Assembly (NCBI GenBank): GCA_014871385.1
Contig: CM026426.1
Span: forward strand, 68,874,674-68,938,673
DNA: 64,000 nucleotides
Source of the DNA: Ceratodon purpureus
Taxonomy: Eukaryota; Streptophyta; Bryopsida; Pseudoditrichales; Ditrichaceae
Reading direction: 5' to 3'
Each line of letters begins with the position of its first letter. The stretch's first letter is position 1. The notes under the pieces are model-generated. The model was not told the origin of the DNA, made no database searches, and saw only the letters and a list, made by a program, of their open reading frames with translations. The translations under genes were made by a program, and so were the position numbers. Of this stretch, positions 1 to 64,000 are shown piece by piece.

Positions 1-418
1 AATACAAGACCATCATCACCACAAGCTTCCTCCTCCTTTCCTCCATAGTGCTGAAATTTCAGTAAACAAGGCAAAAACAAGGAAAAATGAAGCAAAAGAA
101 ACCACCAACAACTACATAAAGGAGACCGGCCTTGGGTACAAAGAAGAGGTAGTGTAGTAGAAGTTAGAATCAGCCCTATGCTATAAAATATCCTTAAAAA
201 ATCAGCTCATTGTTTTTCGGCTCCTTCTCACTTTACACTCTATCCAAAGGACGTTGAATTAAAAGTTGGTCTTCTCAAGACTAGGCCGTGGCCCTTGGCT
301 GATTTTCTCCACGGCTTCTCGTTTGTAGTGTAAAGAGGGCCTAAGGGGCAGTAGGGCTGATTTGGTGGAGGGGAAGTGGAGATTGAGCGGATTTGGTGTG
401 GGGAGAGGGAGTGGGAAT

Positions 419-446
419 GTGGTGGTGGTGGTGGTGGTGGTGGTGG
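419..446. repeat. (GTG)n microsatellite
   Basis: About nine uninterrupted GTG units. It creates a poly-Pro/poly-His artefact in minus-strand frames. Confidence 0.9.
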
Positions 447-1404
447 GGGCGGGGGCGACCTTCGGGAAGTGCAATGGGTGGGTGACTGAGGGGGCAAAGG
501 GTGGGGGCAAGGGTGTTGATTGTGGGAAGGGGGCTGGGTGAATGGAGGGATTTGGGTGGGCGGGGTGATGGTGGTGTGTGTGCAGGCAGAGAGGCAGAGG
601 AGGTGGGAAGGGCTATGCGGGCAGGAGCGGAGGGGCTCGGGGGTGAGAAGGAGCTAGATGCGTGGTATCGAGGGGACATGGATGCGAAGGGGAGGAGGCT
701 GGCAGGGAGTGTAGAACCCAAGATGCGGTGGAATAAAGCAAGAGGGCTTGGGTATTGGGGATGGGGTAGGGAGTGGAGGTAGTGTAGTGAGTGTAGTGTA
801 GGGAGGGTAGAGAAAACGGATCAACGTGTGTGCAGAGATCCGGTGTATGTATTGTATGTTGGTGAATAAAAGATCTGTTGGTTGAAAATTGCGAATGTAA
901 GGGGCGGGGGGGCCATGGGGGATGTTGATGGGAGGAGGGTGTGGTGTGTATGGGGAAAGCAATGTATGGAAATGTGTGGGGGTGGATGCGGGAAAAGACT
1001 TTGTGGACGGGGGAGTGTGGTAACTGTAGGGGGCAGAGACAAGGGGAGGGCAAGCTGGGGCACGGTTGGAGCGAGCTGAGTGGAGGGAGAGGTCTTGCGG
1101 GGGTGGTCATTGTTGACGGTGGTGATGGGCTTGGAGGGAGGAGCGGAGGTGGGGTAGAAGTTAAGTTCTAGGGGCGGGAGGAAGGAGGTGTTGAAAAACA
1201 CTGCAAGGAATGTCGCAAAATCTTGGGCCGAGTTTCTTGAAAAGGGGCAACAATGGTCGCTGAGAAGAGGAGTCGGAGGTCGGAGCTTGGTGCAGAAACC
1301 AGCAGAGGATGCAGGGCAGGAGCAACGCGAGGGCGGAACAGAGCTGGGTGCGAGACATGGTGGCGGCGGCGGTGGAGCTCCGATGCGCACGGAGCACCTC
1401 TCCC

Positions 1405-1426
1405 AAAAAAAAAAAAAAAAAAAAAA
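1405..1426. repeat. Poly(A) run of 22
   Basis: Homopolymer of 22 A. It could be the tail of an old retro-insertion, but no matching body or target duplication was seen. Confidence 0.9.
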
Positions 1427-1915
1427 CCCTGACTTACATGACTCATCACTCCCCTCCCTCCCCCTGGACTCTGTACCATGGCCCCATTTCAAAATTCCAT
1501 TCAACTGGAGGTGTTAGAGTGCATCGAGAACTAGCACCTCCAAGGTCAAATATGGTCCTTTTGAATGTAACGCTATTTTCCAACTCGGTGAGTTGGAACA
1601 TAAATTGCACCATGATGTTCAACAAGCCCTCTCAGATCCCTTTGGAATCAAACCCTCTCGAATGAGACCCTCTGGAAAATAAGTAGGTCACAAATTGAGA
1701 TCAAACCAAGAGCCCTCCCTACTTTTTCACACAACCAAAAGCAGAAATAATTGTAATATACCTTGTTTCGTAGCAATATTGAGGAATGTAATTTAATGCT
1801 CACGTGATTCTTCACGTCCATGATTATATCTCCAATTGGACACTCAACTCCGGCCTAAGTTGGAAGTTCGGCCTAAAGGAAACCTTGGTCTAATTGTATT
1901 ACTAAGGCCCAATCA

Positions 1916-1929
1916 TTTTGGCGCCAAAA
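1916..1929. promoter_or_regulatory. E2F-like palindrome
   Basis: TTTTGGCGCCAAAA is a perfect 14-bp palindrome containing the plant E2F consensus TTTSSCGC on both strands. It lies about 1.4 kb upstream of the sulfate transporter start, so a regulatory role is only a possibility. Confidence 0.3.
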
Positions 1930-2252
1930 CAATGCCACATAGGATGACACATACGATAAATTGAAGTTCTGATTGGGCCCTGGAATATAGCCCTTAGGGC
2001 TGATTTGGAAAAATTTAACGACCCTATTGGTTGAGATTTGAAGATTTTGGGTTAGCCCTCAATCACGCCCTCAATCCCGTCCTCGATCCTGCCCTCAATC
2101 CAGCCCTAAAGTATAAACTGGCCCTAACTCTGAACTCAGGCTTAATGTGAAGCGCCCCTCAATACAGTGTTCCGTAAACTGGTCCTACTTGAAGTCGAAG
2201 TAAGAACACCCTCTCTCCAGGTCCTCCAGTAACTGAACTCTAAATCATCACT

Positions 2253-2466
2253 AGGGATGTTCAGAGCAGAAATTGAGACCACTTGAAAGACCACTAAATA
2301 TCATCGCCGGGACCACCATACATAGAGGACCCCACATGAGGGCCCCAAACTCACTTGAATTTTAATGAGTTGGCAAGATGAGAGTCGACGCTAGAAATAA
2401 GTCACTAGAAACTCATCAAGGAGCCCCCCCTTTCAAGTGGTCTCAATTTCTGCTCTGAACACCCCT
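2253..2466. mobile_element. Short MITE with 33-35 bp TIRs
   Basis: A 214-bp non-coding element. Its ends are inverted repeats starting AGGGATGTTCAGAGC on the left and, reverse-complemented, AGGGGTGTTCAGAGC on the right. Identity runs on for about 35 bp, ending in GACCACTTGAAAG. Both ends are flanked by ACT (2250-2252 and 2467-2469), which fits a 3-bp target duplication of the PIF/Harbinger kind. A TA duplication cannot be excluded because of base ambiguity at the junction. Confidence 0.75.
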
Positions 2467-3310
2467 ACTCTCTATCCTTTTTACAATTAAAAACTGTTTG
2501 ATGTATGCCCAGAAACAATTTTAAAAATTAAAAAATTAAAAACAAAAATCCAGATAATCACCATGAGCCAGGTTCAGTGCACCTGAAAAGCCGCCACCAT
2601 CGTCATCCGCATGTTCTCAAAACTGCATGAAACTCCACACTCCATCAATCAATCAATCATCCCAACTCTAAGCTAACTCACACAACTTCCACTTCATCGA
2701 TGCAGCTAGGTCACTCACATCGACCATCTCCGACTTCGTGCAATCACCGAGCTCTAGTCGACCGATTGATCGATCGATCTGGTACTAGAACTTACTAGCC
2801 GCCGATCGGGACTGCTCGCTACTAGATCGATGCCATCCTGATCCCCGGCGCCGATCAGAAAATCGATCGGATTAATACACTTGTTGTATTAATCATCGGA
2901 AGTCATGACGAGTCTAGCGACGTCGACGATGAGGACTGATCGATCAGTCGGTTGCTTTTGTTCGATCGGTTGCGATTAAGGTATGTGAGTTCCGTGGGTT
3001 TGGGAGTCGCCTCGGATGCGGTGCTGATCAGTTTGCGCGTTGTTTTGTCTAGTTTGTGGAGGTTTTTAGGTGACTGTGGGGTGGGTTGTTTCGTTGTCGA
3101 TGTCGATGTCGATGTTGTGTTAGTTTTGGAAGTGGTTAGGAGGTGGTGAGGAGATCACAGGGGTGAGTGGTTTATGAATTTGTGTTGTTGCGTTTGGTGG
3201 ACTGTGTTGTTGCAGATGATGGAGTTCAGGTGGGAGGTTGTTGTGGTTTGGAGTGGGAGTGATAAGATTTAGGGAGGGTGATGGTGGGAGAAGAGTAGAG
3301 GCCGGCGGTT
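2467..3310 (+). promoter_or_regulatory. Sulfate transporter upstream region
   Basis: Probable promoter and 5' UTR of the downstream gene. It contains GATCGATC-rich sequence (2755-2790) and an inverted repeat at 2870-2892 with arms ATTAATACA and TGTATTAAT. No clear TATA box could be assigned. Confidence 0.4.
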
Positions 3311-6300
3311 TTGGAGAGTGGAGACTGGTGTTACGCAATGTATGTCTCGGAGAGTGCAGTCGACGTTGCTGGACTGCAATCCACGGGTTCGGATAGGAGG
3401 CAGGAAGGTAGCGCATCTGCTGCCAGGGCCGTGAAGATTCTGCCCGTTTCGCAATTGACCCCGACGTTGTCTGCACCGGGTGCGCCCGTGAAGAAGAGTG
3501 GCAGGGGGGTACTGTTCGGAGAACCGGGGCGTGAGAAGACATGGCCGGAGACGTTGTTGCCGTCGCTGGGTTGGATGAAGGCTTACAAGTGGCGCGACAG
3601 CTTGAAATCGGACGCTGTTGCTGGGATTACCGTCGGGACCATGCTTATTCCACAGGTACTTCGTTTGTTGTTTGTGCGATGATTAAGGTTGAATTATCTA
3701 AGAGCAGTCAGTCACTCTAGGGCTGCAATTGTAGTGATTTGAGGCATTTTCCCAAGTGGCTCTCTTTTCTTGAGGTTGAGGCATTGAAGTAACATCAATT
3801 TGATGTGAAGAAGAGGGTTCAGTAGATTACAAATCTCACAATTTCTTACTGCCGAGGGTCTCGCACTTGGATTTCTTCTAGTTCATTCTACATCAACCTT
3901 TGAAGTTACAAAACAAGTATTGGTGAGAAGTCCATGGCCTGTGATGAGGGTGCTCTGGAATCCAAAATCCTAGTAGGGATTAGGAGCACGTGCATCAGAG
4001 AGTGTGACCACACGCGTTCCGGACTCCAAATTTTGAATGGGGGGAATGCTAGTGAAGGTCTTCCGGAAGCTCTTAAAAATCATAGTGCAGCTGGGATTCT
4101 TACAATCCGCATGAAACCATGCCGATTCTGTGGTGGAAAGTTCAGATACCGGAGGTGAAACCTGAAAAATAGCTTCCAGTGTTCGTGAACGAAGAAAGCT
4201 GCGGTGGCTGTACTCAATATGTTTTGTGTCTGGATATGCAGGCAATGTCATACGCAAAGCTTGCTGGTCTTCACCCAATTTATGGCCTTTGTAAGTTCAG
4301 AATTTATATGCTTTCAGATACCATTGTTTATGTTGCTCAACACAAAAAAAAAATTTCGAAAGATGTTCTTCAATGGACAAAAAAATGTATTCACTAATTA
4401 GTGCACCTTATTTCGTTTTGCAGATTCAGGATTCATTCCCATTTTTGCATATGCCTTATTTGGATCTTCTCGCCAACTTGCAATTGGTCCCGTAGCGTTG
4501 GTGTCACTTTTAGTGTCTAATGGATTGGCACCTATTGTGGATCGCTCTAAAGAAGGCTCTGATGAAAGATATACTGAGCTTGCTATCCTACTTGCGCTTA
4601 TGGTCGGGTTGTTGGAAGTCCTCCTGGGCTTGATCAGGTACATCTTATTGTAGTCTTCATTTTGTAAGCAAGGGGTAGCTGGTACTGTAATATGCAATTC
4701 AGTGGTTGGTGGACAAAATTGAACATGGTTGTAATTTTTTTGCCTAAAGTCGATGCTTGTAATTTGGACTTGCAGCGCAAGTGCTTCGAGTTGGTCAAAG
4801 GTCCCTTGAGTTGCGCAACTTTCAGAAAGGAAACAACTGACAGCTCTTTGGTGCAGGTTAGGTTGGCTCATTCGCTTCATCAGTCATTCAATTATTTCTG
4901 GGTTTACAACAGGGTCAGCAATCATTATAGGCTTATCCCAAGCCAAGAATTTTTTAGGTTATGAAGTTACTGGCAGCAGCAAGTTCATTCCTCTTGTTCA
5001 AAGTATCATTGCGGGCTGGTCACAGGTGAGGTCCTTGGACTAGAATGCTAGAATGCGACCTTAACTCTCAGGTCACATGGGTCCTCTAGGTCATATATGC
5101 CATATTGACGAGGTGATTGCAGAACTTCTGAGATAAAATGGCTTTCCGCTAAGTGTGGAGTGCAGGATTTGTAAGTTCACTGTCTATTGTAACAAAATTA
5201 TCGTGGTTGATGGGTGGGAAATTTGAAATGATGGCTTTGGTTGCAGTTTAAGTGGCAGCCGTTCACAATGGGTTGTGTCTTTCTCACGGTTCTCCTGATT
5301 ATGAAGCATTTGGTGAGCATTTATTTCTAGCCTCCATAGCCAGGGCCCTGAAGCAATTCTCTTGATCATTTTACAAAAATGGGCTTACCATCACTTATAT
5401 TCCTATGTGCTACGATGCAGGGCAAAAACTATAAGGACCTGCGAATCCTCCGTGCAGCTGGACCTTTGACTGCTGTCTTTTCTGGCACCCTTTTTATCAA
5501 GCTGTATCATCCTGATTCTATCAGCGTGGTGAGCCTGTGATCTAAATTGGTGTGTCTGCCGGACGCTGGATCTAATTTTCTGAGTTTCTATGTTGTGACA
5601 TCAGTTTAAGGAGCGCAAGCGTCCATGATGATTTCTCATAAATATTTATTTTGTGGTTCAATGCTGCAGGTTGGTCCAATACCACAAGGGCTTCCAGGAT
5701 TTTCAGTGAACTACGATTTCTCAGTTGCCAGTAAATTATTGCCCACAGCAGCACTTATTTGTGGTGTTGCTATTCTGGTTCGTGGAACATTCTCTCCTGC
5801 ATTCAGCAATTTGATGTCCTGCTCCTGCAAAAGCATTGCCATATCTAATCTTCTCTTAACGTTGTATGCAGGAATCAGTAGGAATTGCCAAAGCTCTAGC
5901 TGCCAAAAATGGCTATGAGATAGACTCTAACCAAGAGGTTAGCAAAAGCACACAGAGTAACCCTCAATTAGTTCTAAGTAGGGTGGTACCTCAACGAGGC
6001 ATTGACATGAGTGATGTTGTGCAGAAGCTTGAATGGCGTACAATATATAGTTGCCAGTTTTTCCCTACAAAGTTGACATGTTTGGCCGAGAAATGTATGC
6101 CACACAATCCTACGATGGGTCTTTAGTAGTTCTGATGCCAACTTGTAATTTTGACTTGGTAAATCGTGTGGACTAACTGTTGTACTTCTTTCTTCTGCAG
6201 CTCTTTGGACTAGGAATGGCCAATTTGCTTGGCTCTGCCTTCTCTGCGTATCCTACCACAGGTTTGTCAATACTGTCTTCACTAATATAATGTTTCTTCT

Positions 6301-8505
6301 CATGGCAAAGATCAGGTCAGCATCGTTTAGATTTCTATCATAGTGCTTTCATGTAATTTGTCGTTTCGCAACACCAAAATACTTCGGCAGGTATTTAGCA
6401 GCATAAATAAGGTTTCTCTTCATATGCGTCTTTGCAGGATCTTTTTCCAGGTCTGCTGTAATGCAGGAGACTGCTGCCAAAACCGGATTTGCAGGAGTAT
6501 TCATGGGCCTGCTCGTAACATCATCTTTACTGTTCCTCACGCCCCTTTTTGCAGACATTCCACAGGTATTTTGAAACACATGTTTGCTGTATATCCAATT
6601 TCTTAAGGTTGTCCTATTTTCTATTTCTTTAGGTCGAAATACGGTGACGAGGGTAGGGCAGTGGATGGGAGCAAGCACTAGACGCTCAAATAATATAGAT
6701 GCTTTGTGGTGGACCTATTGTGTTTTTTCAAATGACGTACTGTGCAAAAGCTCTCTACTTTCTACGAAAATGGAATCTTCAAACTATTACAAAATTTACG
6801 AACGGGTTTTTAAATCTGGTGTATTGTGATACTTTCTAATGTCTTATAATTCTGTGGCTTAATTGCAGTGTGCACTAGCTGCAATTGTCATATCCGCTGT
6901 TATTGGATTGGTATGTCTCTTAACCCTATTTAAGAGAAGAACTCAAGGAATTATTGCATCGTGATTCATTTTCAGTTTTTGGTTTGACTGTGTCTATGCC
7001 TATCTATATTTCCACGATGTTGAGGAGAAATGCTTCAGGTTGATTACAACGAGGCAATATTCTTGTGGCGAGTGGACAAGAAGGACTTCCTGCTCTGGCT
7101 TGCTGCTAGCTCATTTACCCTCTTCTTTGGCATTGAGATTGGCGTTTTAGTTGGGGTAAGACATTCTTCAAAAATCCTGTACAATGTGCGAGTGAGGAAC
7201 TCGTAAATGTCATCAAACCCCCATGTTGTTTGATCCGTCTACTTTGTTGATGTCCTTTAAGGCTGCTGGTATCAATATGAAGGTGTATGAACTACACATG
7301 ATACTTATAAATTTGCTTCCTTTCTGTCAGGTGGGCCTATCTCTTGTTTTTGTCATCTACGAGTCCGCCAATCCTCACATGGGTAAGCGCATGTTAAGAC
7401 TAACTGTAACTTGGCATTCATATCACTCTTGTTTTCTATACTACGCATAGGATCCGACTCGGAAAATACTAAGCACTTTTGATTGTTCCATTTTTTGATT
7501 GCAGCCGTGCTTGGTCGATTGCCGGGTACCACTGTGTACCGTAACGCACTGCAGTATCCTGATGCATTCATCTACCATGGGATTGTTATCCTCCGAATTG
7601 ACTCTCCTATATACTTCGCTAACATCAATTTCATAAAAGAGAGGTACTCATTCGTTGCCCTTTCACCTTATTCAGCACCTGCCTTTCACCTATTTATCTG
7701 CTTTTAACTTTTGGATATCCTTGACAGGCTACGGGAATTCGAACTCCATACAGGGGTTTCAGCAAACAAGGGCCATGACGTCGGCCGCATCAGTTTTCTC
7801 ATAATTGAGATGTCACGTAATTTCCTTTTGCCCAAATGCTGCCTTTCTCGAGAATCTGAATTCCCATAAATGGTTACTTTCCCACTGGCAATAATCGAAG
7901 TACTGATATGTGAGGTCATATGCGTTCCAACGGATTGACACTCGTAGAACAACAAGGTTGTAACTGAGACCTAAAATACTGAATTCTTGTGTTGAATGTG
8001 CAGCGGTGACGTACATTGACTCTACTGGTATTCATGCCCTTAAGGAAATTTATCATGAGTACAAAGCCCGCAATATTCAGGTTATTCATAATGTCTTGTT
8101 TCCTGATGCGCTTTCGCTGTCTTATAATTTCCTGATGGTGCTTTGAAACAGTTCGCGTTAATAATGTAAGTCCTGACGTGTGCCGATTGGAGTGTGCAGA
8201 TGGCGTTGTGCAACCCAAGTCCAAGAGTGATGGTCTCTCTAGCACGCGCAGGGTTACCTGATCTAATAGGCAATTCGTGGTACTTTGTCAGAGTTCACGA
8301 TGCTGTGCAAGTCTGCCTTTCACTTATGCAGGCAGAACACCCTTCTGGAGAAAACAACAGTTCTCCACAGCCTATTAAGAGAGCCAGTTATGAGAGGTGG
8401 ACTCGACATGACCAAGACGGCCACTCTGCTCCTTGGAGACGTGAAGCCTCACGGTCAGACCCAGAGCGTTCATCACTCATGGGATCTCCTGACGGCGCCA
8501 TATAG
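3311..8505 (+). CDS. SULTR-family sulfate transporter
   Basis: SLC26/SulP-type proton-coupled sulfate transporter. I assembled 17 exons, all GT-AG and all in phase: 3311-3655, 4242-4290, 4424-4637, 4857-5025, 5247-5312, 5421-5528, 5670-5777, 5872-5937, 6201-6261, 6438-6565, 6869-6910, 7039-7155, 7331-7382, 7505-7643, 7728-7816, 8004-8080 and 8200-8505. They give 711 aa. Visible family signatures are [10 protein letters not shown] in TM1, [35 protein letters not shown], the [13 protein letters not shown] segment, [12 protein letters not shown] before the STAS domain, and [19 protein letters not shown] within the STAS domain. The pattern is closest to plant SULTR4 (tonoplast sulfate efflux), so vacuolar location is inferred from family. 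The N-terminal extension before the first membrane segment is variable. The start could instead be the ATG at 3341, giving 701 aa. The C-terminus carries a Ser/Arg-rich tail of about 55 residues after the STAS domain. Confidence 0.93.
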
Positions 8506-9112
8506 CAGTGTACAAAGTACCAAACCCTACATCTCGTTTGTGAAAAAACTTATACTATCAGATTATCATTTCTGTAGACAATGACAAACAAAGAATTCCA
8601 TTGCGTACACCATTCTTTGACCAGGAGTTGGTCATGGATTGCATTCTTAGAATCACAGTGAATGTATATATCAAAGTCGAGTAACTAAAAGAAAATTTGA
8701 ATAACCAAACCTCTCTGCTAGCATGTACTCTTGACTCAAATTCAAAAAATCATTTCTATATCAACAAGCAAAAATGAAAAATACGCACAGTAACATCGCT
8801 ACAAGCATGTCAAATTTATTCCATGTGAAGAAGCGCACCCAATTGGAGATCCAAATGAAAAATAGGCCGAGGCAATTGCTAATATGCCTCGCATTACACT
8901 TCCTTTCAACATTCACAAACTCATCATGCTCAATCAAGCATTGTCTCCAAGCCTCGGCCGTCAATTATTATTCCCGGTGATTACCATCGCTATACACAAA
9001 CTCTCGTTACATTGATCTAGCTCTTATGCCAGGCACTCACCACCTCTAACCGGCATATGAAATATATACATGATACAACACCTGCACAAAAGACTACAAA
9101 CCATGCCCCTCC
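8506..9112. other. Convergent 3' intergenic region
   Basis: AT-rich spacer between two convergent genes. It must hold the 3' UTRs of both. No ORF or repeat of note. Confidence 0.6.
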
Positions 9113-10942
9113 TCAAGAACCCGGCTCCTGCATTTGCAGATTACTCGTATACCGAGAAATCTCCTGCGCAACTATCTCCCGCATCAACCCCATATCCAAC
9201 CCGGAACCCACTCTCACATCCTTCCCATTCGCCAAAAAACTCTCCGTCGCCTGCTTCACCTGCCCCTGCAGGAACGGCACCACCACCTCGGCCACTGCAA
9301 CGTGCACAGCCGACGCCAGAGCCTCCTTCGCCGCGCCTCCAACATCCGCCCATCTCCGAACCTCTCCATCCGCCATCCGCCCGCAAACTTCCTCCCCAAA
9401 CTCAACATAATCCGGCCCCATCAACGGCCCTCGCGGCGATATCAACCCCTCCCATTGCCGGCCACTCTGGTGAGGAGGACAACATCCCCTCCCACAGCTC
9501 CCCGGCGCCTCCGGCATGCTCCAGGCCCACGACGGCGGGATGAAGGTCGACATGACGCCGGAGCTTAACGTGTCGTCATCAACCGGGACAGAGACTGACG
9601 GTGTCGAGCCGAGATTTGCGACCACTTTTCTATAGGAAGTGAAGGCGCTCGGACGAGCGATGGGGCGGATGGGTTTCCTAGGAGCTTGATCTTCATGCTC
9701 AGGCTCGCGATCTGGAGTAGTCTGGTCGTTTTCTGTCTTAGGAGTGTCGGATGAGACTGCGGGGTACTCGTCGCCGTCGCAGTCGTCGCCGATCTCGTTA
9801 GTGGGCGGGGTGCGGTCCGTCTCGGAGCCGTCCTCTTTGCACTTGTCCGACCCGTCCGAGGAGCCTTCCTTGCGGTGGTGATCGTCGCCCATGTGTTTGC
9901 GTCGGAGTGTGGAGTTCCAGTGGTTCTTGATGGCGTTGTCGGTTCGGCCTGGGAGCATTCGCGCTATGGATGCCCACTTGTTGCCGTGGATTGCGTGGGC
10001 TGCTACTATTGCTCGGTCTTCTTCCTCTGGAAATCAGTGCAGTTGGGTGTCAGTCGGCCAACGTTTTGCAAAACGTTGGAGAGTTTGCATTGAAGAGTTG
10101 CAGCGTCAATGTGTGACTCATTGTTGCAAGCTGTGTTGAATGATTTCCGGATATCATTTCGGATTTCAGTTAGCAAAGGATTACCACAAGTCTGACATAA
10201 CTCAATTCCTGTTTGGTACTCATTTGATTCTTCAAAATTTCAATTCAGTTCAATTCAAAAACTATTATTGGTCCAGAAACTATGAAGCTGTCTGATTCAG
10301 TTCAGAAACTTGAATACAAAGCACAGGACTCTAGACGGATGCTCTCCGACATCGCCTATCATGTCAAGGTTTTGAAGGAGTTTGAATGGATCACCACAGT
10401 AGGATCTGAAATCGAATCGGTGGATTGAGTTCAACAGAGATTATGTTTACATTAAATTATTCAGATGCACACAAGGAAAGCAAGGTAAAGATTCTCGACC
10501 TGGGAATTATAAAATAAGCAAGCCTGACGCATCCCCAGGATAACGCCGTAATTAGCCGACACCCATGCTGGAAGGCTGACCTATCGCCTCCTTGACAAAC
10601 GACCTTCCGGTGAACAAGTGGAGAGGGGGAAGAGGACGAAGAGGAAAAGTTGGTACCTGTGAAGGGTTTGCGCTTGACGCCAGGATTGAGCTGATTGCAC
10701 CACCGCAGGCGGCACGACTTCCCGGAGCGGCCAGGAATACCACGAGCAATGAGGCTCCAATTGCGAGCTCCAAATTTCTCCACAAGCCGGTTCAATACAA
10801 CATCCTCCTCGGGCGACCACGGCCCCTTGATGCGGTCGTCGGCACGTGCCCCTCCTCCCCTCAACCGCTCTCTACCAGGCGAGCCCCCATCCATCACCAC
10901 CTCCATCACCCGCCTCCCACCTTCACCCTCCATGCCCCACAA
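9113..10942 (-). CDS. R2R3-MYB transcription factor
   Basis: Two exons, 10942-10657 and 10026-9113, join in phase (ACAG|GTACC donor, TTCCAG acceptor) to give 399 aa. R2 starts at [20 protein letters not shown] and R3 contains [18 protein letters not shown]. The recognition helices are [13 protein letters not shown] and [16 protein letters not shown]. The short EEED-containing linker and the [17 protein letters not shown] block match plant subgroup 23 (the MYB1/MYB25/MYB109 group) rather than the MYB44 group. Outside the DNA-binding domain are an acidic Asp/Ser/Thr-rich middle and a C-terminal helix ending [19 protein letters not shown], also typical of that group. It is nuclear by family. Several in-frame ATGs lie at the N-terminus (10942, 10933, 10906, 10897). 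I kept the longest. Confidence 0.9.
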
Positions 10943-11878
10943 AATGACCCCTGTAGCACCATCACCAAAACATCATCAACAATCCAACCAAAACATATCC
11001 CATCTACACATTGCCCACATCCTCGCAAAAACCGAAAAAAAAACACATCCAAAAACACACTTCCAGAAAACCAAAACCAAAACCATCACCATCCACCTTC
11101 ATTCAATTTCCTGTCACTCACTCAAACATGACCTCCAAAGCTCATAACCACCCCTTCAGTTTAACTGATTACCACATCCGATCATAAATACTACAAATGC
11201 ATCAGCTTACACTCGACAACCAACCTGACCATGAAACAACACCCTCACCAGTTGAGCAATCTGAGCAATCTGAGCAATCTGAGAACTCTGCAACCTCAAC
11301 ACTGCTCAGTAACCTGCGAAAAGTACCTTGATTGTACCCCCTCTGGCGATGAGAGGAGGCAACAAGACGCAATCTTCTGGAGTGATTCGAATACACGATC
11401 GAGCTGGGGTTGCAAGGAGCCCCTCCGGGTGGAAATCCGTTGCGGGACGCGGCCCCGGAGTGGGCAAGTGGTGCCGCACAAGTGTGACCGCCGGGGGTCA
11501 CACGGCGAGGACAGGGTTAACTTGACTCGACCGGGGCTTAACTCGGATTCACTGGGCGTGGTTAGGTGGGTGGGTGGTGGGGTGGGTGTTCCTTCCGGGT
11601 ACATTTCGGGCTGTGGGGTGGGTCCGCGGTGGTAGATTTGGGTGCGCCTTTCTGGAGGTTTGTTTTGGATGAAAGCTGGGTACGGGTGAGATTTCATCCG
11701 GGTGTTGAAGTTTGTTTCGTTCTGTTGACTTTGATGGGCTTTGGGGGTTGGGCTGTTTGGTGAGTGCTGGGTGACAATAGAAAACTATTCAAGAAATTTG
11801 TGAAAATCTAGAATACCGTATGTGGATAGTAGGTTTGTTCATAAACTAGTAGAACTCTTGCCATTAAGCACATTTTTA

Positions 11879-11882
<4 letters not shown>
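10943..11882 (-). promoter_or_regulatory. MYB upstream region
   Basis: Presumed promoter and 5' UTR of the MYB gene. It contains a short tandem of TGAGCAATC (about 3.3 units, 11253-11283) and a GC-rich stretch from 11400 to 11640. Frames here lack recognisable domains. Confidence 0.4.

Positions 11883-11950
<68 letters not shown>
11883..11950. repeat. (TA)n microsatellite
   Basis: About 34 uninterrupted TA dinucleotides. Confidence 0.95.
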
Positions 11951-11951
<1 letters not shown>

Positions 11952-14900
11952 TAAAGTAATATAAAAGTAATTATAATAAAAAGTAAAGATATATAAAGCT
12001 TATTTTGTCTCTTCAACAAATTCTAATGCGAAACAGCCGAGTGAGCAAACCGAGTTGTATTGTAATATAGACCGTTCTTCAAGAAAATTTAAAAAATTGA
12101 AAATTTTAAGAATGGTGAAACAAAAATATAAAAAAACATTTTATATGATATTAGTCTATTTTTAACCCCTAAAGTTGAAAAGTCTCAAAACTGCCAAAAA
12201 CCCTCAAAACTAGACTCTTTCAATATAAGGTGTAAGTTTTCATGTTTTGACATAATTTGGGAGGAATTACCGTAGGATCTACTACCTTACTTGTACATGT
12301 ATATGTACCCACATCTTAGATTCAAAATCTTTACCATTTGTCAGATAATAATGTTCAAAGTTGATAAAAGAAGTTTTTTTCCCTTGTTGCAAAACGGGTT
12401 TCAAGTATTTAGTGAGCCAAAAAAAACCAATTTCAAAGGATAATTCGATGTGATGTTCTTCAAATTCTTGTTCTTAGATAAGTTAGGAATATGTCCATGC
12501 ACTTTTTTCCTCATACGACCTATAAAACCCAAAGAAATGCTTGATTTTTCCACATGGAGGTATGCTAAAATTCAAAAAACAAAGGCCGGTCTATGATAGT
12601 AAAAAAGGCATATGGAGAAATATTGAATTGAAAATCTGAACGGTGATATTATATCTTCAAATGTTATCTGTATGTAAAATTAATTAATTAATTAATTAAA
12701 AAAAAATTTAAAAAAATAAAGACTTGAAAATAGTAAAATCTCAAATATTGGTGAATTTTTGAAGTTTTTGTGATCTAATTAATTTTGGGCAAAATTTTGA
12801 GCATGTACTGTAGTTTTGGGTAGATTTTAGTATGCTCTAATAGTGTTTTCAAACTTTGACCGCAAATATCTCCAAAAGCATTAGGAATTTTACAGCATGA
12901 ATGGTCTTATTAGAAATGTGTGAATAAATGGCTATATTGTGCCAAAATAACAGCTTCATCCTATAAAAATTGACTTATGCGGAGCCCAATCAGATCGTAA
13001 ATCAACCTGTTTTTATTGTATTGATGCTTTAGATGTTAATTCATCCAAGGTTATTTTTTGTTTTTTTTGAAAAAAAAACAAAACATGTGGGACCTCAAGG
13101 TTCACCTACAAATACAAAACTCGGAGAAAGGTGAAACTAAAGTATAAGGTTCAAGGTAGGAGAATGAGCATATACAAGTAGAAAAAGAAATGCATCAAGC
13201 CTACAACTTATGGCTTTGCATTTTCAAGGTTTCATGGTTCCAAAATTTTGCAACAATTTGGAATTTAAATACAGGTTTCATCATCAATGTATGTTGTGAT
13301 ACCTTACAAGTACAATTTGTTCATTTATGGATTTATAGTAGTGTGCATTTTAATAATTTTGTCGCAGTTGAATAATTTTGTCAATAAGTCATCAAATCGA
13401 GTTGAAGTCATTTGAGAAAATTTATTTATTTTAACCATAAAAATTGATCTCTTTCCAATTGAAGCTGAAGTAGTGTAATAGGTTTACGTTTATCAATTGT
13501 AATGAAATTTGGGCTCATTACCATAGTTGATTAATTCTTTTAAAGATAATGTACAGGTTTCTTTAATGGATTTCATGCTTGATTGCATGAAAAATAAAGT
13601 CCGATTTTTGCAAGAGTTGTAGGTAAAACAAATAAACAAATCCAATAAAAAATTTACCACTTGTTTCTCTAGGACAAACTGCCTAGGAGAAAAATCTTAA
13701 TGCAATGGAGACCAATGGGCAACAAAAAATTTCAATGTGCCCAATTTTTGTTGCAATCCCTCGTCATTGAACAATGCATATCTTTTACAGTATTTCTCTA
13801 TTTAGTCTTAAATTTGTTGGACATCTTCTTTACTTATATATTGTCCTATTCAAAAAAATTAACATTCCAACATTCGTACCACAAGAAATTGCATCCCAAA
13901 AATTGTTACTTCTTGTGTTGATAACTGAATTTTGCAATTTTTTCACTTCATCAAAATTATAATATTTGTATTCATTGGTTTGGCATTTTTTAAATATTCA
14001 GGGTTATTGTACGATCGATCCTACAACAATTTCATAAGGTTTAAATTCAATAATCAAAACGCATCTGGAATATTTGATGAGGTTTTAGTTTGGATGTCTA
14101 TTCTACCTAGAAAACCAAGAGTAGTAACTTAACCTTCTACTATGCCTTGTGCACTTGATACTGAGTTTCTAGTTAATAAATAACTTCTAGATTAACCTTA
14201 GAAGTTGCAACATTTGAATTTCCAAAAATTAATGTACATTTTGAAATTGTGTTTTATAAAATTCATTTCTAATAAAACCATTTGACCAATGAAGTGAATG
14301 TACTATATTTAATGTAAAAGACATTTGATAATTTAGATAGGTGCGTATGATGCCAATTTTGGATCTATTATTTTTTATTTTTTTTCAATTAGGATACATC
14401 TGCCCAAGAGTTTAGTGGAGATGCAAAGAATATCAATCAATTTCAATTTTTTTCTTTATTTGAATATCATCTCTAAGTAATTTATCCAATTGATTAAAAA
14501 TTAAATAGTTAGATGATATAAATCACACACTACTCAATATTTGCAATGAAATGAATATTATTTGTTGAAGGTTAAAATGTTCATTGATGAATGATGATTT
14601 CTCATTCACCTAATAATATTTAGCTTAATTGCGCTCCACAATTAAAAAATAAATATTAATTTAAAGAATAATTTTTTTGATTGGATTGTTTTAATTCAAT
14701 TGGGTTGATTAATTCCTAAAGTTCTTTGACTATGTTCACCAAAAAAACGCTTCAAAAATGCCATTTCCAAAGTAAAAAGCATGGATGACTAAAAATTAAT
14801 TATTTTCTAATTTTAACCATAAGATCTTCAATTATATTATTGTAGTAAACAACTCAATAAATTTCATCAAAATTGACTGTAGAGATTTGAAGATTATAGC

Positions 14901-17900
14901 GATTGAAATTTGAAAACAAACTTTTTTTGACACGATTTTTAACTAGGTCGACATACTCTAAGTTTTTTTCCCTTAAGTTTATTGCATTCTGAATTTTGGG
15001 CTTTTCGTGCATGACACAGAAGACTAAGTGAGCTAATTGTATAAAAAAACTTACAAACTAAAAACAAGTGTAGCATGTTGAAAACAATATTTTTATTGAG
15101 TTGAATGCAAAAGAATGCTAATTTATATTTCCTTCTTAAATATTCCATTATGTTGTAAAGTCCCAGTCTAAACGGTCAAAGTAAAGATTGATGTCCATAA
15201 TTCAAGTTAAAAATAGAAAAACCTAAAATAACAAATTTTCTAACTTTTATGAAGGAAAGAAGAAGTTTTTTAGTACATTGCCCAAAACGGTGAGAAAACT
15301 TTGATATTTTGTGGAGTGAACGTTTTGTATTGAAAGAAGTTTTTTTTTGGGAAATCTCAAAGATGACAACAATAAGTATTTGTATAAAAAATCTGAGAAC
15401 TGTCCGCCGAGCACCAGATTTCACTTCGAATATCATAACTGTTTTTAAAAGGTCTAATTGAAAAAAAAATTAAATTCCCTTGAAGTCCTTGCTACAGCAA
15501 ACATTCACAAAAAGTTTCCCAAAATTCCAACTTAAATTGAAGTCACAGGTACCTGCCCAAACTCCAAAGTAGCTCCCAGTGGGCTATTTGTCCTTTAGGG
15601 GTTAAACTCAATTGCTAAAGACCACCTAATCCTAACTTGAGAAAAAGCTTTTGGGTCCAATAAAAAAACTTTCAATTCCTGTGCGTCTGCTGGTATCGGT
15701 GGAATTGAAGACTCAGAAGAGTTGTAGTTATCTGGTGTGTAAAATGTATTTGCAAGGACAAAGAATTTTTAAACTTGAATTATATGTACTTCTCTTACCC
15801 TCTCCAAATCAAAACAAAGTTCGTTGAAAAATGTCTTAAGGGCAGAAGAAGTCATCAATAACTAGTGCAAAAGCAATATTAGTAGCAAAGAAAATCACAC
15901 TCTCTCACACAGCGTCGTATTTCAATCAAAACGTCTGTTCATACTTGATATCCCATGAGTCAAAAAACAACGTTAAAACTCCCAGCATTTCTGCAATGCA
16001 AAACTCATTTAAAATCAGAGCTAATCCTCTAAATCATCCCTCCATCAAATGCTCACTCAGAATTCCACAACAATCAGCATTGGAGATTTAACTACAAGTA
16101 ACCAAGTTACAAGTTAAACATATCAAACACTCTCTTCCAGTTTCATCGGTGTTCTATCCCCTACAGGGGAGCGGCGCACTGGGCTTTGAATTGGGGGTAG
16201 GTCAAATAGACACTTAATTCACGTCGATCTCCTCCGGAGACCGAAGTTTCTCTCTCTCTGAGCGGTGCAACAGGCTTGTTGATTCTTTGATTCTGAAACA
16301 TGATTTGATGGACGTATTTTCTTGAGCAGGATTGTGACAATGGTAGTTATCCGCTGATTCTAGACAGTAACACTTGTAGAAATGATGGTTTGGTACACCA
16401 GGAATTACACCACGAACCGGTCTAATTGGGGGAGTTGGGAAACGGTGTAAACTTTGCAATGTTTGGTATACTTTGCCATCTGACATTGCTATTCAAGACA
16501 TTGCTATTCACAAGGCGACCTTTCGAGGCCCACATGAGTTTTGAATTTTTCCTAGTTTCGCAGTTCACTTTTGTAAAATCTCCAGATTTGACCGCGGTAA
16601 TAACCTTGAACGACTGTGGATTGGTTGACGACCTGGTCAATCCGGGGTGAATAACGATCCGGTGTATATTTACCAAATCCATTTATTGGGTCCGAAGATA
16701 GCAAATCGATTATAGGGTTTGGAGTTCAAGAGACAATTCAGAATCTCGTCATGCAATTAGAATACTTTCTGGCACTTAGCACTTCTTACTTAGTACCTTC
16801 AGAAACTGGCAATCATTACACACAAAATGATAGAAATCAATGGATTCAAAGCTGCAAATTCGCCATAAACGATCTGCCAACCAAGTTCTGCAATGAAGAA
16901 ATTCACTTCCCGAACACCTTCTCAACCACCCGGTGCCACGGCTCGCGCCTATCCCCCGCTCTACCACCGCCTCAATCCTCCACACATTGTCCCCATCGAT
17001 CACACCCCCGGCTTCCCCTCGCACCACCCCCGCCTGCAACAAGCACACCAGCGTCGCCGCAACCACGCAACCTGCAACGCCCACCCAACGTGCAACGCCG
17101 CACCTTCATCGCCACGTTACCAGCTCGTCCATCGCCTCCGAGTACTAGCAATTAACATCGCTGCTTCGCTCAGACGTGGGGGGCCGTTGAGTTTAACGAT
17201 GCTGAGTTAAACGATCGCTGTCGCGCTTCTCAGCCCGAGCATGCACAGAATTCCTAGCCGGAGCCAAGCTTCTTCAAGGACGACGCCTTCGGAAGACAAC
17301 GAGCTTCCCTTTTGTGAAGAAGACGAAGCAGGGTGACCAAGAGTCGCTATCCCCAAAACCGTCACCAAACCCAACAATCTCTCATCTATCTACATTCAAC
17401 AACCTGAGCGAAAGCGCCATTCGCGACGAGAATCCGACGTCAGATTCTAATTGATCAAAGTTTAACTCAAACATTGACACCCAGACAGACAATAGTGTCG
17501 TCACAATATTACCCATGCAAAGTAAACCTGAGATATCGTGACCTTTGCAGAAATATTGGTCTCGCTGATTGGTCCAGATAGAGACGTAAACAGTGCATCT
17601 CAACTTTAGCCATGCTCAGACTACAATCATCGAAGGATTACACCGAAACTGACCCTGCTCCGATAAGAAAAGGCCACTATTTTTGAACTTACACCATAAG
17701 GATTTTTCAGTGTAATCCCCGGGTGTTCTGCGACACTGTTTCTACTAGTGTAAGTGAGCGCAAAAAATTATTCTGACATCTTTCTCGTCTACAAAATTGA
17801 ATTACAAAATTGAGAGCCTAGGAAAAGCTCACGCGCATTGCCATCGATTTTTGCGGGTTTCATTGTGTATGAATTCAGCTTCTAGAAGCCAGTGTTTGCG

Positions 17901-18479
17901 CTAGTAGTATGAGATTAAAGATTATGAGGGACCTAGCCCCAATTACACCATGTTCCTTTACCTCGAGAGCAATGTACGAAGTCGCATACTGTCTGGAAAT
18001 TTTGTATCCAAAGCATTTACGCATTTCTGTACCCAACACAAACATCACACTTTACTAAATATCTTGTGCCACAAACAAAAACCTCCCAAACTTGTTAAAA
18101 CCCTTCATCACCTAGAAAGCTAAATCATAATTTAACACAATTTCATGTATAAAAAATACTCATTTCAGCACCATCTCCCGTTATGAACTTTCGTACCTTA
18201 GCAGCATCAAGGGCATGAACATCTTTGCAGGCTATGGCTACTTGCTCGTGTACAGTCCATACTGCACAATATCCAAACAACAAAGTCTACACTACTGAAA
18301 GTAGCCCCATGGCATAACTCACCAAATAAGAAATCCTAAACCATTTCCTCATCTCATCTCAGATTCCATCTCTTCCCCGTTCATAACCCATCGCTAAATG
18401 ACGAACAAACCTACTTAGAAATGCCAGAAAAGGATAAGGCTAGCGAGATGAAATTACCTACTCGTAATTAATTCCGACG
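11951..18479. other. AT-rich gene-free DNA
   Basis: No coding gene seen. The region 16.1-17.4 kb is less AT-rich and has Pro/Thr-rich short frames (16.75-17.2 kb) without family resemblance. The rest is AT-rich with homopolymer runs and looks like old repeat DNA. Confidence 0.5.
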
Positions 18480-18545
18480 CCGCAAATGAATTTCGAACTC
18501 CCTACCTCAGGATTCTCAGCCTGGCACTGTCTTACACCGCTTGAC
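18480..18545 (-). repeat. tRNA-derived SINE-like head
   Basis: On the minus strand, GCGGTGTAAGACAGTGCC followed about 20 bp later by GGTAGGGAGTTCGAAATTC resembles an A-box/B-box (GTTCGA) pair at tRNA spacing. No full cloverleaf or 3' tail was recognised, so this may be a fragment of a tRNA-related SINE or chance. Confidence 0.25.
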
Positions 18546-19918
18546 ACTTAATAAAACTGTTCAACCAGCAAAGTGCATTATGAGATCGTCATTGGGATCT
18601 TAGGGAACGTCTTTGTTCCCCAATTTGGGTGCGTAGGCACTCCCTTAAGGTCCCATAAAAAATTTGACAATAAAATTAAAAATTTGAAAAACTTCTCATT
18701 TAAAAAAAAATTTAAATACTTGTTCAAGGGTGAACAAACTTGTTATCAACGTATAGTATGCATTAAAAATAAACATAGCATATTGTAGTAACATGTTATG
18801 TATGTCCAAAAGCAATTTAGAAGAAACTTCGCTTTAGGAATAAATCGTTTTTGCAATAGTTTGTTATATCTAAACTATTTAAGGTCATTTTAACTAAATT
18901 TTTGCTAAAGAATGAAAATTAAGAAATATAGTTTTTGTGAAGCAATTTTTATTTTTTTTTTTTTTTTTTTTTTTCGTGGCGGACCTGTATGACAAGTTTA
19001 ATTGAAAGTGTCATGGCATGTATATGTAATATAACTTGAATTCAAATGTGGTTTCAATACCTAGAGTTCTTTCAAATCCATTTTGGATTTTTGGATTAAA
19101 TGAAATAATGAAAAATAATATTTTGGTATAAAAATGTTTCAAAAAAGAATTTTATTTATCGCAAACCAAATGAGTGAATGTTTTTGTGAATTTACAATTT
19201 TTTGGATACTGACAAACGAGTTTTCTCTTCAAATTTGGATAGGAAGATAATCTTATTTTAAAGATATTTTATGAGATTTTTATTGTAATGTATTCTTGAG
19301 TAAATTCCTACTGAAATTACTAAATCATCCAAGTTGTAGTATATATGAGTTCATTCTCATTAACCCGGAAAGGGATTTTCAGTATATATGAGTTTTACAA
19401 TGGCAGGCTTCAAAGTTTGACAATTATAAAGTTCCACTATTGGTGAAAAACAAATTTAGCCCACTTTGAGCCTTATGATTTCACAAATGAAGAAAAATCA
19501 CAGGTTCATTTTTAGTATATGAATATTATGTCAAGTTAATTTTAAGACCTTATGGCTAGTTGTTTTTAAATATGCTTCCCTTGAAATGCATCAAACCTGA
19601 AATAGAAAAAGAGTTAATTTTGAGGGTTTTACTCGGAAAACCCCAACTCGGAAAACCCCAATGGATTAATGAACTTTTGGAATTCCAATGTAGAGCTTTC
19701 GTATTTCTAATAATTGCCAAATATAGTGAAGTTCTTTACTCTTAGAAAGTAGGTTTTAGTAGACACATAAAAGTGTTCATGTTGTATGAAACAATAATTT
19801 TCATGATTTTCATTACTTGTTTCTTAGTTGTTTTCTAGAAGCTTAATTGCATCCTGAGACCCTTTAAGTTTGTTCTTTAAGAAGTGAAGGAATGTTCTAT
19901 TGGAGGCAGGAATGCAAT

Positions 19919-19946
19919 CCTGTGAGCAGCGAGTAGCGAGCACTAA
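19919..19946 (+). repeat. Short GTGAGC-type cluster
   Basis: CTGTGAGCAGCGAGTAGCGAG is followed by CACTAAATTTTT. It is similar to the cluster at 21121-21157 in both the G-rich unit and the following CAC(T/A)AAATTT, so the two probably belong to one repeat family. Confidence 0.5.
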
Positions 19947-20254
19947 ATTTTTTTTTTGAGTTTTTTTTCTTCAGATAAAAATGCAGTGTGTATCACAGCA
20001 GAATCTTTAGAGAATCTTGAAGGAATATTTAAGGTAAAATTGAATAAAATTCAGGGAATATTCGGTTGACATTAAGACCTTGATCCCATTGTAATTAATT
20101 TCCCAGAAAAAAAAAGTACAAATTCAAAAAATAGTACCAACGGCCACTTGATTTGATTACATCGGTAATTTACAAAATTTGTCACAGTAGTTGATGTGAA
20201 CAAATGACCATCTTCTCCTACCGTATATAGATAAGCTCTAGGATTAATAGTATA

Positions 20255-20396
20255 GAAAAACAAGTTGAGAATCCATATTAGCAAAAAAATTGACTTCAGT
20301 TACATCTTTCCATCACATTTTTGCAATTTTTGCAAAAGGACTGAAACTGGCAAATAGCTAAGCACTTTTTTGGTCCACTTTATTGTGCTTCTCCCC
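20255..20396 (+). repeat. Partial copy of the 741-bp MITE family
   Basis: From GAAAAACAAGTTGAGAATCC to TTTTTTGGTCCACTTTATTG this segment is clearly related to the right-hand part of the intact element at 52462-53202. It lacks the left end and its final terminal bases are diverged. Confidence 0.7.
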
Positions 20397-21120
20397 ATGG
20401 ATAGAATCTAATTTACTCAAAGTCTTATTACTTTTATTTGTACATCATCTTTAAAATACATATTATATAATGGCTTTTTGATTTTTCTCTTTGAAAGACG
20501 TCCTTCAGCGTTTCAAGTTTAATGCTATGGGGTCTCCTCACGTTTGCTTAATGTATATTGTATAAGATAGCCATGAAAGTTGAACTATATTTTGGATGAA
20601 ATCTTTTGGATATTTATTTTTGGGAAATTCAGTTTTGAAAAACCTATTTTGGACATGCAGAATATCATTCTTCCAAAATAATTAAATATCCAATGACACA
20701 GCAGCAAAGCTGTCTATAAACTACTTTTATATTTTAATGCTTTGTTTCTAGGAGAGGATTACCATAGCAGTTTTGACACCCGCTCCTAGACCACTTTCTA
20801 GGTTGCAAAATTCCTTCCAATGAGCAGTTGTAATTGTAAACTGACGAAGCTGATCACTGAGGTGTACAATAAAGTCTTTGAGTACCGCATCAATATGTGC
20901 TTAAATTCACTAAACTTTCTCCGTTTAATCAGTTTTGCCTTGATTGCCAACTCATATCCTGCCATTCTTCCACAAGTCTGGCTTTGAAACGTGCAAAATT
21001 GCTGATAATTATCAAATATTCAACAAAACACTGGAACTTGGTTGGTGAGCACTCTGATGTACCTTACAACATCCTGGCTGTCACAATTTGATGGTTGGGA
21101 CTAAGAGCAGCGATGCTATC

Positions 21121-21157
21121 TTGTGAGCGGTGAGCAGTGAGCGGTGAGCGGTGAGCA
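21121..21157 (+). repeat. GTGAGCG tandem
   Basis: Five tandem units of the form GTGAGCG/GTGAGCA end in CACAAAATTT. It is related to 19919-19946. Confidence 0.6.
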
Positions 21158-22599
21158 CAAAATTTCAGTTTTTTTCAAAAAAAAGTTTGAATTTTTTTTA
21201 CAAAAATGAAATCTTTTCACCCAATTCTATTAAAAACCATGATCTTAAAACTCTTTCTTCAAAGACATGATTAAATAATAAGTGACACCTATTACCGTGG
21301 AAGGTTAATAAATTTGACTATTTTAAAAAAAATCCCAAAAAAGGAAAAACAAAAAAAATTGCTAAATTTATTTCAAAAGAAGAAATGGGATAAAAACCAA
21401 AACTAGGTGGGAAAAAAACTCTTACGCAAGGCCTTTTTGGATTCACAAAGAGAGTATTCTTTTATATCCACTTTTGAAAATAAAATTCCACAAAGATATA
21501 ACATTGAAAGGTGGATCCGACAGTCGATTACATGTGGTTTTAAAATTACAATTTTTGTTTTTAATATACCTTTTTAAGATTTACTATAGAATATTATATA
21601 ATTGAAGGAGCTTAGTAGATATGATCTTTATTTATAGAAGGTAAGTTCAAATACATCCTAAGCATAAATTTAAATTAAATCCGTTAGGTTATTTTAAAAC
21701 AACGTGTACTGTTTGTATCTAACAGTGTGAAATTTTTATCCACTCGTGATTTTGTGAAATCATCTATACAAGGGCAGGTTACATTTCTCGTTGTTTTGCA
21801 GTGTGTTTCAGCATTACAGACTATATTCCAAAATATGAGTCACAAAGTAACAACTTCTATAGCAATTACAATTAGTTTCAAAAAAACTTCCAAAGGAATC
21901 TATGAAGTGTAGTAAGTTCTAAAAACGCATAACCTTGTTATAACCAAGTCGATGAAAGTATCCACTTTGTAATCCATCTTTTAGAGATATAAAAAAATCT
22001 AGTAAATGTGTTTGCAGTATTTTTTTTGTCCTATCTTTCCAAGGATCTATGATATCATCTTCATGAAATTTAAGAATGTACATTGCGGTTAATTGATGAT
22101 AGTAATGGAGTACACCTTCCCCTTTCCACCATCTATAGAATTAACATATCTATAACTACAACATGGTATGAATTTAAAATTTATCATACAACAATTGTTT
22201 AAACCCCTAAAGAAAGATTTCTAAAAACATGTCATAAGTATTATTTCCCAAAACAAATGATCTTGTAATTTTCCATAAAAACTATCAAATAATACTCAAA
22301 ATTAAACCACTTGATGGAACTCTTGAATCTCAAAGACCCATAAAAGGATGTGTCTTTCCAATGAAAAACAGATTCAAAGCATACAAAGTGACGTAGGAAT
22401 CCAAAAGAGGTTTAACAATCACATGTTTATTGAATTTTGAGTTAAGTAAAATTAGGCATCCAACTTGAAAGGGATTAAAACACATAAAAGTTCTTGAAAG
22501 TTACAAAAGATAAATGTGGCCTTCACACCTCAAAGGGATCCATAATGTATTAGCTTTTTAAAATTATTCAACAAAAAAGGTATCGTAGCTATGCTGATA

Positions 22600-22790
22600 T
22601 TCTGACAATGCTGTTTTGAATTCTTCAAATTGGCCCTACACATGGAGATTTTCTCCAAATCTTTGATGTAATACATCGTTGGAAAGCCCTCCACAAGAGC
22701 TTTCCAAAACATACAACAAGCCATATTTCCAAGAAAAAATAAAATCTCGTCATTTTCCATGCAAATTGTCAAAAAAAGTGTCAAAATCCC
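22600..22790 (+). repeat. About 190-bp direct repeat, copy 1
   Basis: From ATTCTGACAATGCT to TTGTCAAAAAAAGTG this segment recurs at 22910-23099 with only scattered differences. Conserved landmarks are GGCCCTACACATGGAGATTT and CTCGTCATTTTCCATGC. It is a non-coding segmental duplication. Confidence 0.85.
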
Positions 22791-22800
22791 ACCCACCTTA

Positions 22801-23399
22801 GGGTGCTCTCGGATCGGAGAGGAGAATCTTTGGTCCAAATATTTGCCCACTTTTTATGCTCTACCATGAAAATATTATAGTATAACTCCATTATAAATTT
22901 CTCAACTATAATGATATTCTGACAATACTAATTTGAATTCTTCAAATTGGCCCTACACATGGAGATTTTCTCCAAATCTTTGATGTAATACACCGTTGGA
23001 AAGCCCCCGACAAGAGCTTTCCAAAAACATACAACAAGCCATATTTCCAAGAAAAAAAAAAAATCTCGTCATTTTCCATGCGAGTTGTCAAAAAAAGTGA
23101 ATGCAAGAGGCACCCCCAATCCATCTCTCGGATCCGAGGGGTGCCCCCAAGCTCTGACTTTCACTCGCTTTTTTGCTCCATGTGAGTTCCAGCTCAATGT
23201 TGGATGCTCAGATTTCTTTGTTTTTTCAATTTAAAGTGAAGGCAGGAGGCACCCCCGAACCATCCCTCGGATCCGAGAGGTGCCTCGGCCAAGTATTTGT
23301 TTTTGCTTTTTTGAGTGCGTGGTTACAATTTTCACTCACAGTTTGAAGTTCAAAAATAGAATATATGTAAGATTCTCCTCTCGGATCCGAGAGGAGAAT
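22801..23399. repeat. Four related CTCGGATCCGAG palindromes
   Basis: Palindromes centred on GGATCC occur near 22807 (imperfect), 23126, 23264 and 23386. The last is the longest, a perfect 28-bp palindrome at 23372-23399 with core CTCCTCTCGGATCCGAGAGG. Two copies (near 23126 and 23264) are also flanked by mirrored GGCACCCC...GGGTGCC. Confidence 0.8.
22910..23099 (+). repeat. About 190-bp direct repeat, copy 2
   Basis: Second copy of the segment at 22600-22790, offset by about 310 bp. An intervening palindrome indicates duplication of a larger unit including it. Confidence 0.85.
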
Positions 23400-23540
23400 A
23401 TATGACAGAATATAGAGATGAGGTATATATTGCTATTTGTGGTCCACTTTATTGTATATATATGTGACAGAATATCTTACACACATCTCTTTAAAAAATA
23501 CATCCTGAATTGAAATTATATATACCTCATCTCTATATAT

Positions 23541-23760
23541 GATCTTTGACTTTCCATTTATGATTTTCAATCTTCCATTTATGATTTTTGATCTTCCATT
23601 TATGATTTTTGACTTTCCAGTTATAATTTTCAAACTTTCAATGATTTTGAGGTGCTTCAAATATTTTGCTCAAAACCTTGGAATTTTCACTATTGAAATT
23701 TTCACTATGCTTTTGGTAATTCCTCATGACCAAATCCCTTGTTTGTGATTATTTAAACCC
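23541..23760 (+). repeat. 21-bp tandem repeat and flank, copy A
   Basis: About four units of the 21-bp consensus GATTTTTGATCTTCCATTTAT are followed by unique sequence running to CCTTGTTTGTGATTATT. The same order (tandem plus flank) occurs at 55876-56230, so both are copies of one dispersed repeat. The open frame over it (MIFDLPF heptads) is a by-product of the 21-bp period. Confidence 0.8.
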
Positions 23761-23921
23761 CGGCCGCCTTGACATTTGTGCTAAAAAATAATCTCTGACT
23801 CAAAAGCTGACCCTCCGGCCATAATGAACTATAACGCTGCTTTGGAGGGAAGGGAGGCTGAGCCGGGAGACCCCTCAACTGTCCAGGGAAGTTGGCTTTT
23901 AGAGGGGTGTAAACTGTTATG

Positions 23922-24168
23922 TTCACTTTTTCAAATGACTGCATTCACTTTGCTTGGATTTAAAGTCTTCATACAATAACTTTAAAGTGTCTACTTTGCA
24001 CAAAACTTTTCCATGTTGTAGAAAAACAAGTTGAGAATCCATATTAGCAAAGAAAATTGACTTCAATTACATCTTTCCGTCACTTTTGTGCAATTTTTGC
24101 AAAAAGGCTGAAATTGACAAATAGTTAAGGACTTTTTTGGTCCACCTTACCATGCTTACACCCAAAAA
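23922..24168 (+). repeat. Right half of the 741-bp MITE family
   Basis: Matches the right half of the intact element at 52462-53202, including its terminal inverted repeat ending TTACCATGCTTACACCC. No left terminus is present. Confidence 0.8.
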
Positions 24169-24659
24169 TGAAAATTGAAGATTCAAAAATGAAAATTGAA
24201 GATTCAAAAATGAAAATTGAAGATCCACAAATGAATTTATAAAATATATCTTTTGAAATATATATAAGTAAAATTAAGTCTTCAAATATATTCATAAAAA
24301 AATATATCAATCTTCAAATATGTTTAAGTCTTCAAATATATTCATAAATAAGCCTCCTATCATCAAATATATTTCAAAGGTTTGATTAAAACACAAGTTA
24401 TCAAACCTTTGAAATATATTTGTAAAATATATTCATAAGGAGGAGAAATATATCATAAGAGATATATTTCTCTGAAATATAAGAGAAGACAAGTGAGATA
24501 ATATAATTTCAACAAGTCATGTGTCTTTATATACTATACTCAAGCAATAAAAATAGGAAAGATGTTTTTGAAAGTATAGTACACCTCATATTTAGAATTA
24601 TCTTTTTTCATATAAACACAAACTGTTTAAAAAATAAATAAAAAATGAAGATTTGACTT
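24169..24659 (+). repeat. Dispersed AT-rich repeat forming the left target flank
   Basis: Starts with a 21-bp tandem (CAAAAATGAAAATTGAAGATT, about 3.5 units). It continues as AT-rich sequence whose last 190 bp match, in reverse complement, the repeat at 55.25-55.43 kb. It stops abruptly at GATTTGACTT, where the 16-kb insertion begins. The matching locus at 55.2 kb continues from the same point without interruption. Confidence 0.8.
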
Positions 24660-24688
24660 AAGGGATATTTAGGTAATTGTGGACAAAA
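24660..24688 (+). repeat. Left terminal inverted repeat
   Basis: Begins AAGGGATATTTAGGTAATTG and continues TGGACAAAA. It pairs with 40769-40796 at about 24 of 28 positions with one gap. Confidence 0.8.
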
Positions 24689-25250
24689 AAAAGTCCAGAA
24701 TTCAAAAATGACCAATGCGAACTCAGCGGACCGCCGATGGATGGAGACCACAGATGAACAGTGTCATTGTACATGAATACCACAGAATATGGAGTGCAAA
24801 ACTGGACATCGAGATGTGCATGGGCGGAATTTGCCAGTGATGGATATATGAGTCCGAAGATTGCGACATATAATGCAGAATAAGAGTTACAATGAATACT
24901 TTAAAGAATATCATGTTGATTCAAGTAATGAAATGTACAATACAGAGTCGGCGACCCGCCGATAATAGAACACGCTAAACTAACTAGTCCCGTAGCACTT
25001 TGAGTCATGAAGTCCTACAACATTAAGTCTACACCCAACACTATGTACCAAGTTGACGTAAATCCTATCACATTATAACCTACTCGGAAAACTATTTCCC
25101 TGAAAGCATAGCCGTAAGGTCAATGAGTAAATCATATATTTGAAGGCCGCACAAACGGGTCGACCAAGTCGGCGGGCAGCCGATGGAAGGTGTTCTGTTG
25201 GTCAGGAGGAGGGAAGAAGTGCAAGTTGGAGGCGAAAAAGTCCGCCTAAC

Positions 25251-26039
25251 TCAGTCCCAGCAAACTTCAGTCCAGTCCACTCGTACACGTCCAAACTTTC
25301 TCGCAGCTTCAATTGCCCAGTGCACTTGCCCCGGCCTACACGCCTGCGCCATATACTCCGGTACAGATCCGAACTTGTGCAAGGGATAAACCAGAGGAAG
25401 GATATCTGTAGCAATGTTAGGTATAACGCCGTCATCGTTCGGAAAGTTTAGATGACTCTGAAAAGGCCAAGGAATGTAGCACATACAGTTTGGTGTCCTC
25501 CTCAATGACCTCGGGTCAACATCCACAAATAGCACCTGATCTAGTTTGCAGACGTTTCTAGACTGTACCTTGGAGCAAACTTGACCTAACGTCTTATAAC
25601 TCCAGGGGAAATTCTCCCGGTCGATAAGGTCACTTCTGCTATACACGAAGGACAGCCTCTCCATTACACCGGCCGGCAGAATATGTGTGAGTAAAGGCTT
25701 CAGTTCTCCCAAGGGCATCTTCGACCACAGACCAACATGGAAATGCAAGAAAAGCATGTCGAAAAGCTTCTTCAAACCTGGGCGCTTCACTACATTCCGA
25801 TGCGTATCCCATGGCAAAGCCTCTATCCTGGGATCCACATAGCAGAGAAGGCCATTGACGCATAGGACAATACATTTCTTGACATGATGAGGTGGACCGT
25901 GAAGGCATTTGAAATAAAACGAGGAACCCTGAAGAATATGAAATGCAATCAGTGAAGGAAATCAAGGAACAGGACGAAGTATATGAAAGAAATGGACTAC
26001 ATTCAAAGTCGTCGGCGACCCGCCGACAAAACGATGCAT
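25251..26039 (-). CDS. FCP1/NIF-type HAD protein 3, nucleophile lost
   Basis: The main exon 25928-25251 starts after a clear acceptor (ATATTCTTCAG). A short first exon 26039-26001 joins it in phase and supplies an ATG, giving 238 aa. That first exon is tentative, and it contains one copy of the 17-bp palindrome read as VGGSPT. The protein follows the NIF-like HAD layout: motif I region KKCIVLCVNGLL, then RPGLKKLFDMLFLHFHVGLW, later VLFVDVDPRSL and a tail. In the family, motif I is D-x-D/N, and here the first Asp is Cys. If the frame is right, this copy is unlikely to be an active phosphatase and may be a binding or regulatory paralogue. It is the outermost gene of the left arm, downstream of two related genes on the same strand. 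Confidence 0.6.
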
Positions 26040-26237
26040 TGAAGAAACCTCAAAGGTAAATGTGCAGCAAGTGAAATGTCATGCATGCATCTACAAAAAG
26101 AAGTACCGAATTGCAGCACTGGAAACAATTGTGTGGTGCAGGGAAGTTCAGAAAGGGAACAGTCTTAGCGTATTAAACTAAAGAGTGCAGAGTATCATAT
26201 GTGATTTTTAAAACTAGTGGCGCCGCTGATAAAGGCT

Positions 26238-27368
26238 CTAATCAGTCGGCTGCCCGCCGATGATGGAACTACCAGGGGCCTCAGGAGGACAAGGTAAATT
26301 CACAAACCAAGATCCAGGATCACCCGGGACGTCAAACCCGCATGCATGAGAAGGAATAACCTCCCTATACTTCTGGTATTCGCGAGATCCTGGAAAAAGA
26401 CGTGGCTTCCCCACGCTAGAATTCTTCCTACAATACTCCTGGACATCCAATCCAGACTGCTTAAGTCCTGCAAGGAATGGTGTAACTACCCTAGTTAAAT
26501 AGGGATTGGGGGTGGGTTGAGGTTCTTTGCACTCTGCAGAGTCCCAGAAAAAAGAATTCGGATGGACAGCGCTAAATGGATGATTAAGTACATTCCTATA
26601 AGGGCGGTCGTCTACCAGTAGGGTATTCTGGACAGTAGCACCTGATCGAGCCAGTAGCCTAGTGTCGCAGAAAAGTCTATCCAGACGCTTCAACAAGTAC
26701 TCCCGTTTCCCATTCGGATTAGTCCTTGTTGAGATATCACACCAGAATCCTGGAAGGCGTCTGTAATTGCTCCTGAGCAAAGGATGAATGGCTAACAGCT
26801 TCTGGAAGTGACGATCGAGATTCTTTTCAGAAACCGTGGACCAAAAGACTACCTCGAAATTCGCCGTGCAGAACTCTAGAAATGAAAGAAGTCCTGGTCT
26901 AGCCCGGATATGAATTTTTGTCTTCTGGTCATCATCGATATACCCGTGGTGCTCCGCGATGGGCGATCCCTTAATGTCAAGGACAAGGTAGTATCGTTGG
27001 AGAGGTACCTCAATATTACGCGCAATAATACCAGTGCTGACACTGACGGAATCATCGCGCGGGGAACCGGTGCGCGGGATCGCGACGTTGGTCTCGACGA
27101 ACGAGGTGGAAGCCATCGCACACCGGCCAGAGCTATGTGCAGCAGACAGCGTCGGCGGCCCGCCGACTGGATAGTCGTACTCGTCCTTTCCATCACATTC
27201 ATTCTCGGCTTCCGCTCCCGGAGACTCTTCTCTGTGAGCATCAGCATCAGGAGATGTTGGGTACTCCTCCAAGAGCATACTAAGAAGGGAAGGTCCCTGG
27301 TGCACTTCAATTTTAGCGTCATCCTCCAGTGACTCCTGAAAAATGAAGGACAAATTCCAAGAAAACAT
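26238..27368 (-). CDS. FCP1/NIF-type HAD protein 2
   Basis: An open frame of 376 aa. The HAD core begins at about residue 125 with YYLVLDIKGSPI, followed by ARPGLLSFLEFCTANFEVVF and TLLVDDRPYRNV. These are the usual NIF/CTD-phosphatase-like blocks (motif I aspartate, WS block, DD block). The second motif I acidic residue is replaced (DIK), so activity is uncertain. The N-terminal 120 residues are acidic and Ser/Pro-rich. The 17-bp palindrome occurs in the coding region at 27151-27167 (read VGGPPT) and again at the last codons (GGQPTD then TAG). A strong acceptor (CTTCATTTTTCAG) sits at 27336, so the true start may lie in an upstream exon rather than at 27368. Substrates are unknown. Confidence 0.65.
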   Translation of the reverse strand: MFSWNLSFIFQESLEDDAKIEVHQGPSLLSMLLEEYPTSPDADAHREESPGAEAENECDGKDEYDYPVGGPPTLSAAHSSGRCAMASTSFVETNVAIPRTGSPRDDSVSVSTGIIARNIEVPLQRYYLVLDIKGSPIAEHHGYIDDDQKTKIHIRARPGLLSFLEFCTANFEVVFWSTVSEKNLDRHFQKLLAIHPLLRSNYRRLPGFWCDISTRTNPNGKREYLLKRLDRLFCDTRLLARSGATVQNTLLVDDRPYRNVLNHPFSAVHPNSFFWDSAECKEPQPTPNPYLTRVVTPFLAGLKQSGLDVQEYCRKNSSVGKPRLFPGSREYQKYREVIPSHACGFDVPGDPGSWFVNLPCPPEAPGSSIIGGQPTD

Positions 27369-27592
27369 GGGTGATCATTCGCATGCTCACAATTCATACT
27401 TGCTCTAGTGTACAAATGGAGACACAATAAGACACCCACGACAGAATACACAGTCTCGACACTGAGTTCCGTTCTCATATATTTAAAAGGAGGAAAACTT
27501 TATTTACTGAAAAAGTCTAAATACATGAAGATCCCATCGGCGGGCAGCCGACTGAATCATGTGCATGCTCTCTAAAACAATTTCTACATCTA

Positions 27593-30500
27593 CTATGTTC
27601 TCTTTCGTTTAGGGCAATCAATGTGTGGAGAGAAGAGACTATAAGCTTCATCCCCCAGAAACAGACGACGCTGACCGAATTCGGAGTGTTTCTGGCAGTA
27701 CTCGGGCACGGGGAGTTTGGATTCTTTCAAACTTGTAAGCCAAGGAATCAATTCTCCAAGCAGATAATTCCTCTTATTTTCCGACTCCTTCGACTCGAAG
27801 GTATATGGTGTAGGGTGCACAGCGTTCCAAGGAGTGTTTGCGACATTCTTATAAGGGGAATCATCAACCAAGAGAGTGTTAATTGAAGATGCCCCCGTCC
27901 CCTTCAGCCTGTCATCGAGGTCAAAGAGGGTCTGGAGTCTCTTCAAATAAAACTCCCTACTAGCCTTATGTACGCAAGTCTCGCAGAAACTCTGGTCGAA
28001 CTTGTAGCGCACTTCGGCATCTAGACGAGGACAGCCCTGCTGCAACGCTGTCCACAGAATCTGGAACCTCTTTTCCTGAACGCAGCTCCAGAAGACCACC
28101 TCAAAATTGTCCAGGCAGAACTCTAGGAACTTCTCTAAACCCGGTCTAAGTTTAGTATTCCACCTAGTACCCTGCTTCGTCTGGACTAATAGCAGGCCGT
28201 TAATATCCAGAACCAGAAAGTACTTCAGCACTGGATCGTGTACCTGAGTACCAGCCTGTTCCGGGGCTATGTGAAGTGGATTCAGAGGTGGAGGTCCCTG
28301 CTCCAGAACTGCACTGGGTCTATCTTCGTGAAGTTTTCCATGGACTTCCTTGTCCGCGGACTCTGGAGTGACAGAAAACGAAGCAGAGGACAAACATGAC
28401 GGTTAGGATGACGGTCGGCGGACAGCCGACTTGCAAGCAACATTATTTGAAAAAAGGGAAAGCGTACAACTTGGCATTTGCCGAAAATTTATTCATATTT
28501 GGCAGTACAAACATCTAACACAATCCTAGCGCCCGATCACTACACTAAATTATCAATGTAGGCATTTAAAAGATGGACTGGGCCACCGCCTGATTCACTG
28601 ACCTCCACCTTTGTGCTTCTTCGGCCTAGGCTCCCGTTTGGATGGCCGCACAGGTGAGAGAACGTCCTCTGGAGCGTCCACATTCCTGGGACTCATGAGC
28701 AGATCCCCAGATGTGCCCTTCTTGGAGGAAGTCTTCTTCGAAGCAGCCTTCCGTTTGCCCTTCCCAGAGGACTCCTCCCCTTCATGAACCCCTGAGGAAT
28801 CACGGGATAAGTTACCCACAAGAGAGGAATCCTGCGCAGTACCATCGGTCTTACTTCTCTTCATTGATCGTGTCTTAACCAGAGGGTTCTCATCCGGGCC
28901 AATCATCCAAGTTGCGCCCTTCACACCTTGAGTGACGAATGCGATTGACTTCCCTGTCAACTTGGTCTTGGCAGAGGGGTTAGATGAGGTTTGCTCGTCT
29001 GCCGTCGGCTGCCCGCCGACGGCAGTAGGAGGAACATGCCCTTCAATGCTCACTGCAGGCTCCTGGGTTGGCTTCTGGACACGGAGAACCACTTCATCGT
29101 CAGGCCTCGATGCTAGAGGAACCTGCATCTTCTTTGGACGCCCCGCCTGGTCTAAATCACGTTCTGGCTCGGCGGGAGGAGTCTCCTGCTCTTGAAATGT
29201 AGGAGAAATAATACTGAAGCTGAGGGAGTCAGTTCCGGTCTCCCGTAGAACTTGCGACAACGGTGGGTTCACGTAACGAGGATTCAATTCTTCCAGTGGT
29301 AATACGTCGGGTTCTGGTTCATAGTCTAAGTCCTCCGTGTCTCGCTCCTCTACCTCTGCATCTCCAGTTGGAATGAAAGCCTCAGCTTGGTCGTCCTCGT
29401 TTCTTGGCAGTTCCTCAGCATCTCCAGCTTCATCTTCAACGTCTGGGTCGGGTACATCTGGTGGCTCCTCGTCGACATCGTCGTCGGAGTCCAGATAACT
29501 CTGTGAGCGAACCCCCGCAGTCTTCCCCGAACCCATACATCCACCCTTCCCGACCAAATGGGCCTCCTCCGCATTCACACCCAAGTCGGCAGCCGTGAGA
29601 GAGCCAGTCCTGCCTCTAGCAGAGGCGGGGACAGACGGCCCGGCCCCAGACTGCGTGGTCTAAATTGGAGCTTGGACGGGCACGTTATAAACGCCCGGAA
29701 TGAACGTCATATTCCGAACCCGACAGTGCGCTTCGTATCTCTCTTCCTCGGTACGCACGATCTCAATTACAGTCAAATGGTTTTTCTGCAGCAGAACAAG
29801 ACGAAACGGTTAAGGAAATCTTCTACCCAAGAAACACGAAGGATTCAATCAGCGTCGGCTGCCCGCCGACAATCGGTGAGCAAACAGCGAAGGCACCAGA
29901 AGAGACTGCAGTAACTTACCAGAGCGAGGGCCGTGACGTTCCCCCCTCCCCAGCAATTGATCACCCGAACGTCCTCAATCTGCATCGCTTTCTCCAGAAG
30001 AGATTGGAGGAAAGAGTAACTAGCGTGGCAGTGTCCATTTGACCAATCCTCCCCAAGATGATCTTCTCCTTCGTCCACATAGGGAGGAAGCGAACGTTTC
30101 AAACCAGTAAAGTCCGAGAAGGTATTCCATACATCCCCGGGCGTTGTTCTTGGATACATAACGGGCACATGAACCTTGGGTCTAGAGTCAATGAGAGAAC
30201 TCCTTTGAAACCCGGCGGAACTATCAGGGAAGTACTGCATAGTATGAACCGTCCACGAATTACTCGTCAGCCTTGACACGCCTTGAAGAGTGTGATTACA
30301 CTCAGCATCGAGTAGCCACAAGGATGGGGTGACAAGCTTATTCACCTTAATTGTATCTACCTCCCCATCCAGAATGACCTCCTCCTCCACCTCACGGTGA
30401 ATCCTCTCAGCGACAGTTATAACGTGTTGTTGTCGCATGTTCGGCATCTCCTTTCCCGCTGGATCGTAGCCAAAGACTACGAACATCTCATACTGCGCCT

Positions 30501-33500
30501 TGTCGAAGGAGAACGCTCCGCGAACGACAAGAGCTGTGCACACTTCACCCAGGTCCTGTGCAATCCGGGCATCGAACTGTACAGACAACTGCGAAGACTG
30601 GTCCACATCCGACTTCCAGTACTTGTGCACAATGTCTTTGAAGAATTCGGGTGTTGGCCCGTGCGACGGCGTGAGCGGATGATTCCGTCCCTTAAGCCAC
30701 TCCTTCCCCTCAGGACTATCTTCCAAGTCAGCCCGGATATTACTAATCATCGTATCATTGAACCCCTTCTCAACTTGAAGGGAATTCTAGTCATCCATGC
30801 TCCACTCAATATGCTTCCCAGTCCCTGGTTTCTTCAGTGCAAAGCCCCTGTAAATACACATGAGCTCGTTTCGGACAACATACTCGTATTTCACATGCTT
30901 ACACCAATTCTCCAATGATGTTCCATCCCGTTGAACCACCTCTTTCCCAGTGACCTTGACGTACACTTTAAGGTCCAGAATTTCCTTGGCCAGCCTCTTG
31001 CATTCGTGGTCCCGAAGACCGATCACGTACTGCATGTCGTTGAGTGTTATGTCCCGGCGGGCTGGCTTTGGGGGAAATCCTGGTTTCAAACCGTCCTCCC
31101 CAATGATCCTCCCCTCCTCCCAGGCGTCGAACACCAGTTGCCACTCGTTGTATGTTTCGTCAGACACGAAGACTAAGGGCAGCTTGAAGGTTTGGGACGT
31201 AGGGGACTTTCCGAGAATCGGACTGAGGTACTCCTTGCAGAACTCCTGCAAGGAAGAAGAAAATGACATTGATAAATAAATCCCACTTCTACAATACGGA
31301 GAACCACTTGAGCGTCGGCGGTCCGCCGACGACTTTCAACTACATGTAAACAACAGGAAAAGAGGAAGATGTGAATTACCTTCCATGCGCTGAAGTCATC
31401 TTTCTTGTCGATCCTCCACCGCTCGATCCATTTGGCGCGCATCTTCGCCAGCTGGGACCTGAAACTTACTTCGGCGACTTTATCCTTCACCTCGATGTTT
31501 AATGCGTTAGAGACCTTAATGAGGGTATCCTTGTTATCAGCATATACAGGAATGATATCCTCGTTAAGGTAATACTGCCGCATAGGAGAGTCCAGTGGTT
31601 CCTTCTCTCCCAGTTCTCGACAAGCCTCAAACGTGTGCTGGCCCCCAATTATGTACCAATGGATGAGCTCATCTTCATACCAAGGTACCAGCTTAGATGT
31701 GCCGTCATCCAGTGTAAGTGAATACTTGACATTTAGGGCTGGCAGAGGTCGAAGAAGTCCTTCCAAGCCTTTAAGCTTAATCTCGCCCGTCACTGGATCC
31801 TTTACTCCGGGGTCACCACTCATAGGAAGGCAGTACAGCTCGGGCTTCTTCCGGATTGCTCCAAGTCCTTTGTAGAAAAGACTTATCTGATCCTGCCTCT
31901 TCCTGAATATCGCTCTGTACTTAAATTCGTCGGGAGCTATGTGTATCCTGTTATATGGAATCTGACAAGGAAGGGCACGTTGCGCGTTGGGGAAGCAGTG
32001 CCCAAGTCCCTCCTCCAACGTCTGGTACATGGCAAGGACGTCGGTGTCCTTTGTTTTGGAAGTGAGATTGTTTGCGAGCATGAGAGCTTCCGCCACGGTC
32101 TGCTTTTTCTCTTCCTTCTTCCCACCTTTCTTCTTCCCACCCTCGCCCTCAGCAGCCGCTGCCTTTCCCTTCTTCCTTCTCGATGACTCCCCTGTCGTCT
32201 GTGTCTCTCCGGTCTCGGGGGTGACTGTACCAGTGCCCGCTTCTACAGCAGACTTGCGGCCGCCTCTTTTCTTTGCTGAAGGCTGAACCGAGTTCTTCGT
32301 CTTCTCTTCCATCACTTTGTCCCCGAGCGTATCAATCACGTCGAGTATCTGTTCAACAGCTATGTTCTCGCCCCTGCCCCAAGTAGCCGCATCCTGTACT
32401 TCTTTAGAGCACAAGCCATCCATGCACTTCTCAACCGGAATTACAACCGCGAAGCAGTCCACTGGTGTGCCCTCCGCGACAGGAACCGATGCAAACACCA
32501 AGCACACGTTGTCGTTATCCTCGCATTCCCTGGCTCCAATAATCTCAAATCTTGGTCCACCTGCCATTTGCTTCTGACCTATTTTGGTCACGAAGCCCAG
32601 CGACGTGGGAGTGTCACGCCAGGTGATGCCCCACTCCGTTATCTTCGAATCAGCGAGGAATGTCACCCTCGGTGTCAAGCCCCGTGCTCGTATTTGTACT
32701 TCAGGATCAACAACCTTGTCACAGAGCCACCGTAACCCATTTGGTTTTGCGGTGGAGTCGACCATCACCCTGCAAAAGAAGAATCACAAGATTAGACCAT
32801 GAGATTCTCACTCCATCGGCGGACAGCCGACGGGGCGGATGGACACGCCCTCCCCATCGGCGGACAGCCGACGGAGGGAATAACCCATGTGAGAAAATAG
32901 AAAAATGAAGGACTCAGAAAGGGGTGGCGTCGGCGGTCAGCCGACGGGAGGAACAACCCCATGCGAGAGAACACAAAACATGAAGGGCAAAAGAAGGGGT
33001 GGCGTCGGCGGTCAGCCGACGGGAGGAACAACCCCATGCGAGATAACACAAAACATGAAGGGCAAAAGAAGGGGTGGCGTCGGCGGTCAGCCGGCGGGAG
33101 GAACAACCCCATGCGAGAGAACACAAAACATGAAGGGCAAAAGAAGGGGTGGCGTCGGCGGTCAGCCGACGGGAGGAACAACCCCATGCGAGATAACACA
33201 AAACATGAAGGGCAAAAGAAGGGGTGGCGTCGGCGGTCAGCCGGCGGGAGGAACAACCCCATGCGAGAGAACACAAAACATGAAGGACAAAAGAAGGGGT
33301 GGCGTCGGCGGACAGCCGACGCCACGGGACAAACCCATGCGAGAAAACAGAAACATGAAGGACAAAAGAAGGAGTGGCGTCGGCGGACAGCCGACGCCAC
33401 GGGACAAACCCATGCGAGAAAACAGAAACATGAAGGACAAAAGGAGGAGTGGCGTCGGCGGACAGCCGACGGGAGGGACAAACCCATGCGAGAAAACGGA

Positions 33501-33649
33501 AACATGAAGGACAAAAGAAGGGGTGGCGTCGGCGGACAGCCGACGGGAGGGACAAACCCATGCGAGAGAACAGGAACATGAAGGACTCAAGAAGGGGAGC
33601 GTCGGCGGACAGCCGACTTGACAACTTACCCACTCTCGGAGGCTGCCAT
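27593..33649 (-). CDS. ParB-like / methyltransferase-like / HAD multidomain protein
   Basis: Five exons join in phase: 33649-33630 (ATG, donor GG|GTAAGT), 32769-31380, 31245-29920, 29785-28603 and 28362-27593, exactly 1563 codons. Residues 8-160 are globular without a recognised family, and 167-230 are Lys/Gly/Glu-rich. Residues about 275-447 resemble a ParB/sulfiredoxin fold (IPYNRIHIAPDEFKYR, then WYIIGGQHTFEACRELG like the ParB GxHR box). About 895-940 resemble a C-terminal SAM-binding motif of DNA methyltransferases (VINCWGGGNVTALAL, then VIEIVRTEEERYEAHCRV), but no DPPY/DPPW box was found. From 955 to 1305 is a charged, probably disordered linker. From about 1307 a NIF-type HAD domain follows (YFLVLDINGLLL, then TLLVDDSPYKNV). 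Two in-frame TAG codons occur at 30789-30787 and 29662-29660. The segment after the second has no early ATG. All four introns contain the 17-bp palindrome. ParB and methyltransferase calls are fold-level guesses. The exon structure is stronger. Confidence 0.65.
32815..33617 (+). repeat. Tandem array of palindrome units in intron 1
   Basis: Ten head-to-tail units of 75 bp (last two junctions 74 and 73 bp). Each carries GTCGGCGG(T/A)CAGCCGAC, with palindromes starting at 32929, 33004, 33079, 33154, 33229, 33304, 33379, 33454, 33528 and 33601. Two more palindromes at 32815 and 32856 precede the array. The spacer (ATGCGAGA...ACATGAAGG...AAAGAAGGGGTGGC) is conserved. The whole array sits inside the 860-bp first intron of the ParB-like gene. 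The 75-bp period keeps several frames open on both strands. Those frames are artefacts. Confidence 0.95.
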
Positions 33650-34658
33650 AACGTCGGCGGATGGCCTTTCACCGTCGGCGGATGACCTTCGAACAGCAGC
33701 CGACGCGCGCAGGTGAAGGAGCCGACGCCCTCAACCCTAGCAGCCGACGCAGAAAAACCTAGCAGCCGACGCGACCTCTGCGGAGCGCTGAGAAGAGGAC
33801 AAAAGAGAGCTGAAAAAGAGAAGGCTGGAAATGAGGAGGAAATGTCGGGGGTGGCGGGTGTATACCCTGCAGACCCCCACCTCCCGAGACTGAATCGTCA
33901 CGCCCGATGGGTCATGACGTATGGCTATGTACATACCATCCATGCATGGATGGTCATCCCTAACATCCGTCCCATCACGCCACGTAGGATGATGATGGGA
34001 CGTCTTTTGACCTTTTTTCAATCCGTCACCAAGTCATGATGGCGTGGGCATGTGATGTGACAGCTGCTCCAATCGCCACATTCAAATTCGTAATAATGAA
34101 CTAACATTGTTGTGTGACGGCGGGGGTATCTCGCCGCCATGATGGGATCTTGATCTGTCCAAGGCGCGCAAAATTGAATTCGATTCTGGCGCCAATTTGT
34201 ACTCCTGAGAATTCATAACTAACCCCCCGTCAGATGCGCATACTTCATTCTATTTCTGTCATTGCACTTTCGATTCCCTCTGAGAGTGCTCCTGACGCAC
34301 ACGTTTCTTGAGAGGACCGTTATTATTCCCGCATGTGCTTAACTGTCCCGCACCTTCTGTTGCCGTTTCTGTTGTCTTCGTCTATCGTTTCTGATTGGAC
34401 GGTTGAGAGGAGTCTCTCATTGGACAGGTTAGGGACAGCATACTGCTTCTCAACTAAGGTCCCCTGCAATTTCTGTCGGCGGACGTGGCCGTCATCGTTG
34501 GCGGATGCTATTTCTGTGCACACTCCGAGTCGTACGATCCGCGTCGGCTGCCCGCCGAGTCGTCTTCGTTGTCGGCGGATACATTTTACTCCGTCGGCGG
34601 GGACACATCCCGTCGACCCTGTCGGCAGTCCGCCGACGAGGTCTTCATCTTTTATCCA
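33650..34658. promoter_or_regulatory. Divergent promoter hub of the giant element
   Basis: The 1009 bp between the two outward-facing start codons. It holds clustered half-palindromes (GTCGGCGGA at 33653 and 33675, then CAGCCGAC-type halves up to about 33775, and again at 34475-34605), full copies at 34543 and 34621, and a perfect 20-bp palindrome ACCATCCATGCATGGATGGT at 33935-33954. The latter contains the RY element CATGCATG, a B3-domain target. Function as a bidirectional promoter is inferred from gene arrangement. Confidence 0.55.
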
Positions 34659-37600
34659 ATGGAAGTAGAGCCGATCCAGACGTTTCTAAGGAATGGCCGA
34701 TCAGGGCGGTGGAAGGTTAAAAAGGGCGTTTTCGTGGCCCTTACTCATTCTGGGCTCTATTATGCAGGCAGGGCAGTGATCCAACGTGTTGTAGAATTTG
34801 ATCCTATAGTGGTGGTGGTAAAAGTGATTGAGGTTTCAGACAGCATGGAAATGAATATACCATTTCCGGATGAGGGTGTGAAGTCCTTGAGCAACTGCTT
34901 AGGACAAATGATATTATGGGAGGCGGCCGACCTCAGGCCTTTCGGAGAGGTGGAAGACGATGACATCAACGCCGTCGGCTGCCCGCCGACGGATGTTGAA
35001 GAAGATGTCAAGCCCGTTCAAGAAATCCTGGACCTCGCAGAGCAGATGGAAGTTGCGCTCCTCGAGGAATCCGGAGGCTCAAAGCGTTGTGTAGCCGCTG
35101 GAGTCATTATGGAGTGCTCTCCTAAAGGAACGTGGGAGGGGTTCTTGATTCCTCACAGCTTCTTTATAATAGTGAGATCGTCGTCCGTCAATCCAGAATT
35201 CTCTGAAACACCTGCTTTCTGCGAGTTACCGAATGTGTTAACGATCGAGTGTGCTGTGGGGCGATTGGTACTTTGGAGTGGATACAAGGTATGTCCACTT
35301 GTGAACGGCGCGTTGGCTGGCACATGTCCCGTTGGCTACCCGCCGACGGAACCTCACTTGGGGAACGATAATGAAGAAATTGATGAAAGCAACTCCGCTC
35401 CGTCTGAGCAGGATCTGGGGACTAGGTCTCCAATGAATATTTGCAATGACGACGATGTGTCTAAACAAGGGGAATCCGACGTAGAAACAGATGATCATTG
35501 TTGGGGTCCGGATTCCGGGACCTGGGGTACTCCTTCTACTCCAGATGCTTCTTATCCTGACCGCCACCTCTGGAGAAATCGGTATGTCGAACTTCTTAAT
35601 GATGATCTATCAGTCCGTGGTAGAGTAATGATTCAAGTATGTTTACCGGACGAGGCATGTGATAATGAAGTCCTAGGGGATACAGAGGTTGGAGTTCTCT
35701 TTGTCTCTGAAGACGATCATCTGCAGATGACAACTCTCAGATGGCGTCTGACTCACACTCGGTTAGAAGGGGGTCACCTTCTCTCTGATATAATTACTTA
35801 CTGCTTCGAGAATTTAGCAGACGCCGACGCGGACGATGGTCTGGATGGTGTCCCGAAGAATGCCTATCGATCGGTGCGGAGGAAAGTTCGCAAAAAAGAT
35901 GACGTCTCTTCCACTAAGCTTCGTCGAATGGTTGTCCCTGCCGAATGCCGCTTAGTGAGCTCAAAGCGCTGTTGCAAGGACCGATGTTGCCAGACTTTTA
36001 GATGGGAAGATACTGTGAGTATTCGTCGTAAATTTTACGCAACAACATTCGAGGCGAGGCGAGAGATGTCCTTCGCTCTGCAAGGGCACTTACATACTGT
36101 ACCCGGCAAGCGGAAGCTCTATGTTACTCTTGCGAACGTTGGCGTATGTGAAGTGGCGTGGTATATCATTCACGGAGTATCGAAATCCGCGTACTACAGC
36201 TACAAGGCTTCGGCCCGAAGTGGTCGTGTCAATGGGAGTCACGGAAATTCCGGTGTACATCGTCCCCAGATTCACACAATCCAGGCCCGCGCGACGTTGA
36301 CCACTATCGTTAATGAGAATGCGGACCAAATGCCCAATGAGTTTCGGATGATTGGCAAGAAGAGAGTGGCCGCGCTCAAAGTACTCCAGTCTGCGATGAA
36401 CTGGAATCACATGCGCGAAATGGCCAACGCCGTAAGTTCCTCCTCATCTTCTTTCACTTTGGATAGTTTACTGAATTGTAGTGATTACTATCGTCGGCTG
36501 CCCGCCGACTGGATGACGAACTTCCCAACTGATCGACATCACTCTGTGCTATTCAGGTCAATGAGCAGTGCAACGCGAAGCTGATTTCGCAGTCCTCCGT
36601 TAGTCGCATGAGGAAGGAGTACTTCCGCAACGTTGAGGTCAAGGCAGTAGGAAGTAATTTCTCCAAGTGCACCGAGTGTGACTTCCTCGTTGAACTCATT
36701 GCCAAGTATCCAAGAGGGTCGGACGAGTGGCAGAGCTTGACAGAGGATAGGACCAGGCATTTGAACTATCAGCGAGCTTGTCGCAACATTTATTACGGAT
36801 GGACAACCCAATCTATACAGAGTCCTACTGAGTTCCTATGCATCATACATGATAAGATGGACACATCGAAAACAGCGATCCCCCGCATGCAACGTATCAC
36901 GAAGGCTACGGCAGGGCTTGGTCAAATTCCGATTTCCTGTACTGGAATGCTGACTCACGGTCACGGAGATGGCGCCTACGCACACTATGCAACTGCCCTG
37001 TGGCCAGGAGACCCAAATTTCACAATCTCTTCGTTGTGCAGGGTATTCCGTGCCTTGGAGAGACTACCTGTCCGAGAGTCAAAAGCACTCTTCGAGGCAC
37101 CGCCACAGAATGAATTCTTTGCAGCGCTAATGCATGGATCGTCACGTTGCATCCCCTCAATTCCACCTTCTAGAGATGAGCCACTCACTCCACCTCTGCC
37201 TGGTAGGCCTGCTGTTCCTTTGCCGAAGAAGTTGTATCTCCAGCTTGACAATTCTGCGAAGGACAACAAGAACCGGTTTCTTCTAGCATTCTGCTCGTTG
37301 CTGACGGCAAGGCGAATATTCAAGGAAGTTACAGTTGGTTTCCTGATTGTGGGACACACACATGAGGACATCGACGCCCACTTCAGTCACCTATCGAAAC
37401 TCATTAAGCGAAAGAACACATACTGCCTTGCCGACCTTATGAAGGCATTCATGGATTCTCAGAAGACAGTTGCCTTTATTCCAGAGGTTGTTCAGGAAGT
37501 GGCAGAGTTCAAAAGTTATGTTGCTGATTTTCATCACGACGGAGGTAATGCGATAGAAGGTCACAGTGAAATGCATCTTTTTAAGTTCTATGTGGTGGAG

Positions 37601-38569
37601 GATGGGGAGGATGCGGGGTGGCCCGTGATGAGGTACAAGAAGCGTGCAACTGATCCGTCATGGCTTCCACCTGGCATACCCGTGAAAATGTGGAGGGCAG
37701 ACAAAGAGGGTAAACCACGTTTGCCCGTCGGTGATCCCAAACCGGTTCCTCATAAGCACTTATGGGGTAGTGTTGAAGTCGATGAGGGCAAGAAGAACGC
37801 GGATAAAGAGGTGGCAAGGGTAGCGGAGTGTTCAGAGAAGAGAAATTTCATTAAAAGTGGATTATCTAAGTACATTGAGTACTGGAGAACTGGCATGGCT
37901 CGGGATAAGAAATACGCACAAGACATGTTACCATATGTACTGTATTGGGAGCGAATTTTAAAGGAGGTCAACGAGCCACTGCCCCCCAATTCCGCCACCG
38001 TACAGGAAGGATTCTGGCCTATCTCAGACTGGAAGCGGGACCACGTCACCACATTCGATGCAGAGGACGAATATATACCGGATCCGGATATTCGTCCCGG
38101 TGACGAGGATGAGGTGGAGCCCTATCCTTTCTGTGGTCCAAAAAACTCTAGGCCGAAGTCTGTGTTTAACCCATATCGTGACGTTTTACGTGGCGATTGG
38201 GTTTTCTGTCGTCCGTGTAAGGAAGACCACCTACCCATTTGGATGGGTAGGGCGATAGAGCCTGTTATAACAGAGCCTGGTCCTAATTACGGTAAGTTCA
38301 AGGTTGAATGGTGGACTCCGATGAAGGGCAAGAAGGAAGGTAAGAAGAAGGTTGCGAGAGAGTGCTGGACAAGACGGTGGGAAAGGGAGTTGACTCTTGC
38401 GGAGTGGGTGGAGTGTATATCCGTTGTATACACTCATAGGACCAAGAAAACTACGCATGAGGGGCCCCCAAAGTCCCATCTAATACCCGAAGATGTTGTG
38501 ATTGCTGCCATGGCAAACTTCGAATCGCATGGAATCTCGATGAACTGGAATGACGAGGAGGAAGACTAG
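34659..38569 (+). CDS. DUF7869-type putative DDE transposase
   Basis: Two exons, 34659-36431 and 36557-38569, join in phase (GCC|GTAAGT, CTATTCAG) to 1261 aa with no internal stop. I chose the ATG at 34659 because an in-frame upstream ATG (34485) would translate through the palindrome-rich hub. The N-terminal part contains copies of a small beta-rich unit (for example VAAGVIMECSPKGTWEGF ending AVGRLVLW) resembling DUF8039, seen in plant transposon proteins. A Cys cluster (SSKRCCKDRCCQTF, about residue 437) and a conserved HGNSG precede the catalytic region. Aspartate candidates are HDKMD (about 707), YLQLDNSAKDNKN (about 820) and GHTHEDIDAHFS (about 855). This is the DUF7869 pattern, thought to be an RNase H-like fold. 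Function as the transposase of this element is inferred from family and position. The intron carries one 17-bp palindrome, and the stop codon overlaps another. Confidence 0.8.
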
Positions 38570-38585
38570 TCGGCTGCCCGCCGAC

Positions 38586-39920
38586 GATTGTGATCTTAGC
38601 TGTAGAAGATGTAGCTAGTGATGGTTTCCTCTGTAAACGTTATAGTTGAATATTGTAAACACTGTGATTCCTTCGAATAAGAATTGTATTCTACCGTAGA
38701 CCCAATACTAGTCATGTATTACGCTTTGTCTTCTATTTGTTGTTCTGATGCCTTACTTTTCCTTCTTCGGTGGTCGTCGGCTGTCTGCCGATGCCTCTAA
38801 CCATGTTAGATAAGCATCATGAACGGTGACTTTGTGAGGCTGGTCTATATTGTATGGCCTGTGATTTTTACGGTGGACACTGTTAGTCTAGTCGGCTGCC
38901 CGCCGACGCTTTCCACAAAATTGGTAGAACCACTATGCGCTTTGATAAACTGATCAAAAATATTTATCCATTTCATTATATTCTTATCGGAGTACAACGG
39001 TAGTGTTCCGCCCTTTACATGTTACTTTGTATTGTGTATACATCAATGATGCCACTACTCCTAAAGCCTCAGTAACAAATGCTAACCATGAATTCTACAA
39101 CTATCCGAGTGTGTGAAGCAGCTCTATTGAAAACGAGGTGGACAATTCTAACACACACTAATTCACCTCAAAGCCCAAAAACCAAAAAGCTGCATATGGT
39201 CGCCAACGCCATGAAGCGATCAGTCCTTCGCAGTAGACTTGGCTCGGACAACACTACACCCAGTATCAACGGATGGATGCACGGATCCAAACGACGAATA
39301 CGTGGACTGCGGGCTTGCGTTCCCTCCGCACCACTGATCTTGGCCAGAGCACCGACTTCCAGCACCCTCCGAGATGTCGTAAGCTTCGTCAACAAGGCGG
39401 AGCCACCCTGCAGTTCACATGGTTTGCGTTGACACTTCCCCTGTGTGGCTGAAGTGAACACTGCCAACACTCCCGGACTCCTCGGACTCCTCGGACTCCT
39501 CGAACGTCAGTGGGAAGGCGATGCCGGAAGCGTCAGAGATCTCCAACAACTCAATGCTGTGAGCAATACTCCAAAACCACCGCGCACCTGGCTGCAGAAG
39601 GCGTGGGATGTATTTGAAAGCTGGAATGGCGGTATTGCGAGAACGGGCGACCACCGCCCTATACCATGGCCGGAGCTCCTTGAGGGTAGCCGGTGTCTCC
39701 CGACCAAATGGTCGCTTTACATTGCTACCCCGCCTCCCCATAACGACAAAATATTGGACAATATGCGACTAACTTCTACAGTATGCGCCTTGCTTCTACA
39801 GTATGCGACCTTCTTCTACAGTAGACAGCCGACGAGTTCGTCTAGTAAACTGGTAAACGTTCTAGTAATCCACTTCTCTAGGGTTTTCTGGACGACTAAT
39901 TGCCAACGTCGACCTAGTCT
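38586..39920. other. Right-arm non-coding region
   Basis: No recognised gene. Palindromes lie at 38776-38792 and 38891-38907. Overlapping short frames at 39168-39741 (-) and 39445-39951 (+) have no family resemblance. A short (CTCGGACTC) tandem at about 39474-39501 explains part of them. The stretch is probably 3' UTR and subterminal DNA of the element. Confidence 0.5.
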
Positions 39921-40220
39921 AGTAGCCCCTACTCCCCTACTCGGCTGGTAGCCGACTAGGACTAGCCTACTCATCATTTGCATCATTAGGACTAGGACTT
40001 ATTTACTCATCATTAGGACTAGTAGCCCCTACTCTCCTACTCGGCTGGTAGCCGACTAGGACTAGCTTACTCATCATTTGCATCATTAGGACTAGGACTT
40101 ATTTACTCATCATTAGGACTAGTAGCCCCTACTCTCCTACTCGGCTGGTAGCCGACTAGGACTAGCTTACTCATCATTTTTATCACTAGGACTAGGACTT
40201 ATTTCCTCATCATTTTTATA
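39921..40220 (+). repeat. 100-bp tandem repeat, three units
   Basis: Units start at 39921, 40021 and 40121 with AGTAGCCCCTACTC. Each contains a variant palindrome CTCGGCTGGTAGCCGAC (39940, 40040, 40140) and CTAG/GGACTAG-rich spacer. It is subterminal within the giant element. Confidence 0.9.
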
Positions 40221-40504
40221 TCTATTTCAAATTCCAGAGGTCGGTTCAGTGAGGAAGAGGTTGGCTCTCCTAGTCGGCGGCCAGCCGACTACAAAGGACT
40301 TCCATTCGTTGTGACTGTGAATACTGTTCATTCTAAACGACAACTCCGGAGTCCTCACAGACGGACACTCCAATGTGAGATGCTTGGCAGTCGTGTCCAC
40401 TCAGCGGGTCGCCGACGATCTTCCCTTCACCCGCTTCACTTCACAGATCCACATTTTGCAGAGCAAGTATTTCCTTTTATTAGAACAGATAGATTTCTAA
40501 GGAT

Positions 40505-40557
40505 AGGGTTTCTAGGGTTTAGGGTTTCTAGGGTTTAGGGTTTCTAGGGTTTAGGGT
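40505..40557 (+). repeat. Telomere-like repeat (TTTCTAGGGTTTAGGG)3
   Basis: Three units of a 16-bp degenerate plant telomere dimer (TTTAGGG alternating with TTTCTAGGG), about 240 bp inside the right end of the giant element. The next 17-bp palindrome variant follows at 40563. Confidence 0.9.
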
Positions 40558-40768
40558 TCTCAGTCAGCCACTCGCCGAGAGATTCGGCCATGACAGTGGG
40601 ACTGGGATGTCCTCTATTCAACATTATAATAAATTCACTCAAATGATTTTATCCCTTGTAAACGGAATGCATTTTTTCATAAATAGTTGACATCTTTGTC
40701 TTTAAATTTGAGGGATAACACATGAATTGGACGTCTACTGATGATGCAAAGTAGTCCATAATTGAGCG

Positions 40769-40796
40769 TTTTGTCCATAATTACTTAATTCCCCTT
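40769..40796 (-). repeat. Right terminal inverted repeat
   Basis: Reads TTTTGTCCATAATTACTTAA then TTCCCCTT on the plus strand, the inverse of 24660-24688. ACTT follows at 40797-40800. Confidence 0.8.
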
Positions 40797-40800
40797 ACTT

Positions 40801-41010
40801 CCAAAATAAAATTAAAAGATAGTAAATACTATAGTCAAGCGATAAAAAATAGAAAAGATGTTTTTAAAAGTAAAACACACCTTATATTTATAGTTATCTT
40901 AAGTTCATGTGGATACAAATTGTTTAAAAATAAAGATAAATGAAGATTAACTCTCAAAGCAAAATAAGAAGTAAAATAAATATCATAGTTTGAAGCTTAA
41001 ATTTAGATTG
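40801..41010 (+). repeat. Right target flank of the giant element
   Basis: Continues the dispersed AT-rich repeat interrupted at 24659. From AGTAAATACTATAGTCAAGC to about TAAAGATAAATGAAGATT it matches the second unit of the uninterrupted copy at 55.05-55.2 kb (reverse strand). Confidence 0.8.
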
Positions 41011-41604
41011 TACTATGAACTATCAATTATTCAATTATTAAATATACTATTGAAGAACAAAAAATATAAAAGTGTTGATGTTTGTGAATGTGTTAGTGCG
41101 TGAGTGTGTGACTCTGAGGGTTTCAGTGCGGGGTTAGGGTCTGGTGTAGGGTAGAATGAGGCTGCGTTGGGGTTGCTTGAAGGTATATGATTAGCGGTAA
41201 CAATGTTTGTTTACACTGTTTTTGTATTGCAATTATTACATGACATTGTTTGTTTAGAGTGTTTGTTACTCTGTTTGCTTTGTTGTGTAAGATCAGAAAA
41301 TGTTACTTGCATGCTGGATTGGTACTCAGTTTTTATCTATCATTGCTTGGTGAATTGAATGGATGCATAGACTTGTATAGATGTTGAGTGTAATGTTGTA
41401 TTTTTACGATTCTTTTTTTGAATTTCCACTTATTATATAATTAAAAGAATCTGTCTTTTGCGGAGGAGGCTTGTCCCTCCTCCAACAAATACGCCAACTA
41501 AATGGAAGTCATCTCCGAGTATGAAGACAAAGGTAACGACGCTTATCGTGAAGGTTGAAGACCGCAGGATAGCCTCGATGTCTCGTCTGTAATACTTCCA
41601 GACA

Positions 41605-42342
41605 ATGCACACTATCTTATTGATGGATAAAGAGGTGCTAAAGGTGGAAGAGCAGATGGTATTGAAGGCGAAGGATACTGCTGCTCAAGTCATGCGACTG
41701 GCGTTGCTGACGGTGGAGTCCTACGAAGCAAACTTAGCTTTTCACCAAGAAGGCGAGGGTTCACACCTGGGAAGTGAAGCCAAGCGCCAAGTCCTCGTCG
41801 AGCTCTTGGAGGAACAGAAGCGGGCCCTTGCACAGAAGGAAGCAGAGGCGTTAGAAAAGGATCTAAGGGCAGCACAGTGCAGGAGGCAAGTAGAACAGAA
41901 AGAGCGTATGTGCGAGGGAGTCAAGACCGAATGTGACCGTATCAGATACGGTAGAAATTTATGTAGTCTCGATCCGGTGCCTCTAGTCTACCCTGATAAC
42001 ATGTTTGGCGAGGACGGTTCTTCTGAGCGGAGGTTTTGGAAGATTACCAAGTGTGCCCTATAAGGGTTCAGTTTTCCTAAGAGTGACATAGTTATTGCAA
42101 GTTGCAAACATATGTACCACCCTTTCTGCGCAAAGGTGACATATGAGAGCAGCTACAAGTGTGTTGCGTCTAATAGTAGTGACAAGTTAGTAGACCCAGA
42201 TTGGCATGGCAGTTTTGGATGGGGAGGTCCGGGGTATATGCTTATCAGCATGTGGCGTTGTTGATGACAGAGTGCGACGAGGAGGTGGCACGTTTGCTAT
42301 CTGAACGAGCGGAGCGAGTACGTCTACGTTGTCCCAACACAA
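41605..42342 (+). pseudogene. Degenerate coiled-coil / Cys-His zinc-binding gene
   Basis: A 152-aa frame rich in Glu, Lys and Ala (likely coiled coil) runs to a TAA at 42061-42063. The same frame resumes directly with GFSFPKSDIVIASCKHMYHP and FCAKVTYESSYKCV, then DPDWHGSFGW. The CxHxYHPxCA arrangement suggests a small RING- or PHD-like zinc-binding domain of the kind common in moss and fern gene families. The stop falls where a Cys would be expected. A second break (TGA at 42262-42264) follows. The next frame continues acidic and helical to a donor-like GTGAGT at 42343. Specific function is unknown. It appears inactivated. Confidence 0.5.
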
Positions 42343-43405
42343 GTGAGTACTTGGCATCTCTTTAGTTTTGACTTATAGGTTTTGTATCTAATTACTGATT
42401 GAGATTAGCATAAGTACTCCGCTTACTTTGCTGCTACCAAGTTGCACAAAGACATCTAGAAGTACTATATGTAGGTAGTACTAGAAGTCTTGGTCTTGGT
42501 ACCCATAATCCTAGTTACTGATACATAATACTCGTCTTGCAGAGTCACAAAGAAGAATACATTCCCCTGCAATGTTTATACATTTAGAGTATCTAGTCGT
42601 ACTTTGCATCTTTCTTTTTGTTCCTCCTTTCTGTAACTTCTTGATACTTCTAGAACCGCAGATACTTGTGAGTCCTAGAAGATTTGTACTCGGTGTACAG
42701 TATGGGCGTTCCTCAGTACTTCCAATACCTTTAGACATAGTACTCGTAGAACATGTTGTACTCCCAGTATTACAAGAAAGTGGATGTTGTAGTTTCATCG
42801 AAGATGCATAGTACTCATTGTAATGATTGTACAATTTGTACTCTTCTAACTGTTGTATATGTTGTAGTTCTAGTGTAACATTGCATAGTGCTGTTGTAGA
42901 TAATGTAAATTGCATAGTACATTGCATAGTAATTGTACAATTTGAGTGTTACATGTACATTGGAGTAGTGTTTACAGTTGACTTCTGATGTACATTTTGA
43001 CTAAGTTAGTGAAAATAGTATTTTTAGGATGGACATAAGATACACCAATTACTATTCGTACTACTGAGCGAGGTATTCATTCGTGTTTCTTGTTGGAATG
43101 ACAGACTCGTCTTTAAAACCAATATCTTGCCTTTCACATGGCTTAGCGAGCTTCGTCGAACAGAGTCAAGCTGTTTGCTCGATGCAGTTCAAGGACTCCG
43201 TTGCGGGTGACACGTACGCATCTAGCCTAATGCAAATTAGGGAGGTGGAAGATCAGAGAAGGGACGAGAATCTAGTGCCGCACGTTCACTCGCATTCTCA
43301 CGCCAAATCAGGCACATCACAGGGAAAGTCAAGGCACGGTAAGCAAGTTGTTTGAAATATAGCTGTAGGGTTTGAGTGTCTTGAGAATCGGATCATATGG
43401 AAGGT
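42343..43405. other. Region with one unassigned short ORF
   Basis: Mostly non-coding, with GTAGTACT-like low complexity at 42.4-43.0 kb. A 90-aa plus-strand frame at 43083-43355 (VEQSQAVCSMQFKDSVAGD, and a His/Ser-rich end HVHSHSHAKSG) may be a downstream exon of the broken gene at 41.6-42.3 kb. No family recognised. Confidence 0.35.
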
Positions 43406-44132
43406 TGTTACTCACCCTAGACACCATGGAGAACAAGGAGTTAGCAGCTGGCTACCGAGGCGACAGGGGAGAAGACCAATTGCCGAGGCGAACTTGGAGT
43501 TAACTAGGAGAAGCTAGACGGCAATACTGAAGACCAAGACCAAGAATAGCGGATTAGCAACATATATAGAGTAGTAGTACGACAATAGCAACACTTTTGG
43601 TTTTTACATGATGCTCAGATAGTTTTGCAGTTGCAAGCATTCATAGACTCCTTAAGTCAGTTTCTGCTCAGACTTGTAGTGTCTTTTGTACTCTCGGCCT
43701 CACACGCCCAGACAATCCGATTCCCTTCTTATGAAATAGACAAGGATCTTGGAAGTTCTTTTAGCTACTCGGTCTTGCATTCTACCTCTGCCTCTTTCCC
43801 TTGTATGCCCTGTGTTTGATGTCTTAAGTTGTAGCTGGTGCATCCCCGCATATAATTTAGCTAGGTTACACGACCTCTTCCTCTCCCTTAGACTCCTCGG
43901 CTACCATAGTGTTGGTCCGTGGGGGTTAAGTTCAACAACCACGGAATAGTAACCACCCGCACCCTCGGTCATAGGACCAGCAGGGGTAGGCCACGTTCCT
44001 AGGATCATAGCCCTTCTTAGTTCCCACTAAACCCCTTCCAAGTCACCAACACGCTTCTTCCAGAGTTCACCCTCACACCTGACCGTCCCTGAACTTCATC
44101 TCACGATACTCCATTGGTAACCTAGACTAACG
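43406..44132 (+). repeat. 5' LTR (end approximate)
   Basis: Starts TGTTACTCACCCTAGACACC. The end is placed at CTAACG just before TTTTGGCAACCATGCTTGGG, which begins TGG like a tRNA primer-binding site. The exact 3' boundary cannot be checked because the 3' LTR is truncated. Confidence 0.7.
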
Positions 44133-44210
44133 TTTTGGCAACCATGCTTGGGATGGAAAGTTGAGATCTGTGACCAACCACGAGGGACACCACGTCCCTA
44201 AGTGACCACC

Positions 44211-46016
44211 ATGCCTCCACAAAAGCTACCTCTTGACCAGATCAATGACGTCAAGGAAACAATCCAGCAGGACGATCTTGACCCTACTAAAGAACTCTTA
44301 CCATACTTGAAAGAGAAGATGACAGCCTTGGCTGCCAAGAACGAAGCCACGAATGCCAAACTAGAACTACTAAGCATCTAGTACCAAAACCTCCATGGAA
44401 TAGCTACCAATGAGGATGTCCACGCCACACCACAAGACTTGGAAGCGCCGTTGGATTCTCTCAGATCAACCACCCTGCCTAGGGAAAACCGCAGGGCTGT
44501 AACATCCCAGAGCGGGGGTGACCAAGACCAAATCACCAAGTTTCCAAAAATTCCCTACCCAGTATTTGATGAGTCTGGGAATCCGGATTGGCACATACGA
44601 CGATTCAAGGTGATTGCTTAAACCAATGATATCCTTAGCTCCGTGAATTTATAGAACATTTTTGAGACTACGCTCCAAGGAAATCATATCAACTGGTATA
44701 TCGATTTCGAAACTGACCATCCCCATGCAAATTGGAATGACATGGAACGCAGCTTCTTGCATGAGTTCCGGAAGCTCAAGACAACTTTGGAAATACTTCG
44801 CGCTTTGGGGAGCATTACCCAAGCTAAAAACGAGCCCGTGGATAAGTTCTACAACAAGTTCAAACAATTATCGGACAAACTCAACCAACGCCCTGAAGAA
44901 GACTATTTATGTGAATGGTGCAAAAAGAGACTATTACCATGGATACAACAAGGAATCGTTATCCGTGGCGTCAAAACATTGAGTGAAATTCTCAACGCTG
45001 CCAATGACATCAGACGCGAGCTTGGGGGTTTGAATTGAACTCAAGCGCCATTGTTACCATTGCCAACCTTGAGATCAGAAAACTGTCCTCCTCTTACAAC
45101 CTGCGGCACCTGTGGTAAGATTCATAGCGGTCCATCCTGCTTTGCGCGAGGGAGCTCTTGCCCAAAGGACATTTGGCGGCCACGACCTACAACTGCAGCC
45201 ATGTACGCCGAGGAGATCATTGTCGACGCTTTTCAACCAGGACGCAATGACGCATGTTGGGAATGTGGATCCCTCAACCATCAAAGGAGTCAGTGCCCGG
45301 TTCTCAGACAACGGTGGGCTCAGCCGCAAGGACCTCCAGAACATAATAGATCCATGCCTACATCCATGGATACTCAGAAACATACCACACCTAACCGCCG
45401 AGGTGGAGTTACCTTAACTCAGGTACATGGGACCGAGACTAAATTCTCCACCATCAGTGCCACTGCGGTCACCACGCGCTCCAAAGCCACGGAAACAGAC
45501 CACGTGGTAGAACATAGGAAACCATTTCCTACTGACCATTGGGATAGATTATATAACATCCGAAAGGATCTTCAAAAAGGTTTAGAACTCACCACGGTAA
45601 ATCCAGAACTCCAATATATCTTGGACGACACCAGTGTAACCATAACCTTATCTAAATTACTCAAATTGAGCCTTGAATTACAACAGTATTTGCAGCAGGC
45701 TAACATGCCCGAGACCAGAACCGAACCAGCAGTTATAGAAGTAAACGCCACTACTTTGGATCGTGATGCCACGGTCATCCATCTACAACTTGGACACCAC
45801 AAATTAACCAATGTATTGGTAGACAACGGTTCTGGCCTCAACGTTATGAGTGACCACCTGAGAAAACACCTAGGACTACCTCAACCAAAGATGGCCAAAT
45901 TCATCTTACGAATGGCCAATGACGATCCGGTCACACCCTTTGGGATCTTGGCCACCATAGCTATCACAACCATAGCTATCCACAGTAGCTATCCACACCA
46001 TAGCTATCCACAGTAG
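44211..46016 (+). pseudogene. gag and protease of the gypsy element
   Basis: Gag is readable from ATG 44211 with in-frame stops (for example TAG 44379 and TAA 44619). Retrotransposon-gag homology lies at 44742-45038 (MERSFLHEFRKLKTTLEILR and NEPVDKFYNKFKQLSDKL). Two CCHC zinc knuckles follow: CGTCGKIHSGPSC (about 45102) and CWECGSLNHQRSQC (about 45253). A retropepsin-type segment at about 45800 reads NVLVDNGSGLNVMS, the aspartic protease active-site region. It ends in a local duplication of CATAGCTATCCACA (45956-46015) that shifts the frame. Confidence 0.85.
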
Positions 46017-46024
46017 CAACTTTT

Positions 46025-49000
46025 GTGATTATAGACATGCCTAATAGCAGCAATTATCCTGTAATCCTTGGACGGCCATGGCTTCGGGACATGAACGCAA
46101 TCCATGATTGGTCCAAGAACCAAATACGCATACACCGCCAGGGCAAAACAATAATCTTTCCGGTTGAAGGTTGCATTACACGAGCCAAAGCAGTACAGAT
46201 TCGTCACCGAGCAGGGACCGATTGGGTAAAAGGATTATCTCCGGACGAGGAAACCTTGGTGCTCCACGCAAATCCCGACCTCATTCCGTTGGCCGAGACA
46301 CATTTAGCTAGCTTGGTTACCACACTAGAGAAGGTGGATTTACCTCCCCGGTTTTCCAAAGAGATATCTGGATCCGTGACCATTGACTCGACACCAGCCT
46401 TCCGAGCTCTGGAAAAAGAAACGATAAATGGTTGGACATACGACGCCAAGGATAAAGTCGAACAGGTAAACCTTGGCACCCCCGATGACCCAAAATACAT
46501 CAAAAAAAATGCAGACGCACATGTACACATCAAAACAACAACTATTGCGTTATTTCATGAATACAAGGACATATTTGCTTGGAATCATGAGGACTTCAAA
46601 GGGATACCAAACACTCTAGCTGAGCATACTATCGACTTGGTTCCCAACGCCACCCCTGTACAACAACGGTGTTACTGAATGAATCCAAATTATGCTATCA
46701 TGGTAAAAGAGCAGATAGACAAACTACTGAAAGCCAAGTTCATCTCTCCTGTAGACTCGGCACCATGGCTGTCTCCCATGGTCATTGTTCCAAAAAAAAA
46801 ATGATGCGCTTCGTATTTGTGTTGACTTCCGAAAACTCAATGCCGCAACCAAGAAGGACCATTATCCTCTTCCCTACATGGAAGAAATAATAGATGAAGT
46901 TGCGGGCCACAAAATGTATTCTTTCCTTGACTGTTTTTCGGGATATTATCAGGTCGCCATGGCAAAGCAAGACAAGAGCAAAACAACTTTTTCAACGGAA
47001 TGGGGGCCCTCCCATTTTGAACGAATGCCATTCGGAGCCAAAAACGCACCTATGACATTCCAGCGTCTTATGGAGCCTCTGTTCCAACCCTACCTAAAGA
47101 AGTTCTTCCGAATCTATTTGGACAATGGAACTGTATATGGTCAAATGAAAAACCATGTCACTCACCTCCGTCAAATATTTGATGCTTGTCGGGCAAATGG
47201 TGTCAGCTTAAATACCGACAAATGCATATTCTTCTTTTTTGCCGGGGTCATCCTAGGGTACATCGTTTGCAAGTATGGCAAACTACGCGATCCCACCAAG
47301 ATCAAGGACATCCTGGAGATGACACCCCCTAAGGACCAAAAGAGTGTCCAACAAATATTAGGACTCTCTCAATTTAACAGAATAAATATAGAGAAACTTG
47401 CACACATAACAGCCCCTATAACAGCCTTGAATCATCCCAAGTATACGTACCCAAGAGATTGGACACCTGCAGACCAGGAAGCCTTGGAGAAAATCAAGGT
47501 AGCTTATTCAAATGCACCCATCCTCATAGCCGCAGACTGAACCAAGCCAATCCATGTACACACTGACGCTTCCAATCTCGCCGTGGGTGTCATGTTGGCT
47601 CAGAATCTTAACGACAAACATGACCAGCTTGTAGCATACGCTAGTCGGTTATTAAATCTAGCCAAGAGAAATTATTCCACAATGGAGCGAGAAGCTCTTG
47701 CCATGATCTATGCTGTAAAAAAGTTCCGCCACTACCTCTTAGAAAACAAATTTAAATTCATGGTGGATCACCACAGTTTATCTTACTTGGTGAATCAACC
47801 CCTTGTCATTGGCCGAGTAGCCCGTTGGATAATGATCCTGTTTAAATATGATTTTGAAGTTGTTTATATTCCAAGAAAAAGACATATAGTTGCTGACTAC
47901 TTGTCCAGGGACATCAACACCGCCGAGGAAGGCATTGACGACTCATTCAATGAGCTCTATATCCAAGCCGCCACCTTGGTCGTCCAGGAAGACACTGACT
48001 GGACTAGAGATATTATTCACTACTTGACATCAGGGATAACCCCACCAAGACTCACTTGAACACGGATAATAAGCTTTGTTTGTACAACATTACCTTACAT
48101 TGTTATCCATAGAAGGCTTAATCGCTGAGGCCTCGACCAAGAAAACAAACTTTGTGTACCTGCAAAAGAACAACAAGATATTATATCCCATCTTCACGAC
48201 GGATGAGTTGGCGGTCACTAAGGTCCGGATACCAGCATAAAGAAAATACTCAGAGCCAAATATTGGTGGCCAACACTTCAACGAGATGTCTACACTTACA
48301 TCAAGAACCGCCATGCCTGTCAGATTTCAACCACGAATTTCCAATACCAAGGAAAAGTTCCTCTTAAATCCAAGCCTCCCTTAGGACCATTCCAACGCTG
48401 GGGCTTGGACTTTATTGGATCTATTCGGCCAGCAACAAGACAAGGGTATAAATACATTTTGGTCGCCACGGATTACACCACCAAGTGGGTCGAAGCCAAA
48501 CCCCTCAGAAACAACACCGCGGTGGTCACAGCTACGTTCTTCTATGACAATATCATCACATGCTTTGGATGCCCATTGGAGATCGTGTCTGACCAAAGAA
48601 CACATTTTGTTACCTCGGTTATTGAGGATTTCATGGATAAGCACGTCATCAAACACCGCACTAGCACCGTATACTACCCTCAAGGAAATGGACAGGCGGA
48701 ATCCACAAATAAAACCATCATAAGTATGCTTAGGAGGTTCGTCCACGCCAACCAAGCCGACTGGGACGACTGCCTCCCAGCCGCACTATGGGCGTACCGT
48801 GTTGCCACAAAAAATGCCACAACCTCAGCCCATTCGAAATGGTATATGGAACACAACCCTTGCTGCCCACAAAATATATTGCCCCGACGTTCCAGTCCAC
48901 AAATCCACTAGACTACTCCCCCTACAAGGTTTTAGCAGCCCGAATCCAAGATATTCATCGCCTTGAGGAAATTCGTACCTTGGCCATCAAAAACATCACG

Positions 49001-49250
49001 GATTATCAACAGCTCAACGCCAAGTATTTCCAAGCTTCAAAACCGGCTTGAATTTTCCAAAAAGGAGATCAGGTACTCTGGTGTCCTCGTGATTCCAAGA
49101 TGAGTAAAACAAAATTTGAATCCATTTGGCATGGACCTTATCGAGTACAGCTAGTTTTACCAAATAAAACCGTGCTTTTAGTGAACAACGGCTGTTACGA
49201 CGCACAAGCCACTATTGTTAACACAAACAAACTTAAACAGTATCACACTA
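46025..49250 (+). pseudogene. RT, RNase H and integrase of the gypsy element
   Basis: The end of the protease domain (YPVILGRPWLRDMNAI) leads into reverse transcriptase: VKEQIDKLLKAKFISPVDSA, a frameshift at an A-run (about 46790), then DFRKLNAATKKDHYPLP and FERMPFGAKNAPMTFQRLM. The catalytic YLDD reads YLDN, consistent with a C-to-T change on the other strand. RNase H carries TDASNLAVGVML and MEREALAMIYAVKKF. Integrase has a partial HHCC finger (first Cys now Arg) and DDE residues in ATDYTTKWVEA, IVSDQRTHF and GNGQAESTNKTI, then a C-terminal tail near 49100. Stops at 46676, 47538 and 48057 among others. Confidence 0.93.
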
Positions 49251-50055
49251 CATTACCCAGTATCACTCCCAAACTCAATTTAGGCGAAAATTACACCAAT
49301 TTGGCAGCCGAGGCCCAGACCTTGGCAGACTCGATACCCGCCACGGATTCCTTGGAGACCCTGGATGATACCCTCACAACACTTCCCCATATCCACGTTA
49401 GCAGCATCAAGGTAGATATGTACGGCATATGTACCGGCCCTTACCCTGGGTATGAAAGATGTCCTAGGGCAGCATCCGCAGACATATATCCTGAAGACAA
49501 GGAATGTCGTGGCACAGACCTCATACTTTCCATTGTCAACTGCCAAAACCGCCATGGTATGTCTTATCAGCTCAGCCCTCCTTCACACCCAACCTCCCAT
49601 GAACTCAATCTTACTACTAGACATGACACCCTCTTTCTACACCAGCATCACTCACTATGTACAAGCCATGGACACCAAAGACTAATCACACCAAGTCAAG
49701 TCTACTCCCAAGCTAGGCAAGCACTCCAAACACAGCGGGCACGTCAAGGAGCTTGGAGTCTTGTCTACCATGATCAACTCTGCTCTGATAGGACCCGCCG
49801 CCATTTTCTACGGCCACCTTGCAAGAGTCTAGGATCCTTCGCACATCCAGCCCCCAACCATCCCATCAACCCTGGATCACCTCACAATGTCACCCATCAG
49901 CGCCTCCTCTTTGTCTCTTCCCTTCCCTCATTCCTGGCTCTCTCATTCCTTTAGGCAGCACTGCGTACAGTTTGTCCTTGTGTTTTGTGTTGCCTTCCTT
50001 GTATCCATTGTCCATCACCCACGCTGCTTTCCTTCTGTCTTCACACCTAGACTCC

Positions 50056-52120
50056 ATGGATAGCAAAACCGCCATGGGCCCCATCTACCTCCCTCGCATG
50101 GTGCGCGAATGGAAGAGGATGACCGATGGCGCTTGGCTCACCAAAACCAATTTGATTAAGTATTGGACAAGGTTAGACGATCAGGTCGATGTTGCTCGCT
50201 GCCAGGCAATCTTAGCCTCCATGGCGACGCGGAGCAAAGATGAGCAGTTTCCCGCAGGAGTGGTAGAAGGTGTCTTAGTGTAGTACTCTCCAAGATACCT
50301 CCATGCGTTCTTCGGGTGGGATGGTACGGGGATCACGGAGTGGAGCCCCGAATGCGCCATACCAAGAGCGGACATTGCCGCGGCTGTCAAGGATGTGCAA
50401 CCACAGCCCGATGGCAAGTACAACGTCTATGCCCTTGGCAGTGCAATGCAAGAACCGTGGTTCGCTCGGATGAGCAGGATTCTGAGTCAAATTTTTTTTT
50501 AAACCAATTGCAATAGGATCCACTCCGACCATTTGAGTGTCCTCCTCCTTGCTGACCGGGGGGAGAAGATCAATTGGGGCTTGATCTTAGACGACCAATT
50601 CCGCGTCCAACTCCAGGGACACCATAGGTTACCAGATTATCAAAGTCCTATCAGACCCTTTCTCACCCAGTACATCCCTAAGTTTTTGGCTTACTATCGG
50701 ACCAATCACCAGCCAACCCAGATGGGCACTCTCTTAGATCTGCAGCGCGAGATGGCGCTCATGGCCACCAGGGACGCCGCTGCTCCAAGCCCTCACAAGC
50801 GACCCCGCATCACCGACCCTGCAGTACACATAGGAAGCAACGTTAGAACTTAGTACTGATTTAGGACTACAGGCACGGGAATTCCAAGAGCAGACCAAGG
50901 AGATGGTCACCTGGATGGAGAAGATGCAGTAGTTCATTCACACAGCCAAGCAGGACCGCTTGGCGATGGCAAACAGTGAAGAATGCATCAAGCGTAGAGC
51001 AGTCCAAGCCCTCCAAGCTGCCCAGACTCAAGCCAGACATACGATTGGAGAGCTTCGGGCCCAGCTCTCTGAAAGGCTCCAAACAACCAACAATTTTTGC
51101 AACCAGGTCGCGACCGTGGAGTTCGAGCTAACTACCACACACAATCAAGTGGAGGCCATGGACAAGGCCAAGATCTTGGCAGAAGAGCAGGTGCGTAGGT
51201 TGGAGCAACAGAACATTGAAGTCCTAGCTCGGTGCAAAAAGCTCCAAGAGGAATTTACTCAAGGCACCAGCACATCTATCCTGCAGTCAACGGCTAGCGA
51301 GGAAATGGCAAGATTACAGCAAGCACGCATTGAAACAGAAAACGCAAAGACCAATTTTGAAGTCAATAAGGTAAACTAGGTTCAGAATGCGACTAGACTC
51401 ATTGCCACACGCGCATACCGCATGCCGTCGGAGAGCCCAGCCACATCCGCAGTACCTCTTCAAGAATTCCTGGATTCTTTTATCGATGATGCCTTGGTCG
51501 ACCTCGACTTGGAGCAGTCCGAGCCCACATGGGACATGGATATGGAAGTCACGGCACTCGAGCCCCTCAAACTCCATGGCCAGGATATGGGCCAGGTGCT
51601 TGATAAGACGGCCATCCCGACAGAATGTCTACAGGAGATTTAGAGTGAAGCCTCGCCACCTTCATTGGAACCAGCGGAGCAGCCGGATCGTGTTCACATC
51701 CCTCATGCTCCCACTGACACGGAGGATACCCCCCCAGCCTCACCTTGTATGCCGACACCGGCCCCCATCTCGCCACAACTACCTACACAGACTAACCACG
51801 CAGCACCAAGTTCTTCCAATACCGTGGTACGCATCCCATGCAAAACTTTCCGAAATCATAAATTAGCATTACAGAAATTGGAAGAAGATCATGACATGGA
51901 GGCAGACCATAGTGATGATAGCAAGGCAGAGGAGGAGTCAAAGTTAGCTACTTTTGAAGTAATGAATAAAACTTTGCTTCACACCCTGACTTAGCCAATC
52001 GATACTCTAACCCTGAGGCCGACAATGTGCAATGTCCGGCATGTAATAAGCTGCTTGGAAAAACAGTATTTGATGTTATAAGCATGCGTGCACATCTAGG
52101 TCGAAGCATAATCTGCTTCA
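50056..52120 (+). pseudogene. Extra 3' ORF of the gypsy element
   Basis: On the same strand as pol and between integrase and the 3' LTR lies a third, stop-broken coding region. It starts MDSKTAMGPIYLPRMVREWK and runs through a helical/coiled-coil block (50960-51370, for example QAAQTQARHTIGELRAQL). An acidic and Pro-rich middle follows (51420-51850). After a frameshift near 51990 there is a possible zinc-binding end (VQCPACNKLLGKTVFD and MRAHL). No env-like signal peptide or transmembrane segment was seen. I do not recognise the family. Its position matches the extra ORFs of some large plant gypsy lineages. Confidence 0.6.
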
Positions 52121-52292
52121 TCGGAGCGTCGCGGCAGCCATAGCGAGCATCTTTGGTGACCAAGATCCTCCTCGACGCCACGCCCAAGTTCCACGTGAAG
52201 CCACTCGCCCATACAGGAGACCTGCTGGCCGCCGTTCTCGACATTAACACAGTAACCTGAGGACGGTTTGCAATCTCAAAAGCACGGCAAAA

Positions 52293-53220
52293 TGTTACTC
52301 ACCCTGGACACCATGGAGAACAAGGAGTTAGCAGTTGGTTATCGAGGCGAACATGGGACAAGACCGATTGCCAAGACGAACTTGGAGTTAACTAGGAGAA
52401 GCTAGACGGCAACACTGAAGACCAAGACCAAGAATAGCGGATTAGCAACATATATAGAGTAGGGTGTAAGCATGGTAAAGTGGACCAGTAAGTGCAATGT
52501 GTGATCACTAGAAAGTGAATATGAAGTGTGCTGTTTTTTGAAGCTCTAAGCTGATTTTGAGCATTTTGGTGTAGTTTTTTGAGCATTTTAGTCACTTTTT
52601 AGGGTGTCACAAGGTATCTAATAAGCAACTTCATAAAAAGAACATCTTCAATTGTTACTTAATTTGACCACTAGTTCTAAATCATGAAAATAAACTTTTC
52701 CAAAGTTTTGATTTCTTCATTTGGGGCCCTCTATTGTCTTTAGAGGATGTTTTTTCCAATTTGAAAAACAATGTTCGGTGAAAAAAAACTCACTAAAAGT
52801 ACCGCGGAAGTGACCCTCTTAAAAAACATCCTTGCGACACTTTTGGAACCCTCAACCAATTGATGAATATATGAATTGACTATTTTAGAATACCTCTTAA
52901 ACATACAGAGGGCCCCCCATCATCAAAAGTGATTTTTAGATAGTTTTTGATTCTTTTCTAGCCACTTTTTCAAATGGTCACATTCACTTTGCTTGGACTT
53001 AAAGCCCTCATACAATAACTTAAAAGTGTCTACTTTGCATGAAACTTTTCCAAGTTGTACAAAAACAAGTTGAGAATCTATATTAGCAAAATTATTTGAC
53101 TTCAATAACATTTTTCCATCACTTTTGCATAATTTTAGCAAAAGGGCTGAAACTGACAAATAGTTAACCACTTTTTTGGTACACTTTACCATGCTTACAC
53201 CCAGTAGTAGTACGGCAGTA
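52293..53220 (+). repeat. 3' LTR, interrupted and truncated
   Basis: Begins TGTTACTCACCCTGGACACC and matches the 5' LTR through CATATATAGAGTA (52461). It resumes after a nested MITE at 53203 with AGTAGTAGTACGGCAGTA, then is cut by the CACTA terminus. Confidence 0.88.
52462..53202. mobile_element. 741-bp MITE nested in the 3' LTR
   Basis: Ends are inverted repeats GGGTGTAAGCATGGTAAAGT plus (G/T)GACCA-like continuation, about 26 bp. The flanks share AGTA. Removing the element and one AGTA restores the exact sequence of the 5' LTR at 43561-43582, so the 5' LTR serves as an empty site. No coding capacity. Partial relatives lie at 20255-20396 and 23922-24168. Confidence 0.88.
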
Positions 53221-54221
53221 CACTACAAGAAAACTCGTTCAGGATCAACTAAGATACAAGAGGAAAGTGTAGGAGACAAGAGGTCGGTCAAATTTGTACT
53301 TGGTTGATAACTTTAGTTAAGTGAATTTCATATGTGTGCTCTGTATCAAGAAAGATGTGTTGTCTTCCCCGTTCTAATCAAGTGCACTGGAATGACGTGG
53401 CCTAGGTGCAATGATGTGGAGTTCCAAGCTGGAACTGAGAGTTCGTCGGAGACAGCGGAAGGAAGTGGGATTTGAGGACGTGTCAACTTAGTTGTAACAG
53501 ACACAGGTCTCCGACATTTTATGTATGGTAGATTGTGGGTTAACGATCATTGCTATAGCCGTAGTCAGAGCACTCTACAACCAGGGATAGGATTTGAAGG
53601 CATTAAACTCTGTTTTTGATTTTTTTAAATTACTCTTCATTTCCCGATTTTGAAACTTTCGTTCACCATTAAATATAATTTTTTGTTGGGAGTGCAATTT
53701 TCTTTTTTCATTTTATTACAAACAGTCCAGTCATTTTTGAACAGTCATTTATGAATAGTCATATTACCAACCTTATTCAAAATCAAAGTTTTCGAGATTA
53801 TTTATTCTCTAGTGAATTATAAATTATATTCTTAATGATAAAAAACCTGAAATTTTGATTTACCCGTAATTACTTGGAAAATTTATACAATTAAAATTCT
53901 AAACAATCAATATATATATTGTGAATACATTAATTCAAGAAATTTAAAAAGTAAAGATATATGTAAGGTGTAATATTTGAAATGGAAAAAGTTGTAAGAT
54001 CATACTTTAGAAGCTCTGACGAAATAGTTATCAAATGAAAATCAATGGATTTATTAATGAAGTAATTTTTAAAGTATATATTTTTTAAATAAAAGGTCTA
54101 ATCAAAGTATGATTAGAACATGCAACATATGAAACATTTGATATGACAAGATTTGGACTCCCATGTATGTGCTCAAGAGTGGAGGTGGGAGAATTACAAG
54201 TTGAAATGCAAAGATTGTTAG

Positions 54222-54998
54222 AAAAACAACATTGTTTTTATCACATGGGATCCTGAAACTTTCTTTCCTCCGCACAATGATGTAATCTTGGAATTGAGTG
54301 ATGCAAAACAAGTGTATGCTCATAGAGCTACTTTGGTAAATGTTTTTTTGCTAGTAGCAAATTATCAGAACATTGATTACATTAACAACATAGTTGAATT
54401 CACTATCTTTTAATACTTTTGAATAATATCATATTCATTAAATTGGCCAATCCTTATTATATTGGTAGCTCAAATAGTGTGATATTAGTCCATTTTCTCT
54501 TTATATTTGATTAAAGTGGCGACCAATTTAAACAACATTGGCTAGTTCAAAGAATATGACGAAGAATCAACATAAACAATATGTCATTAATTTGTTATAT
54601 AAACTCGAGAAGATAAAATTTACATATTAAATTTTTATTGACTATTGCATATTTTATGATCATTACTGAAATTCTTCACAACCACAATAACAATGTTATT
54701 TGATTTATTCTAGGTGGGAAAATCCTATGCGTATAAAGTTTCATTTCCTCCTATGTTGGACAAGTTAATCCCAATTATAGTAAAAATGGACATGGAATAT
54801 AAACCTCTTGAAGCTTTTATACATTTCTTATATACTGGGTATATTAAAGATGAATATATGGACGCATTTTTGGACAAATTATTACGCGCTACTTACAAGT
54901 ATGGCATCTCTTTACTTCATGATCAATGTCAAAAAAAACTTATGAATTCAATTCATCTAGACCATATTTTTCATTATTATATACATATATTAAAATGA
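54222..54998 (+). pseudogene. BTB/POZ domain fragment
   Basis: Two exons, 54222-54335 and 54714-54998, join in phase (ACTTTG|GTAAAT, TTCTAG|GTGGGA). They read a BTB fold in order: FFPPHNDVILELSDAKQVYA, HRATL, then YKPLEAFIHFLYTGYI and LLRATYKYGISLLHDQCQ. These correspond to the SDV...AHR and FL.YLYTG...KYG..L blocks. There is no upstream start and no downstream domain, so it is a gene fragment, likely carried by the surrounding repeat. Confidence 0.65.
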
Positions 54999-55029
54999 TA
55001 TTTATATTTATCTAAATTAAATTGATATT

Positions 55030-55430
55030 TATGTTTATCTATATTAAAATGATATACATAAATTATCTAAATGTGGACACTTATCTTTATTTCTAAACAA
55101 TTTGTGTCCACATGAAAAAAAGATAAGTCTAAACATAAGGTGTATTTTACATCTGTTCTATTTTTTATTGCTTAACTATAGTATATCAAGACATTTGACT
55201 TATTTTACTTACTTTTTTTTTTTTAAAGTCAAATCTTTACTTATCTTTATTTTAAAAGAAATTGTGTCTACATGAAAAAAGGTATTTCTAAATATAAGTT
55301 ACGGTATACTTTTAAAAACATTTTTCTTATTTTCATTGTATTCGCGAAGTATATAAAGACATATGACTTGTTGAAATTATATTATCTCATTTGCCTTCTC
55401 TTATATTTTTGAATTGGTTTGTGATGATAT
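55030..55430 (-). repeat. Uninterrupted copy of the giant element's target repeat
   Basis: Two tandem diverged units on the minus strand. Read in reverse complement, the upstream unit matches 24470-24659 and the following unit matches 40801-41010 in the right order. The junction GATTTGACTT is followed by an A-run instead of the 16-kb insertion. Confidence 0.8.
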
Positions 55431-55619
55431 ATTTGTTTGTCTCATGAATATATTTTTCAAATATATTTCAAAGGTTTGATAACATGTATTTCTATCAATA
55501 TATTTGAAGACTTAAACATATTTGAAGATTCTTATATTTTTTATCAATATATTTGTAGACTTAATTTTACTTATATATATTTCATGAAGATATATATTTT
55601 ATAAATTCATTTTAGGATC

Positions 55620-56230
55620 ATCAATTTTCTTTTTAGGCAATCTTTAAGTTTCATTATTGGATCTTCAATACTCAGTTTTGGATCATAGTTTTCATTTTTG
55701 GATCTTTGATTTTCATTTTTGGATCTTCAATTTTCATTTTTGGATCTCTAATTTTCATTTTTGGATCTTCAATTTTCATTTTTGAATCTTTGATTTTCAT
55801 TTATGGATTTTCAAAAATCAACTTTAGATATTGGGTTTGTCTAATCAAGTATCTATTTTTAATTTTTAATTTTTCATAAATGATTTTCAATCTTCCATTT
55901 ATGATTTTTGATCTTCCATTTATGATTTTTGATCTTCCATTTATGATTTTTGATCTTCCATTTATGATTTTTGATCTTCCATTTATAATATTGAATTTTC
56001 CATTTATGATTTATAATCTTGCATTTATGATTTTTAATCTTTCATTTATGATTTTTAATCTTCCATTTATGATTTTTAATCTTTCATTTAAAATTTCAAA
56101 CTTTCAATTATTTGAGGTGCTTCAAATATTTTGCTCAAATATTTGGATTTTTTATTATAGGAATGACAGTTTAACTATGCTTTCAGTAATTCATCGTGAC
56201 CGAATTCCTTGTTTGCGATTATTGTTTTCA
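55620..56230 (+). repeat. Two 21-bp tandem repeat blocks
   Basis: 55630-55830 holds units like GATCTTCAATTTTCATTTTTG, the inverse of those at 24165-24230. 55876-56100 holds about ten units of GATTTTTGATCTTCCATTTA(T), followed by the flank also seen at 23650-23760. The long frame of MIFDLPF heptads is a by-product. Confidence 0.85.
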
Positions 56231-57001
56231 ATTGAGGCTAACACCTACAGTCAAATAGCCTCAAATAAGCCAAAAAACCCATTGTAGTTGGATTCAGTTA
56301 TTACTTACTTTTGATGGTTCCACACGGTACAACCGTGACCTGGACAACTATCTACATTAGCTGCAGTCCATATCAACGACTTGTTACGTGTTAGAGTTCA
56401 TGTTTGCTTGTCGGGTGATTATGACCGTAAGAGGCACGGCAATGATACTGAATAACCGAACACAGTATTTCATAGAATATTTTTACATTTCAAAAAAGTC
56501 AATACAATTTGAGTCACAGAAGTGTGATCCTACCCAAGGTCGGGAGCACACAAATGGTAAACTCAATTTACTGGAGAGGACTAAAACGCTCTAAGATGGA
56601 GGAGCCGACATCTAAACTGCCAGTAACACAAACCGTGCGTAAGTTAAATAACGCCACCTGCATTTCAGGAACTGTTAATAAATTAGGAATTCGAAAGTAT
56701 ACAGATGCATTTAGTAATACTGAACATGCCGTAAGAGCAGGTATCTCCTATAACTGCCATAGTGGACTGACATGAGAATCTACATTGTGACGGCGTTCCA
56801 TTATCTAAGATGATTAAGTAGATGATACGGTTGAGGAGTCGAAATTGGAAGATGCTTTGCGATAGACAGCCCACTGAGCTCGACTGATATCAAGAAGTAA
56901 AAATATTAGATTCACCAAAAGTTTGGGTCATGGAACATACCTTTAGTGAACCCCGGTGGTAAACACTTGTGAATCCGTGGAAGAACATTTAGTCAGTCAA
57001 G

Positions 57002-60000
57002 TCACTCCTTTGCCGAAGAGTCACCGAGGTCTGGATCTGAAACACTGTGATCTAAGGTTTCGTCTTCATCCATCATGTCCGTGACACGGATAATACGGCC
57101 AGATGATGGAGGAAGAGGTACTCCCTCGTTGAGATTATGTGGTACCTGTAGTCCTGTGAAATCATTGTCTCGGTCGTGATGGAATAGAGGTCCCTCTTCA
57201 ATGTCATCGTCATTGGCCACCACTCATCTACCGCAAGAATCTGTTCTCGTCACAACTTTCCAACCTGGGGCATCACTGCAATTGTAGTAAAATACCTGTT
57301 GGCATTGAGAGGGGAAGGCAAAAGAGTCTTGACCAAAGGGTATCATCCTTGTGAAATTAGCAACGGTGAATCCCCAGGCATCCTTCCTCACTGTTGCATT
57401 ATTACCTCGATAATTAGCACAAACCCAACTACCGATAAAAACAACCTACCTAATATCAGAATACTTCAACTCTATTATCTCCTCTAGATGATCAACATAC
57501 TCAACATGGGCTGAGACCGGATTCGGATCCCTCATTCCAAAACGGCATTCTCGTATAAATGTTGCCGCTATCCTTGAGACTCTTGTTCGTAGGTGTTGTT
57601 CAACGCTCCTTACCCGATAACGAAACCCGTAGGTGTAGCAACTTCTGAATTTTGATGCAGTGCTTTATGGAAACTGTGCGATGTTCTCAACAATAGAGTC
57701 AACCGGCAAGCCATTAGCTTTATCTTCTTCAACGATTGATCGAAGCCAGTGGCAGAAAGGTGGAACTTCACTCAGCTCTGGGGGAAAATTCGGCCCGCGT
57801 CCCCCGTCCCTCCCAGGGTGTCTGCTTCTCCATCGAAATCGAGCTGAATTGCGTTCTTCTGCAATAGGCTGGTACCTTTTGAATTTAAATGCATACGGTT
57901 ATTAGTATCCCGGTTAACTTCCTGGCAATCCACCGTGGCCTATACTGAACCTACAATTTTGGTATATAGTCAGGAAGTATCCAAATCAAAACAGAGTGAC
58001 TTACAACTAAAGTTACTTCAAAGCGGAGCATGCAACCTCATAAAGGGGGTTAAGAGAAGTCTGTACTCTTCGAGGCAGTCCAAATTGTCGATTACAAACG
58101 AGTGGATGTGTTCCAATAAAGGCGGATCTAACTCCCGCTGTTTTGGTTTCCCCTCTAAGACTAAGTCCGACATGATAGGGTCTTCATCGCTATCCCACAC
58201 CCGCTTCAGAGAGGGTTGAATGTCGCCTAAATATTCTGATGCAAATCCGCAAGCGTCCAGTATTTCGTACCCCTTGGCCATGCATCCCTCGGGCTTTGCA
58301 TGGTTATGCACATACCTCTTCAATGTCTTGTAATAGCGGTCAAAAGGATACATCCAGCGGACATGCACGGGTCCGCAAATAAATAATTCTTCCACAAGAT
58401 GTATGCATAAGTGAACCATTATGTCAAAAAAAGATGGGGGGAGTTCTTTTTCAAGTATATAGAGGGTCTCAGCACATTCGAGGAAAAGGTTCTCTCTCTG
58501 GACTCTATCTACTGTTTTGGCACAGATTTTTTTTAAAAGTCTGCTCACTCAAACAACAATTGCAGTCATGTGGTCACAACCGCAACTCCTCATGCTCAAA
58601 GGCATTATGTCTTGTAATAACACATGAAAATCATGTGATTTCAAGCAGGACAACTTACCATTGGTAATTTTTGAAGTCACGGAGCTAGAGTAGTGTGAAG
58701 GGAGCTTCAACCGCTTCAAACAATCCAGAAACATCTGACGCTGTACCTTGGTTAGTACATAAGGGGCATCTGGAAGATATGCCCTCTACTGTTGCCCTGG
58801 CTCCCTACGAAGCCACAAATGTCTTCGTATATTGCGGTTCTGCATGTCAATTCTTACGCTGGGGCTATCCTTTTCGCCAAATAGAGTCATGAGAAGATTT
58901 TCCGCTATAATTTTTCCGACGTGCATTACGTCGACCAAGTTTCTGACAAGGAGTTCCTGTGCAAGGTAATTTCGAATCACAATTAGTACCTGGCTCAGAA
59001 AATTCCAGAGTATTTCAAGGCCAAGCAGTTTTCCATTGTCAAATAGGCTCCGAGAAGTGATCACTTAAAAGATGGGCGTTTCTAATAATAATCTTCTACA
59101 ATAATCTGCTTGTCATAGGTCCAAATAAATGCTTACGAATTGCACACCACAGTGGATTGGTAACAAAACGAGAATTGAGTCTCAATAAACTCACTAGAGC
59201 AAAAACAGGTGAGTGAAAGGATAATTAGAGAGTAGCCAGATCTAAAGTTTACAATCCACTTGAGACATGATCAAAAAAATATCCGGCCATATTGAAACGA
59301 TACTAGTTCCTAACTAACAACGACGGACGTAACCTAAACATGTACATATGCCTATTCGACCCAAACTTCATCATCCCATCATTGGGTTCATGAATTTTAA
59401 ACTATTTGAATTTTTTTCCTATCATAACCATTTGTAAGAGTGGCGCAGATCAGCAATTGCAGATATCCTAGTGATTAATATTCGACTGATTTACATGGAC
59501 AACATAAATCTTAGAAATGAGAAAAAAAAATGAATGTGTGCTTTATAGAAATCAAGTATTCTCTGAATGGTGGGACTTACTAGATTGACGTCTAGGATTG
59601 TAATCATATCTAACAACAGAATGAGTCGATTAGGGGAGGATTTCCTCCATCATTTTAGTGAGCTACTGCAGTATTGCAAGTACTAAGGCTACTATACCAC
59701 GCCTGAGAAACTAGAACCAACATTGCGGACGGAATAGGGGAATTTTTTTGATTCGCACAAAGTGTGACCATACAGATCCTTCTAATTAGAATGAACAGAT
59801 CCGAACCAAGTTTGACTAAACAATCCAGCATCACAGACGTGTGTTAACCGAGAGAGCAGCATCCACTCGATTATTTTACGTGGTAAAATGGACCTTAGAA
59901 ATAGATTTACTCGGAAATCAAAAAATCTACATTCTACTGATGCAAACACATCCAGAATTATATATTACCATTTTATATTTTCACTGATCCGGATGGTTGA

Positions 60001-61985
60001 AGAAATTTTAATTACATATACCTAAACTATGTCCCTCTACCCCAATTAAGTGAAGCCGTATATCTAAAACAGTTCATGCACTAACATATATTTGCAGAAA
60101 ACAGTGGGGGGTGTAGAGCCATACCTTCCAATACGGTAAGGCGTAAAGAATGCTTTGTCTCTTGACACCATGTGTCTTCACCGGGTCGTCTGCTGAATTC
60201 TCTACCCCTCTGCTCCAAAGCCAGTCGGATCTCTCTCTTCCCTGCCGCATCACTTCTTCTCCCGAACGCCGCCTCCGGAACTCCCTATGCTCGGGGAGGT
60301 TATTAAAAGCAGACCTTGCCCTTCTAAACCTATGTCCCGTAGGTACGAATCTGCGGTTCCCTAGGTAGTTCATTTTCTTCAAAGCGCTTGAATGTTTAGC
60401 GCACGATTCCCCTCCAAAGACAAGGCATGCGGAATAACCCTTCACAATCTGTCCAGCTATAAGTCCTAGGGCCGGAAAGTCGTGCACAGACCATAGTAGC
60501 ATGGCCTTTAGAGTGAACTCGCGCTCCCTTATAGGCTTGGACATATTAATTGCAGGGACCCCATCCGAAAGGTGTAGCAGGTCTCGAATTAGGGGTTTTA
60601 GATACACGTCAGTAGTGTCTGAGGTAGGGGCTTTGGGTCGAGGGATGAGTAGAGAAAGATTTAGGAAAAAGTTTTTAGTGCATAACCATCCTGGAAAATT
60701 ATAAATCACTATCAAAATTATCCAGGTCGAATGTTTTGTACTTTGATTTCCATGGGAACATACCCCTTCAACGACAAGCCCAAGCCGAAGATTACACTCC
60801 AGGTCAGAAAAATCTAGGTACATCCTAGAGACTTCTTGCCATTGGAAACTATCAAGTATTGACCTCATGAATCTCCCACCTCCTTGAATACCATCCGCGT
60901 GATTCAGAAGACGTGCCAGCTTAGGGCATTTATAGATGCGTCGTAGTTTAGGTATCAAAGGGAAGTACCTGGTTATGGCGTTTGGCACAGGGGAAGAGCC
61001 TGGTACGTATCTAGGATAACCACAACTAGGACATTCGGTCAAGGTGCTGTTAACCTCCCCCTCATACAAAATGTGGCCGTTGGGACAACAATCTATTCGC
61101 CCGTGATCCAATCCAGTTCTCTTGATCATTGTTTTCAGCTCATATGTAGACCAAGGCAGATTGTTGTGTTTGGGCAGTTTCGTACCGGCTAAATAAGTCA
61201 GCAAAGCCGTAACAAATGCGTCTGACACACCATAAACCGAGGCTAGGGTCATGATCACAATGCCACTTTGCATTTGGCTCTCCACACATCCTGTGTAAAC
61301 CGGCTCCATAGTCTCCTGTATTAAATTGGCAAAATAAACATCCTCATCGTTATCCATCGCATCTCCATTGCATGCACGATCTGGTAATTCTTGCTCCTCT
61401 GATATGTCTCGGTGAAGTGCGTCGGCCCGACCAAATGCTTCATATGCCATCCTACACACACGGGTGGGAGGTGGTTCCTCTTTCGAGCTTCTGTCCCCTT
61501 CCTCACTAGTAGAATCTTCGAAGCTGTCGTCACTGTAATCTGCTGTCCTCACGGGCCCCCGCAACCTTCTACCATCGACAGTCTGCGAAATAATAACATA
61601 CATTTCGGAATTTATGACTATTTGATATGCTATTATTCAGCATTCAGTTTACTATGGTATACTGATGAATCACCGTCGCAACATAATCTTTAATGGACCT
61701 CGCATATGGGAGATGTAAGTGATTGCCGCTATCCATATCAGATTTTAACATCCCCACCAAGGTTATCCAAGCACATGCAAAGGTTATGTGAAAACCACTT
61801 ATGAGCACTGGGTGAGGGAGATAAACATCTCTGCCATAGAACCGATGATGTCTCGCAACGGTAGCTGGCCGCCGAATACGAGCTGCCCTGCATTGCTGAC
61901 ACGCGCATGGGTATTCGGTCAAGCCCATGCGTATGGCGATGCTCCTCTCGATATGGAAGGCAGCTTCCAAACGCCTGTGTCTCAT
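57002..61985 (-). pseudogene. CACTA transposase (TNP2 + DUF4218 + DUF4216-like)
   Basis: The N-terminal exon (61985 to about 61790) has YPCACQQCRAARIRRPATVA, typical of the TNP family start. The exon ending at 60125 carries the TNP2 core: RIDCCPNGHILYEGE, YNFPGWL, TDVYLKPLIRDLLHLSDGV, HDFPALGLIAGQIVKGYSAC, NRRFVPTGHRFRRAR. After a 1.17-kb intron (60124-58957) comes LVRNLVDVMHVGKIIAENLL, then an in-frame TAG at 58786. It continues with KLSCLKSHDFHVLLQDIMPL, a TGA at 58549, and DUF4218 (LPPSFFDIMVHLCIHLVEEL, RWMYPFDRYYKTLKRYV). A DUF4216-like piece lies at about 57285-57225 (VFYYNCSDAPGWKVV), with another TGA before the acidic tail. Several stops make it inactive. Excision/integration activity is the family role. 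Confidence 0.88.
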
Positions 61986-64000
61986 ACTGCAAATTGTCTG
62001 ATATCGTCTCGTACCTATGGTGTGCTCCGTTGCAAACCAGTAACTCTATGCTCCAAGATACCTCAAGTCCCTTCTATGTTCACTAGCAATGTCTGTCTTG
62101 TCATGTACACAGAAGTAAAAAAAAAAAAGCTAGAGTTAGTTAAATTTCTCTAGCATTTTGTAGTCCTATATTCTTGTGAAGACTGCGCACACTTCATTAA
62201 TTGGGTCGTCCATCACACAATCTACCCCGAGCATGTTCTTGTAAAGACTTAAAACCTAGAATCATCGATTGGACGAAGCTTCAGGAACTAACATCGGAGG
62301 TGAATTGTACGTGAACTGTTATACCTACGGATAGGCCATTCTAGTCGAAGTTCTTGTTAGTCACGGTGGTATGTTATCACACGCTTAACGATGGCATCTA
62401 ACAATTCCTCTATGTTCCCTTCATACATTCTAGCCTCAATTGAGAGTCGACGCAAAGTTATTTTAGCAATTTCGTTAGAATAAGGGTTTCTAAAATGTCG
62501 TCACAGAACGGCAATTAACAACAACTCTTAGACAACCACGGAAAAAGCAAATGTTGATATGAACTTCTCAATGTTCTGTGAAATGCGAATTTGGGTTTGT
62601 AGATTACACTTACACAGAGTGAATTGGCGGGGCGAGGACGTAGTGCGCGTCGTCGCTGAACTAGCGTCTCCAATACCACTAGTCCACAAACTCTTAGAAA
62701 AGATCATCTACTTCGTTTTTGAGTTACAAGGCAGATGGACTACTTAGTCAGTAATCCCTAAATTCATTACACAGAACTTCTGAGTTCCGTAAACTAGACC
62801 TGGTTTGGACGTCACTCTAATCTTCTTTTCCTTTTCCACTTTTTTACATTCATTTCCAATTTTCACCTCCATTTCACTCACTTTGATTTAACCGTACACT
62901 TGTTATATAGGTTGGGTAAGCATGTAAAAGGTGTCAATATTGGGTCTAAATGATCAATTCACTAGTTAAAAAGCACCGTGGTGTAGTGTATGTTTTTTTT
63001 ATTTGATTTAATTCTTATTTTTTTTTAATTTTTGTTTTGATTTTTAATTTATAAAACCTTCCTTTTTGTGTCATTATTATTTGATCCTCATATCGTAAGA
63101 TACATTTAATTGATATCATCAGATCCATTAAATTATTTTATTCTGTTCTTTTTTATTTTAAATTTCTTAATGTTCCTAATTTAAGTTGTTTTTTGAAAAT
63201 GCAACAACTTTTTTTTTTAAAACTTAATTTATTTATTTTCGAATTGATTTCTCTTTTTAGTAATTTAAGGCATTTTCTTTTACTGCATTTTATTCCGTTG
63301 CTTGACCGTTTCTTGTTGAATTATGTCTCCCATCATTTTTATTTCTCAATATTTAACGTCATTGATTTCTTATTACTTATTATTTTTTTTCCTCATGTTT
63401 CATTGATATTTTAATTTTCTAATTTTACTAATTGGTACACTTTGCCTACGGTGAGCTTCCAATGCCCTGTCTATGGATATGGTACTTCGATTGCTCTGCA
63501 ATCCGAATTTCACATGCATGAGTTGTGTGCTTGTTGACAAGAATTGCAACTACAATGAGCGCACCTTCAATGAGATGACCAGCTTCGGAGCATCATGTTG
63601 GTCGGTTAAGTGGAAATTTGGTTAGTCAGGACTAAACATTTCATTAGCGTTGATTATTGAGGAATTTTTTCATTTGTACGTGGATGATCATGCTGAGAAA
63701 ACTTAGGAAGCCTCCATGATCATCTTGGTCTTTGTTTTCCTAGAGCATCATTCATATTGCTTTGAATTAGGTTCTCACCTTCTCAATAAATTTCTTCCGC
63801 TCTCTTAATGAAAACCAATAGATTAGAGATAATGACATTCGCATTCAAAAATAAATCTTAATGTAAAAAATAATATAAATAATTGCATAATAGATACAAT
63901 CCGAATTATTGACTTCATATAATGAAATTAAGTATGAACTCATCATGTATATTTAAAGGTATTCTACTAATAAAATTGTCAAGTACCAATTCTTAATGCA
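61986..64000. other. Non-coding right end of window
   Basis: No gene recognised. 62.1-62.8 kb is of ordinary composition and may be CACTA 5' subterminal DNA. From 62.8 kb the sequence becomes T-rich. Short frames there have no family resemblance. Confidence 0.4.

Follow-up and report, generated by a model that had tools for sequence, protein, structure and literature searches.

Does the gene-bearing block at 24660–40796 of this Ceratodon purpureus sequence form one mobile element, to which class would such an element belong, and what marks its DNA as its own?

The element and its target site

Within the window (the whole 64,000-nucleotide stretch analyzed), positions 24660–40796 are a single insertion of ∼16.1 kb with imperfect terminal inverted repeats (TIRs) and ACTT at each border; its flanks, once joined, match a paralogous repeat that carries no insert (Table 1). 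The first-pass annotation had described inverted repeats of about 28 bp with ACTT on both sides, and both statements hold for this one copy of the element: 24660–24688 (29 bp) aligns with the reverse complement of 40769–40796 (28 bp) with 24 matches, 4 mismatches and one gap, and ACTT occupies 24656–24659 and 40797–40800, with a single ACTT at the empty paralogue. The TIR alignment scores 18, and when the terminal 40 bases are shuffled 5000 times the highest score is 16; the TIR alone is only modestly above chance, yet it abuts the target site duplication (TSD) exactly. The flanks had also been read as consecutive halves of a reverse-strand repeat at 55.03–55.43 kb. The left flank matches this repeat at 212 of 268 columns (score 315.5; best of 100 shuffles 133) and the right flank at 173 of 260 (score 198; best of 100 shuffles 122), and the rejoined flanks give one alignment across its single ACTT with a score of 505.5, as that reading predicts. 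The narrow lead of the TIR score over its shuffles is what would speak for a chance pairing of TIRs and TSDs around unrelated genes with no single mobile unit, a reading that is extremely improbable given that the ends abut matching TSDs, the flanks rejoin on the paralogue and the palindrome array described below stops inside the same borders.

The empty-site sequence is a paralogous repeat and not an allele, and the short linker to the right of its ACTT differs. Left and right flanks are also alike (120 of 157 columns), and the insertion target is therefore an AT-rich repeated sequence. GC content is ∼0.30–0.38 over the 5 kb to the left, 0.47–0.59 within the element and 0.40–0.42 in the 2 kb to the right; the abrupt shift reported earlier is clear on the left, whereas the step on the right is weaker.

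Table 1. Coordinates of the element, its genes and its palindromes (positions in the window; palindrome, exact TCGGC-N5-GCCGA unless stated)
Feature	Position	Strand	Basis
Left TSD, ACTT	24656..24659	.	read at element border
Left TIR, 29 bp	24660..24688	+	end-vs-end alignment
One-mismatch palindrome (TCAGC variant), subterminal, 63 bp from left end	24723..24737	.	
Palindrome	24948..24962	.	
Palindrome, 82 bp past HAD ORF 3 end	25169..25183	.	
HAD/NIF ORF 3, stop-to-stop, catalytic motif degenerate	25251..25961	-	Pfam NIF E 2.2e-5, 24.6 bits
Palindrome between HAD ORFs 2 and 3	26012..26026	.	
HAD/NIF ORF 2, stop-to-stop, catalytic motif degenerate	26238..27374	-	Pfam NIF E 2.8e-8, 34 bits
Palindrome, 3' end of HAD ORF 2	26246..26260	.	
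Palindrome within HAD ORF 2	27152..27166	.	
Palindrome between HAD ORFs 1 and 2	27537..27551	.	
HAD/NIF ORF 1 (LDINGLL, VDDSP), stop-to-stop	27593..28402	-	Pfam NIF E 2.7e-13, 50.3 bits
Palindrome between gene B and HAD ORF 1	28415..28429	.	
Gene B exon 3, one in-frame TAG	28595..29785	-	
Palindrome within gene B exon 3	29005..29019	.	
Gene B intron 2, 134 bp, contains palindrome 29855	29786..29919	-	
Palindrome, gene B intron 2	29855..29869	.	
Gene B exon 2, one in-frame TAG	29920..31245	-	
Gene B intron 1, 134 bp, contains palindrome 31315	31246..31379	-	
Palindrome, gene B intron 1	31315..31329	.	
Gene B exon 1, unknown protein, short ParB-like motif GGQHTFEACRELG	31380..32765	-	start assumed
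Palindrome, 51 bp upstream of gene B exon 1	32816..32830	.	
Tandem array, 75 bp x 10.2, 9 exact and 2 one-mismatch palindromes	32857..33617	+	
Palindrome upstream of gene A	34544..34558	.	
Palindrome, 37 bp upstream of gene A ATG	34622..34636	.	
Gene A (DUF7869 transposase) exon 1	34659..36431	+	start codon assumed
Palindrome, gene A exon 1, aligned with VGGPPI echo of Physcomitrium P0010	34975..34989	.	
One-mismatch palindrome, gene A exon 1, at IGGPPT echo of Physcomitrium P0010	35332..35346	.	
Gene A intron GTAAGT..CAG, 125 bp, contains palindrome 36494	36432..36556	+	splice inferred from Ceratodon model P0003
Palindrome, gene A intron	36494..36508	.	
Gene A exon 2, RNase H-type catalytic core and C-terminal SH3-like (BAH-like) barrel	36557..38569	+	Pfam, structure model
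Palindrome directly following gene A stop codon, no base between	38570..38584	.	
Palindrome downstream of gene A	38777..38791	.	
Palindrome downstream of gene A	38892..38906	.	
Tandem array, 100 bp x 3, one exact palindrome per unit (39941, 40041, 40141)	39919..40214	+	
Palindrome near right end	40274..40288	.	
One-mismatch palindrome (TCAGC variant), subterminal, 381 bp from right end	40401..40415	.	
One-mismatch palindrome (TCAGC variant), subterminal, 218 bp from right end	40564..40578	.	
Right TIR, 28 bp	40769..40796	-	end-vs-end alignment
Right TSD, ACTT	40797..40800	.	read at element border
Paralogous empty target repeat, single ACTT	54987..55480 (about)	-	flank alignment

Transposase and class of the element

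The cargo comprises a transposase gene and four further gene-like reading frames. Gene A, already annotated on first pass as a DUF7869-type transposase, is open throughout its 1261 codons, with one intron, and apparently encodes an intact enzyme: modeling gives an RNase H-type transposase in which Asp residues are conserved, and at the C terminus an SH3-like barrel resembling BAH domains. Two Ceratodon proteins are relatives of this transposase: P0003, which its locus tag places on chromosome 7, and P0004, which its tag places on the U chromosome. No KDZ transposase domain was found among the Pfam matches up to E 1, a search that could miss a weak match, and our literature search returned no paper on a BAH domain joined to the DDE transposase of a DNA transposon. 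Acting at the TIRs, the gene A protein would cut the element out and join it to AT-rich target DNA through cuts staggered by 4 bp; the BAH-like tail of this protein may serve to read chromatin. A likely role as a transposase would then fall to DUF7869, a domain that has no named function.

The ends, TSD, rejoining flanks and open-frame RNase H-type transposase support the earlier proposal of a giant multi-gene TIR transposon, but not that of an undescribed class. As described in the accessible part of one review, Sola elements have a DDD transposase, 4-bp TSDs and TIRs of 11–1124 bp, some exceed 15 kb, and they occur in Physcomitrella patens (PMC10741241); the accessible part of another lists 'Physcomitrella Sola1' in a table (PMC9033089). 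The present element shares the 4-bp TSD, TIRs within that range, size and moss host, and its transposase may likewise be of the DDD type; we somewhat favor a cut-and-paste DNA transposon of mosses that is large (16.1 kb) and, by description, Sola-like. It differs in its HAD genes, gene B and palindrome array, which the available parts of these sources do not mention for Sola; the part of PMC6431247 available mentions none of Sola, KDZ, Zisupton, ParB or moss. A separate DUF7869 superfamily of DNA transposons, with the 4-bp TSD and DDD residues convergent or reflecting shared ancestry at the RNase H level, is the less likely assignment. It would fit a likeness that rests on description and not on sequence, a domain to which Pfam gives only the name DUF7869, the absence of that name from the literature searched, and relatives that reach Riccia and eukaryote-looking contigs in three bacterial MAGs; the matches to Sola listed above, including Physcomitrella Sola1, argue against it. 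Either way, the locus would add to the plant DNA transposons a large one that has several genes and well-defined borders.

A palindrome array confined to the element within the window

The most unusual feature of the element was overlooked in the earlier reading of the sequence. The element holds 31 exact copies of the 15-bp palindrome TCGGC-N5-GCCGA and the remaining 47.9 kb hold none, whereas 0.04 copies would be expected in the window. The spacing is 5 in every exact copy while the central 5 bases vary, and the centers of the two half-sites are separated by 10 bp, roughly one turn of DNA. The palindrome stands once in each of three introns (one in gene A, two in gene B) and is depleted in coding sequence. 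A literature search with general terms found no description of such an array; new here are the array itself, its exact spacing and its confinement to the element within the window. Read at the peptide level, echoes of the palindrome occur in relatives at homologous intron and exon positions, and the echo itself persists where the surrounding intron peptides of this element, P0002 and P0012 are unalike. Some relatives appear to keep the palindrome in the same introns.

That the palindromes are a functionless miniature mobile or gene-conversion repeat, spread within the element, is improbable. Local amplification in the two tandem arrays and the variable central bases are what such a repeat would give, but it would not account for the empty 47.9 kb, for an echo kept amid unalike intron peptides, or for echoes that diverged relatives share in intron and exon position.

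Possible role of the palindromes

The element-confined array suggests a self-recognition code. We propose that the palindromes are putative binding sites of a homodimeric element-encoded protein, with gene B the first candidate and the transposase the second. Such a protein would occupy the whole element, including noncoding DNA, each intron and the two tandem arrays; it would mark the element as self and keep it expressed despite host methylation, as VANC does for VANDAL, the anti-silencing step being drawn from this analogy. On balance, we lean towards a Sola-like transposon whose own DNA-binding protein reads the palindromes as VANC reads VANDAL motifs.

The accessible part of PMC5735166 describes the VANDAL/Hiun system with VANC in Arabidopsis, in which a short motif, nearly confined to one transposon family, lies in introns, upstream regions and noncoding tandem repeats, as in the moss element; the VANC21 motif differs in being a 9-bp non-palindrome in one orientation, whereas the moss motif is a palindrome of fixed spacing that a few coding ORFs contain as well. 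No protein of the moss element was identified as a VANC homologue. VANDALs, furthermore, are MULEs. En/Spm (CACTA) offers another likeness, in that the element protein TnpA binds many copies of a short internal motif, but the TnpA motifs are subterminal and the moss palindromes run throughout. By the En/Spm precedent, and with one-mismatch TCAGC variants 63, 218 and 381 bp from the ends, the palindromes could instead be transposase binding sites, an extended subterminal array and not regulator sites; we regard this as rather unlikely, since they span all 16 kb, including introns and mid-element arrays, and show no clustering at the ends.

Gene B, whose structure model is of low confidence, had been called ParB-like, and a ParB/parS-like partition or DNA-modification system, with the palindromes as its centromere sites, would follow. 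We consider this very improbable. The resemblance covers 39 columns, in which IIGGQHTFEACRELG aligns with the ParB GxxR box (hhalign E 0.011 in a single comparison; controls, reversed 0.1 and N-terminal 0.53), but the hhalign probability is 4%. No ParB family was matched at E 10 in Pfam by any member of gene B alignment A2 (30/30) or in PHROGs and NCBIfam by four gene B relatives, and tblastn of one gene B piece and the relative P0122 against phages returned nothing at E 10. A ParB-methylase fusion was rejected as well: under an HMM built on 4 phage proteins, of which one lacks a clear methylase part, gene B was outscored by 62 of 200 shuffles and P0122 by 41. We found no paper that links ParB with a moss or eukaryotic transposon and a DNA methyltransferase.

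Returning to a palindrome code read by an element protein, a broader reading, which we hold only tentatively, is that of a giant Sola-like lineage of bryophytes in which this code has held its intron and exon positions across deep divergence among mosses, giving anti-silencing or self-recognition independent of VANC in a different superfamily, with a BAH-like, chromatin-reading transposase. Sequence-specific anti-silencing by a transposon is described, in the parts of the sources available, for Arabidopsis VANDALs only. If the moss array is indeed independent, motif arrays as a general escape of plant transposons from methylation become testable, and Ceratodon and Physcomitrium are tractable plants for such a test.

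The HAD genes proposed on first pass are confirmed by three Pfam NIF matches, all above the gathering score of 21.8 bits. The three ORFs resemble plant FCP1/NIF-like HAD phosphatases in this match and, for ORF 1, in the LDINGLL motif as in P0155, but ORFs 2 and 3 differ in lacking, by eye, an LDINGLL-type catalytic motif. Relatives of ORF 1 were found, and ORF 2 is identical to it at 88 of 226 residues.

Insertion, borders and classification

The element borders given in the first-pass annotation proved exact at single-base level. At the left end, ACTT is followed by AAGGGATATTTAGGTAATTGTGGACAAAA; the right end, reverse-complemented, reads AAGGGGAATTAAGTAATTATGGACAAAA, with ACTT next on the plus strand. 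When the flanks were joined over one ACTT, the alignment crossed the junction onto an uninterrupted repeat, the empty site, which is paralogous rather than allelic and differs in the linker beside ACTT. Rejoining of the flanks on this paralogue, combined with the terminal inverted repeats (TIRs) and target site duplication (TSD), leaves a single insertion as the only comfortable reading. The two flanks resemble one another (120/157 columns), and the target was therefore AT-rich repeated sequence. A repeat like that of plant telomeres (TAGGGTT/TAGGGTTTC) lies within the right end.

An extract of one review describes Sola transposons as having a DDD transposase, a 4-bp TSD and TIRs of 11-1124 bp, as measuring 2-9 kb for most and >15 kb for some, and as occurring in Physcomitrella (PMC10741241); Physcomitrella Sola1 appears in the table of a second review, likewise in extract (PMC9033089). 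By these descriptions, the element resembles Sola transposons and probably belongs with them, agreeing with the review in TSD, TIR length and size (PMC10741241), so the earlier proposal of a new class is weakened; the interest now lies in the palindrome array and the gene set.

Features of the element and its surroundings (window coordinates)
Feature	Position	Strand
Element	24660-40796	
Flanks compared	24400-24659; 40797-41020	
Empty-site repeat	~54987-55480	-
Gene A (DUF7869 transposase)	34659-38569	+
Gene A intron	36432-36556	+
Gene B	28595-32765	-
Gene B TAG stops (exons 2 and 3)	28595-31245	-
HAD/NIF ORF 1	27593-28402	-
HAD/NIF ORF 2	26238-27374	-
HAD/NIF ORF 3	25251-25961	-
Exon sites, gene A	34975; 35332	
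Subterminal one-mismatch palindromes	24723; 40401; 40564	
Telomere-like repeat	40504-40558	
R2R3 MYB-like ORFs	9113-10972	-
Ty3/Gypsy-like ORFs	45039-49954	+
CACTA-like ORFs	58018-61636	-

A palindrome confined, within the window, to the element

The window contains 31 copies of the palindrome TCGGC-N5-GCCGA against 0.04 expected, each of them inside the element and with an arm spacing of 5 (no other spacing from 0 to 15 occurs); one-mismatch versions number 7 within the element and 0 outside it, and the three subterminal ones share TCAGC. Tandem arrays with units of 75 bp and 100 bp hold 9 and 3 palindromes, respectively. The remaining 19 fall in coding ORFs (4), introns (3) and elsewhere (12). 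Coding ORFs, with the HAD ORFs counted stop to stop, make up 69% of the sequence considered yet hold only these 4 (depletion, P 3e-5), and introns make up 2.6% (excess, P 0.013), exactly one palindrome lying in each of the element's three introns.

Conservation was assessed on the protein sequences of relatives, by asking whether the palindrome can spell their read-through intron peptides (echoes). For the gene A intron, 13 read-through rows were chosen by eye out of 75; 10 peptides are spellable at ≤1 mismatch, 5 of them with none, and the other 3 are among the shortest (16-21 residues) and least similar (49-55% identity). Read-through at gene B intron 1 could be inspected in 13 of 30 relatives, of which 5 are spellable (2 with no mismatch), including P0126, P0128, P0140 and P0145 (36-42% identical in gene B), while the 8 others read through only 1-25 residues; for intron 2 the single case, P0122, is spellable. 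The Physcomitrium echoes VGGPPI and IGGPPT align with the first and second exon sites, respectively, the latter one base off the palindrome. Because many relatives are near-duplicates, the independent lineages are few, perhaps ~3 for each gene. A one-mismatch echo has a mean probability of 0.14 and 0.13 in shuffled pieces, and exact echoes across all 150 homologues number 50 against 34 in shuffles, so the argument for conservation is their constant position. If the stretches are introns, selection on protein is not the cause, and the constraint, if real, would act on DNA. The relatives P0017 and P0018 carry palindrome-like C-terminal peptides (CRWSAD, CRRSTD), which look as if they sit in a second, downstream intron absent from this element.

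Proposed role of the palindromes

The half-site centres, 10 bp apart, suggest that a dimeric protein would bind the palindromes. In the part of the VANDAL21 study available, VANC binding to the VANC21 motif leads to methylation loss and derepression (PMC5735166). Like that motif as described there, the palindromes lie in introns, upstream regions and tandem arrays, avoid coding sequence and are confined to one element. On the strength of this shared layout we rank first an anti-silencing or self-recognition role, in which an element-encoded protein would act at the palindromes; the main rival is that the transposase would bind them. 

Gene content and relatives

Among named proteins, those closest to the gene A transposase come from the moss Ceratodon purpureus. 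P0003 (KC19_7G136300) is identical to it at 876/926 aligned residues, and P0004 (M758_UG068900), which its tag places on the U chromosome, at 828/950. The transposase therefore occurs on at least two Ceratodon chromosomes. Physcomitrium P0010 matches at 503/862 and the environmental protein P0001 at 646/653. DUF7869 relatives at three loci (L001, L002, L003) lie on short contigs in bacterial MAG bins; these look eukaryotic and are thus probably contamination.

Gene B has three exons and two introns of 134 bp each. Its frame of 1301 codons is otherwise open, and because of two in-frame TAG stops this copy may be crippled in gene B, though its transposase frame is open. A cutoff of E 0.001 gives 30 relatives, and 27 of these share 34-44% identity with it; the contigs of two match those of DUF7869 relatives in size (149,496 and 460,842), a hint that the genes are linked there. 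The ParB-like gene proposed earlier found little backing, with one motif of 39 aligned columns at a probability of 4% and no match to ParB in family libraries (Pfam, PHROGs, NCBIfam) or phage searches. The HAD genes were borne out as three HAD/NIF ORFs that look like paralogues of one another (ORF 1 against ORF 2, 88/226); ORF 1 alone retains LDINGLL and VDDSP, both common to the relative P0155.

Elsewhere in the window, by eye, one set of ORFs resembles an R2R3 MYB transcription factor gene, which would be a normal gene of the host close to the element, and others resemble a Ty3/Gypsy retrotransposon polyprotein split among frames and a CACTA-type (Tnp2-like) transposase.
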